Below are positions 1 to 60,233 of a DNA stretch of 60,233 nucleotides, in pieces. The notes beneath the pieces were generated by a model. That model did no database searches. It was not told the origin of the DNA and saw only the letters and a list, made by a program, of their open reading frames with translations. The stretch is from positions 1 through 60,233 of the forward strand of contig JAFUJH010000091.1 of NCBI GenBank assembly GCA_017473775.1, read 5' to 3'. Position 1 is the stretch's first letter. Each line of letters begins with the position of its first letter. Both the position numbers and the translations under genes were made by a program. Source of the DNA: Ruminococcus sp. GTDB lineage: Bacteria > Bacillota > Clostridia > Oscillospirales > Acutalibacteraceae.

Positions 1-134
1 AGGGGAGCTGTCACCGTAGGTGACTGAGGGGTAGTTAAAAAATTGCATTATATCTGCGTTTTCTCTCCCTCCGTATTTTGCCTTCGGCAAAATCCACCTC
101 CCTCGTCAGAGGGAGGCACGGACTTTTTCTACAG
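1..134. repeat. Composite intergenic palindromic repeat
   Basis: The segment carries short inverted repeats: GGGAGCTGTCACC with GGTGACTGAGG, TTTTGCC with GGCAAAA, and CCTCCCTC with GAGGGAGG. It is almost the same as the segment at 39340-39540, which additionally holds a roughly 62-bp insert. No convincing gene lies here; a 66-codon open frame starting at 43 runs through the repeat and is not credible. Its left end is cut by the window edge. Confidence 0.8.
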
Positions 135-137
135 TCA

Positions 138-172
138 CAAAGCAGGAGCTATAAATTTAGCTCCTGCTTTTA
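138..172. terminator. Bidirectional intrinsic terminator
   Basis: AGCAGGAGCTA pairs with TAGCTCCTGCT, with A/T tracts on both sides. On the minus strand it lies about 20 bases after the stop of the dockerin gene and should end that transcript. Confidence 0.75.
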
Positions 173-190
173 ATATAATAATCAGATTGT

Positions 191-1558
191 TTATTCAACA
201 GTTATGCCTGCAATTCGTTTTTGGATATCTGTGGCATCCTTAATATTACGAACTCCGTCTTGATTGTAGTCAGATATATAAACCTCTTTCTCTGGATTGT
301 CAAAGTATTCCGTAATATTATCATCCTCACGGAAATCCTCAAGTCCTGCAAGACATTTTTGCATATAGGTAGCATCCTGAATTGTCAGATTATAGTCACC
401 ATTGTTATCTCCCATACGATAGCGATAATTCACACTTTTGTAAAGATTCGCCTTACCGTCAAGGTTTAAGTCCGGAACCTCAAGAAGGTCATAAAACTCA
501 CCTGTTTCAAAAATGTAAACCCCATATCCATAAGTAAAGGGCAAGCCTGAATAACCCTCGAGCACCATATCGTTGATGATATGAGCACTCTGAACATATT
601 CGGAATAATAAGGATACTGGAAAATAAGAGCGTAAACGGGAATTTCTTCTCCTGTTTTTTCATCTACAGTGTAATGCACATAACACTCCGAATAATTTGA
701 GTATCTGTCCTTGATGTAGGGGTACTTTTCTTCGAGTGCAGGAATAATTATATCTTCATAATCCCATTCGCCGTACTTATCAAGCTCGGTAGAATATGCG
801 CCGCCTGCCGCTTGTGCGATTTGCTTATCGGTGAGAACACCTGCTTCGTAAAGCTCAAAAGCCTGACAAACAGTACCATCGTTTTTCAAAGCATATAATC
901 CTGTGGGATTTTCCTCAGTCCCGTAGGGACGGCCTGCTCTGTAGATATAATCGCCAATCATATCATCTACAACTATAGCAGGAAACATAGAGTCCGCTCT
1001 ATACACATCTCCACGGAAAAAGACATATCCATTAACAGTACCGAGGGGAGTACACTCAACACACACCTCATCAGAGGTTGATTTATTATTGTATTTCAGG
1101 AAAGCTTCTGCACACTGCTGGGTTAAATCCTGATTGATACAACTGATTCCGTCAAAATCATTCAAAAAGTCAAGGTCAGTAATGAGTTCTTCCTCGATTG
1201 CTTCCTCCAATGTTATGATTTTTCCGTTATTATAAACATAAACACCTAGATCATAAGGAAAATGGTGATTATAGGCTGAAATATCCCATTTCAGAAGTGT
1301 TTTTGAAACCCTGCCGTGGTCCTTCCATTTCCACGAATCGGCTGAAAAAACCACCACATCATCAAGGATGTATACATCTCCGATGCTAACTTCTTTTACA
1401 TCATCAATATGCATAGGCACCTTACCTGTGCAGTAATCGGCAAAAGCGACTTCAAGTTCATCCTCAAGACTCACATCTTCAGCAAAGCAAGGTACAACAG
1501 CGCTTAACACAAAAACAATAGAAAGCAATACTAAAAAAAGATTTTTGAAAAATTTCAT
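191..1558 (-). CDS. Exported dockerin-containing protein of unknown function
   Basis: A 455-residue protein with a clear signal peptide (residues about 1-26, ending PCFAE). The C-terminal about 80 residues form a type I dockerin: two calcium-loop/helix repeats, MGDNNGDYNLTIQDATYMQK and the second starting ISDYNQDGVRNIKDATD, each followed by an AG(L/I) helix end. Dockerins bind cohesins on scaffoldin proteins, so the protein is probably assembled on the cell surface or in an extracellular complex. The central about 340 residues are acidic, rich in Tyr and Asp, and match no domain I recognise; no glycosidase motif is visible. The ATG is preceded by AAGGAGG at ideal spacing, and a sigma-A promoter lies 50-80 bases upstream, so it is a single-gene unit. 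Confidence 0.85.
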   Translation of the reverse strand: MKFFKNLFLVLLSIVFVLSAVVPCFAEDVSLEDELEVAFADYCTGKVPMHIDDVKEVSIGDVYILDDVVVFSADSWKWKDHGRVSKTLLKWDISAYNHHFPYDLGVYVYNNGKIITLEEAIEEELITDLDFLNDFDGISCINQDLTQQCAEAFLKYNNKSTSDEVCVECTPLGTVNGYVFFRGDVYRADSMFPAIVVDDMIGDYIYRAGRPYGTEENPTGLYALKNDGTVCQAFELYEAGVLTDKQIAQAAGGAYSTELDKYGEWDYEDIIIPALEEKYPYIKDRYSNYSECYVHYTVDEKTGEEIPVYALIFQYPYYSEYVQSAHIINDMVLEGYSGLPFTYGYGVYIFETGEFYDLLEVPDLNLDGKANLYKSVNYRYRMGDNNGDYNLTIQDATYMQKCLAGLEDFREDDNITEYFDNPEKEVYISDYNQDGVRNIKDATDIQKRIAGITVE

Positions 1559-1608
1559 AATAAAACCTCCTTAATATAAATACCGTTGATCTTTTATATC
1601 CTAATTAA

Positions 1609-1637
1609 AGTATAGCATTGGCGACACCATTAGTCAA
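1609..1637 (-). promoter_or_regulatory. Sigma-A promoter of the dockerin gene
   Basis: On the minus strand TTGACT, a 17-base spacer and TATACT. It reads into the dockerin gene starting at 1558. Confidence 0.75.
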
Positions 1638-1646
1638 CAATAAATT

Positions 1647-1675
1647 AAACAGCACCGGTTATTCCGATGCTGTTT
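1647..1675 (-). terminator. Terminator after murF
   Basis: On the minus strand AAACAGCATCGG pairs with CCGGTGCTGTTT (one G-T wobble), followed by AATTTATT. It separates the murF unit from the dockerin gene promoter. Confidence 0.6.
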
Positions 1676-1681
1676 GCGCTC

Positions 1682-3040
1682 TTACAACTCTTTTATATAA
1701 TCTACAATTTCTTCAAACTTCATACTGTGGCTGGCTTTGACGAGGATTGTATCCCCGATGGTGAGCATCTCGTACAGCTCAAGCTTTGCTTCTTCAACAG
1801 TACTGAACCACTCGCAATCAATGTGGGGTCTTGCAACTTTATAGATATTCAGTGCAAGGTCACCAATTGCAATTACCAAATCAAGCGTTTTCTCTACTGC
1901 AAACCTGCCTATCTCGCAGTGAAGCTCTGCCTCCTGGGACCCTAACTCCTTCATATCGCCGAGGATTGCAACCCGTCTGCCCTCAAAGCCTGCCAGAGTT
2001 TCTATGGAGGCTTTCATTGACGCAGGGTTTGCGTTGTAGCAGTCATCAATGATGGTGAGCTTTTCGGTCTTTATTACATTCTGTCTGCTTCCTGTAGGTT
2101 TGTACTCAGCAATTCCCTGTGCAATCTCCTCGTCACTGAGTCCGAAGTGCTTTCCGATTGCCGTTGCACCCAGGGCATTTGCCACCATATGTTTGCCAAG
2201 AGCATAGACAGTTGCAGAGAATTCACCCTCTGCGTATTTAACTGCAAACTCTGTTTTGGTCTCGTTATCAGAAGTGATGGAGTGTGCGGTATAGGCACAG
2301 CCGTCAGAGAATCCGAAGAACACAGGTGCTTTGCCCTGCACTTCTTTTATCTCACTGAGCTTATCATCGTCACCGCAGAGCACCGCAATGCCGTCTTTAC
2401 TCATAAAATCGAACATCTCGGTCTTTGCCTTTTTAACTCCGTCACGGTCTATAAGGCACTCAAGATGACATTTGCCGATATTTGTCAGCACGCACACATC
2501 GGGCTTGACAATTCGTGAGAGCACTGTCATCTCGCCGAAATCGGAGATACCCATCTCAATAACCGCAATCTCTGCGTCCGCCTCCAGTGCAAAAAGTGTC
2601 AGGGGCACACCCAAATCGTTATTGAAGTTGCCCTGAGTCTTGTGCACCTTGTATTTTTGTGAAAGCACTGATGCTATCATTTCCTTGGTGGTAGTCTTGC
2701 CCACAGAGCCTGAGATACCGATAAAGGGTATTGAGAAAGTGAGTCTGTAGGCGGTGGCAATATCGATAAGAGCCTGCTTTGTGGACTCTACCAGAATGTG
2801 AGGAGAATTATCAGAGGGAGTTTTCTCGCACAAAGAGCACAGGGCTCCTGCCTCAATGCACTGGGGTATAAAATTGTGTCCGTCTACCCTCTCGCCTACA
2901 ATAGCGGCAAAGAGAGAATTTTTTTTGACTTTTCGACTGTCTGTCACTATGGAGGACAGCTCCTGCTCCAGCAGGTCAGCCTCTCCAAAATACTGACCGT
3001 TACAAGCGGTCAGCGCCTGTTTTAGTGTAAAGCTTTTCAT
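1682..3040 (-). CDS. murF: UDP-N-acetylmuramoyl-tripeptide--D-alanyl-D-alanine ligase
   Basis: MurF adds the D-Ala-D-Ala dipeptide to UDP-MurNAc-tripeptide in the cytoplasm, using ATP, the last cytoplasmic step in making the peptidoglycan pentapeptide. The 452-residue product has the three Mur ligase domains: an N-terminal substrate domain (about 1-95), the central ATPase domain with P-loop GISGSVGKTTTKEM near residue 110, and a C-terminal domain with DDCYNANPASM and LGDMKELG. Length is normal. I start it at the ATG at 3040, with GAGG eight bases upstream, rather than the GTG three codons earlier. It is third in a same-strand run after the MIF-like and YjbQ genes (28-base gap), probably co-transcribed, though the functional link is not obvious. 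Confidence 0.95.
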   Translation of the reverse strand: MKSFTLKQALTACNGQYFGEADLLEQELSSIVTDSRKVKKNSLFAAIVGERVDGHNFIPQCIEAGALCSLCEKTPSDNSPHILVESTKQALIDIATAYRLTFSIPFIGISGSVGKTTTKEMIASVLSQKYKVHKTQGNFNNDLGVPLTLFALEADAEIAVIEMGISDFGEMTVLSRIVKPDVCVLTNIGKCHLECLIDRDGVKKAKTEMFDFMSKDGIAVLCGDDDKLSEIKEVQGKAPVFFGFSDGCAYTAHSITSDNETKTEFAVKYAEGEFSATVYALGKHMVANALGATAIGKHFGLSDEEIAQGIAEYKPTGSRQNVIKTEKLTIIDDCYNANPASMKASIETLAGFEGRRVAILGDMKELGSQEAELHCEIGRFAVEKTLDLVIAIGDLALNIYKVARPHIDCEWFSTVEEAKLELYEMLTIGDTILVKASHSMKFEEIVDYIKEL

Positions 3041-3068
3041 ACTCTGCACCTCGTATCAAAGTAATTAA

Positions 3069-3485
3069 TCATTCGCCGATAATTTTTATCAGGGCGTGCT
3101 TCTTTCTCATTCCGTCCATTTCGTAGTAGAAGATCTGCTCCCAAGTGCCGAAATCAAGGCGTCCGTTTGTAATGGCACAGACCACCTCGCGACCCATAAT
3201 TGTACGCTTCAGGTGGGCGTCGGCGTTGTCCTCAAAGCCGTTATGGTCATACTGGCTGTAGGGCTTTTCGGGAGCAAGACGCTCAAGCCATCTTTCGTAG
3301 TCACGGTGAAGGCCTGACTCATCATCGTTGATAAAAACAGAGGCGGTGATGTTCATAGCGTTCACAAGTACCAAGCCTTCTTTTACACCGCTTTCGTCAA
3401 TAGCACGCTGTACATCCTGTGTTATATTCACAAGTCCCCGTCTTTTGGGTATATTAAACCAGAGCTCTTTTCTGTAACTTTTCAT
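3069..3485 (-). CDS. YjbQ/UPF0047 family protein
   Basis: A 138-residue protein of the YjbQ family (UPF0047), small beta-rich proteins annotated as having weak thiamine-phosphate synthase activity. Family signatures are visible: [15 protein letters not shown] near the N-terminus, [20 protein letters not shown], the conserved [18 protein letters not shown] segment with its His residues, and a C-terminal [16 protein letters not shown]. Length matches the family. GAGG precedes the ATG, and the gene begins 9 bases after the stop of the MIF-like gene, so the two are co-transcribed. The true cellular role of the family is uncertain. Confidence 0.85.
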
Positions 3486-3494
3486 AATTACCTC

Positions 3495-3836
3495 TTAAAA
3501 CATATAGCCATTGTGTCCCCAGAACTCGGTCTCTGAGAACTTTACATAAATGCGGTCAGAGGGAATTGAAAGCTCCTCAGAAAGAATCCTGCAGATTTCT
3601 TCGGTGAGTTTTTCGTAAGAAGCCTTGGGTGCTGAGTGCAAGAGTGCAACCTCAACGTAAGCCGCATCCTCGTCGCTTGTACCTGCAAACCACAGACGGC
3701 AGTTTTCTTCAAACTGGAGCATCAGATAAGCCTCGGGCTTGCCGATAAGGGCAATGGCTTTTCCCAGTTTCGCTTTGAGGATTTCTTCTTTTTCAAAGGT
3801 GATTTCAGTTGTAACTTTAGTATTAATGAATGGCAT
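3495..3836 (-). CDS. MIF/phenylpyruvate tautomerase-like protein
   Basis: A 113-residue protein resembling the macrophage migration inhibitory factor branch of the tautomerase superfamily. Pro2 would be the catalytic N-terminal proline after Met removal (MPFINTKV). MLQFEENCRLWFAGTSDEDAAYVEV and the C-terminal ELSIPSDRIYVKFSE followed by WGHNGYMF fit the beta-alpha-beta repeat of MIF proteins. These usually trimerise and show keto-enol tautomerase activity; the natural substrate is unknown in bacteria. GGAGG lies about 10 bases upstream of the ATG. It is the first gene of the run leading to yjbQ and murF. Confidence 0.8.
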   Translation of the reverse strand: MPFINTKVTTEITFEKEEILKAKLGKAIALIGKPEAYLMLQFEENCRLWFAGTSDEDAAYVEVALLHSAPKASYEKLTEEICRILSEELSIPSDRIYVKFSETEFWGHNGYMF

Positions 3837-3965
3837 TTTTCATAACCTCCGCAATCTTAATTATTAAAAGCATTATACCATTATACCATAGATAGTGCAA
3901 GAAAAAACGAATATCCTGCAAAAGCAAAGAGCCGTGCAAAAAAATCTGCACAGCCCTTTACTCAG

Positions 3966-4715
3966 TCACTTTTTGTGTGTTATCACAACCGCTTGTTTTC
4001 CCATTTCATTATACCTTTTCTCAGAAAGCGTTCTTTTGTACTTTGTAAGTTCTCCGCTTAAAGGGTCATTGAAATAGCAATATTTTTCATCGTAGCCAAC
4101 AAGCACAAGGCAGTGCTCACCCGATGTCCAGATAAACTCCTCCCCCTCGGGTGTAGTCCAGCTTTGTCCCTTCTTTACAGGGGTCATATCCATAGTTGCC
4201 CACACAAGCACAGGCATACCCTTATCTATATATTCACTAAGAACAAAGGACAAATCCTTGCCGATGACTGTATAGGCGTTGCAATTACTGCTGTTATTGT
4301 TGATGCTTTGAGCAATCACAGGTGCATAACAGCCGTACCCATATGCGGTAAAGGGGTCACCGGCAAAGGTTTTCTCAGGGTCAGGACCGAAGTCCTCTCC
4401 CTCGTATGTATAAAAATCACTGTTTTTAGGAAGCCAATGCTTTGCAAAAGTCTCCATATCCACCGAATCTCCGTAAAAATTCAGCACCATAACCGCAGAC
4501 ACACTCTCACACCCTGTAGGTAGCAGAGGGTACTGGCACAAGGGCTCAACATCAATTAATTCCTCCTGCATACCGCTTTCTACCACATCTCCGTTTTCCG
4601 GTGTAAAATCTTCTTTATCATTTCTGATACAGCACCGCACAAGAGGCAGCACCAGAAACACCGCTATAATCACACATACCACAGCACTTGCAACTGCATA
4701 CCTTCTGTTACGCAT
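3966..4715 (-). CDS. Membrane-anchored C39-like cysteine peptidase
   Basis: A 249-residue protein with an N-terminal membrane anchor or uncleaved signal (about residues 7-27) and a papain-like C39_2-type domain. The expected catalytic residues are visible: Cys69 in LLPTGCESVSAVMVLNFYG, His201 in SGEHCLVLVGYD, and Asp217 in CYFNDPLSGEL. Such proteins are extracytoplasmic peptidases of unknown substrate in clostridia. The start ATG is preceded by AAGGAAGG, but this Shine-Dalgarno sequence is buried in a 13-bp hairpin (4722-4763). It sits downstream of the two-component operon on the same strand, although the hairpin may separate the two. Confidence 0.85.
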   Translation of the reverse strand: MRNRRYAVASAVVCVIIAVFLVLPLVRCCIRNDKEDFTPENGDVVESGMQEELIDVEPLCQYPLLPTGCESVSAVMVLNFYGDSVDMETFAKHWLPKNSDFYTYEGEDFGPDPEKTFAGDPFTAYGYGCYAPVIAQSINNNSSNCNAYTVIGKDLSFVLSEYIDKGMPVLVWATMDMTPVKKGQSWTTPEGEEFIWTSGEHCLVLVGYDEKYCYFNDPLSGELTKYKRTLSEKRYNEMGKQAVVITHKK

Positions 4716-4721
4716 AAAAAC

Positions 4722-4763
4722 ACCTGCCTTCCTTTGATTGCTTAAATCATAAGTAAGGCAGGT
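4722..4763 (-). terminator. Hairpin with T-run directly before the peptidase start
   Basis: On the minus strand ACCTGCCTTACTT pairs with AAGGAAGGCAGGT (12 of 13 pairs) followed by GTTTTT and then the ATG of the C39 gene. It could be the terminator of the operon ending at 4803, an attenuator for the peptidase gene, or both. The 3' arm contains the peptidase's own ribosome binding site. Confidence 0.6.
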
Positions 4764-4802
4764 ATAATAATGTTTTACAAGTTGTATCAGGGTTGTAAAT
4801 TC

Positions 4803-5492
4803 TCAGCTAATTGCCTCGTAGGTTTTCTCTCCCTCGTATCCCCACATAGGCTTGATGTATATACACAGATACGCATTTTCCTCGTAAACTTCGCTGAGCA
4901 CCTCATATTCAACATCAGAAGCAGAAATTGTTGACAGATAGTAAGCCTCTGCAGAATACTCCCAGGCACTTTGAAGCTTCTTCACTTCTTCATCAGGCAA
5001 CCCCCGAGGTATATAGATAAATTCAATTACCAGTCCTGTGTTCTTTTCAAAGCTTATAGTAAGATTTGGATCAAAATCAATCCGAACTATTTCCATAGTA
5101 GCCAATCTGTCAGAAGTCATCACAAGGGCTGAGGTTGTATCTGCACTATAGATTGAGGCTGTTCTGATTATCTCGGTTATCTCCTTACAAAAATCCTGTT
5201 CTTCTGCAAACAGCTCCTGTGCAACCTTAACCGCCGAAGCCCTCAAGTCATCATAATTTATCCTTGCGTGGGTATAGCTGTAAAGGAAATCCCCCTTGGC
5301 ATACGCCTGTGCCACTTCTACTGCAGTAAGAGGATTTGACACAGGGGCAACAGTTGATTTGTAGGTAACCTCTGTGTTCATTTTAGCTGATGAAACTGCA
5401 CCTGATATATCAGGTGCTATTACAATCAGCACGGTAGCTATCAGCACAGCCAAGACAGACAGCACATAGCTGATATATTTTTTCTTACTCAT
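4803..5492 (-). CDS. Membrane-anchored protein linked to a two-component system
   Basis: A 229-residue protein I do not recognise. It has a hydrophobic N-terminus (about 8-28, VLSVLAVLIATVLIVIA) and an otherwise soluble extracytoplasmic part, with no Cys-based lipobox. Its gene overlaps the end of the histidine kinase gene by 8 bases, so it is translationally coupled to the kinase. Such position and topology suggest an accessory sensor or signalling partner of the kinase, but that is inference. Two-component accessory proteins of similar size are common in Firmicutes but share little sequence. Confidence 0.75.
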   Translation of the reverse strand: MSKKKYISYVLSVLAVLIATVLIVIAPDISGAVSSAKMNTEVTYKSTVAPVSNPLTAVEVAQAYAKGDFLYSYTHARINYDDLRASAVKVAQELFAEEQDFCKEITEIIRTASIYSADTTSALVMTSDRLATMEIVRIDFDPNLTISFEKNTGLVIEFIYIPRGLPDEEVKKLQSAWEYSAEAYYLSTISASDVEYEVLSEVYEENAYLCIYIKPMWGYEGEKTYEAIS

Positions 5493-6885
5493 TTCTGTCT
5501 GCCTCCTGTGGATATTTTCTCAGCACAAAGGACACAGATGTCCCCTTGCCTGCTTCTGACTCAACATAAAGCTTGGTTGAGTGTACACGGCAGATTTCTT
5601 TGCACAGGGAAAGCCCTATGCCTGCACCGCCGCGTTTTCTTGAGCGTGACTTATCCTCTCTGTAAAAAGGCTCGGTAATACGGTCTATGTGCTCCTTGCC
5701 TATGCCGTGACCTTTATCCGAGACTGTGATTTTTATTTTTTCTCCCAAATCCTCAGCAAGAAGCTTCACCTGTGAGTTCACCGATGAAGCCTTGAAGGCA
5801 TTATCTACGAGATTATAAATAAGAGATAAAAGCATAGGTGAGGACGCAAGCACGCACTCCCTGCCTAAATCCGCCACAAGGGTAACTCCATACCTCTCCT
5901 CAGAAAAAGCCATAGTTTCCTTTACAGATTTCTCTATTTCTTCAAGAGATACACAGGTCAGGACAGGACTTTCCTTGGAGGTTACAATAAGCGATAGCAG
6001 CTGCATAGAGAGTTTCTCAAGCCTTTTGCCTTCTTTATATATTGCCTGTGCGGCGTCAACCCTCTCCTGCTCTGACAGCTCATAAGTGGAGAGCATATCC
6101 GCATAGCCTACAATGGAAGTGACAGGGGTTTTTATCTCATGGGTAAAATCCGCCACGAAGGTATCACGGCGGTCACATTCCTCCTGAATTGCCCGAAGCG
6201 AATCAGCCACTACCACAGACATAGTATTGAAGTTTTCTGCAAGAGTACGGATTTCCTCTGAGCCGGTGTGAGCGTCTATGCACAAGCCGTAGTTACCTCG
6301 GGCAATTTCCTTTGCAGTATCTGACATTTCTGACAGAGGCTTTGTTAGCTTCCTTGCAAAGATAAACAGCAGTCCCCCACACAGTGCAGATATCAACAAA
6401 ACCGTTATGCGGTACTGAGTCCATATCCTGTCATTATACTCCACAAGAGACGAAAAATCCGACTCACACCTGACAACATACGCTTCACTTCTGACCTGTA
6501 CTTTACTGCCGATTTCAAGTATGCAGGAGTCATCCTTTGCAATAAAAATCATCACATTGCTGTCGTCCTCAAGCTCCTGATATCTTCCGCTTGAATCAAA
6601 ACTCAGAGGTGATATATCCAGCTTTGACACAGAGCTGTCAAGGGAGCGTGCAATCTGGTTTTCCATAGTGGCAGACATAAGTACATAATCCGACTCACTG
6701 AGAGTCAACACATCAGACAAGGAGTAGACGCTGTTCACAGCATAGGCGTGAGCATCCTTGCACCGTTGAACTCTTTCGTCCCACAGGGTATCGGTGGTGC
6801 TTTTTACAAGCAGGAATCCGCCCATACCTGCAGAGATGAGTACCATTATATATGCAATAAAAAAGAATTTCCACGACAACTTCAT
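5485..6885 (-). CDS. Sensor histidine kinase with HAMP domain
   Basis: A 466-residue membrane kinase. Domains in order: transmembrane helix 1 (about 8-27), an extracellular sensor region (28-156), helix 2 (158-176), HAMP (178-230), HisKA with phospho-acceptor His249 in FTHEIKTPVTSIVGY, and HATPase_c with N-box NLVDNAFKA, G1 DKGHGIG and G2 GGAGIGLSL. It should phosphorylate the response regulator encoded immediately upstream (4-base ATGA overlap). The signal sensed is unknown; the sensor region does not match a named domain by eye. The gene order regulator-kinase-membrane protein is one operon. Confidence 0.93.
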   Translation of the reverse strand: MKLSWKFFFIAYIMVLISAGMGGFLLVKSTTDTLWDERVQRCKDAHAYAVNSVYSLSDVLTLSESDYVLMSATMENQIARSLDSSVSKLDISPLSFDSSGRYQELEDDSNVMIFIAKDDSCILEIGSKVQVRSEAYVVRCESDFSSLVEYNDRIWTQYRITVLLISALCGGLLFIFARKLTKPLSEMSDTAKEIARGNYGLCIDAHTGSEEIRTLAENFNTMSVVVADSLRAIQEECDRRDTFVADFTHEIKTPVTSIVGYADMLSTYELSEQERVDAAQAIYKEGKRLEKLSMQLLSLIVTSKESPVLTCVSLEEIEKSVKETMAFSEERYGVTLVADLGRECVLASSPMLLSLIYNLVDNAFKASSVNSQVKLLAEDLGEKIKITVSDKGHGIGKEHIDRITEPFYREDKSRSRKRGGAGIGLSLCKEICRVHSTKLYVESEAGKGTSVSFVLRKYPQEADRNE

Positions 6886-7547
6886 ATGAGCCTCTCAGGA
6901 CAAAACCTGTAACCAATTTTGTAAACTGCCTCTATGGAATTACCAAGACAGAGCTTCTTCTTGAGCCTTTGAATATGCAAATCTATGGTTCGTGTGCTTC
7001 CGTAGTAGGGCTCCTGCCACACATACTCGTATATCTTCTCTCTGTACAGAGCAATACCCTTATTCCGCACAAGGTACAAAAACAAATCGTACTCCTTGAG
7101 CGACAGCTGTACCTCCTCGTCATTCAGGGTAACTGTTCTGGACATGGTATCTATCTTAATATTACCTATGCTTATATACCGCTCTTGTTTATGATATCGT
7201 CTGAGTACCGCCTCAATCCGTGCCAGAAGCTCCTGCAAATCAAAGGGCTTCACAATGTAATCATCTGCACCAAGGCGTAGCCCTCTCACCCTGTCCTCAA
7301 CCGTCGCCTTTGCTGTAACAAAGATAACAGGAGTATCAAACTGCCTGATATACTCAATAAGCTCTGTACCGCTTATATTAGGAAGCATAACATCCAGAAG
7401 CACTAAATCGTACCTGTTATCCTCAAGAAGCCGTGCTCCCTCGTCACCGCTGTAGGCTATATCGCAAAAGTATCTGTTCTTTATAAGGCACAGCCTCATC
7501 ATCTGAGCAATAGACTCGTCATCCTCTACAATCAGTATCCTTATCAT
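6882..7547 (-). CDS. OmpR-family response regulator
   Basis: A 221-residue DNA-binding response regulator. The receiver domain has acidic pocket EDD (residues 8-10), phospho-acceptor Asp52 in LVLLDVMLP and the conserved Lys in VIFVTAKA. The C-terminal winged-helix domain includes LSLKEYDLFLYLVRNKG and GSTRTIDLHIQRLKKKL. I chose the ATG at 7547, with GGGAG nine bases upstream, over the GTG two codons earlier. It is the first gene of the regulator-kinase-accessory protein operon. Targets are unknown; the nearby C39 peptidase is a candidate only by position. Confidence 0.93.
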   Translation of the reverse strand: MIRILIVEDDESIAQMMRLCLIKNRYFCDIAYSGDEGARLLEDNRYDLVLLDVMLPNISGTELIEYIRQFDTPVIFVTAKATVEDRVRGLRLGADDYIVKPFDLQELLARIEAVLRRYHKQERYISIGNIKIDTMSRTVTLNDEEVQLSLKEYDLFLYLVRNKGIALYREKIYEYVWQEPYYGSTRTIDLHIQRLKKKLCLGNSIEAVYKIGYRFCPERLI

Positions 7548-7671
7548 TACCACTGCTCCCTTCTGAGTATATTATAAGCTACATTGTATCATAGTTGTAT
7601 ACTGCCGTAAAACAAAATATCGGGAAAGGCACAAAGCCAATCCCGATATATACATTATTAAGTTAATAAAA

Positions 7672-9963
7672 TCAGCCCTTGAGCTTGGCGCGGATAATCT
7701 TGCCTGAGATAGTCTTGGGCAGAGACTCCACAAACTCCACGATTCTGGGATATTTGTAGGGTGCAGTGCGTGTCTTGACATAGCTCTGGATTTCCTTCTT
7801 CAGCTCGTCGGTGCCCGTGGTGCCCTGAGTGAGAACGATGGTAGCTTTGACTACCTGACCTCTTATCTCGTCAGGAGCAGGAGTAACTGCACACTCAAGT
7901 ACATAGGGAAGCTCCATAAGCACAGACTCAATCTCAAAGGGGCCGATGCGGTAGCCTGAGGACTTGATAACATCATCCACACGGCCTACAAACCAGTAGT
8001 TGCCGTCGGTATCTCTCCAAGCAGTATCGCCTGTGTGGTAGAGTCCGTCGTGCCATACCTCGGCGGTACGCTCTTCGTCCATATAATAGCCCATAAACAA
8101 GCCGGCAGGTGCGCCGTCCTTGGTGCGGACACAAATCTCGCCGATGTCACCTGCCTTACAGCTGTTGCCCTCGGAATCAACAATGTCAAGGTCATACAGA
8201 GGACTAGGCTTACCCATAGACCCTACCTTGATGGATGAACCTACAAAGTTACCTATTGTCAGGGTGGTTTCGGTCTGACCGTAGCCCTCCATCAGGCGGA
8301 TGCCTGTAGCCTTGAGGAACTGATGATAAACCTCGGGATTCAGTGCCTCGCCTGCAACGGTTGCGTACTTAACAGAGCTCAGGTCATACTTTGATAAATC
8401 CTGTCTGATAAAGAAGCGGTACATTGTGGGCGGTGCACAGAAGGTTGTGATGTTGTATTTCTTGAACAGAGGCAGAATGTCATCTGCGTCGAATCTGTCA
8501 AAGTCATAGGTGAATACTGCGGTCTCACACAGCCACTGGCCGTAGAGCTTACCCCACAGAGCCTTACCCCAGCCTGTGTCGGAAATAGTGAAGTGCATAC
8601 CATTGGGGTCAACATTATGCCAGTACTTGGCGGTGATGAAGTGACCCAGAGGATACTTGTGGTTGTGTGCGGCAATCTTGGGGTTGCCTGTGGTACCTGA
8701 TGTGAAGAACATAAGCAGGGGGTCGCTGCCGCAGGGGGAATCTGCTGTTCTTTCGTAAACCTTGGGGAAGGACTCAAACTCCTCCTCAAAGCAGTGCCAT
8801 CCCTCACGCTTGCCGTTTACTGATACCTTAACCGTCAGATTAGGGCACTTTGCGGCTGCCTTGTCTGCCTCGTCAGCGGTGTCGCCGTCTGCTGTGCAGA
8901 TGATAGCCTTTACATCTGCCGCCTCAAAGCGGTACTCAAAGTCGTGCTCCTTGAGCAGATTTGTTGCAGGAATTGCCACAGCGCCAATCTTGTGCAGTGC
9001 AAGCATAGAGAACCAGAACTGGTAGTGACGCTTTAAGACCAGCATAACTTTGTCGCCCTTTTTGATTCCCAAGGACTCAAAGTAGTTTGCTGTCTGTGCA
9101 GAGTACTCCTTCATATCTCTGTAGGTGAATACTCTCTCCTGCTTTGTTCTGGAAAGATGCATCATTGCGGTCTTGGTGGGGCATTTCTCTGCCAGACCGT
9201 CAACGATGTCAAAAGCAAAGTTAAATTTATCTGCATCCTTGAAGGTAATGCCTGACAGCTCGCCTTGTTCGTTGGTTGAAGTCTCGATGAACTTCTCGTA
9301 CACGGGCTCCTCAAGGTTTGCAAGGTCGGTGTTAGTGGTAGTAGCGGCTACGACCTTCTCCTCGTAGCTGCTGCCCTCTGCATCGGGGTCGATAACGATT
9401 GCGTAAATCTCGCAATCCTGACCGCCGATTGCAATCTCATCGTGAGGTAGTGAGCTGTCATAGTAGATGCAGTCACCCTCGTGGAGAATCTCTGAGCGGT
9501 CGCCAATCTGAATCTTCATACTGCCCTTGATAACAATATCAAGCTCCTGACCTACATGTGTGCCAAGGTGCATAGGCTTAGACTGTGCCTGCTCGCTGTA
9601 AGGAATTACAACATGGAATGGCTCTGCCATTTTGCCCTTGAACATAGGTGCAAGGTTTGTATACTTAAAACCCTCTCTGCGGACAAAGGGCATACCCTCG
9701 CCCTTTCTTATTAAGGAATACTGGGTCAGAATTGGGCTTGTGCCCTCCATAATATCTGTAATCTCCAGATTAGTAGCATTTGCAAACTTATAGATAAAAG
9801 TAAAGCTGAAATCAGACATACCCGCCTCAAGGTTCAGGTATTCCTCGGTAGTAACGCCTGTTTTCTCTGCCATCTCGGCTGCAGTGTAGCCCAAATCCTC
9901 ACGGACGGATTTAATTCGCCACGCAACCTCTCTGATTTTGTCATCGATTAAACGCTCTGCCAT
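7672..9963 (-). CDS. XRE HTH-cupin-AMP-binding acyl-CoA ligase fusion
   Basis: A 763-residue protein with three parts. Residues about 10-70 form an XRE-type helix-turn-helix (VREDLGYTAAEMAEKTGVTTEEYLNLEAG). About 100-195 form a cupin barrel (HLGTHVGQELDIVIKGSMKIQIGD, YYDSSLPHDE). The rest is an adenylate-forming ligase with FTSGTTGNPKIAAHNH, GYGQTETT, YHTGDTAWRDTDGNYWFVGRVDDVIKSSGYRIGP (split motifs A7-A8) and the C-terminal Lys motif PKTISGKIIRAKL. The ligase part resembles acetyl/medium-chain acyl-CoA synthetases; the acid used cannot be told. HTH-cupin regions usually sense small ligands, so the protein may both bind DNA and activate an acid. The start is the ATG at 9963 with GGAGG at good spacing. 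Upstream is a T-box leader, unusual for this gene type. Confidence 0.9.
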   Translation of the reverse strand: MAERLIDDKIREVAWRIKSVREDLGYTAAEMAEKTGVTTEEYLNLEAGMSDFSFTFIYKFANATNLEITDIMEGTSPILTQYSLIRKGEGMPFVRREGFKYTNLAPMFKGKMAEPFHVVIPYSEQAQSKPMHLGTHVGQELDIVIKGSMKIQIGDRSEILHEGDCIYYDSSLPHDEIAIGGQDCEIYAIVIDPDAEGSSYEEKVVAATTTNTDLANLEEPVYEKFIETSTNEQGELSGITFKDADKFNFAFDIVDGLAEKCPTKTAMMHLSRTKQERVFTYRDMKEYSAQTANYFESLGIKKGDKVMLVLKRHYQFWFSMLALHKIGAVAIPATNLLKEHDFEYRFEAADVKAIICTADGDTADEADKAAAKCPNLTVKVSVNGKREGWHCFEEEFESFPKVYERTADSPCGSDPLLMFFTSGTTGNPKIAAHNHKYPLGHFITAKYWHNVDPNGMHFTISDTGWGKALWGKLYGQWLCETAVFTYDFDRFDADDILPLFKKYNITTFCAPPTMYRFFIRQDLSKYDLSSVKYATVAGEALNPEVYHQFLKATGIRLMEGYGQTETTLTIGNFVGSSIKVGSMGKPSPLYDLDIVDSEGNSCKAGDIGEICVRTKDGAPAGLFMGYYMDEERTAEVWHDGLYHTGDTAWRDTDGNYWFVGRVDDVIKSSGYRIGPFEIESVLMELPYVLECAVTPAPDEIRGQVVKATIVLTQGTTGTDELKKEIQSYVKTRTAPYKYPRIVEFVESLPKTISGKIIRAKLKG

Positions 9964-10005
9964 TGTGATTCCTCCTTTATAGATATAGTGGGGCAAAGAG
10001 AACTT

Positions 10006-10050
10006 TATCCCTCCACCGCCTTCGGCGGTCCCTCCCTTTAATCATGGAGG
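10006..10050. repeat. Short palindromic repeat inside the T-box mRNA leader
   Basis: CCTCCACCGCC and GGCGGTCCCTCC plus a trailing CATGGAGG form an inverted repeat of the same CCCTCC-type family found elsewhere. It lies between the T-box terminator and the start of the ligase gene. Confidence 0.55.
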
Positions 10051-10072
10051 CTTGACTGCACCTGAAAAGTTT

Positions 10073-10355
10073 AGTAAAAAAACAAACCCGTCTCAAAGAA
10101 AAACTTTGAGACGGGTAATAAGTAAAATTATATCCCGCGGTACCACTCAAATTGTGCGTATGCACCACTCACAGGTTCTAACAAACCCTTTGTCTTAACG
10201 CGACAACCACGGGAGCGTCTACTCAGCATAGCACCTTTCGGACTCCGGCTCAGAAGTGATAAGTCATAAGAAGCCTCAATGTGCGTTCACACCCTCCGCA
10301 CTCTCTGCAAAAATCAGCTTACCTGACCGTCTTCGTCACAGCTTTTGATGTATGT
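10073..10355 (-). promoter_or_regulatory. T-box leader, probably leucine-type
   Basis: On the minus strand the leader has Stem I landmarks (GTGACGAAGACGG, AGAGAG, TTCTGAGC), the T-box core GAGTGGTACCGCGG (about 10135-10149) and a strong terminator stem ACCCGTCTCAAAG / CTTTGAGACGGGT with a T-run at 10073-10085. T-boxes read through the terminator when an uncharged tRNA binds. The UGGU of the T-box bulge pairs with ACCA, so the tRNA should have discriminator base A. A fold pairing GUGA with UCAC leaves CUU followed by A in the specifier position, which would be leucine and fits A73; GAC or AUG in the same loop are less favoured alternatives. The codon assignment is inference by hand folding. 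Confidence 0.85.
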
Positions 10356-10360
10356 ACATT

Positions 10361-10389
10361 AGATTATCACTATAATTTCATTTTGTCAA
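10361..10389 (-). promoter_or_regulatory. Sigma-A promoter of the T-box transcript
   Basis: On the minus strand TTGACA, 17-base spacer, TAATCT, a few bases ahead of the T-box leader. Confidence 0.8.
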
Positions 10390-10429
10390 TAGTTTTTTTA
10401 TTGCAAACTCACATTTTTTGGTTTAGAGG

Positions 10430-10458
10430 TTTACATTTTTATCGAGCTGTTGTATAAT
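10430..10458 (+). promoter_or_regulatory. Sigma-A promoter of fba
   Basis: TTTACA, 17-base spacer, perfect TATAAT. It is divergent from the T-box promoter about 40 bases away. Confidence 0.8.
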
Positions 10459-10502
10459 TGTCCTGTATTAATATATTATTATAATATTGGAGGAATTCTA
10501 AT

Positions 10503-11369
10503 ATGGCACTTGTAAATGCAAAAGAAATGCTTACAAAAGCAAAGGCTGGCCACTATGCAGTTGGTCAGTTCAACATCAACAACCTTGAGTGGACAAAGGC
10601 TATCCTGCTCACAGCTCAGGAGTGCAACTCCCCTGTTATCCTCGGTGTATCTGAGGGTGCAGGCAAGTATATGTGCGGCTACAAGACTATCGTTGGCATG
10701 GTTAACGGTATGCTTGAGGAGCTGGGCATCACTGTTCCTGTAGCACTTCACCTTGACCACGGCTCCTACGAAGGTGCTAAGGCTTGTATCGCAGCAGGCT
10801 TCTCCTCTGTAATGTTCGATGGCTCTCACTATCCTATCGAGGAGAACATCGCAAAGACAAAGGAGCTGGTTGCTACTTGCGAGGAGCTTAACCTTTCTCT
10901 TGAGGCTGAGGTTGGTTCTATCGGCGGCGAGGAAGACGGCGTAGTTGGTGCAGGCGAGTGTGCAGACCCTGCAGAGTGCAAGATGATTGCTGACCTTGGC
11001 GTTACAATGCTTGCAGCAGGTATCGGCAACATCCACGGCAAGTACCCCGAGAACTGGGCAGGTCTTTCCTTTGAGACTCTGGACGCTATCCAGCAGCTCA
11101 CAGGCGATATGCCTCTGGTACTCCACGGCGGTACAGGTATCCCCGAGGATATGATCAAGAAGGCTATTGACCTTGGCGTTTCCAAGATCAATGTTAACAC
11201 TGAGTGTCAGCTTGCATTTGCCGCTGCTACAAGAGAGTATGTTGAGGCAGGCAAGGACCTTCAGGGTAAGGGCTTCGACCCCAGAAAGCTTCTGGCACCC
11301 GGCTTTGAGGCTATCAAGGCTACCGTTAAGGAGAAGATGGAGCTGTTCGGCTCTGTTGACAAGGCTTAA
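10503..11369 (+). CDS. fba: Class II fructose-bisphosphate aldolase
   Basis: This glycolytic and gluconeogenic enzyme cleaves fructose-1,6-bisphosphate to glyceraldehyde-3-phosphate and dihydroxyacetone phosphate, using a zinc ion. The 288-residue protein has catalytic and metal residues in VALHLDHG, the family motif VMFDGSHYPIEENI, GIGNIHGKYPENW, LHGGTGIPEDMIKKAI and SKINVNTECQLAF. Length is normal for the bacterial class IIA/B short form. GGAGG lies 9-13 bases ahead of the ATG. It is transcribed alone, with a strong promoter and a strong terminator, and its codons are those of a highly expressed gene (GGC, CTT, AAG, few rare codons). Confidence 0.97.
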   Translation: MALVNAKEMLTKAKAGHYAVGQFNINNLEWTKAILLTAQECNSPVILGVSEGAGKYMCGYKTIVGMVNGMLEELGITVPVALHLDHGSYEGAKACIAAGFSSVMFDGSHYPIEENIAKTKELVATCEELNLSLEAEVGSIGGEEDGVVGAGECADPAECKMIADLGVTMLAAGIGNIHGKYPENWAGLSFETLDAIQQLTGDMPLVLHGGTGIPEDMIKKAIDLGVSKINVNTECQLAFAAATREYVEAGKDLQGKGFDPRKLLAPGFEAIKATVKEKMELFGSVDKA

Positions 11370-11400
11370 TCAGTCAGCTTAAATTAAACCAAACAAACAC

Positions 11401-11439
11401 AGACCGCTGAGTGCTTTGATACACTCAGCGGTCTTTTTG
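11401..11439 (+). terminator. Terminator of fba
   Basis: AGACCGCTGAGTG pairs with CACTCAGCGGTCT followed by TTTTTG. The same hairpin faces the end of the PadR operon on the other strand. Confidence 0.88.
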
Positions 11440-11456
11440 TATTCAGATATTAATTT

Positions 11457-11924
11457 TTAAGAAAGTATGCCGTAAGGACTGCAATACAGATTTACGGTCA
11501 GAGTATAATCACTTGAAACAAGCAATACTTTATATGTTGCCGTTGCTGTGGCAGTTGCACAGTAGCCGCTTTTGCTTGCAGAGGAACTCTTTATTGACCA
11601 GTTTGATGCATATACGCTTGTGCTGCGGCTGCTGCTTGTGCAGGAGGAGGTAGTGCCGTTGTAGGTGAAGGTTCCGTTTACGGTAACAGACCACTTAGCC
11701 TCTCCATCACTGCCCGAATATGTTGATGTTTTTGAGCCCGACTTTGTAGCGACTCTCGCGTTTGTTTCATAATAGGTAATAGTGGTTTCAATATAGTCGC
11801 CGTTGTCAAGATACTCAATTGTGGTTTCGGTTTTCTCCACTGTCTGGGCTGCATTTGCAGGCAGGCAGAAAATTGCCCCCATAATAAGTGTGAGTACCAG
11901 TGTGATAATTAATGTTCTTTTCAT
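11457..11924 (-). CDS. Small secreted protein of the PadR operon
   Basis: A 155-residue exported protein with a signal peptide (about 1-25, ending PANAAQ) and a Ser/Thr/Tyr-rich, low-complexity mature part containing two or three Cys (SCTSS, GYCATATATATYK, NLYCSPYG). I do not recognise a domain. Starting at the ATG at 11924 places AAGGAGT seven bases upstream; the longer frame would give a poor signal peptide. It follows the first DUF6120-like gene by 4 bases and is the last gene of the PadR operon. Its composition suggests a surface-exposed beta-rich protein; no function can be given. Confidence 0.75.
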   Translation of the reverse strand: MKRTLIITLVLTLIMGAIFCLPANAAQTVEKTETTIEYLDNGDYIETTITYYETNARVATKSGSKTSTYSGSDGEAKWSVTVNGTFTYNGTTSSCTSSSRSTSVYASNWSIKSSSASKSGYCATATATATYKVLLVSSDYTLTVNLYCSPYGILS

Positions 11925-11928
11925 AATA

Positions 11929-12324
11929 TTACTCCTTTTCTTCAAAAAACAAATGATAATCAATTGTTAATCCGTATATATCATTAGCCTCCTCTAACCC
12001 ATGAAAAGCATATGCAAACACAGAATAAACAGAGGCGGTTACAACCGCCATAACAAGCAAACCCACAACGCATCTTTTTACATAGCGGGTGATGTTGATG
12101 TGCTTTGCTATGTATTCTGTATCAGCAGAGGAAAAGTAGTTGCTCACTATCTCCTGAGGCTTGCCGTAGTTATCGCACAGCTCCTCTTGAGTTTTAACCT
12201 CTGCTTCCTCACAAAACTCTTCCACATCCAGAGCAAGCTTTCTGATGTAGCCCTTTTCTTTCCTTCCCATTACAGGGAACATCAGCTTAACCTCTGATAT
12301 ATATTCCTTACAGATTTTATTCAT
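11929..12324 (-). CDS. DUF6120-like membrane protein (copy 2)
   Basis: A 131-residue protein with a cytoplasmic N-terminal helical region (about 1-75) and one transmembrane helix (about 83-105). It is a paralogue of the gene at 12393-12776: both start MNKICK(E/A)Y and share V(K)..LxPVxGRxE..(I)xKL..D(V/I)..(Y/F)CEE..V.T.E.L.DNYGKP.E.V.NY.SS. This architecture matches the DUF6120 family, which is commonly encoded next to PadR regulators, much like DUF1700/DUF1048 proteins. They are thought to be membrane partners of PadR regulation, but no function is proven. Confidence 0.8.
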   Translation of the reverse strand: MNKICKEYISEVKLMFPVMGRKEKGYIRKLALDVEEFCEEAEVKTQEELCDNYGKPQEIVSNYFSSADTEYIAKHINITRYVKRCVVGLLVMAVVTASVYSVFAYAFHGLEEANDIYGLTIDYHLFFEEKE

Positions 12325-12392
12325 TACCCTGCTCCTTTCCGGGTGATAAGTATAGTGTCAATCTTCTCTGCTTTTGCAGTAAAACTCACCCG

Positions 12393-12776
12393 TCAGTTAT
12401 GCTCCACGATTACACTCGTTACAGTTCCACCAGCATTATTTTTATGCTCCTGATATGAATAGTACATACCTACACAAAAAGCCGCTGAAATTACAGTTGC
12501 AATAATCAGCAGTGCAACTGTAATCCTCTTGATTAGCTTGGTGGTTCGGATTCGCTTCATCATAGGTTCCGAATCCATTGAAGAAATGTAATTGGTGACA
12601 ACCTCACAGGGCTTGCCGTAGTTATCGTACAACGCCTCCATAGTTGTAACCTTTTCTTCTTCACAGTAGGTGTCAATATCTGATGTCAGCTTCTTGATAA
12701 ATATCCGCTCAGACCTTCCTCTGACAGGGAGCAACGCCTTCACCTGATACATATACGCCTTGCAGATTTTATTCAT
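12393..12776 (-). CDS. DUF6120-like membrane protein (copy 1)
   Basis: A 127-residue protein with the same layout as its neighbour: helical N-terminal region, the DNYGKPCEVVTNYISS signature near residue 50-65, and one transmembrane helix (about 84-104). The ATG at 12776 lies inside the last codons of the PadR gene (overlap 8 bases), so translation is coupled to PadR. The longer reading frame upstream would only re-read the PadR gene. Two tandem copies suggest duplication within the operon. Confidence 0.8.
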   Translation of the reverse strand: MNKICKAYMYQVKALLPVRGRSERIFIKKLTSDIDTYCEEEKVTTMEALYDNYGKPCEVVTNYISSMDSEPMMKRIRTTKLIKRITVALLIIATVISAAFCVGMYYSYQEHKNNAGGTVTSVIVEHN

Positions 12777-13116
12777 CAGACTTCTCCCCCTCAAGCACAG
12801 AAAGAACCTGGAGCACACCGTTGGTGGTGTTCATATAGCTTTCTCTGAGCTCTTCAAGGTACTTTTTACCCTCGGGCTCAAGATGATAATACACCCTTGT
12901 CCTTCTTTTACCGACAAGCTTGGAATATTCTGAGATTTTGCCGTCGTCGCCTAATTTGTAGGCGGCAGTGTAGATAGTGTTCTGAGAGATAGACAGCTTT
13001 CCGTCAGAAAGCACCTTGACAGATTTGACAATATCGTACATATATCTGTCTTGATTATCAAGCAGGGCAAGAATAAGCAAATCCGTGATACCGCTAATAA
13101 AGTTATTTTTACTCAT
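12769..13116 (-). CDS. PadR-family transcriptional regulator
   Basis: A 115-residue PadR regulator: winged helix with GITDLLILALLDNQDRYMYDIVKSV, TIYTAAYKLGDDGKISEYSKLVGKRRTRVYYHLEPEGKKYL and a C-terminal helix. PadR proteins are usually autorepressors released by small ligands or stress. I start at the ATG at 13116 (MSKNNFISG); the upstream 18 codons lack a ribosome site and match no PadR N-terminus. It is the first gene of the four-gene operon with two DUF6120-like proteins and a secreted protein. Confidence 0.92.
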   Translation of the reverse strand: MSKNNFISGITDLLILALLDNQDRYMYDIVKSVKVLSDGKLSISQNTIYTAAYKLGDDGKISEYSKLVGKRRTRVYYHLEPEGKKYLEELRESYMNTTNGVLQVLSVLEGEKSDE

Positions 13117-13141
13117 AGTTTGACACCATCCTTCTAATAAT

Positions 13142-13170
13142 AATATACAACAGATACAATTAAATTTCAA
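13142..13170 (-). promoter_or_regulatory. Promoter of the PadR operon
   Basis: On the minus strand TTGAAA, 17-base spacer, TATATT, ending about 25 bases before the PadR start codon. Confidence 0.65.
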
Positions 13171-13192
13171 TATTATTTTTTACAAAGTATTG

Positions 13193-13221
13193 TTGACAAA
13201 TATAAACACTGGTGATATACT
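13193..13221 (+). promoter_or_regulatory. Consensus promoter facing a geneless region
   Basis: TTGACA, exactly 17 bases, TATACT on the plus strand. Its -35 is 23 bases from that of the divergent PadR promoter. It reads into 13228-13533, which has no credible reading frame. Confidence 0.85.
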
Positions 13222-13227
13222 ACAAAT

Positions 13228-13533
13228 AAGAAGCACGGATACGCAGGCATATTTGACTCGGAGTTCGCAGAGTACATTGCCACCCCTGTGAATTTTACAT
13301 TATTACCCCCTTCCGACGATAATCTCCGTGTGCACCCCTGCTCACGGAATATCTGCTGTATAAACTGAGGACTTGTCGCCTTGCAGGTTCCTGACCATTG
13401 CAAGACATTATTCTAAAATCACACTGAATCGGTTGTTTGCCACCCAAATCACCCAATTCTTTTACCTCAAGCCCTCACAGCTTCCTACTGCCTCCCTCAT
13501 TGGCGTACGCCTTTTCGGAGGCAGTTTTCTTTT
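13228..13533 (+). ncRNA. Candidate structured non-coding RNA of unknown family
   Basis: About 305 bases bounded by a consensus promoter and an intrinsic terminator, without a ribosome site or a plausible reading frame. Visible hairpins include TCCGTG...CACGGA (13322-13346), CTTGCA...TGCAAG (13380-13405) and the terminator. I tested by eye for tmRNA, SRP RNA, RNase P and common riboswitch cores and found none. 6S RNA remains possible from size and isolation, but I could not build its closing stem and bubble. The level of support is for a transcript; its identity is open. Confidence 0.55.
13487..13533 (+). terminator. Terminator of the candidate RNA
   Basis: ACTGCCTCC pairs perfectly with GGAGGCAGT, enclosing a smaller GGCGTACGCC hairpin, followed by TTTCTTTT. 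Confidence 0.88.
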
Positions 13534-13560
13534 ATACAGACAGGTTTACCTTATAAACAA

Positions 13561-13597
13561 AACCGCTGAGTATTTTTACAACTCAGCGGTCTTTTTA
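13561..13597 (+). terminator. Second terminator downstream of the candidate RNA
   Basis: ACCGCTGAGT / ACTCAGCGGT followed by CTTTTT; same core as the fba terminator. It would stop any read-through. Confidence 0.8.
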
Positions 13598-13604
13598 TAA
13601 TTAT

Positions 13605-13991
13605 GGGCTCCCTATGTCACGAAGTGACTAAGGGAGTAAATTCAGGCTCTCTCCCTGAGGGAAGACTCCCTCACAGTGTGAGGGAGATGTCACGAAGTGA
13701 CAGAGGGAGACAGGCTCAGTTAAGAGCTGGATTTGCCGTAGGCAAAAACTGAAGGAGTAAATTAACTCCTCCCGTCACAGCTTTCGCTGTGCCACCCTCC
13801 TTTCAGAGGAGGGCTTTTCAAGGCTCCCTCTTAGAGGGAGCTGTCGAGCATAGCGAGACTGAGGGAGTTAAAGCAATGTATCGGGTCGTCGAGGACGCCG
13901 ACCCCTACGGACTCCCTTCGTCATTGGCTTTCAGCCAATGCCACTTCCCTCAAAGAGGGAAGCTGTTTCGAGCGCCCTCATAAGGGAGGCT
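13605..13991. repeat. Cluster of intergenic palindromic repeats
   Basis: About 390 bases with no gene. It is a chain of small palindromes: CTCCCT/AGGGAG units, GTCACGAAGTGAC, a CCTCC...GGAGG unit with CACAGC/GCTGTG arms, and a GGGTCGTC...GACGCCGACCC unit. Its right part (13755-13991) is nearly identical to 16070-16306, forming direct repeats around murT and the gatD-like gene. A 64-codon frame inside is not credible. Confidence 0.85.
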
Positions 13992-13995
13992 AATA

Positions 13996-14637
13996 TCAGT
14001 TCAGATTCTTGATTACAAGGTCGGCGATGTATTCGCCGAAGGCGGGGTTCTTCACTGTAACAGGGCCGATAACCTGTGTGCCGAAGAAGTTCTTCTCGTG
14101 TATTCCGTCCTCCTGCTCCTTAACAGTCCCTGCCACGCAGTTGACCTGAAAGAGGGGAGTTTTTATACCCTGTACCTCACTGCATTTGTTGATGTAGCCG
14201 ATAAACTGCTCCTCACATAAATTGCATCTCAGTGTCACATCACCGCTGTAGCGGTTTTTGCCTTGTTCCTTCACAGCAAAGTCAAAGAGTCCTATTCCCT
14301 TATGCTCTGTGCCGTCTGCTGTGGTAAGAGTATCACCCAGCATCTCGTAGGAATTACCTGTGAACAGCATAACAACGCCTGACTCAAAGGCTTCTTTGAG
14401 GGTACTCGCAAAACCTCTCAGGTGCTCAAGACAGGTGTTTCTTGAATGCTCTGTGCCTGCTCCGCAGTAGATAAAGTCATACTGTGTAAAGTCAATGTCT
14501 GTATCGGTGACGGTTTTTCTGTCAGTCTCCACCTGTGCACCCTTGCTCTCAAGTACTCGCTCCATCATACGGATATTGCCCGACTCGCCGTACAGATTCA
14601 TTATATCGTAGTATAAATAAAGAATTTTTGCTTTCAT
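13996..14637 (-). CDS. GatD-like amidotransferase homologue lacking catalytic residues
   Basis: A 213-residue CobB/CobQ-type class I glutamine amidotransferase homologue paired with MurT, as in lipid II isoglutaminyl synthase, where GatD releases ammonia from glutamine so MurT can amidate D-Glu of the peptidoglycan stem. The fold is recognisable: LYYDIMNLYGESGNIRMM, IYCGAGTEHSRN, SYEMLG and GTQVIGPVTVKNPAF. The nucleophile motif normally CGGYQ is GNSYE here, with Gly94 where the known enzymes have Cys94, and the usual His of the GTYLHGP motif is Ile190. It should therefore not hydrolyse glutamine. It may be structural, use another ammonia source, or have a changed role. The start is ATG 14637, 4 bases after the murT stop. 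Confidence 0.85.
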   Translation of the reverse strand: MKAKILYLYYDIMNLYGESGNIRMMERVLESKGAQVETDRKTVTDTDIDFTQYDFIYCGAGTEHSRNTCLEHLRGFASTLKEAFESGVVMLFTGNSYEMLGDTLTTADGTEHKGIGLFDFAVKEQGKNRYSGDVTLRCNLCEEQFIGYINKCSEVQGIKTPLFQVNCVAGTVKEQEDGIHEKNFFGTQVIGPVTVKNPAFGEYIADLVIKNLN

Positions 14638-14641
14638 TGTG

Positions 14642-15976
14642 TCACCTTCTGCTGTCTGCAAGTGTGAGGAATTTTTCTTTGTCAGAGAAGCAGGTAATCA
14701 CATAGATGTAATCCTTGCCACACTTTCTCAGGTACTCTACACTTTCGGGAATATCCTCAAAGGTTTTTATTATCTCCTTGTCAATATCGGTGAAAGAGAA
14801 TCGGGTTGCCAAGTCGGAGGCATATCTGCCTACTAAAAGCACCTCTTTGATATTGTCAGACTTTAAAAGCTCAAAGTCAATATCCCACAACCAAGAGGTC
14901 TCATAGGTCTGATACTTACGGCTGATGGCATCAACCATAACCACCACGGAGCACTCCCTTTTATCTGCCCGTGCCACACGGATTGACTGGTCGTAGGAAA
15001 TTGAGTTCTCGTGCTTACTCACAAGGAGTGTACCCTGCTTGTCACCTAAGGTAAATTCCACAATTCTGCCACTTCTCAAATCATAGCCGCTGAGAGCCTT
15101 TGCCGCAACCTCAGGGTCTACCCCTGCGATATCTGCCGCCGCAAACGCCGCCAGAGTGTTGTAGCAGTGATATATACTTGAGAAAGAAAGGGTAATTTTA
15201 TACTTGCCGTTTACAACAATGTAGCCTTCCTTTAAACTTGCGTCTGTAATAGTCCATACAGTATCGTTACGCTTGTGACCGCAGCTTGTACAATGGTACG
15301 AGCCGATGTGGTTATAGTGGTAGTAGTCGTACTCCATAGGAGCCTTACAGCAGGGGCAGTACTTGCCGTCGTTATATACAGAGGTGTTTTCCTCCTCGTC
15401 TATAGAGAGCTTGTCTGCTCCGAAGTACCGCACCTTGTCCCTGTCCTTGCCGAACTTTGACACCAAGGGGTCGTCAGCGTTAAGGATAAGCTCCATACTG
15501 TCATCCATACACTCAGCAATAACATCATACACCCACTCGGGATGTCCGTTACGGGTGAGCTGGTCGCGGTAAAGATTAGTAATAATCAGGTGATTAGGCT
15601 TGAAATGCTTGAAGGTATGACGGGCAAAACGCTCGTCGGACTCCATAATTACAATGTCGCTTTTAATCTTACCTGAAAGTGTGCAGTCGCTGAGTAGAAA
15701 TGTAGTAACACCCTCAATCTGGTTTGAGCCTTCCTTGTTGTAGGCTACTCTGAGTCCTGCAACTTTGAGCACATGGGCTATCATCTCAAGGGTAGAGGTC
15801 TTGCCGTTACTGCCTGTGACAGCAATAACCTTTGAGGGCATTTTAATATATTTTAGGATATCGGGAAAAAGCTTCAGCGTAAGCTGACCCGGGAGACTAC
15901 TGCCTCTGCCCAGAAGCTTTGCCAGAAATCTCACACATTTACAAAACGCAACTGCAAAGAATACTTTTATCTTCAT
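14642..15976 (-). CDS. murT: MurT-like Mur ligase (lipid II amidation subunit)
   Basis: A 444-residue Mur ligase homologue. It has the ATPase P-loop VTGSNGKTSTLEMI near residue 58, the MurT-specific four-Cys zinc ribbon in the middle domain (CPCC ... CTSC, about 205-235), and the C-terminal DUF1727 region (VVMVDAISRKYQTYETSWLWDIDFELL). MurT activates the D-Glu alpha-carboxyl of lipid II with ATP for amidation to D-isoglutamine. The start is ATG 15976 (AGGTG upstream), giving a hydrophobic N-terminus AVAFCKCVRFLAKLLG typical of the family. It forms a two-gene operon with the GatD-like gene, which here is catalytically impaired. Confidence 0.92.
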   Translation of the reverse strand: MKIKVFFAVAFCKCVRFLAKLLGRGSSLPGQLTLKLFPDILKYIKMPSKVIAVTGSNGKTSTLEMIAHVLKVAGLRVAYNKEGSNQIEGVTTFLLSDCTLSGKIKSDIVIMESDERFARHTFKHFKPNHLIITNLYRDQLTRNGHPEWVYDVIAECMDDSMELILNADDPLVSKFGKDRDKVRYFGADKLSIDEEENTSVYNDGKYCPCCKAPMEYDYYHYNHIGSYHCTSCGHKRNDTVWTITDASLKEGYIVVNGKYKITLSFSSIYHCYNTLAAFAAADIAGVDPEVAAKALSGYDLRSGRIVEFTLGDKQGTLLVSKHENSISYDQSIRVARADKRECSVVVMVDAISRKYQTYETSWLWDIDFELLKSDNIKEVLLVGRYASDLATRFSFTDIDKEIIKTFEDIPESVEYLRKCGKDYIYVITCFSDKEKFLTLADSRR

Positions 15977-16039
15977 AGGTTTCACCTGTTTTCTCAAGTT
16001 TACGGTTAATATGATACACCAACAAATAAAAAAACACAA

Positions 16040-16306
16040 GGAGACTTTTCAAGGCTCCCTTCAAGATGGAGTAAATTAACTCCTCCCGTCTGTGCTTCGC
16101 ACAGCCACCCTCCTCTGTGAGGAGGGCTTTTTGAGGCTCCCTCGCTGAGGGAGCTGTCGAGCATAGCGAGACTGAGGGAGTTAAAGCAAGGTTTCGGGTC
16201 GTCGTGGCGCCGACCCCTACGGACTCCCTTCGTCATTGGCTTTCAGCCAATGCCACTTCCCTCAAAGAGGGAAGCTGTTTCGAGCACCCTCGTCAGGGAG
16301 GCTCTT
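16040..16306. repeat. Intergenic palindromic repeats, second copy
   Basis: The segment repeats 13755-13991 nearly base for base, with small changes (for example CTGTGCTTCGCACAG instead of CACAGCTTTCGCTGTG). No gene. It reaches the ogg stop codon on one side and the murT promoter region on the other. Confidence 0.85.
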
Positions 16307-17137
16307 TTACTCAAAAAGCTCAGGGTGCATACGGGAATAGTGGAAGATATACTGCTGAGCTACACCTGCGTACTCACCGAAGTCTGCAGGGTCAACATCA
16401 GGGAACAGTGTGCTCATGGCACGCTTCATCCACACATCCATAGGGAAGGCCTCAGTGCGGTGAAGTCCGTACAGAAGCACACAATCCGCCACCTTACTGC
16501 CAACTCCTACAATACTCATAAGCTGAGCCTTTGCTTCATCAAAAGGCAATGTGCGGCAAGCCTCCAGATTAACCTCACCTGTACAAACCTTCCTTGCACC
16601 ATCCAGTATGTATCTGTTGCGGAAACCTGCTCGCAGAGGTGCTAAATCCTCCTCAGTAAGCGAAGCCAGTTTTTCTGATGTCGGGAAAGCATAAGACCCG
16701 CTTGAGAGTTTTTCGCCAAAATTTTCGCATAATCTGTCCACTATACCCTCAATGCGTTTTATGTTGTTATTCTGCGAAATTATAAAGGATATGAGGGCTT
16801 CAAAGGGCTCTTGCCTGAGGATATGAATACCCGGTGCAAACTTCGCACACTCACTCAGTACAGGATGCTTTGCCGCCAAATCCCCACGAAGTGCCACATA
16901 GTCCGTATCAAGGTCAAAATAAGGCTTCCATATACTCTCAAAGTCCTCGTCGGTTGCTCCGATAATGAGCAAATCCTCACCGTCCTTTTTGACAGTTACG
17001 GTTTTGCCATAGGCTGTGCCTTTGAATCCACCGTCACATTCTCTCCAACGGAAACTCTGACCACAGCACAAGGTGTCCTCGAGGGACATATCTGAAGCTC
17101 CTGTCACTCTTATTGTATTTGAAAAATCCACATTCAT
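16307..17137 (-). CDS. ogg: 8-oxoguanine DNA glycosylase (OGG1 type)
   Basis: A base-excision repair enzyme of the OGG1 family that removes 8-oxoguanine. The 276-residue protein has the N-terminal OGG domain (LEDTLCCGQSFRW, about 18-31) and the helix-hairpin-helix-GPD domain with IVGVGSKVADCVLLYGL: Lys215 is the Schiff-base lysine, with Cys219 also conserved, and Asp234 (FPMDVW) is the catalytic aspartate. QNNNIKRIEGIVDRL is also conserved. The ATG at 17137 lies only one base from GGTGGG, so the GTG two codons further in (17131), at better spacing, may be the real start. Transcribed divergently from the DUF6062 gene. Confidence 0.92.
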   Translation of the reverse strand: MNVDFSNTIRVTGASDMSLEDTLCCGQSFRWRECDGGFKGTAYGKTVTVKKDGEDLLIIGATDEDFESIWKPYFDLDTDYVALRGDLAAKHPVLSECAKFAPGIHILRQEPFEALISFIISQNNNIKRIEGIVDRLCENFGEKLSSGSYAFPTSEKLASLTEEDLAPLRAGFRNRYILDGARKVCTGEVNLEACRTLPFDEAKAQLMSIVGVGSKVADCVLLYGLHRTEAFPMDVWMKRAMSTLFPDVDPADFGEYAGVAQQYIFHYSRMHPELFE

Positions 17138-17160
17138 CCCACCAAAAATAAATCTTTAAT

Positions 17161-17195
17161 TATCATAGCATATTTGTGCTGATTATGCTATGATA
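17161..17195. promoter_or_regulatory. Long palindrome between divergent genes
   Basis: TATCATAGCATA and TATGCTATGATA form a perfect 12-bp inverted repeat with an 11-base centre, between the starts of the ogg and DUF6062 genes. It may be a regulator site or overlap both promoters; the regulator is unknown. Confidence 0.5.
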
Positions 17196-17229
17196 TAAAT
17201 ATAAAAAAATAATGGAACAAGGTGAGAAT

Positions 17230-17937
17230 ATGAAAGAAACCATCTGTACTATACCCATTAACGATATTTTTATGGAGAAAAGCGGTTGCCCTTTCTGCAG
17301 AATGTACGATATGCTGGAGACTCAGTATGCCACATTCATTACAGGCTCTGCGATGATGGACCCTGAAACCCGAGTCAGCACCAACAAAAAAGGCTTCTGC
17401 AAAAAGCATTTTGAGAAGATAACCGAGGTAGGCAAGCGTCTGCCAAATGCACTTATACTCCAGACCCATCTGCAGTATATTCTGGACAACTACTTCCCCA
17501 AGAATACCCACTCAAGACCAGACAAAAAGAAGCTTTTAGCACTGGACGAGATGCTTCACACCTGCTACATCTGCGACAGAATCCAAAACGATGTGGAGCA
17601 CTTCCTTCGTACAGTTTTTAAGGAATGGGAGACAAACCCTGAGTTCCGAAAGCTTTATCAGGAGCAGGAGTTTATCTGCCTTGAGCATTATCAGCAGATA
17701 ACCACAATAAGTCTGAAAGGTGTGCCCTCAAAGCACCTTGCCGACTTCCACAAGGACACCGCTGACCTTGCAAAGAAACAGCTTGAGCTCCTCATTGCAG
17801 ACACCACACATTTCTGCAATATGTTTGATTACCGCAACCGCGACGCAGACTGGGGCAACAGCCGTGATGCCATTGAGCGAGATTTGCGTTTCCTCGCAGG
17901 CATCCCCCTGCCAGAAGAAAACAAAACAGAGGAATAA
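17230..17937 (+). CDS. DUF6062-family protein
   Basis: A 235-residue soluble protein resembling the DUF6062 family of clostridial proteins of unknown function. Two similar halves each start with a Cys pair that may bind metal: CPFCRMYDMLE (about 18-28) with FCKKHFEKI, and CYICDRI (about 112-118) with FICLEHYQQI. The C..C...C..H spacing repeats, suggesting two zinc-binding units. I begin it at ATG 17230 with AAGGTGAG upstream. It stands alone, divergent from ogg, with its own terminator. No reaction can be assigned. Confidence 0.8.
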   Translation: MKETICTIPINDIFMEKSGCPFCRMYDMLETQYATFITGSAMMDPETRVSTNKKGFCKKHFEKITEVGKRLPNALILQTHLQYILDNYFPKNTHSRPDKKKLLALDEMLHTCYICDRIQNDVEHFLRTVFKEWETNPEFRKLYQEQEFICLEHYQQITTISLKGVPSKHLADFHKDTADLAKKQLELLIADTTHFCNMFDYRNRDADWGNSRDAIERDLRFLAGIPLPEENKTEE

Positions 17938-17945
17938 GGAAAAGA

Positions 17946-17980
17946 TAAAACCGCTGACCTTTATAGTCAGCGGTTTCATT
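17946..17980 (+). terminator. Terminator after the DUF6062 gene
   Basis: AAACCGCTGAC pairs with GTCAGCGGTTT. The T-run is short on the plus strand; on the minus strand TTTTATC follows, serving the convergent gene. Confidence 0.75.
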
Positions 17981-17995
17981 ATGCATATTGTTATA

Positions 17996-18559
17996 TTAAC
18001 CTAACAGCTCAGCCAGTTTCTGCTGTTTTTCTTCAGGTGTTATTACACCCATCTCAGCCTGCTGTTCAACTCTGCGAATAGCCTCGAAGTTATCTACACG
18101 CTTTCTTGCAATTGCAATCTTTGCATCATACTCCTCCTGAGTAAGCAAATCCATTGCCAGTGCCTTATCCAGCTTCTCCTTTTCTTTCAGGAAAGCCTCC
18201 TCTGCCTGCTGTTTTTCGCGAAGGACTGTTTTCTCCTTGATTTCTTTCTCAAGTCTGATTATCTCAGCCTCAAGCTCCTGCTTCTTGGACAGCTTGGGGT
18301 CAATAAGCTTAAGAATATCAGAAACATCAATACCGGGCATCTCACCTGTAGCAATAACATACTCAACATATTTTCTGCCAATCTGTGCATAAGCCGCATC
18401 GAGCTCCTGATTAATAACATTAATCTGTGATTTCAGCGAAACAAGCTCTCCCTGCTCCTGTGAAGCCACAACAACATTTGAGCCAACCTTTGCCGCAGAA
18501 GTAGCCACACTGCCACCGATTGAACCTGCAGCCTTTGCAACCTTATCGAACAATCCCAT
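17996..18559 (-). CDS. Coiled-coil protein with SHOCT-like C-terminus
   Basis: A 187-residue cytoplasmic protein. The N-terminus MGLFDKVAKAAGSIGGSVA may form an amphipathic or glycine-rich helix. Residues about 40-150 are mostly charged coiled coil. Two short segments resemble SHOCT motifs: LDKALAMDLLTQEEYDAKIA and EMGVITPEEKQQKLAELL. SHOCT motifs occur at ends of many proteins and may mediate oligomerisation. The gene has a good promoter overlapped by a palindrome that may bind the divergent small XRE regulator. Function unknown. Confidence 0.8.
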   Translation of the reverse strand: MGLFDKVAKAAGSIGGSVATSAAKVGSNVVVASQEQGELVSLKSQINVINQELDAAYAQIGRKYVEYVIATGEMPGIDVSDILKLIDPKLSKKQELEAEIIRLEKEIKEKTVLREKQQAEEAFLKEKEKLDKALAMDLLTQEEYDAKIAIARKRVDNFEAIRRVEQQAEMGVITPEEKQQKLAELLG

Positions 18560-18618
18560 AATTAAACTTCCTTTCGTTGATTTCTCCTCAACCTTGATAT
18601 AGCAGGTTATTTAATTAA

Positions 18619-18655
18619 AGTATAGCACCACATTTGTAACCTGTCAAGTTACAAA
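18619..18655 (-). promoter_or_regulatory. Promoter with overlapping palindromic operator
   Basis: On the minus strand TTGACA, 17 bases, TATACT drives the SHOCT-like gene. The -35 is embedded in an inverted repeat TTTGTAAC ... GTTACAAA (18633-18655). Position suggests repression by the divergent XRE protein. Confidence 0.7.
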
Positions 18656-18718
18656 TTGCACTTTGTATGTTGTCGCATTGTGTCCCCTTACAGGGTATAC
18701 TATACTTAGGGTGATGCT

Positions 18719-18946
18719 ATGCAGGATATTAACAAAACATTATATCGCTATCTGGGTCTTAACATAGCCTACTACCGCAAGGTAAAGAATATGTCACAGA
18801 GTCAGCTTGACGAGATAATAAACATAAGCCGCACACATATGAGCCGCATCGAAACAGCAGAATGTGCTGTTTCCCTTGATGTGGTTTTTGACATATGCCG
18901 TGCACTGGAAATTGAGCCAAAACAGATTTTTGATTTCAGAAGTTAA
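18719..18946 (+). CDS. Small XRE-family DNA-binding protein
   Basis: A 75-residue helix-turn-helix protein consisting of the DNA-binding domain alone: NIAYYRKVKNMSQSQLDEIINISRTHMSRIETAECAVSLDVVFDICRALEIEPKQIFDF. AGGGTGAT precedes the ATG. It is divergent from the SHOCT-like gene, and the palindrome at 18633-18655 between them is the natural candidate operator. It probably works as a dimeric repressor. Confidence 0.88.
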   Translation: MQDINKTLYRYLGLNIAYYRKVKNMSQSQLDEIINISRTHMSRIETAECAVSLDVVFDICRALEIEPKQIFDFRS

Positions 18947-18977
18947 AAAACCGACTGACTTAATCAGTCGGTTTTTC
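18945..18977. terminator. Bidirectional terminator between XRE and truB
   Basis: AAACCGACTGA / TCAGTCGGTTT with A-run on the left and T-run on the right, so it should end the XRE transcript and, on the other strand, the nusA-infB-truB operon. Confidence 0.85.
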
Positions 18978-18990
18978 TTATGCCTTCCCC

Positions 18991-19920
18991 TTAAGGGGAA
19001 GGCTTGTTAAACTGTGCATAGTCTGCGAATTGTTTGAATATTTTAAGTTCTCGGCTTGTTTCCTCAAATTTTGCAAGACCCATAAATGCGTCTGCGGGAG
19101 ATTTTACCCGATAGATGTTGCCGTCAAACATCTCAGGCTTTTCTCTGATTCGGTCTATGCTCAGGGCTCCGCCGTTTGCAAAGCGTTTGGCCTGCTCGGC
19201 TGAGACTTTCACCTCTTTATATGTAACAAAAAGGCTCTCTGTACTGAGGAGGGCATTTTCGATTTCACCCTGCTCTGACATTGTTCTCAGTTCATCAAGA
19301 GTATAGGACATATCAAGAGAAAATCCGCAGGCGGATTCACGCACAAGTGAGGTCATACAGCCGCCAATGCAGAACTTCTTTGCAATATCGTCAATGAGTG
19401 TGCGGATATATGTACCCTTTGAGCAGGAAACAGCGAGCACACCGCTCTGAGTTTCTTCGTCGAAAGAAAGAAGTTTCAGTGAGTACACTGTGATTTTCCT
19501 TGCCTTGCGTTCTACCTCTATGCCCTGCCGTGCCAAATCGTACAGCCGTTTGCCGCCCACCTGCACCGCAGAGTACATTGGGGGAATCTGCTCTATCTCA
19601 CCTGTAAACTCAGGGATTACTGAGAGGATTTCTTCCTTTGTAACCTGAGTTTTCTCTTCGGCTGTAACCTGTCCCCAGATATCAAGAGTGTCTGTGACCT
19701 TGCCCAGAATAAACTCTGCCCTGTAGGTTTTATCGTGATTTGGGAGGATGTCCTGAGCCTTTGCCGCTCTGCCCAAAAGCACAGGCAGAACACCTGTTGC
19801 GTTAGGGTCAAGGGTACCGCAATGACCAATTTTACGCTCATTGCATAGTTTTCTCAGCACTGCGACCACATCAAAGGAAGTAAAGCCCTGGGGCTTATTT
19901 ACAACTACAACTCCGTTCAT
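18991..19920 (-). CDS. truB: tRNA pseudouridine(55) synthase
   Basis: TruB makes the conserved pseudouridine 55 in the T-loop of tRNAs. The 309-residue protein has motif I NKPQGFTSFDVV, motif II GHCGTLDPNATGVLP with catalytic Asp38, and the TYIRTLIDDIAKK segment. A C-terminal PUA-like extension is present. Its ATG overlaps the nrnA stop (ATGA), so it is translationally coupled and is the last gene of the rimP-nusA-infB operon. Confidence 0.96.
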   Translation of the reverse strand: MNGVVVVNKPQGFTSFDVVAVLRKLCNERKIGHCGTLDPNATGVLPVLLGRAAKAQDILPNHDKTYRAEFILGKVTDTLDIWGQVTAEEKTQVTKEEILSVIPEFTGEIEQIPPMYSAVQVGGKRLYDLARQGIEVERKARKITVYSLKLLSFDEETQSGVLAVSCSKGTYIRTLIDDIAKKFCIGGCMTSLVRESACGFSLDMSYTLDELRTMSEQGEIENALLSTESLFVTYKEVKVSAEQAKRFANGGALSIDRIREKPEMFDGNIYRVKSPADAFMGLAKFEETSRELKIFKQFADYAQFNKPSP

Positions 19921-20858
19921 AGCATTTCACGGGCTGCCGAGAGCAGAAGATTCTTCACTGTTTCAAGGTCGCCTTCAACGGTACAGCCTGCGGCCGCTTT
20001 ATGTCCGCCGCCGCCAAATCGCGCACAGAAATCAGAAGCACTTACATCCTTATTGGAGCGGACAGAAATCTTGAAAGTGCCGTCTGCTTTTTCTCTCATT
20101 GTAATACCAAGGAGCACACCCTCAATCTGACGGGGTATGGAGGCAAGCCCCTCCATCTCGTCATCACCGATGCCTGCTTTCTCCTGCATCTCAAGAGTTG
20201 TATAAATCAGTGCACATTTGCCCTCACAGCTATATTCCAAAGTATCGTACACCATACGCTCAAGGTTTAACTTTTCCCTTGTTTTCACCTCGAACATCTC
20301 GGTGTTAATCTGATGCCAGTTGGGAGTTACCGCCATAAGCTCAGAGGCAATTAGCATAGTACAGGGAGTTGTGTTGGAATAACGGAAGCAGCCTGTATCA
20401 GTAGAGATACCTGTATAAATACAGGACGCCATATCCTGAGTAAGCTCAATATCCATAGCCTTTGAAAGCTCGTAGATTATCTCACTTGCAGCGGCGGCAT
20501 TTGCATCTACATAAGAGTTCTTTGCGCTTATGGAGTTTGTACCATGGTGGTCAATGCACAGGTCGATAATGTCCTCATATTCAGCCTGATTCTCACCAAG
20601 GAGCGAGGCTGCCGCCACATCTACACTGACAACAAACTCACGCTCAAAGCTCTGCATCTCTACACCCTTCTTCAGAAAGTCATACTTCCTTGCAACTGTG
20701 CCGCTGGTAATAACACGGGCGTGCTTGCCAAGGGACTGGAGCATAAGACACAATGCATAGGCAGAGCCTAAGGTATCTCCGTCGGGATAATGGTGAGTGA
20801 GAATCTCAATATTATCTTTTTCTTTAAGTATATCGGCTACGCAAAACAGATCAGTCAT
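19917..20858 (-). CDS. nrnA: DHH-family oligoribonuclease / pAp phosphatase
   Basis: A 313-residue NrnA-type phosphoesterase that degrades short RNA oligonucleotides and removes the 3' phosphate of pAp. The DHH domain shows THHYPDGDTLGSA (with His-Tyr instead of the more usual HxxPDxDA), VSVDVA, DHHGTN (about residue 105), and the DHHA1 domain ends with FGGGGHKAAAGC. It begins at ATG 20858, which overlaps the rbfA stop by 8 bases; the 49 extra upstream codons re-read rbfA and are not real. It sits in the usual clostridial position between rbfA and truB. Confidence 0.93.
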   Translation of the reverse strand: MTDLFCVADILKEKDNIEILTHHYPDGDTLGSAYALCLMLQSLGKHARVITSGTVARKYDFLKKGVEMQSFEREFVVSVDVAAASLLGENQAEYEDIIDLCIDHHGTNSISAKNSYVDANAAAASEIIYELSKAMDIELTQDMASCIYTGISTDTGCFRYSNTTPCTMLIASELMAVTPNWHQINTEMFEVKTREKLNLERMVYDTLEYSCEGKCALIYTTLEMQEKAGIGDDEMEGLASIPRQIEGVLLGITMREKADGTFKISVRSNKDVSASDFCARFGGGGHKAAAGCTVEGDLETVKNLLLSAAREML

Positions 20859-21240
20859 CTGTCTGTGCCTCCTCGTTATCGTCGCCTGCGGGACGCTTTT
20901 TGTCCAAATCGTGGAGAATCTTAGAGATATTGGCACTGTACTCGATTGAGTCGGTAGCCTTGAAGATAAGAGAGGGCACATGGCGGATAGTGAGTCTGCG
21001 TGCAAGTTCTGAGCGAATAAAGCCTGCGGCGGACTTGAGTCCCTTCACAGCCTCCTGTGCTCTGTCCATACCCTCGATAGCACTGATATATACAGTGCAG
21101 TAGCTCAGGTCGTTTGTAACCTCAACACGGATGATAGAGATAAACGCACCCTGAACTCTGGGGTCCTTCAGCTCACGGAAAATTGCTGTGAGCTCTCTTT
21201 TTATATCTTCTGTTGTTCTGGAAAGTTTATGATTAGCCAA
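20851..21240 (-). CDS. rbfA: Ribosome-binding factor A
   Basis: RbfA helps mature the 30S subunit. The 129-residue protein has the KH-like fold signatures LTAIFRELKDPRVQGAFISIIRVEVTNDLSYCTVYISAIEG and LARRLTIRHVPSLIFKATDSIEYSANISKIL. It lies between infB and nrnA. The gap to infB carries a small hairpin (CCCACTG / CAGTGGG, about 21270-21290) without a T-run. Confidence 0.95.
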   Translation of the reverse strand: MANHKLSRTTEDIKRELTAIFRELKDPRVQGAFISIIRVEVTNDLSYCTVYISAIEGMDRAQEAVKGLKSAAGFIRSELARRLTIRHVPSLIFKATDSIEYSANISKILHDLDKKRPAGDDNEEAQTDD

Positions 21241-21351
21241 TTTTCATTCCTCCTGCAACTGTGGCTACACCCACTGCCTGCAGACAGTGGGTATAGCTTG
21301 TTGTGGATTATTTGTTCTTATTATTTGTTCAAACCTTTCGGTTATGAGGTT

Positions 21352-23718
21352 TTAGTCCTCACGGTACTCCTCGATGATATATGCCTCGAAGATGTCGCCT
21401 TCTTTAAGGTCAGAGAATCTCTCAAGTCCGATACCGCACTCGTAGCCCTCTGCTACTTCCTTGACGGAATCCTTGAATCTCTGGAGAGATGCAATGCTAT
21501 CCTCAGCAATGATGATACCGTCACGGACAACACGGATGAGAGCATTACGGGTAATCTTACCGCTCTTGACATAGGAGCCTGCAATAGTACCAACGCTCTT
21601 GATTTTGATAACATTACGGCACTCGGCAGTACCAAGCTGTACCTCACGCTTCTTGGGAGCAAGCATACCCTTCATAGCAGACTCAATCTCCTCGATACAA
21701 TCGTAGATGATGGTGTACATTCTCATATCTACGCCGTCACGCTCTGCGTTTGCAGAAGCAACGGAATCGGGACGGACATTGAAGCCTACGATGATTGCAT
21801 TGGATGCATTAGCAAGCATAACATCGGACTCGTTGACAGCACCTACGCCACAGTGGATAACTGCAACGCGGACTTCCTCGTTGGAGAGCTTCTCCAGCGA
21901 CTGTCTTACAGCCTCAACAGAGCCCTGTACATCAGCCTTAACGATAATCTTCAGCTCCTTAACCTCGCCCAGCTTCATCTGGTCAAAAAGGTTATCAAGG
22001 TTAACCTTGGTACGGGAATTGAAGATTTCCTCCTTCTTCTGAGCCTTTCTCTGCTCAACAAGTTCACGGGCAAGACGCTCGTCAGAAACTGCGTTGAAGG
22101 TATCACCGCCGGAGGGAACTTCTGCAAGACCTGTAATCTCAACAGGAACAGAAGGACCTGCCTCCTGTACACGCTCGCCGCGCTCGTTGGTCATAGCACG
22201 GACTCTGCCTACTGCAGTACCTGCAACTACGATGTCGCCTGTGTGAAGTGTACCGTTCTGAACAAGAATAGTAGCAATGGGGCCTCTGCCCTTATCAAGA
22301 CGAGCCTCAACAACGATACCCTTAGCGGCACGGTCGGGGTTAGCCTTGAGCTCCTTCATATCTGCAACAAGAGTTACCATCTCAAGCAGGTCGTCAATAC
22401 CCATACCTGTCTTGGCAGAAATGGGGATACAGGGTGTATCGCCGCCCCATTCCTCGGGGATAATCTCGTGCTCTGTAAGCTGCTGCATTACACGGTCAGG
22501 GTTTGCGGCTTCTTTATCCATCTTGTTGATAGCAACAATTACGGAAACGCCTGCAGCCTTTGCGTGGTTGATAGCCTCAACTGTCTGGGGCATAATACCG
22601 TCATCAGCGGCAACAACAAGGATTGCAATATCTGTGCACTGAGCACCTCTTGCACGCATGGTTGTGAATGCTTCGTGACCGGGAGTATCAAGGAAGGTGA
22701 TATCTCTGCCGTCTACATCTACTCTGTAAGCACCGATGTGCTGAGTAATACCGCCTGCCTCAGATGCAGTAACATTTGCGTGACGGATGAAGTCAAGGAG
22801 TGATGTCTTACCGTGGTCAACATGACCCATAACAACTACAACGGGAGCACGCATCTTCAGATTCTCGTCGTCATCCTGGCTATCGTCGATGATTCTCTCC
22901 TCAATTGTAACAACAACCTCTTTCTCAACCTTTGCGTGGAACTCCATTGCAATGAGGGAAGCTGTGTCAAAATCAACTGTATCGTTCTGAGTAACCATTG
23001 TACCCATAAGAAATGCCTTTTTGATAACCTCTGCGGCAGTAGCCTTCAGTCTTAATGCAAGCTCTGTAATGGTAATCTCCTCAGGAATCTTTACTGTAAT
23101 GGGCTTTGCCTTACGCTCCTGTGCAATACGGTCGATTCTCTGCTGCTCTGTCTCACGCTTGCCTGAGCGATGCTTGCCCTTCTGCTGTGAACGCTGTCTG
23201 AGCTTCTGCTTCTGAGTAGACATTGTGCTGTCAGAACGGCCCTTATCGTATGCCATACGGTCGTATTTCTCATTATATCGCTCAACATCAACAAAGCCTG
23301 CACGGGTATCTACAACCTTACCCTCGCCGCGCTTTGACTTGATAGCACCCTCTGATACAGGGGCAGTGTCCTCTTTCTTTGCGGGAGCATCCTTCTTCTT
23401 TGCAGGGGCCTGCTGGGGCTTAGCCTTACTGCCCTCTGCCTTGGGCTCCTCAGCCTTCTTTGCAGGAGCCTGGGCCTCTGCCTCAGCATCTGCCTTTGCG
23501 TCACGCTCGGCAATTGCCTTATCGCGTACTGCAAAATATGCGTTCAGATTCTCCACAGCATTCTCCTGTGTGAAGTAATCGAATACTACATTAAGTTCCT
23601 CTTCTTCAAGTGAGGTCATAGACTTTCTGACGGTTTTGCAGTATTTCTCTACAACCTCAGAAACAACCTTGCTGGAAACGCCTAAATCCTTTGCCAGCTC
23701 GTGTACCTTATATTTCAT
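21352..23718 (-). CDS. infB: Translation initiation factor IF-2
   Basis: IF-2 is the GTPase that brings fMet-tRNA to the 30S subunit and promotes 50S joining. The 788-residue protein has an N-terminal IF2_N region, a long Ala/Lys/Glu-rich linker (about 80-180), a second IF2_N (about 200-250), the G domain with GHVDHGKTS (about residue 299), DTPGHE and NKMDK, then domains II-IV with [14 protein letters not shown] and the C-terminal fMet-tRNA domain ([23 protein letters not shown]). GGAGGAAACTACTAT precedes the ATG. A 524-codon frame on the opposite strand is a shadow of this gene. Confidence 0.97.
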
Positions 23719-23736
23719 ATAGTAGTTTCCTCCTTT

Positions 23737-24048
23737 TTACTGCTCTGCATTTATAAGCTCTGAAAGCTTATCAGCAAAGCCCTTATCAATAACCGCAAGC
23801 ACCGCACAGGTCTTACCAAGGCTTAGGGACAGTTCATCCTTCGTTCTGTTTATGATGTGGTACTCCACATCTCCCTTAGCCTCTACAATAGTGCGAATCT
23901 TCTTCTCTGTGTTCTGAGAAATATCGCAGGCACAGATTACAAGCAGTGCTTTGCGGGTGTCTATGGCTTCCTTTACAGGGTCGGCGCCAATAACCAGTCT
24001 GCCGGCTCGTCTGCAGATGCCAAGCAGTGACAACAGTCTGTCATTCAT
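23737..24048 (-). CDS. ylxQ: L7Ae-family RNA-binding protein YlxQ
   Basis: A 103-residue L7Ae/L30e-type protein: LLSLLGICRRAGRLVIGADPVKEAI and KALLVICACDISQNTEKKI. The family binds kink-turn-like RNA, and YlxQ is usually placed between ylxR and infB, as here. It overlaps ylxR by 8 bases. Confidence 0.92.
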   Translation of the reverse strand: MNDRLLSLLGICRRAGRLVIGADPVKEAIDTRKALLVICACDISQNTEKKIRTIVEAKGDVEYHIINRTKDELSLSLGKTCAVLAVIDKGFADKLSELINAEQ

Positions 24049-24343
24049 CCTGACTAAGCTCCTTCTCCATAGCGTCGTAAACCTCAGCGGGAATCATACA
24101 GCTGAAGGCTCGCTCCAGGCGTCTTGCCTTTCTTGCTGCCTGCAAACACTCCAGGCTGTGACAGATATAGGCTCCTCTGCCTGATTTCTTTGAGGTAAGG
24201 TCAAGAGAAACCTCGCCTTTCTTTATAACCTCTCCGTTTTCATCAGTTACATCAGGAGCTTTAACCACGCGGACAAGCTCGAACTTGGGCTTCATCTCTC
24301 CGCAGCCTGTGCATTTTCTCATAGGAGTTTTTCTCTGCTTCAT
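24041..24343 (-). CDS. ylxR: YlxR/RnpM family RNA-binding protein
   Basis: A 100-residue YlxR protein. The conserved start PMRKCTGCGEMKPKFELVRVV and the GRGAYICHSLECLQAARKARRLERAF segment are both present. In Bacillus subtilis the homologue (RnpM) binds and modulates RNase P RNA. Position between nusA and ylxQ is canonical. Confidence 0.93.
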   Translation of the reverse strand: MKQRKTPMRKCTGCGEMKPKFELVRVVKAPDVTDENGEVIKKGEVSLDLTSKKSGRGAYICHSLECLQAARKARRLERAFSCMIPAEVYDAMEKELSQDE

Positions 24344-24385
24344 AATATCCCTCCTCCAAGGTTTTGTATATTAAAGGGACTAAAA

Positions 24386-25447
24386 TCAGTCCTCGGTATC
24401 TTCGCCAAAGAATCCGCTCTCGGGACGGATGTCAATCTTCCAGCCGGTGAGCTTTGCGGCAAGGCGTGCGTTCTGACCCTTGTTACCGATAGCAAGTGAC
24501 AGCTGACCGTCAGGAACAGTAACTCTGCAGCTCTTTGAGCCATCCTCTGCAAGCTCAACCTTGACAACTGTTGCAGGAGAAAGTGATGCTGCAATGAACT
24601 TCTCGGGGTCCTCATCATATACGATGATGTCAATCTTCTCTCCGCCAAGCTCCTCAACGATAGAGTTGACTCTGGCGCCTCTTGTACCGATACAAGCACC
24701 AACTGCGTCAACCTCTGCATCGTTGGATACAACAGCCATTTTTGTTCTGGAGCCTGCCTCACGGGAGATAGACTTAATCTCAACGATTCCGTCGAAAATC
24801 TCAGGAACCTCTGTCTCAAACATTTTTCTTACAAAGTCGGGATGTGTACGGGAGATGATAGCTCTGGGACCTCTGTCGCCAACCTTAACATCAACAACAT
24901 AAACCTTGATGTGGTCGCCTTCCTCTAAAATTTCGTCGGGAAGCTGCTCGCTCTTGGGCAGGACCACCTCTGTTTTACCGAACTTGAGTGTTGCATTACC
25001 GGTCTTGGGGTCGATACGCTCAACAGTAGCAGAGAGAAGCTCCTTGTGCTTTGACTGGAACTCTCTGAGTGCCTGACCCTTTTCGCCGTCACGGATACCG
25101 CCGTGGATAACATTCTTGGAGGCGCTTACAGCGATTCTACCGAACTTTCTGGGGTCAAGAGAAATGCCGATTTCCTTGCCTATCACAGCACGCTTTGAGA
25201 TAAGCTTTGCATCCTCAAGTGTAATCTCAGTAGCCTCGTCCTCAACCTCAGCAACTACCATTTTCATAAGCTTTACTGTGAAAGTGTGTTTGTCTCTATC
25301 CATTACAATCTCTACATTTTCATTGCCGTAGAGATTCTTGCAAGCAACAACGATAGCCCTTTTGATCTGGTCGATCATATAATCCACAGGGATACCCTTT
25401 TCTTTTTCAAGCATTGCAAGAGCTTCAAATAATTCCTTGTTAACCAT
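24386..25447 (-). CDS. nusA: Transcription termination/antitermination factor NusA
   Basis: NusA binds RNA polymerase and nascent RNA and adjusts pausing, termination and antitermination. The 353-residue protein has the N-terminal polymerase-binding domain (1-about 130), S1 domain (EEGDHIKVYVVDVKVGDRGPRAIISRTHPDFVRKMFETEVPEI split over about 175-215), and two KH domains (GACIGTRGARVNSIVEELGGEKIDI; AIGNKGQNARLAAKLTGWKIDI). It lacks the acidic C-terminal repeats of E. coli NusA, as is normal in Firmicutes. Confidence 0.97.
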   Translation of the reverse strand: MVNKELFEALAMLEKEKGIPVDYMIDQIKRAIVVACKNLYGNENVEIVMDRDKHTFTVKLMKMVVAEVEDEATEITLEDAKLISKRAVIGKEIGISLDPRKFGRIAVSASKNVIHGGIRDGEKGQALREFQSKHKELLSATVERIDPKTGNATLKFGKTEVVLPKSEQLPDEILEEGDHIKVYVVDVKVGDRGPRAIISRTHPDFVRKMFETEVPEIFDGIVEIKSISREAGSRTKMAVVSNDAEVDAVGACIGTRGARVNSIVEELGGEKIDIIVYDEDPEKFIAASLSPATVVKVELAEDGSKSCRVTVPDGQLSLAIGNKGQNARLAAKLTGWKIDIRPESGFFGEDTED

Positions 25448-25517
25448 TTTTGATAACCATTCCTTTCCTTACTGCTTTTTATTTATATGAGTCTATTATA
25501 AACCATTTTTGTCAGAA

Positions 25518-26006
25518 TCAGCCGAAGTCGTCAAGCTTAATCCACGCCGCGTCCTTCTTGTTGATGGTGACTACATTCTCACCCGAGTGGTCGGTGATAG
25601 TCACTGTGTCCTTATCGTGTGAGGTGAGCACACCGGAGAAATCCCTGCCCAGCACCTCCATAGGTCGGATAAGACGCACCATAATATCTGCACCGATAAA
25701 GCGGTCGAAGTGCTCCATCCTTACAAGCTCACGCTCAAGTCCCGGGGAGCTTACCTCAAGGATATAGTAATCCTTGATGGGGTCCAGTCTATCCAGCGGC
25801 TCATCAATAGCACGGGACACAGCCTCGCAATCGTCAACAGAGACTCCGCCTTCCTTATCAATGAAAATCCGCAAATACCACTGAGCGCCCTCCTTAACAT
25901 ATCTGATGTCCCAGATATCAACCGAGCAACTCTCTGCAACAGGCTGTGCAATCTCTCTGACTATATCGCACACACTGTTGCCCTTTGATTTATTGTCCTT
26001 CGCCAA
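25518..26006 (-). CDS. rimP: Ribosome maturation factor RimP
   Basis: RimP assists 30S assembly. The 162-residue protein shows IRYVKEGAQWYLRIFIDKEGGVSVDDCEAVSRAIDEPLD and YILEVSSPGLERELVRMEHFDRFIG, diagnostic of the family. The start codon is TTG at 26006, with GGAGGG six bases upstream. It is the first gene of the eight-gene rimP-nusA-ylxR-ylxQ-infB-rbfA-nrnA-truB operon, preceded by a promoter and a strong 5' UTR hairpin. Confidence 0.94.
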   Translation of the reverse strand: MAKDNKSKGNSVCDIVREIAQPVAESCSVDIWDIRYVKEGAQWYLRIFIDKEGGVSVDDCEAVSRAIDEPLDRLDPIKDYYILEVSSPGLERELVRMEHFDRFIGADIMVRLIRPMEVLGRDFSGVLTSHDKDTVTITDHSGENVVTINKKDAAWIKLDDFG

Positions 26007-26031
26007 TTAAATCCCTCCATAACAATAAGTT

Positions 26032-26059
26032 AGGAGCGGGTCACCCTTGACCCACTCCT
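26032..26059 (-). promoter_or_regulatory. Leader hairpin of the rimP-nusA operon
   Basis: On the minus strand AGGAGTGGGTCA pairs with TGACCCGCTCCT over 12 pairs with one G-T wobble and a four-base loop, in the 5' UTR. No T-run follows, so it is not a simple terminator; it could be an RNase cleavage or stability element. Confidence 0.6.
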
Positions 26060-26088
26060 TACTTTAACTACATTATTCAACTGTAAAA

Positions 26089-26117
26089 AGTATAACACGG
26101 CCAACCTGAAAAAGCAA
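26089..26117 (-). promoter_or_regulatory. Promoter of the rimP-nusA-infB operon
   Basis: On the minus strand TTGCTT, 17-base spacer, TATACT. Confidence 0.7.
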
Positions 26118-26246
26118 GTGTTTTACTGAGTTTTTGGAACTTTGCACTACTTGGGGGGAGTTTTTTTGACTCTAAATATAAGCCTTGCTGTAAAACAGCC
26201 CGTAAAACAAGGGGTAATCGCCCATTCTGCCCTGAGGACTCGACTT

Positions 26247-26289
26247 CGCAAAAACACAAAACCGCCGCTTGCGGGAAGGCAAGCGGCGG
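26247..26289 (-). terminator. Terminator of oppA
   Basis: On the minus strand CCGCCGCTTGC pairs perfectly with GCAAGCGGCGG, followed by TTTTGTGTTTTTG. Confidence 0.9.
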
Positions 26290-26330
26290 CAGTCAGTCAG
26301 TTTTTCCGGTTGTTAAAAATCACATTTTTA

Positions 26331-28091
26331 TTACTCAGCAACATATGCATACATGAAGTACTTGTAGCCGAGGGGGCTTACAAAGGAGCCTTCAATGCTT
26401 GTGGAGCACATGAACTGGTCTGTGTAGTAGTAGATGGGGCAAATTGCGCCTGTGGACATGAGGATATCCTCAGCCTGGTGCATAAGCTCGAATCTCTCGG
26501 CGGAATCCTTAGAGGACTTAACCTTAGCGATAATCTTGTCATAGGACTCTGACCATGTGAGACCGTCCTTACCATCGTAGGAGTAGCCTGCGTATGTTGC
26601 ATGAGCATCCTTACCGAACTGGCAATCGTTGTTACCTGAACCGCTGATCCACATATCAAGGAAGGAGATAGGATCGTTGTAGTCGCCCAGCCAGCCGTTA
26701 CGAGCGAAGGAGTAGTCGCCCTTCTTACGGGTATCAAGGACTGTGTTCCACTCCTGAACCTCAATCTTCATTGTGATGCCGTAGGTCTCGTATACTTCCT
26801 TCATATAGGTAGCAATCTGCTCGTGCTGTGTACCCTCGTTTGTGATGTAGGTAAGTGTGGGGAAGCCTGTAACGGTGTCGCCATCAACTGTGAACTTACC
26901 TGAGGACTTAGCAACATCTGCAAGGAGTGCAAGTGCCTCTGTGCAGTTTGCCTCGTAATCAGCAGCGTCTACGCTGAAGTAGCCCTTGCCGCCATTAGCG
27001 TTAGCTCTGAACTCTGTAGCGCCGTCAGCGTCTGTCAGACCCATAGCAACGAAAGTGTTAGCGGGCTGCTGGCCTGCCTTACCGATATCGGTGCAGATGT
27101 AGTTTCTCTCAAGAAGGAGGCCCAGAGCCTTACGGATAGAAATCTTCTCAACCTCTGTGAAGTCCTTGAGTGCCTCATCGTTTACATTAAATGATACATA
27201 GTATGTACCAAGCTGACCTGTTACCTTGTACTCATCAGGATACTGAGCCTCGATGGATTCAATCTGATCGTTGGGAACAGAGTCGATGAACAGATAAGAA
27301 CCGTTCTGGAAGTTAGCATAAAGAGAGCTGTCATCCTCGTTGAAAGGCCAGATAATCTTGTTTGTCTTAACAGCGTCTGCATTGTGGTAGTATTCGTTCT
27401 TCTCCATAACCATCTGGCCCTGTGTAAACTCAGTTACCTTGTAGGGACCGTTGCCGATATATGTAGCAGCGTCGATAGCCCAGGACTCATTGCCCTCAAC
27501 TACAGACTGCTTAACAGGCATATATGTGGGGAATGCGAGAAGCTCGTTAAAGTAAGGAACATCGTTAGCAAGAACGATTGTGATGGACTTGCCGTCCTCA
27601 GAAGCTGTAACATTGAGCTTTGCACCCTCAACGCCTGCCTCGAGATCAGCAAAACCGTCAATTACATCAAACATATAGTAGTAGTCTGAAAGATTTGCAG
27701 GGTTTGCAGCTCTGTTCCAAGCCCAAACGAAATCCTGAGCTGTAAGGTCAGAGCCGTCGGACCACTTGAGGCCGTCCTTGAGCTCATATGTGTAGGAAAC
27801 CTTACCGTCGTCAGTAGCTACTGCCTCGGGAAGCTCCTTAGCACAGTCAGCAACCAGCTTGAGGCTGCCGTCCTCTGCCTGCTCGTAGCCAACGAGGCCT
27901 GCGAATGCGTGGATAACATAGGTTGCACCGTCAACTGAAGAGTTGAGTGCAGGATCGATTGTGTCCGGATAAGGACCAACGCAGATTGTCATTTCAGACT
28001 TTGCTTGAGTGCCGCCGTTACCTGTACAAGCTGTAAGACCAAGGCAAAGTACCATAACAACTGCAAGAATTAACGCAAGTGACTTTTTCAT
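26331..28091 (-). CDS. oppA: Oligopeptide ABC transporter substrate-binding lipoprotein
   Basis: A 586-residue SBP_bac_5 family lipoprotein that captures peptides outside the membrane and delivers them to OppBC. The signal peptide ends with lipobox LTAC (Cys about 22). Family features: DPALNSSVDGATYVIHAFAGL, LKDGLKWSDGSDLTAQDFVWAWNRAANP, NGPYKVTEFTQGQMVMEKNEYY and NGWLGDYNDPISFLDMW. The start is ATG 28091 with GGAGG upstream, 13 codons inside the longest frame. It is downstream of oppBCDF on the same strand but separated from oppF by about 750 bases of repeats, so it may have its own promoter. Confidence 0.94.
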   Translation of the reverse strand: MKKSLALILAVVMVLCLGLTACTGNGGTQAKSEMTICVGPYPDTIDPALNSSVDGATYVIHAFAGLVGYEQAEDGSLKLVADCAKELPEAVATDDGKVSYTYELKDGLKWSDGSDLTAQDFVWAWNRAANPANLSDYYYMFDVIDGFADLEAGVEGAKLNVTASEDGKSITIVLANDVPYFNELLAFPTYMPVKQSVVEGNESWAIDAATYIGNGPYKVTEFTQGQMVMEKNEYYHNADAVKTNKIIWPFNEDDSSLYANFQNGSYLFIDSVPNDQIESIEAQYPDEYKVTGQLGTYYVSFNVNDEALKDFTEVEKISIRKALGLLLERNYICTDIGKAGQQPANTFVAMGLTDADGATEFRANANGGKGYFSVDAADYEANCTEALALLADVAKSSGKFTVDGDTVTGFPTLTYITNEGTQHEQIATYMKEVYETYGITMKIEVQEWNTVLDTRKKGDYSFARNGWLGDYNDPISFLDMWISGSGNNDCQFGKDAHATYAGYSYDGKDGLTWSESYDKIIAKVKSSKDSAERFELMHQAEDILMSTGAICPIYYYTDQFMCSTSIEGSFVSPLGYKYFMYAYVAE

Positions 28092-28179
28092 GGAATTTCC
28101 TCCTGTAATTTTTGTGTGTTTTATCTGCAACCAGACAAAACGGACTGAATATAAATCAACGATAATTGATTTTGAAGTT

Positions 28180-28448
28180 TAGGGCTCCCTCATTGAGTGA
28201 GATGTCACCAAAGGTGACAGAGGGAATAGGCTCCCTCCCCGAGGGAGCTGTCTGCAAAGCAGACTGAGGGAGTAACTTGATAGGTTTTCGTAGAGAAACG
28301 GGACATCGTGGCGCCGTCCTCTACGGAACTCCTCCCGTCTGTGCTTTCGCACAGCCACCCTTTCTGCGAAAGCGGCAACCCTTTTGTCTGCTTCGCAGAC
28401 ATTTCCCCTAACAGGGGAATTTCCTCTGTGAGGAGGGCTTTGTTGTGA
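28180..28448. repeat. Palindromic repeats with an inserted module
   Basis: CTCCCTC/GAGGGAG units, a GTCACC/GGTGAC pair and a CACAGCCACCCT...AGGAGGG unit. Between CCACCC and CTCTGTGAGGAGG lies a roughly 62-base module containing GTCTGC / GCAGAC and TTCCCCT / AGGGGAA, also found at 39432-39510. No gene. Confidence 0.8.
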
Positions 28449-28840
28449 CATTCAATAATTATAATCGCACCGAAGGTGCCACCATCACATTCGCAAAGCG
28501 AATATATCACACCGCCAAGGGCGGTATATCACTGTATGCGTAGCATACACCTATCACGCCTCGTATGCCTTCGCTGTTCCTCGGATTTTCGTCGCACTCC
28601 TCTGATTTACCTATGCGGATTTCTGATTTATTAAATCCGCATTGACAGGCAAATCCGATGTCGCACTCGAAAACCGAGGGCTACGGCACTCGGCGCTTAT
28701 ATGTCATGCACTCTTTCAACCTCCGCTACTCTTAAAAAAGTCGTCGTCCTCTCCAAATTTGCCTGCGAGCAAATGCACCGCATTTACTCGCTAATCACCA
28801 AATTCGGTGTCGTCCTCGATTTTTTAAGGCTACGGTTAGA
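28449..28840. repeat. Short-hairpin array and long-hairpin elements
   Basis: First a row of small hairpins (GCACC/GGTGC, ATTCGC/GCGAAT, ACCGCC/GGCGGT, GTATGC/GCATAC) separated by ATATCAC-like links (28470-28555). Then two long imperfect hairpins: CCTCGGATTTTCG / CGAAAACCGAGG with TGCGGATTT / AAATCCGCA inside, and CTACTCTTAAAAAA facing TTTTTTAAGGCTACGG. The latter recur in 37750-37910. No gene; it ends about 15 bases from the oppF stop. Confidence 0.7.
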
Positions 28841-28849
28841 GTGCACTTC

Positions 28850-29818
28850 TTACAAATTCCAGCAAGCGCAGAAGTGGTCGGGAGCTACCTCTGCAAGAGG
28901 CGGCATCTCTTTTGCACACTGCTCAGATGCTCTGGGGCAACGGGTTCTGAAGGGACAACCCGAAGGCATATTCAGAGGTGAAGGTACATCGCCCTCAAGC
29001 ACAATTCGCTTGTGACTCTTTGCGTAATCGGGATCTGGAATAGGAACTGCAGAAAGCAGTGAGATTGAGTAGGGATGTGTGGGATGGTTGTAAATCTCGT
29101 TAGCAGGGCCCATCTCAACAATATGACCTAAATACATAACTGCAATTCTGTCAGAGATATGCTTAACAACCAGCAGGTCGTGAGCAATGAACAGATATGT
29201 GAGTCCTAACTTCTCCTGAAGCTCCTCGAACATATTGATAATCTGAGCCTGAATGGAAACATCCAGTGCAGAAACAGGTTCATCGCAGATGATACACTTG
29301 GGATTAACAGCAAGAGCTCTGGCAATACCGATACGCTGACGCTGACCGCCTGAGAACTCGTGAGCATAACGGGTAGCGTGCTCTGAGTTGAGTCCTACGG
29401 TTTTAAGCAGTTCTGAAATTCTGGCATCACGCTCAGCCTTTGTCTTGCAAAGCTTGTGAATATCCAGAGGCTCGCCGATAATATCGGCAACTGTCATTCT
29501 GGGGTCAAGGGATGAATAAGGGTCCTGAAAAACCATCTGGACCTTTTTACGCATTTCGTTTACTGCCTTCTTGCCCTTAATAAGCTGACCGTCATAGTAA
29601 ACCTCGCCTGATGTGGGCTCGTAAAGATGCAGAATACTTCTGCCGACAGTGGTCTTACCACAGCCTGACTCACCAACAAGACCGAGAGTCTCGCCCTCCT
29701 TAATAGCAAAGGAAACACCGTCTACAGCCTTGAGCTTTTTACTGCCGAAAAGACCTGTGGGAATATTAAAGTGCTGTTTAAGGTCACGAACCTCCAGCAA
29801 ATACTTGTTTTCGCTCAT
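28850..29818 (-). CDS. oppF: Oligopeptide ABC transporter ATP-binding protein OppF
   Basis: A 322-residue ABC ATPase: Walker [10 protein letters not shown]-loop [14 protein letters not shown], signature [15 protein letters not shown], Walker [14 protein letters not shown]-loop HD. The C-terminal oligo_HPY domain contains [14 protein letters not shown] and HFCAC; this Cys set binds an iron-sulfur cluster in related dipeptide transporters. It pairs with OppD to power peptide import. It starts 3 bases after the oppD stop. Confidence 0.95.
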
Positions 29819-29821
29819 CAG

Positions 29822-30853
29822 TTATGCCTCCTCTGTGGTGTTGTAGAGTGCCTCAATTTCCTCTTTGGTCACTCTGCCTGCCTCAATCATAGACTTAACA
29901 TGATTCCAGCAACGCACCTGATGTGTACCGCCCTCGCTGATAAGGACAGGGTTTGTCTCAAGGCATACCTTCATAGCCGCATCACAACGGGGAGCAAAAG
30001 GACAGCCTGCAGGAAGGTTCAGCAGGTCTACCGCAGAGCCGCCGATGGGCTGAAGCTTTGTGTGCTCGTCGCTGACAGTGGGAATAGAACGCATAAGTCC
30101 CAGTGTATACTCATGCTTGGGATTGTAGAAAATCTCCTCTGCTGTGCCCTGCTCGCAGACCTGACCTGCGTACATAACGATAACCTCGTCGCACATCTCA
30201 GCCACAACGCCAAGGTCGTGAGTGATAAGGATGATAGCCATACCCAGCTTTTTCTGCAGGTCCTTCATCAAATCCAGAATCTGTGCCTGAATGGTAACAT
30301 CCAGAGCTGTTGTAGGCTCGTCTGCAATAAGGATGTCGGGCTCACAGGCAAGTGCCATAGCAATCATAACTCGCTGACGCATACCGCCTGAGAACTGGTG
30401 GGGATACTGCTTGATACGCCTTTCAGGCTCGTTAACGCCAACCAGACGGAGCATCTCGATAGCACGCTCCTTAGCCTCTTTCTTGTTGCGGTTTGTATGA
30501 AGCATAATGGCTTCCATAAGCTGGTCGCCGATAGTAAATACAGGGTTAAGGCTTGTCATAGGGTCCTGGAAAATAATAGAAATCTTATTTCCGCGGATTT
30601 TAGCCATATTCTTTTCTTTAATGCCTACAAGCTCCTTGTCCTCAAGGAGAATACTGCCGTCTACAATCTTACCTGTACCTGCAAGAATCTGAAGCACAGA
30701 GTATGCAGATACGGACTTACCTGAGCCGGACTCACCAACGATACCCAGCACCTTGCCCTTCTCAACGGTATAGGATACGCCATTGACGGCTTTGACCTCG
30801 CCTGCAGGTGTGAAGAAGGAGGTCCTAAGATTCTTAACTTGTAATAAGCTCAT
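29822..30853 (-). CDS. oppD: Oligopeptide ABC transporter ATP-binding protein OppD
   Basis: A 343-residue ABC ATPase with Walker [23 protein letters not shown], signature [15 protein letters not shown], Walker [14 protein letters not shown]-loop [12 protein letters not shown] and a C-terminal oligo_HPY domain ([14 protein letters not shown]). Partner of OppF in the cytoplasmic motor. Third gene of oppBCDF. Confidence 0.95.
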
Positions 30854-30865
30854 TATGTCTCCTCC

Positions 30866-31954
30866 TTACTTTTTCTGCTTGGGGTCAAAGGCGTCACGCA
30901 GACCGTCACCCAGAAGGTTCAGGCTCAGAACGATAACGCAAATTGTCAGAGCAGGAACCAGAAGTCTGTAAACATCGGAATAAATATACGAGAGATTCTC
31001 GTTAGCAAGAGAGCCCAGAGAAGGCATAGGGATAGAAACACCCAGACCAAGGAAGCTCAGGAAACTCTCAGTAAAGATAGCATTGGGAATCTGAAGTGCA
31101 GTGGAAATAACCATAACACTGATACAGTTGGGAAGCAGGTGCTTACGGATGATTCGTGCAGGCTTTGCACCCAGAGCCTTAGCTGTAAGGATGAACTCCT
31201 GCTGCTTGATAGAGAGAATCTGACCGCGGATGAGACGAGCCATTGAAACCCAGTAAAGCAGTGCAAACACAAGGAAGATACTAATCATACCTGTGCCCAG
31301 CTTCTCAAGGAAGGTATCCTCAATAAGCGGCTCCAGAGTCTGCTGGAATACAACAGAGAACAGGATAACCATCAGCATATCGGGCAGTGAGTAAATGATA
31401 TCTACAATTCTCATCATCACAAGGTCCAGCTTGCCGCCGAAGTAGCCTGCGATCGAGCCGTAAAGTGTACCGATAATAAGAACAATGATAGATGCAAAAA
31501 GTCCGACAGACAGAGAGATTCGTGTACCGTACACAACACGGATAAAGTAATCTCGTCCCAGAGAGTCGGTACCTAAAAGATGAGGGAACACCTTTTCGCC
31601 TGCGGCAATCTTTGCCTGCTCGGTTGCACCATACTCCATAGGTCCTAAGTTGTTGTAGCTTGAATCAGGCACCTTGCCCTTTTCTGCAACACCCAACTGC
31701 TGGCTGTAGGTATAGGGATAAACCATAGGAATAACAATAACAGCGATGATAATGAAAACAAGCAGGAATGCACAGGTGATAGCCACCTTGTTCTTCCAGA
31801 GTCTCCTCATACCGTCTTTGAAGAAGGTAACGCTCTCACGCTCGATTATCTGCTGCTCTTTTTCTGCGTCAGAAGCCCTCTCCCATTTAGAAACATCCAG
31901 CTGAAAGCTCAGAGGATTCTTCTTAGGGTGTGTTGAAACATCATTATTTTTCAT
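30866..31954 (-). CDS. oppC: Oligopeptide ABC transporter permease OppC
   Basis: A 362-residue permease with about six transmembrane helices (first at about 55-77). The EAA-type cytoplasmic loop is visible at LTAKALGAKPARIIRKHLLPN, and HLLGTDSLGRDYFIRVVYGTRISL is the conserved extracellular-to-TM region of OppC/DppC proteins. The N-terminal about 50 residues are a soluble charged extension. Forms the channel with OppB. Confidence 0.94.
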   Translation of the reverse strand: MKNNDVSTHPKKNPLSFQLDVSKWERASDAEKEQQIIERESVTFFKDGMRRLWKNKVAITCAFLLVFIIIAVIVIPMVYPYTYSQQLGVAEKGKVPDSSYNNLGPMEYGATEQAKIAAGEKVFPHLLGTDSLGRDYFIRVVYGTRISLSVGLFASIIVLIIGTLYGSIAGYFGGKLDLVMMRIVDIIYSLPDMLMVILFSVVFQQTLEPLIEDTFLEKLGTGMISIFLVFALLYWVSMARLIRGQILSIKQQEFILTAKALGAKPARIIRKHLLPNCISVMVISTALQIPNAIFTESFLSFLGLGVSIPMPSLGSLANENLSYIYSDVYRLLVPALTICVIVLSLNLLGDGLRDAFDPKQKK

Positions 31955-31966
31955 TTTAAATCCTCC

Positions 31967-32893
31967 TTACGACAAGTCTACTCTGGGGTCGAACAGCTTA
32001 TAAAGCACATCCGACAGGAGCATCATAACAACCACTATAATAGCAAGGAAGATGGTAGTGCCCATAATCATGGTATAGTCACGGTTGATAATACTTGATA
32101 CGAAATACTTGCCAAGTCCGGGAACTGCAAAGATTTTCTCAACAACAAGTGAGCCTGTAAGAATGAAGGCAATCATAGGACCTGCATAGGTGATTACAGG
32201 AGTAACAGCGTTCTTGAGTGCATGCTTGAAAAGCACCTTAGAGGGTGCAACACCCTTGGCTCTTGCGGTACGGATATAATCCTGACCCAGAACATCCAGC
32301 ATACTGGAGCGTGTGAGTCGGATAACATATGACATAGGATAAAGCATCAGGGATATGATGGGAAGCACCAGACCTGCCGCCGACTGTCCGTTTGCAGGGA
32401 AAACCTTGGTCTCAACGCACAACAGCCACAGCAGGAGAGTAGCCACAATAAATGAGGGCATAGCAACAAAGGCTGTAGAAAGCACCATAATAATACGGTC
32501 CACAAGCTTATTGTGGAATACTGCCGCCAATGAGCCGAAGATAAGTCCCAGTACGATAGCACCTGCTGCCGCAATCAGACCCATCTTTGCACTGGTTGCA
32601 AAGCCTTCCATAATAACATCGGTTACCATTCTGCCGTCCATCTTCATAGAAGGACCGAAGTCAAACTTAATAGCACCCTTCAGATAGTTTAAGTACTGCT
32701 CGCCCAAGGGCTTGTCCAGACCAAACTTGGCGTTAAGTGCCGCCAGAGTTGTCTCTGATACAGACTTTTCGCTCATAAAGGGGCCGCCGGGGATGAAGTT
32801 CATTATGAAGAAAGTGATTGTAATTACCAGAAAAATAGTAACTACTGCAAGCAAAGCTCTCTTCAATATGTAATAGAGAAATTTCTTGTCCAT
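31967..32893 (-). CDS. oppB: Oligopeptide ABC transporter permease OppB
   Basis: A 308-residue permease: N-terminal YYILKRALLAVVTIFLVITITFFIMNFIPGGPF, ending FDPRVDLS as usual for OppB. The EAA loop is YIRTARAKGVAPSKVLFKHALKNAVTPV. I start at ATG 32893 (MDKKFLYY), with AAGGAACGGG upstream; the 20 extra codons of the longer frame have no homologous look. First gene of oppBCDF. Confidence 0.93.
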   Translation of the reverse strand: MDKKFLYYILKRALLAVVTIFLVITITFFIMNFIPGGPFMSEKSVSETTLAALNAKFGLDKPLGEQYLNYLKGAIKFDFGPSMKMDGRMVTDVIMEGFATSAKMGLIAAAGAIVLGLIFGSLAAVFHNKLVDRIIMVLSTAFVAMPSFIVATLLLWLLCVETKVFPANGQSAAGLVLPIISLMLYPMSYVIRLTRSSMLDVLGQDYIRTARAKGVAPSKVLFKHALKNAVTPVITYAGPMIAFILTGSLVVEKIFAVPGLGKYFVSSIINRDYTMIMGTTIFLAIIVVVMMLLSDVLYKLFDPRVDLS

Positions 32894-32955
32894 TTTGTTC
32901 CCGTTCCTTGTAATAGATTTTCTTAAACTGCGTACCATACGCATTTTATTCAATC

Positions 32956-32985
32956 ATTATACAAAATTACGATGCACAATACTGA
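32956..32985 (-). promoter_or_regulatory. Possible promoter of oppBCDF
   Basis: A perfect TATAAT on the minus strand (32956-32961) lies about 63 bases before oppB, but no good -35 is present at 17 bases. The 32962-33170 stretch is AT-rich with no gene and no other clear element; its weak -35 may mean activator control. Confidence 0.4.
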
Positions 32986-33169
32986 TATTAACGAGATAAT
33001 CGTTTTGGAAACTACATTTTTAATAAGCAATAATAGACAAAATACTTCGTCTTTATAGAATAACTTAATACTATTTTGACAGAAAATCACCAAAAAATAC
33101 GATATTTGGTAACCAAACGACCCCTGCACCACAACCTATAGGATATCTTTCGCCCTATACCGCAGACGA

Positions 33170-33209
33170 ACAAAAAACCGCTGACAGCACAAACGCCGCC
33201 AGCGGTTTA
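33170..33209 (-). terminator. Terminator-like hairpin between the LRR and opp genes
   Basis: AAACCGCTG and CAGCGGTTT form the stem, with TTTTTTG on the minus strand. It lies after the LRR-dockerin gene stop in plus coordinates but upstream of that gene's end, so on the minus strand it would terminate transcription coming from the opp side; as it lies upstream of LRR on neither coding path, it most likely insulates the LRR gene 3' end. Confidence 0.6.
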
Positions 33210-33258
33210 TCATATAGATATTATATTTTATTGCACCACAAAATCAAAGGCAGGATAC

Positions 33259-35202
33259 TCAATACTCCAGACCTGCAATGTGCTTCTGGATTGCAGTTGC
33301 ATCTTTGATGTTGATTTCTCCGTCACCGTTCATATCAGCGTTTTTCTTCTGCTGACTTACAAACAGCTCCAAAGAAGCCAGATACTTCTGAATAGCCGTA
33401 GCATCTTTGATGGTTATAACTCCATCCAAATCCGTATCACCTAAAAGCTTGGATACCTCAAGCTCCCCTATTGCTACAAATTCAAATCCGTTTTCAATAG
33501 CATACGCCTCTGCAACAGAGTTGGTGTAACCTTTAATCACAAACCCTTCTACAGGGAAGTGCTCACCGTCGTACTCAGTCTCTCCTTCAACATAGGTATA
33601 GCCTAAAGCAAAGGGATAAATCTCATCAACAGAGGCAGGAATTGTAACCTCTGTAAGCTTCGGACAATTTTCAAAAGCACAGGGACCGATTGCTCTGAGC
33701 TTTTCCGGCAAAACAACAGAGGTAAGTGTCTGCGTTCCATAAAAAGCCTTCTTGCCCACAGACTCTGCTTCATCGGGAATAACCGCATCTGTAATTTCAC
33801 CTTTATATCCCATAAAAGTTCCGTTAAGAACAAGATTTCCTTCTTCTGCCCAACTATACCATTGAGTTCTTTCAAAATCCTCAACCCCGAACATAGTGCT
33901 ACCCTGAGGGAATATTATTTCTTTTACAAGACCACATCTGTCAAATGCCTTGTATCCTATATACTCAACACTTTCGGGAATGACAATTTTTCTTGCATAA
34001 TAACTGTAGTCAAAAGCGTAATCGTCTATTCTTTTGACTGTATCAGGTATTATTATCTCCTGCAGATGGCTTGATTCGTTGTAGGCGTAGGGACCTATCT
34101 CCTCCACGCTTGGGGGCAGGTCCTCAGGATTACAACCAATAGTACCAAAATACAGAATAGTTTTATCTTTATTGAAAATCATATTGTTTTCGGAACTGTA
34201 ATACTTATTATCCTCGTGAACAACAATTTCACTCAGATGCATCGGACAGTCCTTAAAAGCAGTGGGAGAAATATACTCTACACTGGCAGGTATAAACAAC
34301 TTATCAGGACCTGTGCCCGACAAAGCTTCATCACATATCATTTTAATTCCGTCTTTTATTTCCAAGTCAGAATATCTGCCTGTATAGCGGTAATAATGCA
34401 GCATATCTCCAAGATAGCGTGCTCCCCATACAGGCAACTCCTCCCAGCCTGTATCCTCAAAGGCATATCGTGACAAACCCTTTATGCAACCAACAATATT
34501 GATTTGCGTAAGTTTCTTACATTTATAAAAGGCATGATGACCTATGTATTCAACTCCCTCGGGAATATCAACAGACTCAAGCTTTGAACACTCAACAAAA
34601 GCCTCTGCCTCTATTCCGATAAGTCCCTGCGGAAACTTAACAGAAACAATATTATCCGAATATGAGAATGTACCGGGATAAATATATTTTACCCCCTCAG
34701 GGATAACCAGTTCTGTATCGGTTCTGCCGTTAGGATATGCAATTATCACAGAACAGTCCTTGCTGAGAAGGAAACCGTCCTTTGCTGAAAAAACAGTATT
34801 GTCAGGTGAAACCGTAAAACCGGTAAAATTATCTCCTTTAAAAGCTGAAGCACCTATGTGAACAACTTTTTCAGGAATATTGATTGTTGTTACTTTTGTG
34901 TTGTTAAAAGCATAGGCGCCAATATATTCAACCGTGTCAGGGATTGTAATTGTGCTTGCATACGCATTCTCAAAAGCATAGTCACCGATTGCGGCAACTC
35001 TGTAGCCGTTCAATTCAGAAGGAATTACAAGGTCAACAGCACCGCCGTCAATGTATTCTGTAATAATTACAGAATCCTCAGTATACATCTCGTATTCATA
35101 AAACTTGTATCTCAGCGCACCTGCTCCTGTAACCGAAACAGCACATACACCAAAGGCAATTACGAGCACAAGCAAAACACTGACAAACTTTTTTAATTTC
35201 AT
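33259..35202 (-). CDS. Exported BspA-type leucine-rich-repeat protein with dockerin
   Basis: A 647-residue secreted protein. Signal peptide about 1-29. Residues about 50-570 are LRR_5 (BspA/TpLRR) repeats of about 23 residues with the pattern IGxYAFxx, xxIxIPxxVxxIG, for example TITIPDTVEYIGAYAFNNTK and VVLPEKLRAIGPCAFENC. The C-terminus is a type I dockerin, DTDLDGVITIKDATAIQKYL and MNGDGEINIKDATAIQKHIAG. LRR_5 proteins often mediate adhesion; the dockerin would attach it to a cohesin scaffold. It has its own promoter (35251-35280) and GGAGG before the ATG. Confidence 0.92.
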   Translation of the reverse strand: MKLKKFVSVLLVLVIAFGVCAVSVTGAGALRYKFYEYEMYTEDSVIITEYIDGGAVDLVIPSELNGYRVAAIGDYAFENAYASTITIPDTVEYIGAYAFNNTKVTTINIPEKVVHIGASAFKGDNFTGFTVSPDNTVFSAKDGFLLSKDCSVIIAYPNGRTDTELVIPEGVKYIYPGTFSYSDNIVSVKFPQGLIGIEAEAFVECSKLESVDIPEGVEYIGHHAFYKCKKLTQINIVGCIKGLSRYAFEDTGWEELPVWGARYLGDMLHYYRYTGRYSDLEIKDGIKMICDEALSGTGPDKLFIPASVEYISPTAFKDCPMHLSEIVVHEDNKYYSSENNMIFNKDKTILYFGTIGCNPEDLPPSVEEIGPYAYNESSHLQEIIIPDTVKRIDDYAFDYSYYARKIVIPESVEYIGYKAFDRCGLVKEIIFPQGSTMFGVEDFERTQWYSWAEEGNLVLNGTFMGYKGEITDAVIPDEAESVGKKAFYGTQTLTSVVLPEKLRAIGPCAFENCPKLTEVTIPASVDEIYPFALGYTYVEGETEYDGEHFPVEGFVIKGYTNSVAEAYAIENGFEFVAIGELEVSKLLGDTDLDGVITIKDATAIQKYLASLELFVSQQKKNADMNGDGEINIKDATAIQKHIAGLEY

Positions 35203-35250
35203 AGTCGATTCCTCCTGTACGCCATATCGTCTGCTTTATTAGACAATTAT

Positions 35251-35280
35251 ATAATATCATCTGCTGTTCCCTATTGTCAA
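35251..35280 (-). promoter_or_regulatory. Promoter of the LRR-dockerin gene
   Basis: On the minus strand TTGACA, 18-base spacer, TATTAT. Confidence 0.65.
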
Positions 35281-35333
35281 CGAATTTTCTAAAATAACAG
35301 ACTACAGTTTTGACACCTTTGTTTCTCCCTTGT

Positions 35334-35371
35334 AACACAAAAGCTCCGACCCTTATAAAGAGTCGGAGCTG
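35334..35371 (-). terminator. Terminator of pnp
   Basis: On the minus strand AGCTCCGAC pairs with GTCGGAGCT, followed by TTTGTG, 50 bases after the pnp stop. Confidence 0.75.
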
Positions 35372-35419
35372 TGCATTTATATTAATGATATACGCTGTGT
35401 TTACTGATTTTCAGCTTAA

Positions 35420-37633
35420 TCAGTTGTTGCGTCTGGGACGGCGGTTGTCTCTGCCGCCTCTGCGATCACCACGGGGTCTGTCAGCGTTTACATCGTTCTC
35501 GGGTGTAAGGCCGTCAACCTCAATGAGAACATCACGACGGCTCAGGTTAAGTCTGCCCTTGTCATCAATCTCCATTACCTTAACGCGGATAACATCGCCA
35601 ACATTGACAACATCTGTTACCTTTTCGGTACGCTTAACATCAAGCTGAGAAATGTGAACAAGACCTTCCTTACCGGGAGCAATCTCAACAAATGCGCCGA
35701 AGTCCATAATGCGTGTTACCTTACCAAGGTACATTGCACCGGGCTCGGGATCAATAGCGATAGTCTCAACAATTGCAAGAGCTCTGCGGCACTGCTCAAT
35801 GTCGATACCTGATACGAATACCTGACCGTTGTCGCCATCCTCCTCAATGTCAATCTTAACCTGACACTGAGCCTGAATCTCCTTGATAACCTTGCCGCCC
35901 TTACCGATAACCTCAGAAATCTTATCTGCAGGAATGGTAGTTGTGAGCATCTTGGGAGCATACTTGGAGAGCTCTGCTCTGGGAGCCTCGATAGCCTTGA
36001 GCATAACCTCGTCAAGGATATAGTTACGAGCCACATGAGTCTTCTCAAGTGCCTCTTTTACCATCTCGGGTGTAAGGCCGGAAATCTTCAGGTCCATCTG
36101 GATAGCTGTGATACCGTCGTGTGTACCTGCTACCTTGAAGTCCATATCGCCGAAGAAGTCCTCAACGCCCTGGATATCAACCATTGTCATCCAACGGTCG
36201 CCCTCTGTAATAAGACCGCAGGAGATACCTGCAACGGGAGCCTTGATGGGAACACCTGCGTCCATAAGTGCAAGTGTAGAGCCGCAAACAGAACCCTGTG
36301 AAGTAGAACCGTTAGAGGAAAGAACCTCAGAAACAAGTCTGATGGAATAGGGGAACTCCTCAACTGAGGGGATTACAGGAACAAGAGCTCTCTCTGCAAG
36401 AGCACCGTGACCGATTTCGCGTCTGCCGGGACCGCGGCTGGGTCTTGTCTCACCAACGGAATAGCTGGGGAAGTTGTAGTGATGCATATATCTCTTTGTT
36501 TCTTCCTCGTCGATACCGTCAAGGAGCTGACCCTCAGCAACAGTACCGAGAGTTGCAATTGTGAGCACCTGTGTCTGACCACGGGTAAAGAGACCTGAAC
36601 CGTGAACTCTGGGAAGCAGTGCAACCTCAGAAGCAAGAGGTCTGATATCATTCATACCTCTGCCGTCAACACGCTTCTGCTCATCAAGGAGCCAGCGGCG
36701 AACAATGTACTTCTGAGTCTTGTAGAGGCACTCGTCAATCTTTGCTTCAGAGTCGGGATAAATCTCGTCGAACTTTGCGTGAACAGCCTCGTAGATGGGC
36801 TGGAGTCTTGCGTCGCGTACAGTCTTATCGTCTGTATCCATAGCAACCTTGATATCCTCCTCAGAGAATGCCTTGATTGCCTCGAACATCTCTGCGTCAG
36901 GCTCGTTGGAGGGATAAGAGAACTTCTCCTTACCAATCTCAGCCTGAATGCCCTTGATGAACTCGATAATCTGCTGGTTAGCCTCGTGGCCAGCCATAAT
37001 TGCATTATACATAACCTCGTCGCTTACACAGTTAGCGCCTGCCTCAATCATAGCAATACGGCTGTCTGTGGAAGCAACAGTTGTTGCCATTTCAGAAACT
37101 TCTCTCTGTGCGGCTGTGGGGTTGATAACGAACTCGCCGTCAACATAACCTACAGAAACACCGGAGATAGGACCGTTCCAGGGAATATCGGAAATGGAGA
37201 TAGCAATAGATGTACCTACCATTGCAACGATTTCGGGCTGGCAATCGGGGTCAACAGACATAACTGTACATACAACGGAAACATCGTTTCTCATATCCTT
37301 GGGGAACAGAGGACGGATAGGTCTGTCGATAACACGGCTTGTAAGGATAGCCTTCTCAGAGGGTCTGCCCTCACGCTTTAAGAAGCTGCCGGGGATTTTG
37401 CCTACAGAGTAGAGCTTCTCCTCAAAATCAACTGAAAGAGGGAAGAAATCGATACCCTCTCTGGGCTTTGCTGCACCTGTTACTGCAACGTGAACTACGG
37501 TCTCACCGTAGCGAACAAGGCAAGCACCGTTTGCCAGCTGAGTAGTCTTACCTGTCTCAACAACAAGGGGTCTGCCTGCAAATTCTGTTTCAAAGGTTCT
37601 GAATTTGTCGAAAGTCATAGCTTTGTTTGCCAT
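35420..37633 (-). CDS. pnp: Polyribonucleotide nucleotidyltransferase (PNPase)
   Basis: PNPase degrades RNA 3' to 5' using phosphate. The 737-residue protein has two RNase PH domains (first with FAGRPLVVETGKTTQLANGA; second with EVLSSNGSTSQGSVCGSTLALMDAGVP and GDMDFKVAGTHDGITAIQMDLKI), a KH domain (IPADKISEVIGKGGKVIKEIQ), an S1 domain (GKVTRIMDFGAFVEIAPGKEGLVHISQL), and a basic Arg/Gly/Asn-rich tail (GDRRGGRDNRRPRRNN). GGAGG precedes the ATG. It follows rpsO, the usual order, but with a 375-base gap holding a hairpin element. Confidence 0.97.
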   Translation of the reverse strand: MANKAMTFDKFRTFETEFAGRPLVVETGKTTQLANGACLVRYGETVVHVAVTGAAKPREGIDFFPLSVDFEEKLYSVGKIPGSFLKREGRPSEKAILTSRVIDRPIRPLFPKDMRNDVSVVCTVMSVDPDCQPEIVAMVGTSIAISISDIPWNGPISGVSVGYVDGEFVINPTAAQREVSEMATTVASTDSRIAMIEAGANCVSDEVMYNAIMAGHEANQQIIEFIKGIQAEIGKEKFSYPSNEPDAEMFEAIKAFSEEDIKVAMDTDDKTVRDARLQPIYEAVHAKFDEIYPDSEAKIDECLYKTQKYIVRRWLLDEQKRVDGRGMNDIRPLASEVALLPRVHGSGLFTRGQTQVLTIATLGTVAEGQLLDGIDEEETKRYMHHYNFPSYSVGETRPSRGPGRREIGHGALAERALVPVIPSVEEFPYSIRLVSEVLSSNGSTSQGSVCGSTLALMDAGVPIKAPVAGISCGLITEGDRWMTMVDIQGVEDFFGDMDFKVAGTHDGITAIQMDLKISGLTPEMVKEALEKTHVARNYILDEVMLKAIEAPRAELSKYAPKMLTTTIPADKISEVIGKGGKVIKEIQAQCQVKIDIEEDGDNGQVFVSGIDIEQCRRALAIVETIAIDPEPGAMYLGKVTRIMDFGAFVEIAPGKEGLVHISQLDVKRTEKVTDVVNVGDVIRVKVMEIDDKGRLNLSRRDVLIEVDGLTPENDVNADRPRGDRRGGRDNRRPRRNN

Positions 37634-37672
37634 AATGAATCCTCCTGTAAAAAATAAATTTTATATTATTCA

Positions 37673-37949
37673 CAGGGATTTTGCGCTGATTTAGCAATAA
37701 AATCAAGAATCCTAAAACAGTAAAAGTTTCGTAAAAATTCACTGACATGCAAATCTTTTCACGTCACGCCTCGTTCGCCTACGCTACTCTTAAAAAATCT
37801 ACTGACTCCTCTGATTTGCTTATGCAGATTTATATATCGTAAAATCTGCATTATTCAGCAAATCCGATGTCGCCATTGATTTTTTAAGGCTACGGCGCTC
37901 GGCGCTGGATTCCTCATTTTACCGCTAAACTTGAGCAATAAAATCCCTG
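37673..37949. repeat. Element with terminal inverted repeats between rpsO and pnp
   Basis: CAGGGATTTT at 37673-37682 and AAAATCCCTG at 37940-37949 are perfect 10-bp terminal inverted repeats; nearby (A)GCAATAAAATC occurs at both ends. The interior has a long imperfect hairpin: CTACTCTTAAAAAA facing TTTTTTAAGGCTACGG, TGATTTGC facing GCAAATC, and TGCAGATTT facing AAATCTGCA. The interior resembles 28550-28835. No reading frame of note. Confidence 0.6.
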
Positions 37950-37965
37950 TTATAAACGGAATATA

Positions 37966-38002
37966 GGGCAAACGGCTAAAATGCCGTCTGCCCCTTTGTT
38001 TT
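37966..38002. terminator. Hairpin after rpsO
   Basis: GGGCAAACGGC pairs with GCCGTCTGCCC (one wobble). On the minus strand it follows the rpsO stop by 15 bases with only a weak T-rich tail, so it may attenuate or protect the rpsO-pnp transcript. Confidence 0.55.
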
Positions 38003-38007
38003 TGTAA

Positions 38008-38271
38008 TTATTTACGGATGCCGAGTCTTGCAATGATAGAACGGTATCTCTCGATGTCAATCTTTGTCAGGTAAGCAAGAAGAGCTCTTCTCTGACCAAC
38101 CATCTTGAGGAGACCTCTGCGGCTGTGATGATCCTTCTTGTGCTCCTTGAGGTGCTCGGTGAGGTCGTTGATTCTCTTTGTAAGCAGAGCAATCTGAACC
38201 TCGGGAGAACCTGTGTCACCCTCATGGAGAGCATACTCGTTGATAATAGCAATCTTTTCTTCTTTAAGCAT
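38008..38271 (-). CDS. rpsO: 30S ribosomal protein S15
   Basis: An 87-residue S15 protein that binds 16S rRNA early in 30S assembly: [54 protein letters not shown] start at ATG 38271 with AGGTGG upstream; the 34 extra codons of the longest frame are leader. About 100 bases of leader separate promoter and start, long enough for an autoregulatory S15 leader (GGGAG and CCGC/GCGG hairpins are present), but I cannot confirm that. Confidence 0.96.
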
Positions 38272-38368
38272 TGTGTAAACCACCTTTTTTAAAATATTAC
38301 CCACAAACACAGGGAAGGGACGGTGAATCCGCATTGCGGCATACTCCCAAATCCGTGAAGGGGGCGAA

Positions 38369-38406
38369 AACATCTGTATTATATCACAGATGTTCTAAAA
38401 AGTAAA
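38369..38406 (-). promoter_or_regulatory. Promoter of rpsO with palindrome around the -10
   Basis: On the minus strand TTTACT, 17-base spacer, TATAAT. The -10 sits in the centre of a perfect inverted repeat AACATCTGT ... ACAGATGTT (38369-38394). Confidence 0.75.
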
Positions 38407-38437
38407 GACTTTTTTACTATAAAGAAACATAAGAAAA

Positions 38438-38866
38438 TTATTCTTCGTCGAACTCTCCGTCATAGAGGTCCTCAAAAAAGTCTCTGAGGAGTCGCTTCTC
38501 CTTCTTATTAAGAGCTCTGAACACAGCCAGGAAAGATTTTTCTTCCTTAGTCAAGGTATAGATATTGCCGTCATGAGGGTCAAGTATCTTCTCCTCGTTT
38601 TCCTGTGCAACCTCCTCCTGTGCAGGCTCTGCCACATCGCTGACGCGGATGGCAATCCTGCCGTCCTCATCAGGAAGAAGTAATGCAGGGTCTACATTGA
38701 ATATAGACGCAATTTTCTTCAGAGTCTTCAGGTCAGGCTCTGTTGTGCCACGCTCATAGTATGCGTAGGTTGAGCGGTCAAGATGCAGAGCATCTGCCAC
38801 CTGCTGCTGTGTGAATGTACAGTTGTTTCTCAGAGTTCTGAAAACCGAACCCAATTCCTTTGACAT
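38438..38866 (-). CDS. XRE-family transcriptional regulator
   Basis: A 142-residue regulator. The N-terminal HTH is VFRTLRNNCTFTQQQVADALHLDRSTYAYYERGTTEPDLKTLKKIASIFNVDPALLL (about 8-65); the rest is acidic and possibly a dimerisation or partner region, ending FFEDLYDGEFDEE. The start is ATG 38866 with GGGGTGG six bases upstream. A palindrome just upstream (38889-38906) is a plausible autoregulatory site. Monocistronic by context. Confidence 0.9.
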   Translation of the reverse strand: MSKELGSVFRTLRNNCTFTQQQVADALHLDRSTYAYYERGTTEPDLKTLKKIASIFNVDPALLLPDEDGRIAIRVSDVAEPAQEEVAQENEEKILDPHDGNIYTLTKEEKSFLAVFRALNKKEKRLLRDFFEDLYDGEFDEE

Positions 38867-38888
38867 AATTACCACCCCATAAATAGTA

Positions 38889-38906
38889 CATATTATAAAT
38901 AATATG
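38889..38906. promoter_or_regulatory. Palindrome upstream of the XRE gene
   Basis: CATATTAT-AA-ATAATATG, a perfect 8-bp inverted repeat about 25 bases before the start codon. Candidate operator, though the AT-rich base content weakens the case. Confidence 0.4.
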
Positions 38907-39000
38907 CTTTAATACTATTATGCACGATTTTTCGACACGCGCCAGTACTTGTGAAATATTCCCACTTTATTTTCACAAAACCCTTTTAATTAAGTATTTA

Positions 39001-39029
39001 TTGAAATCATTCCAAATATGCTGTATAAT
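39001..39029 (+). promoter_or_regulatory. Promoter of tRNA-Thr
   Basis: TTGAAA, 17-base spacer, TATAAT, ending 22 bases before the tRNA. Confidence 0.8.
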
Positions 39030-39050
39030 AAAATAGTTATTTAAACACTC

Positions 39051-39125
39051 GCTGGAGTGGCGCAGTGGTAGCGCAATTGATTCGTAATCAATAGGCCGTG
39101 GGTTCAAATCCCATCTCCAGCTCCA
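39051..39125 (+). tRNA. tRNA-Thr(CGU)
   Basis: Acceptor arms GCTGGAG / CTCCAGC, D-arm GGCGCAGTGGTAGCGC, anticodon stem ATTGA / TCAAT with loop TTCGTAA (anticodon CGT, reading ACG), T-loop GGTTCAAATCC, discriminator T and encoded CCA. All stems pair by eye. Confidence 0.97.
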
Positions 39126-39126
39126 G

Positions 39127-39158
39127 AAAAACCGACTTGTCGAAACAAGTCGGTTTTT
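39127..39158 (+). terminator. Terminator of tRNA-Thr
   Basis: AAACCGACTTGT / ACAAGTCGGTTT followed by TTC, right after the CCA end. Confidence 0.9.
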
Positions 39159-39159
39159 C

Positions 39160-39305
39160 AATGAAATTCGCCTTGCAGCGAGTGAAATAGCTACGCTATG
39201 AAATACGCTTACGCGTATGAAATATTTGCACCGCAAATGTTAAGCGGCGAATTTTATTTCACTTTCTGCATAAGCAGAAAATTTCACAATGACCATAGGT
39301 CATTA
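39160..39305. repeat. Array of short hairpins
   Basis: Small palindromes (AAATTCGCC ... GGCGAATTT flanking; TAGCTACGCTA, ATACGCTTACGCGTAT, ATTTGCACCGCAAAT, TTCTGCATAAGCAGAA, ATGACCATAGGTCAT) joined by GAAAT/TTTCA links. Similar in style to 28470-28555. No gene. Confidence 0.65.
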
Positions 39306-39331
39306 CAGTTTGTTGATAAAGCATAAATCGT

Positions 39332-39540
39332 AGCTCCCCTTGTCAGGGGAGCTGTCACCGTAGGTGACTGAGGGGTAGTTAAAAGGTCGCATTATATCTG
39401 CATTTTCTCTCCCTCCGTCTTTTGCCTTTGGCAAAATCCACCTCTTCTGCGAAGACGGCAACCCTTTTGTCTGCTTCGCAGACATTTCCCCTAATAGGGG
39501 AATTTCCTCGTCAGAGGGAGGCACGGACTTTTTCTACAGC
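39332..39540. repeat. Composite palindromic repeat with inserted module
   Basis: Nearly the same as window bases 1-134, but with about 62 extra bases (TTCTGCGAAGACGGCAACC onward to GGGGAATTTC) between CCACCTC and CTCGTCAGAGGG. From 39541 to 39750 there is no credible gene; a frame ending in SKELNNISDNELFLIIKHID could be the tail of a decayed gene but cannot be proved. Confidence 0.8.
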
Positions 39541-39752
39541 CACATTTCATATCCGAAGGATATTTCACTTAAACATTCCTGCAAGCACTCTAGTCTTGTT
39601 ATTAGCAAGGAACTGAATAATATTTCTGATAATGAGCTTTTCCTTATTATCAAGCACATTGACAAAAAGGATATACACCCTTCATTATATCATTGAAACC
39701 CGCTCGTATTAGTGATATAATCAATTCCATAAATTTGAAAAAGCAGGATACT

Positions 39753-40253
39753 ATGAGATTAGAAACGAGCAGGTTATTCATTCGCCATCTGAACGAGTCA
39801 GATTGGCAGGCAATGAAAAATATATTTGTTGACTTTAATAATTCAAAATATGCTGTCTATGATATGCCTCTGCCGACAGAAGAGGAAGAAACCAAAGCAT
39901 TAACAAAAAGGTTTGCTGACAGCAATTTGTTTTTCGCTGTTTTTATAAAAGAATCAAACGATATGATAGGATATGTGTGTTTCCATAAAGATGGAAATAC
40001 ATACGATCTGGGGTATTGTTTTCACTCTGCATATCATTCAAATGGGTATGCTTACGAGAGCGTAAATGCACTTGTCAAATACTTTGCCGACAATGCGGGT
40101 GCAACCCATTTCACAGCAGGAACGGCGATTGATAACATACCCTCTTGTAAGCTATTAGAAAAACTAGGATTTACTTGTGTTTCGACTGAAACAGTATCTT
40201 TTGACGATGCTTTTTCATTTCAAGGCGGCAATTTTGTGTTGAATATAAAATAA
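39753..40253 (+). CDS. GNAT-family N-acetyltransferase (RimJ/RimL-like)
   Basis: A 166-residue acetyltransferase transferring acetyl from acetyl-CoA to an unknown amine. Family pattern: N-terminal RLETSRLFIRHLNESDWQAM, central FAVFIKESNDMIGYVCFHKDG, the acetyl-CoA region YCFHSAYHSNGYAYESVNALVKYF (a weakened Q/RxxGxG/A, here SNGYAY) and C-terminal THFTAGTAIDNIPSCKLLEKLGF. I start at ATG 39753; its ribosome site (GCAGGA) is weak. The gene is more AT-rich than neighbours, hinting at horizontal origin. Confidence 0.88.
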   Translation: MRLETSRLFIRHLNESDWQAMKNIFVDFNNSKYAVYDMPLPTEEEETKALTKRFADSNLFFAVFIKESNDMIGYVCFHKDGNTYDLGYCFHSAYHSNGYAYESVNALVKYFADNAGATHFTAGTAIDNIPSCKLLEKLGFTCVSTETVSFDDAFSFQGGNFVLNIK

Positions 40254-40279
40254 ACAAATTCCAATCTGCCAAACGGAAG

Positions 40280-40313
40280 CAACCTTTGTTTATCAGCAAA
40301 GGTTGTTTTTTTA
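40280..40313 (+). terminator. Terminator of the GNAT gene
   Basis: CAACCTTTG / CAAAGGTTG followed by TTTTTTT. Confidence 0.88.
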
Positions 40314-40381
40314 TTAAGCCAAACAAACAGCCGTAATTATTTCCCTTTAACTTTCTTTACTTTCATAATATTACTGTGTGT

Positions 40382-40425
40382 CCTATTAGGTTGTCAAAAT
40401 TATTTTATCATATCCTAATAGGATA
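40382..40425. promoter_or_regulatory. Paired operators ahead of an XRE gene
   Basis: CCTATTAGG (40382-40390) and TATCCTAATAGGATA (40411-40425) share the odd palindrome CCTA-N-TAGG, centre to centre 32 bases (three helical turns), just upstream of the XRE gene. Likely autoregulation. Confidence 0.6.
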
Positions 40426-40457
40426 TACAATAACATTATAAAAAAAGAGGTGAGAAT

Positions 40458-40790
40458 ATGCCGCTTGACTATGTAAAGATCGGACAACGCATACGCAAAC
40501 TCCGAAAAGAAAAAGGTTGGACGCAGGCTCGGCTTGCAGAAAAATCAGGCGTAGAGCCCTCTCATATTTCCCACATTGAGCGTGCGGCAACCAAACTCAG
40601 CCTGCCCACTCTGATAAGCCTTGCGAACACCTTGGATGCAACCCTTGACGAGCTGGTATACGGAAGTCTGATTAAAAGCTCCCACATATCCTGCGGTATA
40701 ATCGACGAGCTATTATCCGACTGTACTGCTGATGAGCTGAAATCCATTGCAGAAGTAATCAGGACAACCAAAAACATTTTACGCAATTAA
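40458..40790 (+). CDS. XRE-family transcriptional regulator
   Basis: A 110-residue regulator. HTH: IGQRIRKLRKEKGWTQARLAEKSGVEPSHISHIERAATKLSLPTLISLANTLDATLDELVYG (about 7-70), followed by a short helical tail (IDELLSDCTADELKSIAEVIRTTKNIL) typical of small clostridial XRE proteins. GAGGTGAG precedes the ATG at seven bases. Two matching palindromes upstream suggest self-repression. It has its own terminator. Confidence 0.92.
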   Translation: MPLDYVKIGQRIRKLRKEKGWTQARLAEKSGVEPSHISHIERAATKLSLPTLISLANTLDATLDELVYGSLIKSSHISCGIIDELLSDCTADELKSIAEVIRTTKNILRN

Positions 40791-40798
40791 AGCACTCA

Positions 40799-40832
40799 AA
40801 GCGGCTGACATAATCAGTCGCTTTTCTTTTTT
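40799..40832 (+). terminator. Terminator of the 110-residue XRE gene
   Basis: GCGGCTGA / TCAGTCGC followed by TTTTCTTTTTT. Confidence 0.85.
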
Positions 40833-40838
40833 CTATAT

Positions 40839-40880
40839 ATGGGGATTATATCCCCTTAATAAAAAGATTATAATCCCCAT
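40839..40880. promoter_or_regulatory. Inverted repeat upstream of a small XRE gene
   Basis: ATGGGGATTATA (40839-40850) and TATAATCCCCAT (40869-40880) are a perfect 12-bp inverted repeat; the right arm includes a TATAAT -10 box for the next gene. Candidate autoregulatory operator. Confidence 0.55.
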
Positions 40881-40919
40881 AATTAATAATGTCAAGTTTT
40901 CTAAAAGGAGGGCTTTGCC

Positions 40920-41120
40920 ATTATTATTTTTGACAGATTATGGGTTACTATGGAGAAAAAAGGCGTTACCACATATCAACTGCGTGAAAAATGCGGTATC
41001 GACAGCAAGACCGTCCGCCGACTCAAAGCAAACGAGAACATAGAGACCAAAACACTTTCCAAGCTATGTGCTGTACTCGACTGTAAACTTGAGGACATTG
41101 CAGAATATATCAAAGATTGA
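40920..41120 (+). CDS. Small XRE-like regulator with apparent ATT start
   Basis: A 66-residue Cro/CI-type protein: IIFDRLWVTMEKKGVTTYQL, REKCGIDSKTVRRLKANENI and ETKTLSKLCAVLDCKLEDIA. Members of this family usually begin MII.DRLW. Here the codon in that position is ATT (40920), seven bases after a strong AGGAGGG; no ATG, GTG or TTG lies between the Shine-Dalgarno sequence and the ATG at 40950, which would cut off the first helix (56 residues) and has no ribosome site. So an ATT start, or a recently damaged start codon, is likely. A sequencing error is also possible. Confidence 0.8.
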   Translation: MIIFDRLWVTMEKKGVTTYQLREKCGIDSKTVRRLKANENIETKTLSKLCAVLDCKLEDIAEYIKD

Positions 41121-41153
41121 AAGCGGCTGACACCAATCAGTCGCTTTATTTTT
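41121..41153 (+). terminator. Terminator of the small XRE gene
   Basis: AAGCGGCTGA / TCAGTCGCTTT followed by ATTTTT. Confidence 0.82.
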
Positions 41154-41162
41154 ATAAAAATC

Positions 41163-41189
41163 GAACCGAACAAAATATAGAATCGTATA
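41163..41189 (+). promoter_or_regulatory. ECF-type promoter 1, before sigma gene 1
   Basis: GAACC at 41163 and CGTATA at 41184, start-to-start distance 21 bases. Same boxes and the same distance occur at 42855 and 44944. Suggests sigma autoregulation. Confidence 0.7.
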
Positions 41190-41223
41190 TATAGTGAAAG
41201 CTTTCAGAAAAGGATGTACACAG

Positions 41224-41718
41224 ATGAAAACGGATATTTCCGAATACATAAGAATATACGGCAAAGACCTGGGCAGACTCTGCAGTTCTCTGTGTTCTTC
41301 CCGCCACGATGCTGAGGATTTGTACCAGATAACATGGGAGAAGGTCCTCAGGAATATAAGACATTATGATAAAAACAAACCCTTTGACAAATGGCTGTGG
41401 TCTGTGTGCGTGAACGCTCACAAGGATATGCTGAAAAACCCCTTCCGTAAAAGGGTGCTCGCCTTTGATACATCCGAAGAATTGGAGCGGATTCTGAATT
41501 CTGTTCCTGAGAGTGAGCATTGCCGTGATGACTACATAGTCCTGCACAATGCAATAAACAAACTTGACCCCAAAAAACGGCAGGTAATCGCCCTGTACTA
41601 TTTCAAGGATTTCTCAATTGCTGAGCTATCACAGATTCTGGGTATACCTGAAGGAACAGTCAAATCCAGACTAAGCCAAGCCAGAGAACAAATAAGAAAG
41701 GAGCTTAACAATGAGTAA
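41224..41718 (+). CDS. ECF RNA polymerase sigma factor 1
   Basis: A 164-residue extracytoplasmic-function sigma factor. Region 2: DLGRLCSSLCSSRHDAEDLYQITWEKVLRNI and FDKWLWSVCVNAHKDM; region 4: INKLDPKKRQVIALYYFKDFSIAELSQILGIPEGTVKSRLSQARE. The start is ATG 41224 with AAGGATG upstream. It is highly similar to the sigma factor at 43679 (DAEDL.Q.TWEKV.R and GIPEGTVKSRL are identical), a clear duplication. Its end overlaps the next gene, a membrane protein likely to be its anti-sigma factor. Confidence 0.93.
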   Translation: MKTDISEYIRIYGKDLGRLCSSLCSSRHDAEDLYQITWEKVLRNIRHYDKNKPFDKWLWSVCVNAHKDMLKNPFRKRVLAFDTSEELERILNSVPESEHCRDDYIVLHNAINKLDPKKRQVIALYYFKDFSIAELSQILGIPEGTVKSRLSQAREQIRKELNNE

Positions 41719-42748
41719 ATTTTCAGAAGAGCAAACCGACAAAATGCTCAGAACATATCACGCTTGTATGCCCGACACCTACAGTTTCAGAAAACCCCGC
41801 AAGACACATCTTACCTCAGTAATTGCCGCCTGCATTGCAATTCTCCTCATAGCAGGGGTGTGCTTTATTCCGGGTGCACTTTCACACTCAGACTCAGGAT
41901 TTATTATTGTTGCCAACGCTCAGGCCCTTGACGAAGCAGGCATAGCCTCCGCCGACGAGATAACCTCAGATGCCTTTGTAGAAATCAAAAGCGACAGCTA
42001 CCCTATTGTTACCTTTGACTTTGACTGTATCCTTGACCCTGATGCAAAGGAATACGACCTGACACAAAAATATCTGTTTCATGCCGTTACTATGAATCTG
42101 GACTTTGATGTGGTTGGCGAGGATATAGAGACTGTTACCTACAAGACCAACAAAGGTGTTTTTGTACTCTCTTATTCTCCTGAGGGCAAGGACTCCCAAT
42201 GTATTTTTGCAGGCTATGACTCCCCTACCACAGAGTACACTATAGACTACCAAGAGCGTGACAATTATCGCTTTTCCTTCAACCCTGTCTATGATGACAG
42301 CTACACCTATGATTTCATTACAAAATATTACAGCTACGCATACGCAAACCCTGAACAGAATTACTCCCACAGCTTCTGTGATACAGACGAGCTTGTGTAC
42401 TCTGAGGACAGCGGCGACCTCCACGCAAAGTACGGTTGGGTAAGTTCTATCGGTAGCGGATACAGAAGTTCTGCTCCCACAGCCGCCACGGAAGAAGAAA
42501 TAAATGCCCTCAGAGCATATGCCAAGGCTGACGATATGGTAGGCTTCTTTAACTGCCAGAACAAGATTTTTGAGCGGATTATAAACGAAGTTACCATTGA
42601 TATTACCGTCACAAAAACTGACGGCAGTGTTCACACCAAGACCCTTGAACTGTGCTATACTCCCGACGAAATCACCTCTGCCGAAGGCTACCTTGACGAC
42701 CAGACAAGGACCTACTCTACAGGCACAATCAGTGCAAAGCTCAAATAA
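41711..42748 (+). CDS. Putative anti-sigma membrane protein 1
   Basis: A 345-residue protein with a short cytoplasmic N-terminus (1-about 33), one transmembrane helix (about 34-54) and a large extracellular domain rich in Asp, Tyr and Thr. Coupling to the sigma gene (8-base overlap) and topology fit an anti-sigma factor that releases the sigma when an outside signal is sensed; no zinc-binding (ZAS) motif is present. The extracellular part is much longer than in the sister protein at 44166 and matches no domain I recognise. Function is by context. Confidence 0.75.
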   Translation: MSKFSEEQTDKMLRTYHACMPDTYSFRKPRKTHLTSVIAACIAILLIAGVCFIPGALSHSDSGFIIVANAQALDEAGIASADEITSDAFVEIKSDSYPIVTFDFDCILDPDAKEYDLTQKYLFHAVTMNLDFDVVGEDIETVTYKTNKGVFVLSYSPEGKDSQCIFAGYDSPTTEYTIDYQERDNYRFSFNPVYDDSYTYDFITKYYSYAYANPEQNYSHSFCDTDELVYSEDSGDLHAKYGWVSSIGSGYRSSAPTAATEEEINALRAYAKADDMVGFFNCQNKIFERIINEVTIDITVTKTDGSVHTKTLELCYTPDEITSAEGYLDDQTRTYSTGTISAKLK

Positions 42749-42792
42749 ACCCACACACACCTTAGAAAAGACATTGGATTTTCTTTTTTACC

Positions 42793-42830
42793 TTCCCCGA
42801 CAGATTACCTCCTGTCGGGGATTTTCCTTT
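42793..42830 (+). terminator. Terminator after the first sigma pair
   Basis: CCCCGACAG / CTGTCGGGG with loop ATTACCTC and ATTTTCCTTT after it. Same stem and loop as at 44884 and 45972. Confidence 0.85.
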
Positions 42831-42854
42831 GAAAAAATTTTTTGAAAACAAAAT

Positions 42855-42881
42855 GAACAAAACGCTTTCTCAATCCGTATA
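42855..42881 (+). promoter_or_regulatory. ECF-type promoter 2, before the CBM-dockerin gene
   Basis: GAACA at 42855, CGTATA at 42876, identical spacing to the other two sites. About 80 bases upstream of the ATG. Confidence 0.7.
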
Positions 42882-42958
42882 GATAATAGGAGTAAAAAGC
42901 AGAATGTGTAAAGGCACAGCCTGAAAGCTCTTGAAATTAACAGTTTGGAGGAATTATA

Positions 42959-43636
42959 ATGATTAAAAAGCTATTTTGTTTTGTTCTTATTCTTACAACG
43001 ATTGCTTCCTTTGGTATAATCGGCACTTGTGCCACAAACAATTCTGAAGCAGAAAAGCAGATAATCTATTTTGAAATTCCTGAGAGTTGGGAAGGCTACA
43101 GCAAAGTATACTGCCATGTAAGGGAAATGCAAGGTTCTTTTTTGGCAATGTGGGGAAGCAAAAAAACCTTGTGTACACAAACCGACACAGAGGGAATCTA
43201 CGCCTTTGACTTATCAAAGCTCGGCGGCATATCAGAAAACAAATTATATTTTGTTAATTTTCACACCGATGTACCACGGCAAAGACACAGGGAGGCAATC
43301 TTTGGTACTGATTGTCTGGGTGACACCTTATACTGCACCGACAAAATAATTTATTCCCCCGACGACGAGAACCATCCAATGGCTTACTGGAAAAACCAGA
43401 ACCCCACCAAATACGGGTCTTACCTGCCTCGCAACTGGGGAGATGTGGATTTCTCTCTGGAAGTAAACATTAAGGATGCCACTGCAATACAAAAATACAT
43501 TGCCGGCATTCCTACAGGAAAAGACTACATTATTATGCAGGACCCCGACTTTGACTGTGACGGAGTAATAACCATAAAAGATGCCACCGGCATACAGAAG
43601 TACCTTGCAGGAAAACTGAAACTTTTACAGTACTGA
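42959..43636 (+). CDS. Exported carbohydrate-module-like protein with dockerin
   Basis: A 225-residue exported protein. Signal peptide about 1-22. Residues about 32-150 form a module also present in the protein at 45031: IYFEIPESWEGYSKVYCHV, DTEGIYAFDLSKLGG, GTDCLGDTLYC and WKNQNPTKYGSYL. Modules with the YFE(V/I)PxxWxxYxxVYCH pattern are common in extracellular Ruminococcus proteins and look like starch-binding CBMs, though I cannot prove binding. The C-terminus is a compact dockerin: DVDFSLEVNIKDATAIQKYI and DFDCDGVITIKDATGIQKYL. GGAGG precedes the ATG. It shares an operon with the second sigma factor 42 bases downstream. Confidence 0.87.
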   Translation: MIKKLFCFVLILTTIASFGIIGTCATNNSEAEKQIIYFEIPESWEGYSKVYCHVREMQGSFLAMWGSKKTLCTQTDTEGIYAFDLSKLGGISENKLYFVNFHTDVPRQRHREAIFGTDCLGDTLYCTDKIIYSPDDENHPMAYWKNQNPTKYGSYLPRNWGDVDFSLEVNIKDATAIQKYIAGIPTGKDYIIMQDPDFDCDGVITIKDATGIQKYLAGKLKLLQY

Positions 43637-43678
43637 TAACATCTTTTACACTTGTTATTATAGAGAGGAGGTAATGCC

Positions 43679-44173
43679 GTGAATACAGAAATAGCAAATC
43701 TTATTAAAACTTATTCTGCCGACCTGTCACGGCTGTGTACCTCCCTTTGCACCTGCCGACAAGACGCCGAAGACCTTTTCCAGACAACATGGGAGAAGGT
43801 AATCAGAAGCTTTAAAACATACGACAGCACCAGACCCTTTGACAAGTGGTTATGGACTATATGTGTCAACGCCCACAGGGATATGCTCCGAAACCCCTTC
43901 CGCAAGTACAGGCTGAATTTTAACTCAAACGAAGAAATGGAGCAACTGCTCCGCTCCATTCCGGATGCTGACGATAAACGGGATGACTACATAGCCCTGC
44001 ACACCGCCATCAAAAAACTTGACCCGAAGAAAAGACAGGTTATAGCTCTGTATTACTTCGGCGACTTCACTATGGCGGAGCTTTCACAGATACTGGGTAT
44101 ACCCGAGGGTACGGTCAAGTCCCGTCTGTGCAGTGCCAAAGAACAGTTAAGAAAGGAGCTTTTTGATGAATAA
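43679..44173 (+). CDS. ECF RNA polymerase sigma factor 2
   Basis: A 164-residue ECF sigma factor paralogous to the one at 41224 and of equal length. Region 2: DLSRLCTSLCTCRQDAEDLFQTTWEKVIRSF, FDKWLWTICVNAHRDML; region 4: IKKLDPKKRQVIALYYFGDFTMAELSQILGIPEGTVKSRL. The start codon is GTG at 43679, six bases after GAGGAGGT. No separate promoter of either type is visible, so it should be co-transcribed with the CBM-dockerin gene, creating a feed-forward link. Confidence 0.93.
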   Translation: MNTEIANLIKTYSADLSRLCTSLCTCRQDAEDLFQTTWEKVIRSFKTYDSTRPFDKWLWTICVNAHRDMLRNPFRKYRLNFNSNEEMEQLLRSIPDADDKRDDYIALHTAIKKLDPKKRQVIALYYFGDFTMAELSQILGIPEGTVKSRLCSAKEQLRKELFDE

Positions 44174-44867
44174 CAATACAAATGATAAACTGGATGCCAT
44201 GCTGCAGCAGTATTACGGCAGGGAACAGGAGTCCTTTGAGTATAACGAAGCTCCGAAAAAGCGATCCCCCCTCCGCTATACCTCTGCTGTTGCTGCAGTG
44301 TTTGCGATACTTCTTTGTGCAGGACTGCTTCTTTACACCTGTATTACACCTAAAAACGATTTAGTCATAAATGTTGCCGCTCAAGGCACAGAGGAATATA
44401 CAGACCTCAGTGTAAAAACCTTCTACAAAGCTACATTTGACCTTGATTACGCAGGAATCACAGATAAATCAGAAATGCTGACAGCTGGTATCATTGTTGT
44501 CAAAGGAGACAACATTGCTGACATACAGGTTGATTCTCTGTATGACGAAGGAGAATTCCTTATGCCATATGGTCACAATTATTTCCAGTGTCTTGACTCC
44601 GACGGCAATATGAAACCGCATTACGGCACAGACTCAAGACTGGTTCTTATCTGCAGTGAAGAAGAATTCACAGAGGATGAAAAGACCTCCTCCATCTGGT
44701 ATGTGCCTGTTGATGAAAACGGTGAGCCAATCAGTAACAACGAATATATTGCCGAGGAAAAAGCAGATACTGTACAAATGAAGATTTATTTTGAGGACGG
44801 CTCCTGCAACACAAAGCATATATTTATTACCTATAATGAGGGCAAAATGAACATAAAGGCAGAATAA
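44166..44867 (+). CDS. Putative anti-sigma membrane protein 2
   Basis: A 233-residue protein with an N-terminal cytoplasmic part (1-about 35), one transmembrane helix (about 36-57, AAVFAILLCAGLLLYTCI) and an acidic extracellular domain. It overlaps the sigma gene by 8 bases. Layout equals that of the first pair, but the outside domain is shorter and clearly diverged, so the two systems may sense different signals. I use ATG 44166 (AAAGGAG upstream) rather than the TTG just before it. Confidence 0.75.
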   Translation: MNNNTNDKLDAMLQQYYGREQESFEYNEAPKKRSPLRYTSAVAAVFAILLCAGLLLYTCITPKNDLVINVAAQGTEEYTDLSVKTFYKATFDLDYAGITDKSEMLTAGIIVVKGDNIADIQVDSLYDEGEFLMPYGHNYFQCLDSDGNMKPHYGTDSRLVLICSEEEFTEDEKTSSIWYVPVDENGEPISNNEYIAEEKADTVQMKIYFEDGSCNTKHIFITYNEGKMNIKAE

Positions 44868-44883
44868 CCCCCTCTGTCTCTCC

Positions 44884-44921
44884 ACTCCCCGACAGATTAC
44901 CTCCTGTCGGGGAGTTTTTCT
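44884..44921 (+). terminator. Terminator after the second sigma pair
   Basis: ACTCCCCGACAG / CTGTCGGGGAGT followed by TTTTTC; same loop as its sister terminators. Confidence 0.88.
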
Positions 44922-44943
44922 TAGTATTTTTCGGAAATAAAAT

Positions 44944-44970
44944 GAACCAAACCCCTTCTGAAACCGTATA
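44944..44970 (+). promoter_or_regulatory. ECF-type promoter 3, before the exported CBM protein
   Basis: GAACC at 44944 and CGTATA at 44965, again 21 bases start to start. The AATGAAC and CGTATATATAGT surroundings match promoters 1 and 2 closely. Confidence 0.72.
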
Positions 44971-45030
44971 TATAGTAAGAGCCAAAGGTAAACAAGGCTC
45001 CGAAAAATCATACTATCTGGAGGAATTATA

Positions 45031-45897
45031 ATGATTAGAAGAATTCTTTGTCTGGTGCTTTCTCTGCTGACACTGGCAGGGCTCAGCACTCTCTGTACCT
45101 TTGGCGCACAAAGCGACCTTGCAACCACAGGCGTTGAGGGCAAGCTGTATTTTGAAGTTCCCGATGATTGGCACAACTACAAAGTAGTTTACTGCCATAT
45201 CTGGGAGTACGGCTCACCCACTCCCCTTGCACCCTTCCAGTCCAAAAAAGAAAAATGCGTCCTTGAGGCTGACGGCAGATACTCCTACGATGTATCCAAG
45301 GTAGGGGGACTTGAGGCAGGTAAATACTACGGTATGCTTTTCAGTGTGGACACCCTTATGCAGACCTACGACACCATTATGACCACAGACTGCCTTGGGG
45401 ATACTCTGTACTGCAACGACACTATCTACGAGCATCCCCTTGACAGCAACCGCACCTGCCGTGCGGCTTTCTTCAGAAATCAGGACCCTTCAAAGTACGG
45501 TCCTCTGATGCAGATTACATCCATCGGCAATCTTATCGGCACCTGTCTGCCTCCCGATACCACTGCATCTGATTTATTCTCCTCCTTCCTTACAGAGAAG
45601 CTGGAAAACGCCAGAACCTACTCAGGCAAAACAGACCAGAAGATTGTTGACGATATGGCTCAGGGACTTGGACTTTCTCAGAATAGTATCGAGAAGCTCA
45701 TCTCTGACTCAGGTGTAAAGGTAAACTGGCAGAAAGCTCAGTCCGAAGCACCAAAGGCAGACACCGCAATCAAGCCCTCAGCTCCCGGCTCTGTCTCCAC
45801 AGGTCAGGATATGACAATTGTACTTATTGCAGTATGTACAATGTTTTTCTCAGCCGCAGTTATTATTATCGCAACAAAGAAAAGACAGCTCGGCTGA
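45031..45897 (+). CDS. Exported carbohydrate-module-like surface protein
   Basis: A 288-residue surface protein. Signal peptide about 1-26. The module at about 38-160 (LYFEVPDDWHNYKVVYCHIW, DGRYSYDVSKVGG, TTDCLGDTLYC, FFRNQDPSKYGPL) is homologous to the one at 42959. After a helical linker the C-terminus has a Ser/Pro/Ala-rich stretch, STGQD, a transmembrane helix (about 258-280) and KKRQLG. This looks like a sortase-type tail (a degenerate LPxTG, here SVSTGQ) or a plain membrane anchor. Its ECF-type promoter suggests control by one or both nearby sigma factors. Confidence 0.87.
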   Translation: MIRRILCLVLSLLTLAGLSTLCTFGAQSDLATTGVEGKLYFEVPDDWHNYKVVYCHIWEYGSPTPLAPFQSKKEKCVLEADGRYSYDVSKVGGLEAGKYYGMLFSVDTLMQTYDTIMTTDCLGDTLYCNDTIYEHPLDSNRTCRAAFFRNQDPSKYGPLMQITSIGNLIGTCLPPDTTASDLFSSFLTEKLENARTYSGKTDQKIVDDMAQGLGLSQNSIEKLISDSGVKVNWQKAQSEAPKADTAIKPSAPGSVSTGQDMTIVLIAVCTMFFSAAVIIIATKKRQLG

Positions 45898-45971
45898 CAA
45901 CAACTCAAACGCTGACATCAGCGAATCACCCTGAGTCATAAAAGAAAACAGAACAGTTTAATTCAACTGCC

Positions 45972-46012
45972 CTTCCCCGACAGATTACCTCCTGTCGGGG
46001 AAAAATTTTTTA
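45972..46012 (+). terminator. Terminator of the exported CBM protein gene
   Basis: CCCCGACAG / CTGTCGGGG with loop ATTACCTC, followed by AAAAATTTTTTA. Confidence 0.8.
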
Positions 46013-46022
46013 TAAAAAGGGA

Positions 46023-46050
46023 TTGACATTTGTATACCGCTCGGTATAAT
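46023..46050 (+). promoter_or_regulatory. tetR promoter with overlapping operator
   Basis: TTGACA, 16-base spacer, TATAAT. A perfect palindrome TATACCGCTCGGTATA (46033-46048) covers spacer and -10, the usual arrangement for TetR autorepression. Confidence 0.85.
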
Positions 46051-46071
46051 AGAAGCATCGGAGGTGAAAAT

Positions 46072-46656
46072 ATGGTTGACAGCAAAGATAACAGACAAAC
46101 CCTTATCCATTGTGCTCTGGAGCTATTCAGCAAAAAAGGCTTTGACGGCACTTCTACTGCTGAGATTGTAGACGCTGCAGGGGTTACAAAGCCTACTATG
46201 TACCACTATTTTGGCTCTAAGGAAGGCTTGCTTGCAGATGTGCTGAGCATTTATTACGGCAGTTTTCTGGATGCTTTGGCAAAGGCCGTCACTCTGCCCG
46301 AGGATATCCCCCTTACCTTCTTCCGACTTGCAAAGGTTTACTTTGACACCGCTCAGGAGAATGTAGCTTTCTTCCGCTTCCGTGCAGGGTTGACGCTCCG
46401 TGACGGTGAGGACACAGCCTACATCGCCGCAAAGAAGTACATTGCTGAGGAAAGCCGCATCATCACCGACTTTTTTGACAAGGCGGCTCAGCATATAGGC
46501 AACATACGAGGCAAGGAGACCCTGTGCACCATTAGCTTTATCGGCACTATCAACGCCACCATCAGCGCCTACCTGCAATCCGGAAACGAGGCTCTGATAT
46601 CAGACGAGACGATATACCGTCTGCGACAGCAGTTTTTATACGGCATTTACTCATAA
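46072..46656 (+). CDS. TetR/AcrR-family transcriptional regulator
   Basis: A 194-residue regulator. N-terminal HTH: TLIHCALELFSKKGFDGTSTAEIVDAAGVTKPTMYHYFGSKEGLLADVL (about 9-57). The C-terminal ligand-binding region is generic (NVAFFRFRAGLTLRDGEDT). Starting at ATG 46072 places GGAGGTG seven bases upstream. Operators before this gene and before the amylase gene are alike, so it likely represses both; the inducing ligand is unknown. Confidence 0.93.
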   Translation: MVDSKDNRQTLIHCALELFSKKGFDGTSTAEIVDAAGVTKPTMYHYFGSKEGLLADVLSIYYGSFLDALAKAVTLPEDIPLTFFRLAKVYFDTAQENVAFFRFRAGLTLRDGEDTAYIAAKKYIAEESRIITDFFDKAAQHIGNIRGKETLCTISFIGTINATISAYLQSGNEALISDETIYRLRQQFLYGIYS

Positions 46657-46678
46657 TGCCGTTTTATTACCGCTATAC

Positions 46679-46694
46679 TATACCAATCAGTATA
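46679..46694. promoter_or_regulatory. Second TetR-type operator, before the amylase gene
   Basis: TATACCAATCAGTATA matches the tetR operator TATACCGCTCGGTATA at 13 of 16 positions. It lies 16 bases before the amylase start codon. Confidence 0.7.
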
Positions 46695-46709
46695 TATTAA
46701 GGAGTAATT

Positions 46710-48002
46710 ATGAAAAACTTTGAACCTAAGGAATGTATTTTCTATCAGATTTATCCCATCGGATTCTGCTCAGCCCCTATGGTAAACTCAGGGGAGCCTG
46801 CAGTGAACCGCATTGAGGCAATCAGCAAATGGATACCTCATATGAAGTCAATCGGTATAAACGCTTTGTATCTGGGCCCCATATTTGAGTCGGGCTGCCA
46901 CGGCTACGACACCCACGATTTCCGTCTGATTGATACAAGGCTCGGCACCAACGAGGACTTCATCAAGGTTTGCAAGGATTTGAAGGAAGCAGGCATTCAT
47001 CTGATTCTTGACGGAGTGTTCAACCATGTGGGCAGAGGCTTCTTTGCTGTTCAGGATGTACTGAAAAACCGCGAGCATTCTCCCTACTGCGATTGGATAT
47101 CAGGGCTTCGCTTTGACTGGAACAACAGCTACAACGACAACCTGCACTACGACTCATGGGCAGGTCACGAGCTCCTTGTAAAGCTCAACCTTCGTAACCC
47201 TGATGTAAAGGAATATCTGCTGTCAAGCGTTGATATGTGGATAGACGAGTTCGGTATCGAGGGACTCAGGCTCGATGCGGCAGACTGCATTGACCACGAC
47301 TTCTTCAGAGAGCTGAGACGCCGTACAAAAGCAAAAAATCCTGAGTTCTGGCTTATGGGCGAGATTACAAACTCCAGCGACTACCGCGTATGGGCAAACG
47401 GCGAGATGCTGGATTCTGTTACAAACTACGAGTGCTACAAGGGTCTGTACTCCTCTGTAAACTCCAAGAATATGTTTGAGATTGCCCACGGCATTGCAAG
47501 ACAGTTCGGTCCATGGGGACTTTACAAGGACATCACCCTGTACAACTTCCTTGATAATCACGATGTAAACCGCATTGTGAATATGATAAACAACAGAGAG
47601 CATCTGAAAAACCTCTACACTCTGATGTACACTATGCCAGGCACACCCAGCATCTACTACGGCAGTGAATGGGCAATCGAGGGCAAAAAGGAGCGTAACA
47701 GCGATGCACCTCTGCGTCCTGCAATTGATGTTGATAACCCTCACATCATAGACAGAGAGCTCCTTGAGCATCTGAAGAAGCTGGCGGTTATTCGACAGAG
47801 CTCCCATGCCCTCAAGTACGGCAGGTACGAACAGGTGCAGATTCAGAGCGAGCTGTATGCCTTTGCACGAGTCAGTGACAAGGAAACTGCCGTTATCTTC
47901 ATCAACAATGCACCCGACACAAAGACTATATACGCAGATTTTATGGGCAGACACTTTGAGGTAAGCCTGCCTGCATATTCATCAGATATCAGGACATTCT
48001 GA
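46710..48002 (+). CDS. GH13 alpha-amylase-family glycosidase
   Basis: A 430-residue intracellular GH13 enzyme (no signal peptide) acting on alpha-glucans or maltodextrins. Conserved regions: DGVFNHVG (region I), GLRLDAAD with nucleophile Asp189, FWLMGEIT with acid/base Glu218 and FLDNHD with Asp285. It lacks the extra N-domain of cyclomaltodextrinases, so the product type (maltogenic amylase, oligo-glucosidase-like) is open. Begins YQIYPIGFCSAP, resembling small clostridial amylases. AAGGAG precedes the ATG. Likely regulated by TetR through the site 16 bases upstream and followed by a metallophosphoesterase gene. Confidence 0.93.
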   Translation: MKNFEPKECIFYQIYPIGFCSAPMVNSGEPAVNRIEAISKWIPHMKSIGINALYLGPIFESGCHGYDTHDFRLIDTRLGTNEDFIKVCKDLKEAGIHLILDGVFNHVGRGFFAVQDVLKNREHSPYCDWISGLRFDWNNSYNDNLHYDSWAGHELLVKLNLRNPDVKEYLLSSVDMWIDEFGIEGLRLDAADCIDHDFFRELRRRTKAKNPEFWLMGEITNSSDYRVWANGEMLDSVTNYECYKGLYSSVNSKNMFEIAHGIARQFGPWGLYKDITLYNFLDNHDVNRIVNMINNREHLKNLYTLMYTMPGTPSIYYGSEWAIEGKKERNSDAPLRPAIDVDNPHIIDRELLEHLKKLAVIRQSSHALKYGRYEQVQIQSELYAFARVSDKETAVIFINNAPDTKTIYADFMGRHFEVSLPAYSSDIRTF

Positions 48003-48040
48003 CGGAAAATATTTAAATTCATCTGCAAAGGGGGATGGTT

Positions 48041-48916
48041 ATGATTACAAACAAAAAGAAGCCCCGCATACTGTTAATCATTTTGTGCCTCCTTCTGCTC
48101 ATATGCATTGGCACTGTTCTGGGCGGTGTAATATGCAACAAGGCACTGGAGCTTAACACCTACACTGTTGCATCCCGTGACCTGCCTGAGAGCTTTCAGG
48201 GATTTCGGATTGCACATGTGTCCGACCTGCATAATGCCACCTTCGGCAAGGATAACGAGAAGCTCCTTGATACAATCAGAGAGACAAACCCCCATATCAT
48301 CGCTATTACAGGTGATATTGTGGACTGCCGACGGACAGATGTGGATGTAGCTCTGAACTTTGTGAAGAAGGCGGTGGAGATTGCTCCCTGCTACTATGTT
48401 ACAGGTAATCACGAGATGCGAGTTCCTGATGCCTTTGCTACTTTGCTTGCAGGGCTTGAGGAGGCAGGAGTCACAGTACTCCGCAACCAGTCCCTTGAGC
48501 TGGAAAAAGACGGAGATACCATCACTCTCTTAGGCGTTGACGACCCGGACTTTACATATATGAGCTATTCGTTAGGTCAAGACTCAGTAGTTGACAGCAC
48601 GCTGAAAGAAATCACCCCAGAGGACGAAAGTGAATTCACTCTTTTACTCTCTCACCGACCTGAGCTTTTTGATGTGTACGAGGACAACAACATAGACCTT
48701 GTACTCTCAGGCCACGCTCACGGCGGTCAGTTCCGTCTGCCCTTTGTAGGCGGTTTGTACGCTCCTCATCAGGGGGTACTGCCTGAGTACGACAGCGGAC
48801 TTTACTCTGATAATGGCACAAACCTCATCGTCAGCCGCGGTATCGGCAACTCCCTGTTTCCACTGAGGCTCTTCAACCCGCCTGAGGTGATTCTCGTAGA
48901 GCTTTCTAAGGCTTAA
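48041..48916 (+). CDS. Membrane-anchored metallophosphoesterase (YkuE-like)
   Basis: A 291-residue calcineurin-like phosphoesterase with an N-terminal membrane anchor (about 8-30). Metal-binding motifs: HVSDLHNATFG, ITGDIVD, VTGNHEMR, LLSHRPE and LSGHAHGGQFRLP. YkuE-type enzymes act outside or at the membrane on phosphodiesters such as lipid headgroups; the substrate here is unknown. I use ATG 48041 with AAGGGGG at proper spacing rather than the ATG at 48035 that touches it. Probably third in the tetR-amylase operon (38 bases after the amylase stop). Confidence 0.92.
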   Translation: MITNKKKPRILLIILCLLLLICIGTVLGGVICNKALELNTYTVASRDLPESFQGFRIAHVSDLHNATFGKDNEKLLDTIRETNPHIIAITGDIVDCRRTDVDVALNFVKKAVEIAPCYYVTGNHEMRVPDAFATLLAGLEEAGVTVLRNQSLELEKDGDTITLLGVDDPDFTYMSYSLGQDSVVDSTLKEITPEDESEFTLLLSHRPELFDVYEDNNIDLVLSGHAHGGQFRLPFVGGLYAPHQGVLPEYDSGLYSDNGTNLIVSRGIGNSLFPLRLFNPPEVILVELSKA

Positions 48917-48929
48917 ATTTCCTTAAAAA

Positions 48930-49195
48930 GAAAGCTTACGGGTCGTCGTGGCGCCGACCCCTACGATGTTACGCCGTAGGGACGACCAATGGTCGTCCGA
49001 GAAGCTCCCCTGATTGTAGGGGCGATTCACGAATCGCCCAAGAAATTTGGCATTACTCAAAACTTTGACTGAGGAAGTCCACTTCTTCACTGTTCACTCT
49101 TCACTTGATATTTACTCCTCCCGTCTGTGCTTCGCACAGCCACCCTCCTCTTAGAGGAGGACTCTCAAGGTTTCCTCAAGGGGAAGCTTTTCTTT
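48930..49195. repeat. Intergenic repeats of several families
   Basis: GGGTCGTC...GCGCCGACCCCTAC module, ACGCCGTAGGG / GACGACCAATGGTCGTC palindrome, GGGGCGATTCACGAATCGCCC palindrome, and the CTCCTCCCGTCTGTGC / GCACAG...CCACCCTCCTC unit known from 16080 and 28330. No gene in about 350 bases (48917-49281). Confidence 0.8.
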
Positions 49196-49204
49196 CTCAA
49201 CAAC

Positions 49205-49238
49205 CAAACCCCCGACAGATTCTGTCGGGGGTTTTTGA
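49205..49238. terminator. Bidirectional terminator
   Basis: AAACCCCCGACAGA / TCTGTCGGGGGTTTTT. It faces both the phosphoesterase gene and the giant gene end on the other strand. Confidence 0.85.
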
Positions 49239-49281
49239 TGTCCGAAAAGTTATCGGATATTAAGTTTTAATGCATCAGGGT

Positions 49282-52200
49282 TTATGCTTCAACCTTTGTA
49301 TTCTCGCACAGGTCAGAGTATACTACGCGGAGTACATTGTTTGCATCTCTGTACTGTACAAAGCTCTTAGCTATCCATGTGTCGCCATACTGAACGCTGG
49401 GAACAGTTACGGAGTAGCTGCCATCAGCAACGCTGCCTGCAGGAGTTACATACTGAATCACATTGGGATTGATTGTACCTACACCGAAGGTTGATTCAAA
49501 GTAGTTCTCCTTCTTAACAAGAAGTACACCTGTATTCACAACCTTGAAGCCTGCTGCTGTAGTATCCCATGAATAGAATACTGTGTTAGCATCGCCCAGT
49601 GTAGCTGAATCAATGTCAACTGTAGAGATTACCTTATAATCCACAGTCTCGCTCTCAGCAACATAAACTGCGGTGAGCTCTGTGTTCTTGTGGGGATAGA
49701 AGCTGTACTCAGCATTATAGCTGACGATTCTGCCCTTCTCATCCATCCAGTATGCGAACTTCTTGCCGCTTTCTGCAGCGCTTGCGGCAATGGTAGTCTT
49801 CTTATAAGCTGCCAGGTTGTTATCAACACCGCCACCGCCTGAGCTGGTGATTACACCACCATTTATTACAACCTTGAAGTATACATTCTTTACATCCCAC
49901 TTGGTTGTAATGGTAATGCTCTCGCCCTTGCTGAGCTTCTCTGCAATCTCTGCATCTGTGCGATCCCAGCCTGCAAACTTATAGCCGGGGTAATCTGCAA
50001 CTGCAGGGAATGCAATAATATCGTCAGCACCGTAATACTGGATTTCGATAATCTGGTTTGTCTTGTCGTTTCTGAAGGTCACAAGACTCTTGCCCGCTGA
50101 TTCAACGGCATACATTGCAACCAGTACATCGTTACCTGATGTATAGAAGCTGTAGGTTGAATTATTGGAGACAACCTCACCTGTCTTAGCGTTGACCCAA
50201 CCCATAAAGGTGTTATCGTTATTGGTCACAGCCTGTACTGTTATATACTTACCAAATTCTATATTGGAATTCATATACTTGGTACCAACAGGTCTTGATG
50301 TGCCGTTGTCGATGCTCATATTAATGTTGCTACCGCCGGAGGACTTGAGCTCAAGGTAACCTGTTGTGCCTGCAACTGTAGCAGTCTTGCTGTACTGAGC
50401 TACAGCTACAGTGTCAGCAGTGATGCTGCTCAGGTCTACATCCCAGCCTGAGAATGTGTATGTGTAGTATACATCAGTAGGTCTTGTGGGAGTCTCGCCT
50501 GTATAGGTTACGGAGTAGCCTTCCTTAACCTCCTGTGTACCAAGAACAGTACCGTCGTAGTTCTTGAAGGTTACAGTGTGGTATGTTCTGTATGCTGCGT
50601 CTACAGCCTTCTCCTCGGGAAGGTTCATTCCGTTAGCATAGGACTCTGTGCTGGGTGTTGCCACATAGCCGGGGAAGTAGCCAAACTCGTCACGGAGTGT
50701 TTCGTAATTTGCAAATGCCAGTGTGTTGTTAATATCCCAGTTCCACTGCTTCTCAGAATTGGACCACATACGGTCAATCAAGCTGTAGAAGTACTTGCCA
50801 TTAACAGTTGTTTTTGTACCGTCATAATTGTAAGTGTCATCCCAGACACCGTTCCACAACTCAACCTCGGTATTAAGTGACATGTAGTCACACCAGATCA
50901 TAAAGTAACCGCCGCCAAGTTGCTCACTGTCTGTCAGGTTAATTGCTGTTGAATTCCTGTAACCATTGAATCGGCTGGGATTCCACTCGGCATAGGACAA
51001 GTCTTCCTGGTTTCTGTAGAAGGACCACCATGTATTCAAGGGATTACGAGCATCATAGCCCCAAACCCCACTGTTGAGTGCACTGGTACTTGTTGAATCG
51101 AGAATACGCAGAGCGTAGTATGTCCAGTAGTTGAGACCGTTATACATTGTTCTGCCGTCGCTTATCCACGAGGATGTTGACTTATAAGCGGTATTGTCAT
51201 CAGACCAGAATACAATCTCAATGTCCTCATCCAGTTCAGGAGCACCGTCTGTCCAATAACCGGTTCCTGTTCTTTCAATGCAGTCGTTATACATTCTTAC
51301 AGTATAACCCTGTTCCTTAAGAATAGTATTAAGGTTGTTTACATAATTAATAAAGTCTGTGTAAGTCCAAGTGGTAATGTATTCTGCCTCAATCTCATCG
51401 CCACCAATGTTAAACTTGGTAGAACCTGCATACTGCTTGAAGAATGCCGCGATATCGGTATAAAGCGCATAAGAGAACTTTCTTATAGTTTCATTACCAA
51501 TATTAAGTTTGGAGTAGGTGAAGTTTGATACAGTTTCATTACTGTTAAGCATATTGGGCAGAGTATATGTGGTACCCTCATAGTTGAAGGTTTTGCCCTG
51601 ATGATTAGCATAGTAGTTTTTACTAATCCAGTCAACATGTCCGGGAGAATCGAAGGAGGGGATAACCTCGATGTTATATTCCTTAGCTGTATCAAAGATT
51701 TCGATAAGCTCAGATGCGTACAGGTATCTGCCCTGATCAACATCAGGCTTCGAGCCATTCGCTAACTTATTCCAGTACTGAGGCTCAGAACCGCAAACCC
51801 ACGAGAAGTCGTTGCCTGTGGGGCTTGTAAAGTACTCGGGATCCCAGAAGTCTGCACGGAAGCCTACATCCTCAGAGAAGTGTAACTCAATAGCATTGTA
51901 GCCCATCCATGACATTTCTGCAATCATATTGCAGATAAAGTCCTTGGTGAGATACTTTCTTGCTATATCAAGGTGAACTGTACGCTCCTTGGTATCAGGT
52001 GCATCAATCAGTGTGAAGCCCTTGATTGCGTTTGTGCCTGCAGCACGGAAGTGCTTCTGGAGTGTATTAAGAGCATAGAGCATAGCGTCAGAGTTCTTTG
52101 CGTAAATCTTAGCTCTGTCGGTTACTACAATCTTAAAGCCCTCATCGCCGTAGTCGTGGTCGGAACCTATATATGCGATGATGTCGCCCTTAGTTGTGTA

Positions 52201-55200
52201 TTCCTCAAGGCCCCAGACTACATCCATATCACAGCCGCCCCAGGTAATAGTGCTATCCTGAGCATCTGCTGCAAACTGGCGCTGAGCAAGCTGTGCGCTT
52301 TCAATAATATCATCTGCAGGAGCTGTCTTCTCAGAAGCTGTTACGATGTAAATGTTGCTATCCTCAGATATACCGAAGTCAGATGAAGAATCTGCTGTGA
52401 AGCTGTCGTACAGCACACCCATTGCACTGGTGTCTGTACCTGTGATTACTTCTTCCTCGGGTTCTGTAGTGTCTGTGCTGCCTGAGTCATCTGTATCTAC
52501 CTCTGTGTCGGTTGTCATCTGGTCAACCAGGTCGATAAAGTCAACAAACTTAGAGGACTCGAGGGTGTTGCCATTGCTATCAAGAAGTGTGTTGCCAAGC
52601 TCATCGCCGTAGATAACATCGGGAACCTCAGCCTCGTTAAGAGTCAGAAGCTCAAGGCCGTTGTACTTGAGTGTTGTATATGAAGCCATACCTGTGGGAT
52701 CAGTATCAGCAACTCTGAGTACAACCTGATATCTGTCGAGAGTCTCGTCATAGGGACACTCTGTGTAAGGAATTGTGAAGTACTGCTCTGCAGAAGTAAC
52801 TGTAGTTGTCAGAGTCTTCCATACAAGTGCTCCGTCAACCATTGCACCGTACTGAATCTCAGCGTAGAGCTTACCTGTGTTCTGTGAGCCGATGTAGCTG
52901 CCGTAGTCCAGAGCTCTTACTGCAATCTGCATATCGTGTACATCTGTATCCTTCTCGGTTACATAGAATGCAATCGCAGACTTCTCTTTATTTGTGGACT
53001 CAATCATATAAACCTCGTTGTTAGGACCTGCAAGCAGGTAGTCGTTAACGCTGTTTACTGTGTTGTTAGTCCAAGTTGTGTTATGGTCACTGGGGAGAAC
53101 ATTGTTACGGTTCTCAATCCATGTGTTTGTACCGCCGGATACTGTCAGACCGTCTGTATCGCCATACTTGACAGCAAATGCCTGACGCTCAGAGATAAGG
53201 TCTCTGACTTCAGTGAAGGTTGCACCGCTCTCTGTATCGATATAGGCGTCATTCTTACCTGCTGCTACAGTATCTGTGCCGTAGGCCTCAATTTCGTCTA
53301 CCATTACCCAGTACTTCTCAAATGCACCGGGGCCGAACTTAACGCGGATATATCTTGCATCGAAGCTCTCAAGACCCTCTGCAAGCACAAGCTCTGCCCA
53401 ATAAGCTACATCTGCAGTTGAACCTATCTTGAGAGAACCTGCATACTGGAACTTATCATCGAGGCTTGATGCGTAGTAAACCTCAATATATGTGGGGTTG
53501 CCGATGTTTGCTGCATCGTTTGTGGAATAAACATTAGCTCTTACATCGTCAAGGGTGTAAACCTTGCCAAGGTCAAGAGTTATAACACCCTGACCATTTG
53601 CGTCAACATTTTTCTCCTTGTTGAATCCGAGCCAAGTACCTGCTTCCCAGTTGTTGCCTGTAATAGCAACGCCGTCTGTCAGGTCGGTTGTATGTGTATA
53701 TGTGCCTGTATCAACAGTGTAGGTCTTGCCTGCAGCCAGGTTCTCGCGAACAACATCAGCGCTGTTGTCCAGAGGCTGATATACGCGGATACCGTCAATA
53801 CACAGGTAAGAGGTGCTTACAGGAGGTGCCTGAGTCATATCGGTCCAGTTGCTGAAGTCAAAGATGGGAACACCTGAGAGCTCTACCTTATATGTACCGA
53901 ACTCAAGTCCGCTCATTCTGACAATAGGAACAGCCACGATAGTCTCTGTACCGCCGTCGCCGCCGTTATCGAACTCTGTGATAACAGGAACTTTCTTAAT
54001 GAAAGTGCCGTTTGCATCGTAGAGTGAAACCATAAGTGTACCACTGCTCTCAGCGTGGTTATGGCCGATAATCTCAAAGCCTGTACCTGTGAAGGTAAAG
54101 GATGCGAAGGTGTTTGTGTTGTTGATATATACATCGGTCAGTGAAGAACCTGTAATCTCGTCGTTCTCTGAGCCCTGATATGCACTGTCCTGACCATACT
54201 CCTGAGACTGGTCAACGCTCTGTCCAAGGCTGCCTGAGCCGGTACCGTAGTGAGTGATTACATTGCCTGTATTGTAGTTGTAGGTAATACCTGCAAAGTC
54301 ATCCTCGTAGTAAACAACAGATGCAGGAAGAACAGTAATCTTCTTGAACATCTGAACTTCCTTACCGATGTTGATAGCACTGCCCAGTGCTGTGGGCTTA
54401 GAGGAAGTATTGATGTCGGTCTCGTGCACTGTGATTGCCATCCAGAGGTTATACATAGAATCCATAAAGTTTGTGGGAGTAAATGTAAAGCCCTCTGCCT
54501 CTGCATTCTCGCCGTAAAATGAGGTTGCTGTGTAAAGTGTCTTAATAGCAGAATCTGATGTCAATTTATAAGTATTATCATCATTGACAGTGATAAGGTT
54601 ATTACCGCCCATATAGAAGGCAGTGCTTAGGATATCCGGTGTCTGTGCTGAGCCGTTGTTGATAATGAACTTGTTGTAGCCTGCAGCCATTGTGAAGCTG
54701 TAGGTGCCGTCATCGTTCTTTGTAGCAGCCTCGCCGGGCCAGCCGTTATTACCTGTTGCATCGTTCCAGCAGTAAACATTTACATTTTCCCAGCTTGAGG
54801 GAACAGTGATAGTCAGCTTTGTGGTGGTGGCTGCGCTTGCATTGTCGTGTGCTACATTAAACTGGTTGGTCTTGTTAGCAGTCAGAAGGATATCCTGAGT
54901 CTGCTGACCGGCGTTATTATTAACGATAAACTTTGTAGCACCGTCGGGAACTGCCATTGAGTAAGTACCCGCAAGAATAGCATCTACCTTTGTACCGGGC
55001 CATGCTGTACCTACAGCACCGCCGTCGTTGAAGAAGTAGAAGTATACATCGCCCCATGTTTCGTCGTCAACATAAGCGATAACCTTAGTGTTATTCTCAA
55101 TATCGTTAACTGTAATCCAAGTCTCAAGACCGGGAGTAACAGTCAGGTTTTCGGTCTGATTGCCGTTTTTTGTACCATCATTGATGATTACATTCTCAAC

Positions 55201-58200
55201 ATCACCGGGGATACCTTCTACAGTATAAACGCCATCGTCGCCCCTGGTCATTGCAATACCGGGCCACTCAAGACCTGTGTAGCTGGAGTTGCTGTTCCAA
55301 TAGTATATAGCGGCACCCTGCCAATCATCAGGAACAGTTGCGTGGAAGGTAACTGTCTCTGTAGAGCGGGAGGAAACAGCGTTGTAATAGTCAATGCCAA
55401 GCTCCTCATTTGTGCCGGAGGGAGTGTCATTAACTGTAATCCAGGTCTCCTCACCTGCGTAAACTACAAGGTCAGAAGTCTGTTTGCCCTTATCGCCGTT
55501 GTTGATGATAACATTGGTGATATCGCCGGGAAGAGTGTATGTATAATATCCGTTTTCGTCGATTGTCTCAATCTGTACACCGGGCCACGCCTCAAGTCCG
55601 TTGCCGAATGCGTCCCAACAGTAGATGTATACATCGCCCCATCCCTCGGGAACTGCTGCGTGGAGGATACCATCTGCTGTCTTGTAAGTAATGCTTGCAT
55701 TAAGCTTGTTGTTATCATTGAGTGTGCCGTCAATATCAACCCAAGCCTCATAACCGGGATTCAGGTTAATATCAACTGTCTGGTCAGTACCGTTGCTGAT
55801 AATGATATGAGGTACATTACTGGGGATAGCCAGCTCAAAGTTACCATGGCTGGTCATTGTCATAGGTGAACCGGGCCATACATTATCTCTGCCGTCGTCA
55901 TACCAGTAGTAGAGGTACAGATTCTCCCAAGCATAGGGAACATCTGCGTGGATAAGGGTTGTACCTGTATCTGTCAGAGTGTACATTCCTGAGAACTCGT
56001 CATAGTTGATTGACTTACCTGCCTCAGGAATAGCCATATTTGCTGTGTAATAGCCGTCCTCTGTCTGAATCTTGCTGCCACCATCATAGGTAGTAAAGTC
56101 AATTCTGTTATAATCAGTTCCGCCGTCTGTAACATTGAGGTAATCGGGCTCAGTAGTAGAGAAGCCCATCAGCTTTGCCATGGTACCGCTCATTGAGCCG
56201 TACAGCTCGTCGTTCTTGAACAGTTCGCCGTTCTTGTCCAGATTCTCTGTTGTCAGACCATAGTCAAGAACATACTGAGCATCCTCAACATCAGTAACAA
56301 TAACAAGTACACGGACGATAGCATATTCGCCAAGGTTCATTGTGCTGACTACGCCTGATTTACCCTGCAGATACATCAGCAGGTAGAACTCGTAAATACC
56401 GGGGGTATCATAGTTAGTCTTGTAGCCCGATTTACCACTTACATCCTTATAGGAATCAACAAAATCATAGTCAGCGTCTGTCAGCTTGTTGCCCATTCTG
56501 TCTGCAAAGGAAATCGTAATTTTACTCAAATCGCCATTTACTGCATCAAAGAACGCCTTGTAATCGTGGAGCATACTACCTTCGTTGCCTGCCTCAGCAG
56601 TTGCATCATCAAGAATAGTCTTCTCAGGGATGAACAGGTCGTGCTCTGCCCACTGATAGTAGGAGGGGATTGCAGTTACATATACGCGGTGACGAGCCTC
56701 TGAACGGAGGGTCTCGTTACCTGCATCAGTAGTCTTTGACTTGGTAGTAGCAGTTACATAGACGGTGTTCTCGAACATACCTGCTGTTTCCTGGTCGTCG
56801 GTCATAGTGTAGTATATACCCTTGAAGGTAACACTTGAGTCAACCCACAGACCTGAGCCCTGCTGTGTCAGCTCCTCATCAACTGTCTCGTTATCTGTCA
56901 CATCGCTCTGGAGTGTCTTGAGGAATTTTTTAAGTGCTGTGTTATCCGCAAAGTTTACAGTGACGGCATCGTAGTAAACATGAGTACCTGCACCGTCCTC
57001 AACCTTTGTATATGTATGTCCGTTCTGGATATAGTTACCGCCTGTGCTTACCTGCTGGTAACCTGTAATTATCGCCGTCAGGTCCTGAGCGTCAAGGCGC
57101 TCGCCTCGGGCGTCTGTGACAAGATATCCGTTAATATCGTCAAGCTCTGTATCTGTCGTATCATCACCTTTAACCAGCAAGCCGTTGTCAGGAGTAAGAG
57201 ATACACCGATAGCTTCGTCGTTGAAGGTCAGGTTATAGAGCTTTGTGTTACCGATGTTATTCAGCTTGAAGTTGTACTCGATGGGGTCGTCTGCATCAAC
57301 GATTCCGCCGTACTCAATCTGATTTCCGCCCTGATATGCGGTTTTCTCGATACGGAGCTGGGGGTCAGTGATATGCATATTTGTAACAATACGCATGTTT
57401 GCACCGTAGCCGTGACGCTCCATATAGTAGAAGTCGAAGCTTGCAATCTCGCCGTTTTCAAGGTCAAGAGCCTCTGCACGAGCAATTTGTTCCTCTGTGT
57501 AGTCAGCAGGGTTCTTCAGAACTTTGCGTGCCCAGTTAACATAGTCGTTAACATTAAAGGAACAGTTGGAGATGGAGTGACCGCCGCCGATGTCGAGCAC
57601 CAGCTCGCCATTGATGAACAGGTAAACATCATCGTCTCCTTCAAACTCGAAGAACAGTTCATCTTCCTCTGTGTAAACGAACTCACCATTGGAAGCAAGA
57701 ACATAGTTATAGTTTCTGCCGTAATAAGTGCTCTGCTCTGTATCAAAGCTACGCTTACCGTCTTCTCCAAAATAGTAGGAGTCGGTCTGTCCTGCGTATA
57801 TACCCTCAGAATCAACTACAGGCAGGAAGGGGTATCTTGTGGTTCGTGCGTACTCTGCACCTGCGTAGTAGAAAAGGTCCTTTTCATTTACTGTATTCAG
57901 TGATATTGAACCGTCACCGCCTGTGTTGTAGCCGTTGTACTCAACTGCATTCTGAGATGCTGCCTTGTACTGTGCCTGAGTAATAGTTCCTTTAATAAGG
58001 GCATCAAGAGAAGCACCGTTGGAGAAGCCGCCGTCAAATACGAAGGCATCTGTGCCGTTATCAAGTGTTGCACTTGACAGTGTAAGGTAACGGAAGTCGT
58101 CCTGCTCCTGGTTGTAGGAGTTGGAAACAAACAGGTTATGGAGCAGATAGTAAGCCGCATCCATACAGGTTGAGATATAATCGCCGTTAGCAACTGTAAG

Positions 58201-59829
58201 GAAAGCACCCTTCAGCTTATCAGCCTTTGCCAGTGTATCGGAATACTTACCCATTGTGGGGGTTGAGCCCTTGTTTGAGCCTGATGTAAAGGTAATGCCA
58301 AGCTCATTACGCAGTGCCTGTGCAAGATCAAGAGCCTTTCCGCTTGAGTCTGTGCCGTACTGTGCTGCATTCTTAACACCTGCAACATAGTTGTAGTTAG
58401 CGTTGCCGTTTGCAGCATACTGGGGAATAACCAGAGTTTTGCTCAGCAGGTCAGCGATGTACTCTACTGTCTCCTGCTTATACTGGGGAAGTCCGTCTTC
58501 GCCCAGAGAACGCTCCAGAAGACCCGCAGTCCATACACCCTTAGTACCTTGGGTGAGCAGGTTGTAGTCGCCAAAGTCAAGTGACGACATATCAAAGCTT
58601 GTGGCTCCGGGATGCTCTGCCTGATACTTGTCAGATGAGTAATAATTATCTGCATTAATAAAATAAATGCCGTTTGCACCCTGCTCGCTGCCTGTACCGT
58701 TGAAGCGTCCTGTGGTAGCATCTTTACCGGTGAGTCGATTACTGTTATAAGTATCAGCTGTGGAGGAGGTTGCTTCATAATAGTCAAGAACATAACCTAT
58801 CTGGTGGGTATAGTAGCCTGTGGAAGCACTACCTGTAATTGTGTTATTGGTACCGCCACCTGTGGACCAGAGAGCACCATTTGAGGCATACAGCATACCG
58901 AAAGCAGTATTGTTACCGCCGTTCCATGTAGTACCGCTTATGTATTCACCGGGATCGTTGTTAAAAGTAACACACTGCTGACCATATGTGTTAGCAGATG
59001 CTGAGTCAGAGAAAAATGCTACCTGTGCAATATCCAGATAATCAGAACTTTGAAACAGGTTTGGTCTTATTCCCATATGGTAATAGGAATAGTTCGAACC
59101 AAACATACTATACAGGTCATAAACGACATAAGTCCAATTCGATGAGTTAGTCCAAGTGGTTACATTACTTCTTAGATAGCTACCTGTGTAAATAAGAATA
59201 GACATAGGTGTTATACTGTTCTCTGTTCCTGATGTGGGAATACCGCTGGAACGATACACCATAACCATATAACGTGTATTGTTTATAGTTACAGCAGAAG
59301 AAGGATAAAATACATAGTAGTTACTGCTACTATCGTGCTGTTGTGCTTGGAATGTTAAATGTTGGTACTTTGGTGATACATAGTCCACAGCCTCTACTTT
59401 TGTTCGCTTGAAATTCGAACCCCAACCCTCAGTAGTATATATATTATAGGCTTGATCTGAATATGCCGCATCTGTTGTATAATCGTTGCCATAAGTTCCG
59501 CCGTAAGGCATAGGCTGACCCAAAACATACTGTCCGCCGTATGTATTGCTCTCGGGGTCACCCTTTGAGGTTGAGTACAACGCGGAGCCTCCGTTCTGTG
59601 CGAACTCAAACAGCATACCGTCTGCCAGGTAGTCGTATACCTTGATAGGCCAGTTGATTGTACCGTCCTTGTTCAGAGTACTTTCATCGATACCTGTTGT
59701 ACCTTTGTTGGAGCTTATAACAATGTCTCCCTTAGTTACCGCAAAAACGCTTGCAGGAACAAGTGACAGCACCATAACAAAGGTCAGTACCAAAGCAAGA
59801 ACTCTGCTTCCGAATTTGAACTTTTTCAT
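49282..59829 (-). CDS. Giant exported GH20 glycosidase with tandem starch-binding-like modules
   Basis: A protein of about 3,515 residues. In order: signal peptide (1-about 31, PASVFA); unassigned region (to about 600) ; fibro-slime-like/PA14-type module with FEFEGDDDVYLFINGELVLDIGG (about residue 725) and FYYMERHGYGANMRI; a DUF11-like segment (RIEKTAYQGGNQ); five CBM26-like modules (about 1285-1755) each with V..(D/E)W..(V/L)Y.Y.W and (W/G)WPG; a beta-sandwich (SFTFTGTGFEIIGHNHA); an F5/8-type module (about 2025-2185, NLAAGKTYT, WVMVDEIEAYG); GH20 N-domain and catalytic barrel with HLDIARKYLTKDF and KFNIGGDEIEAE, Asp2811-Glu2812 being the expected pair; and InlB-type repeats to the end. GH20 enzymes remove beta-linked HexNAc or lacto-N-biose. 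No dockerin or sortase tail is seen. Start ATG 59829 with AAAGGAG upstream. Confidence 0.9.
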   Translation of the reverse strand: MKKFKFGSRVLALVLTFVMVLSLVPASVFAVTKGDIVISSNKGTTGIDESTLNKDGTINWPIKVYDYLADGMLFEFAQNGGSALYSTSKGDPESNTYGGQYVLGQPMPYGGTYGNDYTTDAAYSDQAYNIYTTEGWGSNFKRTKVEAVDYVSPKYQHLTFQAQQHDSSSNYYVFYPSSAVTINNTRYMVMVYRSSGIPTSGTENSITPMSILIYTGSYLRSNVTTWTNSSNWTYVVYDLYSMFGSNYSYYHMGIRPNLFQSSDYLDIAQVAFFSDSASANTYGQQCVTFNNDPGEYISGTTWNGGNNTAFGMLYASNGALWSTGGGTNNTITGSASTGYYTHQIGYVLDYYEATSSTADTYNSNRLTGKDATTGRFNGTGSEQGANGIYFINADNYYSSDKYQAEHPGATSFDMSSLDFGDYNLLTQGTKGVWTAGLLERSLGEDGLPQYKQETVEYIADLLSKTLVIPQYAANGNANYNYVAGVKNAAQYGTDSSGKALDLAQALRNELGITFTSGSNKGSTPTMGKYSDTLAKADKLKGAFLTVANGDYISTCMDAAYYLLHNLFVSNSYNQEQDDFRYLTLSSATLDNGTDAFVFDGGFSNGASLDALIKGTITQAQYKAASQNAVEYNGYNTGGDGSISLNTVNEKDLFYYAGAEYARTTRYPFLPVVDSEGIYAGQTDSYYFGEDGKRSFDTEQSTYYGRNYNYVLASNGEFVYTEEDELFFEFEGDDDVYLFINGELVLDIGGGHSISNCSFNVNDYVNWARKVLKNPADYTEEQIARAEALDLENGEIASFDFYYMERHGYGANMRIVTNMHITDPQLRIEKTAYQGGNQIEYGGIVDADDPIEYNFKLNNIGNTKLYNLTFNDEAIGVSLTPDNGLLVKGDDTTDTELDDINGYLVTDARGERLDAQDLTAIITGYQQVSTGGNYIQNGHTYTKVEDGAGTHVYYDAVTVNFADNTALKKFLKTLQSDVTDNETVDEELTQQGSGLWVDSSVTFKGIYYTMTDDQETAGMFENTVYVTATTKSKTTDAGNETLRSEARHRVYVTAIPSYYQWAEHDLFIPEKTILDDATAEAGNEGSMLHDYKAFFDAVNGDLSKITISFADRMGNKLTDADYDFVDSYKDVSGKSGYKTNYDTPGIYEFYLLMYLQGKSGVVSTMNLGEYAIVRVLVIVTDVEDAQYVLDYGLTTENLDKNGELFKNDELYGSMSGTMAKLMGFSTTEPDYLNVTDGGTDYNRIDFTTYDGGSKIQTEDGYYTANMAIPEAGKSINYDEFSGMYTLTDTGTTLIHADVPYAWENLYLYYWYDDGRDNVWPGSPMTMTSHGNFELAIPSNVPHIIISNGTDQTVDINLNPGYEAWVDIDGTLNDNNKLNASITYKTADGILHAAVPEGWGDVYIYCWDAFGNGLEAWPGVQIETIDENGYYTYTLPGDITNVIINNGDKGKQTSDLVVYAGEETWITVNDTPSGTNEELGIDYYNAVSSRSTETVTFHATVPDDWQGAAIYYWNSNSSYTGLEWPGIAMTRGDDGVYTVEGIPGDVENVIINDGTKNGNQTENLTVTPGLETWITVNDIENNTKVIAYVDDETWGDVYFYFFNDGGAVGTAWPGTKVDAILAGTYSMAVPDGATKFIVNNNAGQQTQDILLTANKTNQFNVAHDNASAATTTKLTITVPSSWENVNVYCWNDATGNNGWPGEAATKNDDGTYSFTMAAGYNKFIINNGSAQTPDILSTAFYMGGNNLITVNDDNTYKLTSDSAIKTLYTATSFYGENAEAEGFTFTPTNFMDSMYNLWMAITVHETDINTSSKPTALGSAINIGKEVQMFKKITVLPASVVYYEDDFAGITYNYNTGNVITHYGTGSGSLGQSVDQSQEYGQDSAYQGSENDEITGSSLTDVYINNTNTFASFTFTGTGFEIIGHNHAESSGTLMVSLYDANGTFIKKVPVITEFDNGGDGGTETIVAVPIVRMSGLEFGTYKVELSGVPIFDFSNWTDMTQAPPVSTSYLCIDGIRVYQPLDNSADVVRENLAAGKTYTVDTGTYTHTTDLTDGVAITGNNWEAGTWLGFNKEKNVDANGQGVITLDLGKVYTLDDVRANVYSTNDAANIGNPTYIEVYYASSLDDKFQYAGSLKIGSTADVAYWAELVLAEGLESFDARYIRVKFGPGAFEKYWVMVDEIEAYGTDTVAAGKNDAYIDTESGATFTEVRDLISERQAFAVKYGDTDGLTVSGGTNTWIENRNNVLPSDHNTTWTNNTVNSVNDYLLAGPNNEVYMIESTNKEKSAIAFYVTEKDTDVHDMQIAVRALDYGSYIGSQNTGKLYAEIQYGAMVDGALVWKTLTTTVTSAEQYFTIPYTECPYDETLDRYQVVLRVADTDPTGMASYTTLKYNGLELLTLNEAEVPDVIYGDELGNTLLDSNGNTLESSKFVDFIDLVDQMTTDTEVDTDDSGSTDTTEPEEEVITGTDTSAMGVLYDSFTADSSSDFGISEDSNIYIVTASEKTAPADDIIESAQLAQRQFAADAQDSTITWGGCDMDVVWGLEEYTTKGDIIAYIGSDHDYGDEGFKIVVTDRAKIYAKNSDAMLYALNTLQKHFRAAGTNAIKGFTLIDAPDTKERTVHLDIARKYLTKDFICNMIAEMSWMGYNAIELHFSEDVGFRADFWDPEYFTSPTGNDFSWVCGSEPQYWNKLANGSKPDVDQGRYLYASELIEIFDTAKEYNIEVIPSFDSPGHVDWISKNYYANHQGKTFNYEGTTYTLPNMLNSNETVSNFTYSKLNIGNETIRKFSYALYTDIAAFFKQYAGSTKFNIGGDEIEAEYITTWTYTDFINYVNNLNTILKEQGYTVRMYNDCIERTGTGYWTDGAPELDEDIEIVFWSDDNTAYKSTSSWISDGRTMYNGLNYWTYYALRILDSTSTSALNSGVWGYDARNPLNTWWSFYRNQEDLSYAEWNPSRFNGYRNSTAINLTDSEQLGGGYFMIWCDYMSLNTEVELWNGVWDDTYNYDGTKTTVNGKYFYSLIDRMWSNSEKQWNWDINNTLAFANYETLRDEFGYFPGYVATPSTESYANGMNLPEEKAVDAAYRTYHTVTFKNYDGTVLGTQEVKEGYSVTYTGETPTRPTDVYYTYTFSGWDVDLSSITADTVAVAQYSKTATVAGTTGYLELKSSGGSNINMSIDNGTSRPVGTKYMNSNIEFGKYITVQAVTNNDNTFMGWVNAKTGEVVSNNSTYSFYTSGNDVLVAMYAVESAGKSLVTFRNDKTNQIIEIQYYGADDIIAFPAVADYPGYKFAGWDRTDAEIAEKLSKGESITITTKWDVKNVYFKVVINGGVITSSGGGGVDNNLAAYKKTTIAASAAESGKKFAYWMDEKGRIVSYNAEYSFYPHKNTELTAVYVAESETVDYKVISTVDIDSATLGDANTVFYSWDTTAAGFKVVNTGVLLVKKENYFESTFGVGTINPNVIQYVTPAGSVADGSYSVTVPSVQYGDTWIAKSFVQYRDANNVLRVVYSDLCENTKVEA

Positions 59830-59834
59830 AGTCC

Positions 59835-59950
59835 GTACTCCTTTCGATTTGACAACTGCCGATGTTGTCATTGAAGTTTAATCTATGTAAATACTATATA
59901 TAATAATGTATATATAATTATATATAATAAATTATCTTTGAATACATCTT
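59835..59950 (-). promoter_or_regulatory. AT-rich upstream region of the giant gene
   Basis: About 60 bases of alternating TATATAA sequence (59890-59938) with a small inverted repeat ATTATATATA / TATATATAAT. No confident -35/-10 pair and no ECF-type site. A CAACATCGGCAGTTGTCA inverted repeat (GACAAC / GTTGTC, 59850-59872) lies near the ribosome site. Confidence 0.4.
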
Positions 59951-60233
59951 GGGCTCCCTCCCTGAGGGAGCTGGATTTCGGCATCGCCGAAAGACTGAGG
60001 GAGTAAAGTCAGGCTCCCTCCCTGAGGGAGCTGGATTTCGGCATCGCCGAAAGACTGAGGGAGTAAAGTCAGGCTCCCTCCCCGAGGGAGCTGGATTTCG
60101 GCACCGCCGAAAGACTGAGGGAGTAAAGTCAGGCTCCCTCCCCGAGGGAAGCTTACTCCTCCCGTCACAGCTTACGCTGTGCCACCCTCCTCTGTGAGGA
60201 GGGCTCTTAAGGCTCCCTCCCTGAGGGAGCTGG
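59951..60233. repeat. 60-bp tandem repeat array of a palindromic element
   Basis: Three head-to-tail copies with an exact 60-base period (starting about 59952, 60012 and 60072) plus a partial fourth: GGCTCCCTCC, GAGGGAGCTGGATTTCGGC, GCCGAAAGACTGAGGGAGT. Copies differ at only a few positions (T/C in CCCTGAGGG and CAT/CAC). A CCTCCCGTCACAGC ... GAGGAGGGC unit follows. Runs out of the window. Confidence 0.9.

Follow-up and report, generated by a model that had tools for sequence, protein, structure and literature searches.

Resistant-starch degraders related to Ruminococcus bromii carry surface starch-binding proteins. ECF sigma factors of the SigW/SigV type in Bacillus subtilis use promoters with GAAC at −35 and CGTA at −10, regulate themselves, are freed from membrane anti-sigma factors by proteolysis, and have envelope-stress genes as targets. 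A limited search of the literature returned no paper on sigma/anti-sigma control of surface starch-binding proteins of the R. bromii type. SigI/RsgI systems combine an autoregulated sigma factor with a membrane anti-sigma factor bearing an XAA motif in its transmembrane helix, have surface carbohydrate proteins as targets, and rely on a sigma factor, SigI, that lacks region 4 (PMC4711584, PMC6056542, PMC12203970). Sigma-24C/Rsi24C-GH5 of Clostridium thermocellum, a dockerin-using bacterium, is a sigma and membrane anti-sigma pair with a proposed role in sensing and control of the polysaccharide machinery, the GH5-like module of Rsi24C being reported to bind crystalline cellulose (PMC3990059, PMC3526467).

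The Ruminococcus locus described here recalls each of these systems and differs from each. With SigI/RsgI it shares an autoregulated layout, a membrane partner with an XAA motif in the transmembrane region and surface carbohydrate proteins as putative targets, but its sigma factors have regions 2 and 4 and no RsgI-type domain was found in their partners. It has the sigma and membrane partner pairing of sigma-24C/Rsi24C, but searches of its presumed sensors turned up neither a GH nor a CBM module, and its putative target CBM genes lie in the same operon or adjoin it. It also has the GAAC/CGTA elements, the autoregulated layout and the membrane anti-sigma arrangement of the B. subtilis factors, but those act on envelope stress, and the SigW, SigV, SigM, SigY and SigX models all fell below their cut-offs here (NCBIfam, best 25 matches listed per sigma).

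Results

The window, a stretch of 60,233 nt, comes from the forward strand of contig JAFUJH010000091.1 of Ruminococcus sp. assembly GCA_017473775.1; the assembly searched comprises 2.46 Mb in 95 contigs and is 94% complete. Regulators, promoter-like sites and targets are packed within 5 kb (Table 1). A 26-nt hairpin occurs in three identical copies (42795, 44887 and 45975) and nowhere else in the assembly; since one copy stands at the end of each, the locus is, by its layout, three transcription units: P1-sigma1-anti1-terminator, P2-CBMd-sigma2-anti2-terminator and P3-CBMs-terminator.

Table 1. Features of the locus, numbered from the first base of the window
Feature	Position	Strand	Basis or remark
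P1, ECF-type promoter-like site of sigma1-anti1	41163..41189	+	GAAC-N17-CGTATA, A-rich spacer; conserved before orthologous sigmas
sigma 1, ECF sigma factor, 164 aa	41224..41718	+	Pfam Sigma70_r2 and r4_2 above cut-off
anti1, presumed anti-sigma factor 1, 345 aa	41711..42748	+	position, 8-nt overlap, TM
T1, terminator hairpin	42794..42821	+	
P2, ECF-type promoter-like site of CBMd-sigma2-anti2	42855..42881	+	GAAC-N17-CGTATA, pyrimidine-rich spacer
CBMd, exported, Sas20d1-like module and dockerin, 225 aa	42959..43636	+	PDB 7raw/7rft E 6.8e-11; Dockerin_1 above cut-off
sigma 2, ECF sigma factor, 164 aa, second gene of operon	43679..44173	+	Pfam Sigma70_r2 and r4_2 above cut-off
anti2, presumed anti-sigma factor 2, 233 aa, one TM segment	44166..44867	+	position, overlap, TM
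T2, terminator hairpin	44884..44915	+	
P3, ECF-type promoter-like site of CBMs	44944..44970	+	GAAC-N17-CGTATA, pyrimidine-rich spacer
CBMs, exported Sas20d1-like protein, 288 aa	45031..45897	+	PDB 7raw/7rft E 1.6e-16; C-terminal TM, basic tail
T3, terminator hairpin	45973..46002	+	

An earlier note on this DNA had described two similar sigma genes of equal length, each overlapping a one-helix membrane protein gene by 8 bases, and three sites with elements 21 bases apart, none of them before sigma 2; all of this agrees with our analysis. The three identical hairpins are an addition to that reading. The two sigmas are 65% identical, possess the sigma70 regions 2 and 4 that define ECF factors, and pass the TIGR02937 cut-off (NCBIfam). 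Sigma 2 starts at GTG 43679; for sigma 1, ATG 41224 is the likely start, because a longer reading frame (from GTG 41194) begins approximately at the expected transcription start. The −10 elements begin at 41184, 42876 and 44965, and the gap of 42 bp between the CBMd and sigma 2 genes holds no site.

The same note had named a random spread of the motif over the genome as grounds for refutation, and no such spread was seen: the assembly contains three strict matches, all at the locus (expected by shuffling, 0.03 in the window), and eight matches to a reversed control pattern. Sigma 1 has the GAAC/CGT-type site upstream of its own gene that would be expected of an autoregulated ECF factor. The proposed autoregulated regulon stands, at the level of sequence, as a circuit to which sigma 2 and the two exported genes belong; its extension to a wider regulon does not, there being no other strict site in the assembly, although the strict pattern would overlook divergent sites and targets may be missing because of the incomplete, fragmented assembly. 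The tight motif with two mismatches returned only the two CBM sites, and a looser pattern gave nine matches against eight for its control, five of the six outside the locus being inside long reading frames. The sixth (L151, contig C42) falls between genes, roughly 30 nt upstream of one for a lipoprotein, and with its poor −35 (AAAC) is a weak candidate.

Sigma matches above 130 bits numbered 61; 42 were placed in a tree and eight more were scanned for the site (L188, a copy of L140, was not counted among these), and the remaining 11 score lower than every member of an inner clade that itself has only moderate support (89/79). L047-L051, copies of genomes already included, were excluded from the tree and the counts, and counts across relatives are not independent. 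In the inner clade, a site with 17-nt spacing lies 43-68 bp upstream of 15/15 first-in-operon sigmas, and the other four sigmas sit behind a CBM gene bearing the site. Overall it is present at 20 of 50 sigma loci (300 first-order shuffles: mean 0.08, maximum 1), and is rare outside the inner clade (4/23 outer rows, 1/8 other rows, 0/8 further loci). Across 16 relatives the strict motif matches 46 times and the control pattern 62 times; 18 of the 46 are at sigma loci and 28 lie elsewhere, and one genome (G099) has five elsewhere against no controls. A sister species (G015) keeps the three units in a different order, each with its own site. In another relative (G022), an exported 741-aa gene behind a sigma/anti pair was considered as a target and rejected, as it is preceded by a terminator-like hairpin and no strict site; its protein had no match in Pfam or PDB.

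The membrane partners each have a single transmembrane segment by hydropathy (in anti1 at about residues 35-53, with a large outside domain). A transmembrane segment is found in 41/41 partners examined, and [VILMFAT]AA occurs within that region in 18/19 inner-clade partners; at most loci the sigma gene and the start of the partner gene overlap by 8-14 nt if the nearest start is taken. Neither anti1 nor anti2 matches a Pfam or NCBIfam family, so that their presumed anti-sigma role draws on position, topology and conservation. No RsgI-type match was obtained for 19 partners at E up to 0.05 (Pfam, NCBIfam), and profile searches found no GH5 match in the partner proteins. Membership of SigI/RsgI was rejected on the first of these results and on the presence of region 4, in agreement with the earlier separation of the two families, and membership of sigma-24C/Rsi24C on the second. 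For the outside domain of anti2, a moderately confident model (pLDDT 68.8) predicts a beta-sandwich; fold searches, run for anti2, gave no significant match.

The two exported proteins share the YFE.P..W module recognized in the earlier reading (40% identity over 148 columns, E 2e-31). This module is related to domain 1 of R. bromii Sas20 (Sas20d1), a solved starch-binding domain, with homology of the Sas20d1/CBM26 type across the beta-sandwich in both proteins; neither matches Pfam CBM26, and a paralogue in the same genome (contig C20) exceeds that cut-off. The closest known counterparts are Sas20 (domain 1) and RBR_02940/RBR_09240 of R. bromii (PMC9112005): both proteins of the locus are Sas20d1 homologues, and in layout CBMs is like the anchored relative in R. 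bromii, whereas CBMd is like a short Sas20. The binding residues differ, Y60/W72 of Sas20d1 being replaced by W/F (CBMs) or R/W (CBMd). At all eight maltotriose-binding positions compared (Y60, W72, Q127, N130, N151, T152, D154, K157), CBMs has W/F/D/M/H/P/D/R and CBMd has R/W/R/gap/S/P/D/H. The dockerin of CBMd, together with four cohesin matches above cut-off in the genome, points to a component of an amylosome or cellulosome. CBMs ends in a transmembrane segment and a KKR tail, with STGQ where the LPXTG of canonical sortase sorting motifs would stand; it has no match to Pfam anchor models, the genome has six sortase matches above cut-off, and the C-terminal helix and basic tail are likely a surface anchor.

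Among the best matches listed for this family we retained 69 of 81 reading-frame rows, excluding 12 (below 150 bits or with less than 150 bp upstream; none has the site). They represent 64 distinct genes, or 63 after dropping L022_6, a partial copy of L163_0; viral contigs contain no relative of CBMs. The site precedes 6/6 genes linked to such a sigma, which were seen in four species, and 0/57 unlinked ones, 49 of which have a sigma-A-like match. One unlinked gene (L176, genome G043), which has a distant ECF sigma from outside the clade in its vicinity, lacks both types of site. In a tree of 42 CBM genes, the four anchored genes that are putatively ECF-driven group together in a single clade (100/98), next to relatives of the sigma-A type.

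Discussion

Our results make it probable that the three units together form a closed ECF circuit which amplifies itself and has captured duplicated starch-adhesion genes. In the resting cell, each membrane partner would retain its sigma at the membrane. An outside cue would lead to stepwise proteolysis of the partner, by analogy with the known RsgI route: a first cleavage outside the cell would be followed by RseP within the membrane (an M50 protease is encoded in the genome) and finally by ClpXP. The released sigma would guide RNA polymerase to the GAAC-N17-CGTATA sites, which we infer to be active promoters; P1 and P2 would yield further sigma and anti-sigma, and P2 and P3 the two exported CBM26-type proteins, one dockerin-bearing and encoded on the sigma 2 mRNA, the other anchored.

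Spacer composition suggests sigma 1 as the main reader of P1 and sigma 2 as the main reader of P2 and P3. The pyrimidine fraction of spacer positions 6-13 is 0.25-0.62 in sigma1-type sites (n=6) and 0.88-1.0 in CBM sites (n=6), and species with only sigma1/anti1-type or only CBM-sigma-anti units show, at their sigma loci, the first or the second class alone, respectively. However, both sigmas may read all three sites, forming one hierarchy or shared regulon rather than two partly insulated circuits, and we give this nearly the same chance as its opposite. The sites do not differ in their −35 and −10 elements, the region 4 stretch AELSQILGIPEGTVKSRL is identical in the two sigmas and the stretch around PFDKWLW..CVNAH almost so, and the near identity of their −35 recognition segments makes cross-talk likely. 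Additionally, nine sister-clade sites range from 0.38 to 1.0 and cover both spacer types, so the classes are not clean in the wider family.

The nature of the cue is a separate question. The earlier suggestion that the system could sense a polysaccharide gained no support: sequence and profile searches found no CBM or glycosidase match in the ectodomains of either partner, and no Sas20d1-like gene was found at 13/17 inner-clade loci within the stretch fetched. The same circuit could answer a non-glycan cue, as a general ECF system for envelope or surface conditions into which starch-adhesion genes were captured by chance duplication in one lineage, a reading that we place slightly below even. 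It fits those ectodomains (and the fold searches for anti2), the 15/19 inner-clade sigmas that are not second after a CBM gene, the 13 sigmas whose loci yielded no Sas20d1-like gene within the stretch fetched, the pair of the sister clade, which lies, by eye, among housekeeping-type genes, and linked family genes seen in four species. Yet both sub-lineages have kept the linkage through rearrangements, and the same kind of site came to stand before two different Sas20d1-like genes. A signal related to alpha-glucans is a tentative proposal, and a starch-responsive ECF system, with an unclassified family of anti-sigma sensors, two sister sigmas with spacer-coded promoter classes, and inducible, diverged duplicates of starch-adhesion genes (one product anchored, one for docking) whose other copies remain under sigma-A, must be called rather unlikely.

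It is very improbable that the sites are relics of duplicated intergenic DNA at genes transcribed by sigma-A: repeats do make up the hairpins and gene starts that flank P2 and P3, a 44-nt repeat (70% identity) is common to P1 and P3, and sigma-A-like matches in the region exceed chance (18 against 9.5 expected; an 11/12 match among them ends within the CBMd start codon, too late for that gene), but elements and 17-nt spacing persist while spacers diverge before 15 sigma operons, 13 of them with no family gene nearby, and none of the 57 unlinked family genes has the site. In G015, one ECF-site gene, CBMd, also has an 11/12 sigma-A-like match upstream.

As a probable self-amplifying circuit with captured targets, the locus offers a candidate regulator, promoter code and targets for surface starch-binding proteins. 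If the starch-responsive reading were true, no earlier sensor-regulator of surface proteins of the amylosome type would be on record in the literature searched. The sigma-A-type site of unlinked genes and the ECF site of linked ones form a natural experiment in the change from steady to inducible surface expression, and the sister sigmas with their two spacer classes bear on the insulation of paralogous ECF factors.

Results

The six genes form three units set off by terminator-like hairpins: promoter-like site P1, the ECF sigma factor gene sigma1, its presumed membrane anti-sigma gene anti1 and hairpin T1; P2, CBMd (an exported Sas20d1-like module with dockerin), sigma2, anti2 and T2; and P3, CBMs (an exported, likely surface-anchored Sas20d1-like protein) and T3. 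All coordinates in an earlier note held on re-check, and the window is the entire contig C85 of a 2.46 Mb assembly (95 contigs, 94% complete). The hairpins share one identical 26-nt sequence which, with up to two mismatches, was found in the whole assembly three times forward, never in reverse and never as the control, and is thus exclusive to the locus. The sister species G015 has a changed unit order (sigma1-anti1, CBMs, CBMd-sigma2-anti2), each unit keeping its own site. A short HTH-looking reading frame precedes P1 in the window and the CBMd promoter in G015 (L108), and this difference in place is a trace of block rearrangement.

Coordinates of the features (positions in the window unless a contig is named)
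Feature	Position	Strand	Description
BspA-type protein	33259-35202	minus	leucine-rich repeats; dockerin above Pfam cut-off
Short HTH-looking frame	40950-41120		upstream of P1
Six-gene locus	41163-46002	plus	all genes on one strand
P1	41163		GAAC-N17-CGTATA
T1	42795		terminator-like hairpin
P2	42855		GAAC-N17-CGTATA
T2	44887		terminator-like hairpin
P3	44944		GAAC-N17-CGTATA
T3	45975		terminator-like hairpin
Exported protein	49282-59871	minus	3529 aa; GH20 domain, five CBM26 stretches, PA14 domain
L151 site	G000:C42:8147-8175	minus	intergenic, AAACC...CGTATA type; directly upstream of 410-aa lipoprotein gene
L146	L146 7939-9544 (G000:C69)	minus	second anti1-like protein, 34% identity, same genome

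The strict motif GAAC-N17-CGTATA occurs three times in the window, against 0.03 expected, and the whole assembly holds only these three matches, all at the locus, compared with eight for the reversed control pattern; for the strict motif this rules out a random spread through the genome, the outcome that the earlier note had regarded as fatal to its autoregulated regulon. All 16 of 16 relatives carry the motif at the sigma locus (18 sites), and away from sigma loci these relatives have 28 further matches versus 62 for the control, with one genome (G099) contributing five of the 28 versus no controls. The lipoprotein gene at L151, itself preceded by a similar 404-aa lipoprotein gene, is a possible fourth target of the circuit.

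Both sigma factors exceed the Pfam cut-offs for regions 2 and 4 and are 65% identical, the closest further relative in the genome being a sigma on contig C69 (44%). They fall within a clade of 10 (support 98/90) in a 50-row tree, nested in a moderately supported inner clade of 19 (89/79). Since G015 has likely orthologues of both (sigma1 90/78, sigma2 100/100), the duplication probably predates the split from that species. Fifteen of the 19 inner-clade sigmas stand first in their operon, and all 15 have GAAC-N17-CGTA 43-68 bp upstream; the other four (sigma2 in the window and in G015, plus one sigma each from G060 and G064) lie directly 3' of a site-bearing CBM gene. With 17-nt spacing the site is found in 20 of the 50 sigma loci, against one for spacings of 13-16 and 18-21 combined, and shuffles averaged 0.08 and never exceeded one. 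Beyond the inner clade it is rare (4/23 outer-group rows; 1/8 other rows, L058), and none was found in eight additional sigma loci scanned. The anti1-like protein at L146 has a distant ECF sigma (26%) as its partner.

The partner gene starts 8-14 nt before the sigma stop in most loci, if the nearest start is assumed, and in all 41 partners examined a short initial stretch precedes a TM segment. This segment contains [VILMFAT]AA in 18 of 19 inner-clade partners versus 7 of 22 outer ones. In C. thermocellum RsgI, XAA ends in the TM helix are reported to be recognised by ClpXP after RseP cleavage (PMC12203970). The motif and this precedent together suggest an analogous route, in which RseP would cut the partners in the TM helix and ClpXP would then recognise the XAA end; an M50 protease is encoded in the genome. 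Scans of 19 partners against Pfam and NCBIfam gave no convincing match to a known anti-sigma family, NCBIfam giving one weak anti-sigma match (E 0.0047). Among 398 genomes taken from the family, few of which belong to the same genus, the anti1 type turned up only in the window's own; by region it was also located in five more species of that genus. In G045 and G064 (L110, L109; Pfam Serpin E 2e-82, 2e-41) and, by eye, in G039 and G060 (L111, L113), a serpin gene adjoins the sigma/anti-sigma pair. At L125 (G022), the gene after the pair codes for an exported 741-aa protein whose end looks dockerin-like by eye; the gene has a terminator-like hairpin of its own in front, and neither a Pfam or PDB match nor a strict ECF site was found for it.

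Both CBMs and CBMd match PDB 7RAW/7RFT, domain 1 of R. bromii Sas20, described as a maltotriose-binding CBM26-like sandwich with helices in PMC9112005, where a second, anchored R. bromii protein is also reported. Of 161 genomes of the genus, 156 contain a match to CBMs. Two paralogues in the same genome have sigma-A-like sites: one (C20) is anchored and above the CBM26 cut-off, and the other (C93) has two dockerin-like repeats by eye, with no Pfam match. Among eight Sas20d1 contact residues compared, CBMs keeps D154 and has W and F for Y60 and W72; in CBMd, W72 and D154 are retained and R replaces Y60. Given these differences, starch binding is plausible in the case of CBMs; for CBMd it is uncertain. 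The BspA-type dockerin protein is likely another complex component encoded in the window.

Discussion

Promoter-like sites separate the family genes, that is, the relatives of CBMd and CBMs, according to their neighbours. Among 63 distinct genes with sufficient upstream sequence, taken from the best matches, the ECF site precedes all six that adjoin a clade sigma (two each in the window and G015, one each in G060 and G064) and none of the 57 unlinked ones. Of the latter, 49 show a sigma-A-like match at 9/12 or better, a kind of match that also arises by chance, and eight have neither site; CBMd of G015 has an 11/12 match besides its ECF site. Firmer evidence is a conserved TTGCAG-N17-TATAAT, 76-87 bp upstream in 10 of 11 unlinked genes of one subset (TTGCAA in the eleventh). 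Upstream regions of anchored Sas20d1-like genes at L021-L031 share TTGCAGTTTTGAAA...TATAAT, and their 5' leaders have a palindrome (GACGATATATCGTC, CGAGA..TCTCG or similar). The tree built from 42 family genes unites the four anchored ECF-linked genes in one clade (100/98) and places it with sigma-A-type relatives (90/96), so that a single switch from sigma-A to ECF control would be the simplest history; the pair of CBMd genes makes up a separate clade (100/100). At L176 (G043:C66), a Sas20d1-like gene with neither ECF site nor sigma-A-like match in the upstream scan lies about 0.7 kb 3' of an ECF sigma that is distant and falls outside the clade, possibly a second, independent linkage.

The two sigmas could divide the sites between them. 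Spacer positions 6-13 are A-rich in six sigma1-type sites and pyrimidine-rich in six CBM sites, with disjoint pyrimidine fractions (0.25-0.62 vs 0.88-1.0; p 0.004, a guide value only as the sites are related). Nine sister-clade sites span 0.38-1.0, and the split is thus specific to the window's group. According to work cited by PMC6056542, the use of ECF promoters in B. subtilis is tuned by a T-tract in the spacer. We infer that sigma2 would mainly read P2 and P3, and sigma1 mainly P1, with cross-talk likely.

An alpha-glucan-related signal is a tentative candidate for the cue, and on the doubtful side, because 13 of 17 inner-clade loci yielded no Sas20d1-like neighbour. Protein matches suggest that the host genus is the R. 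bromii group, the nearest named relatives being MAGs (Oscillospiraceae bacterium, Eubacteriales bacterium, uncultured Ruminococcus sp.). The earlier comparison with SigI/RsgI, as similar in idea but of another protein family, stands: SigI/RsgI and sigma-24C/Rsi24C likewise have an autoregulated sigma, a membrane anti-sigma and surface glycan proteins, and a membership test rejected both as a home for this system. What is new is the combination of an unclassified anti-sigma family, target genes within the operon and a promoter capture that can be traced.
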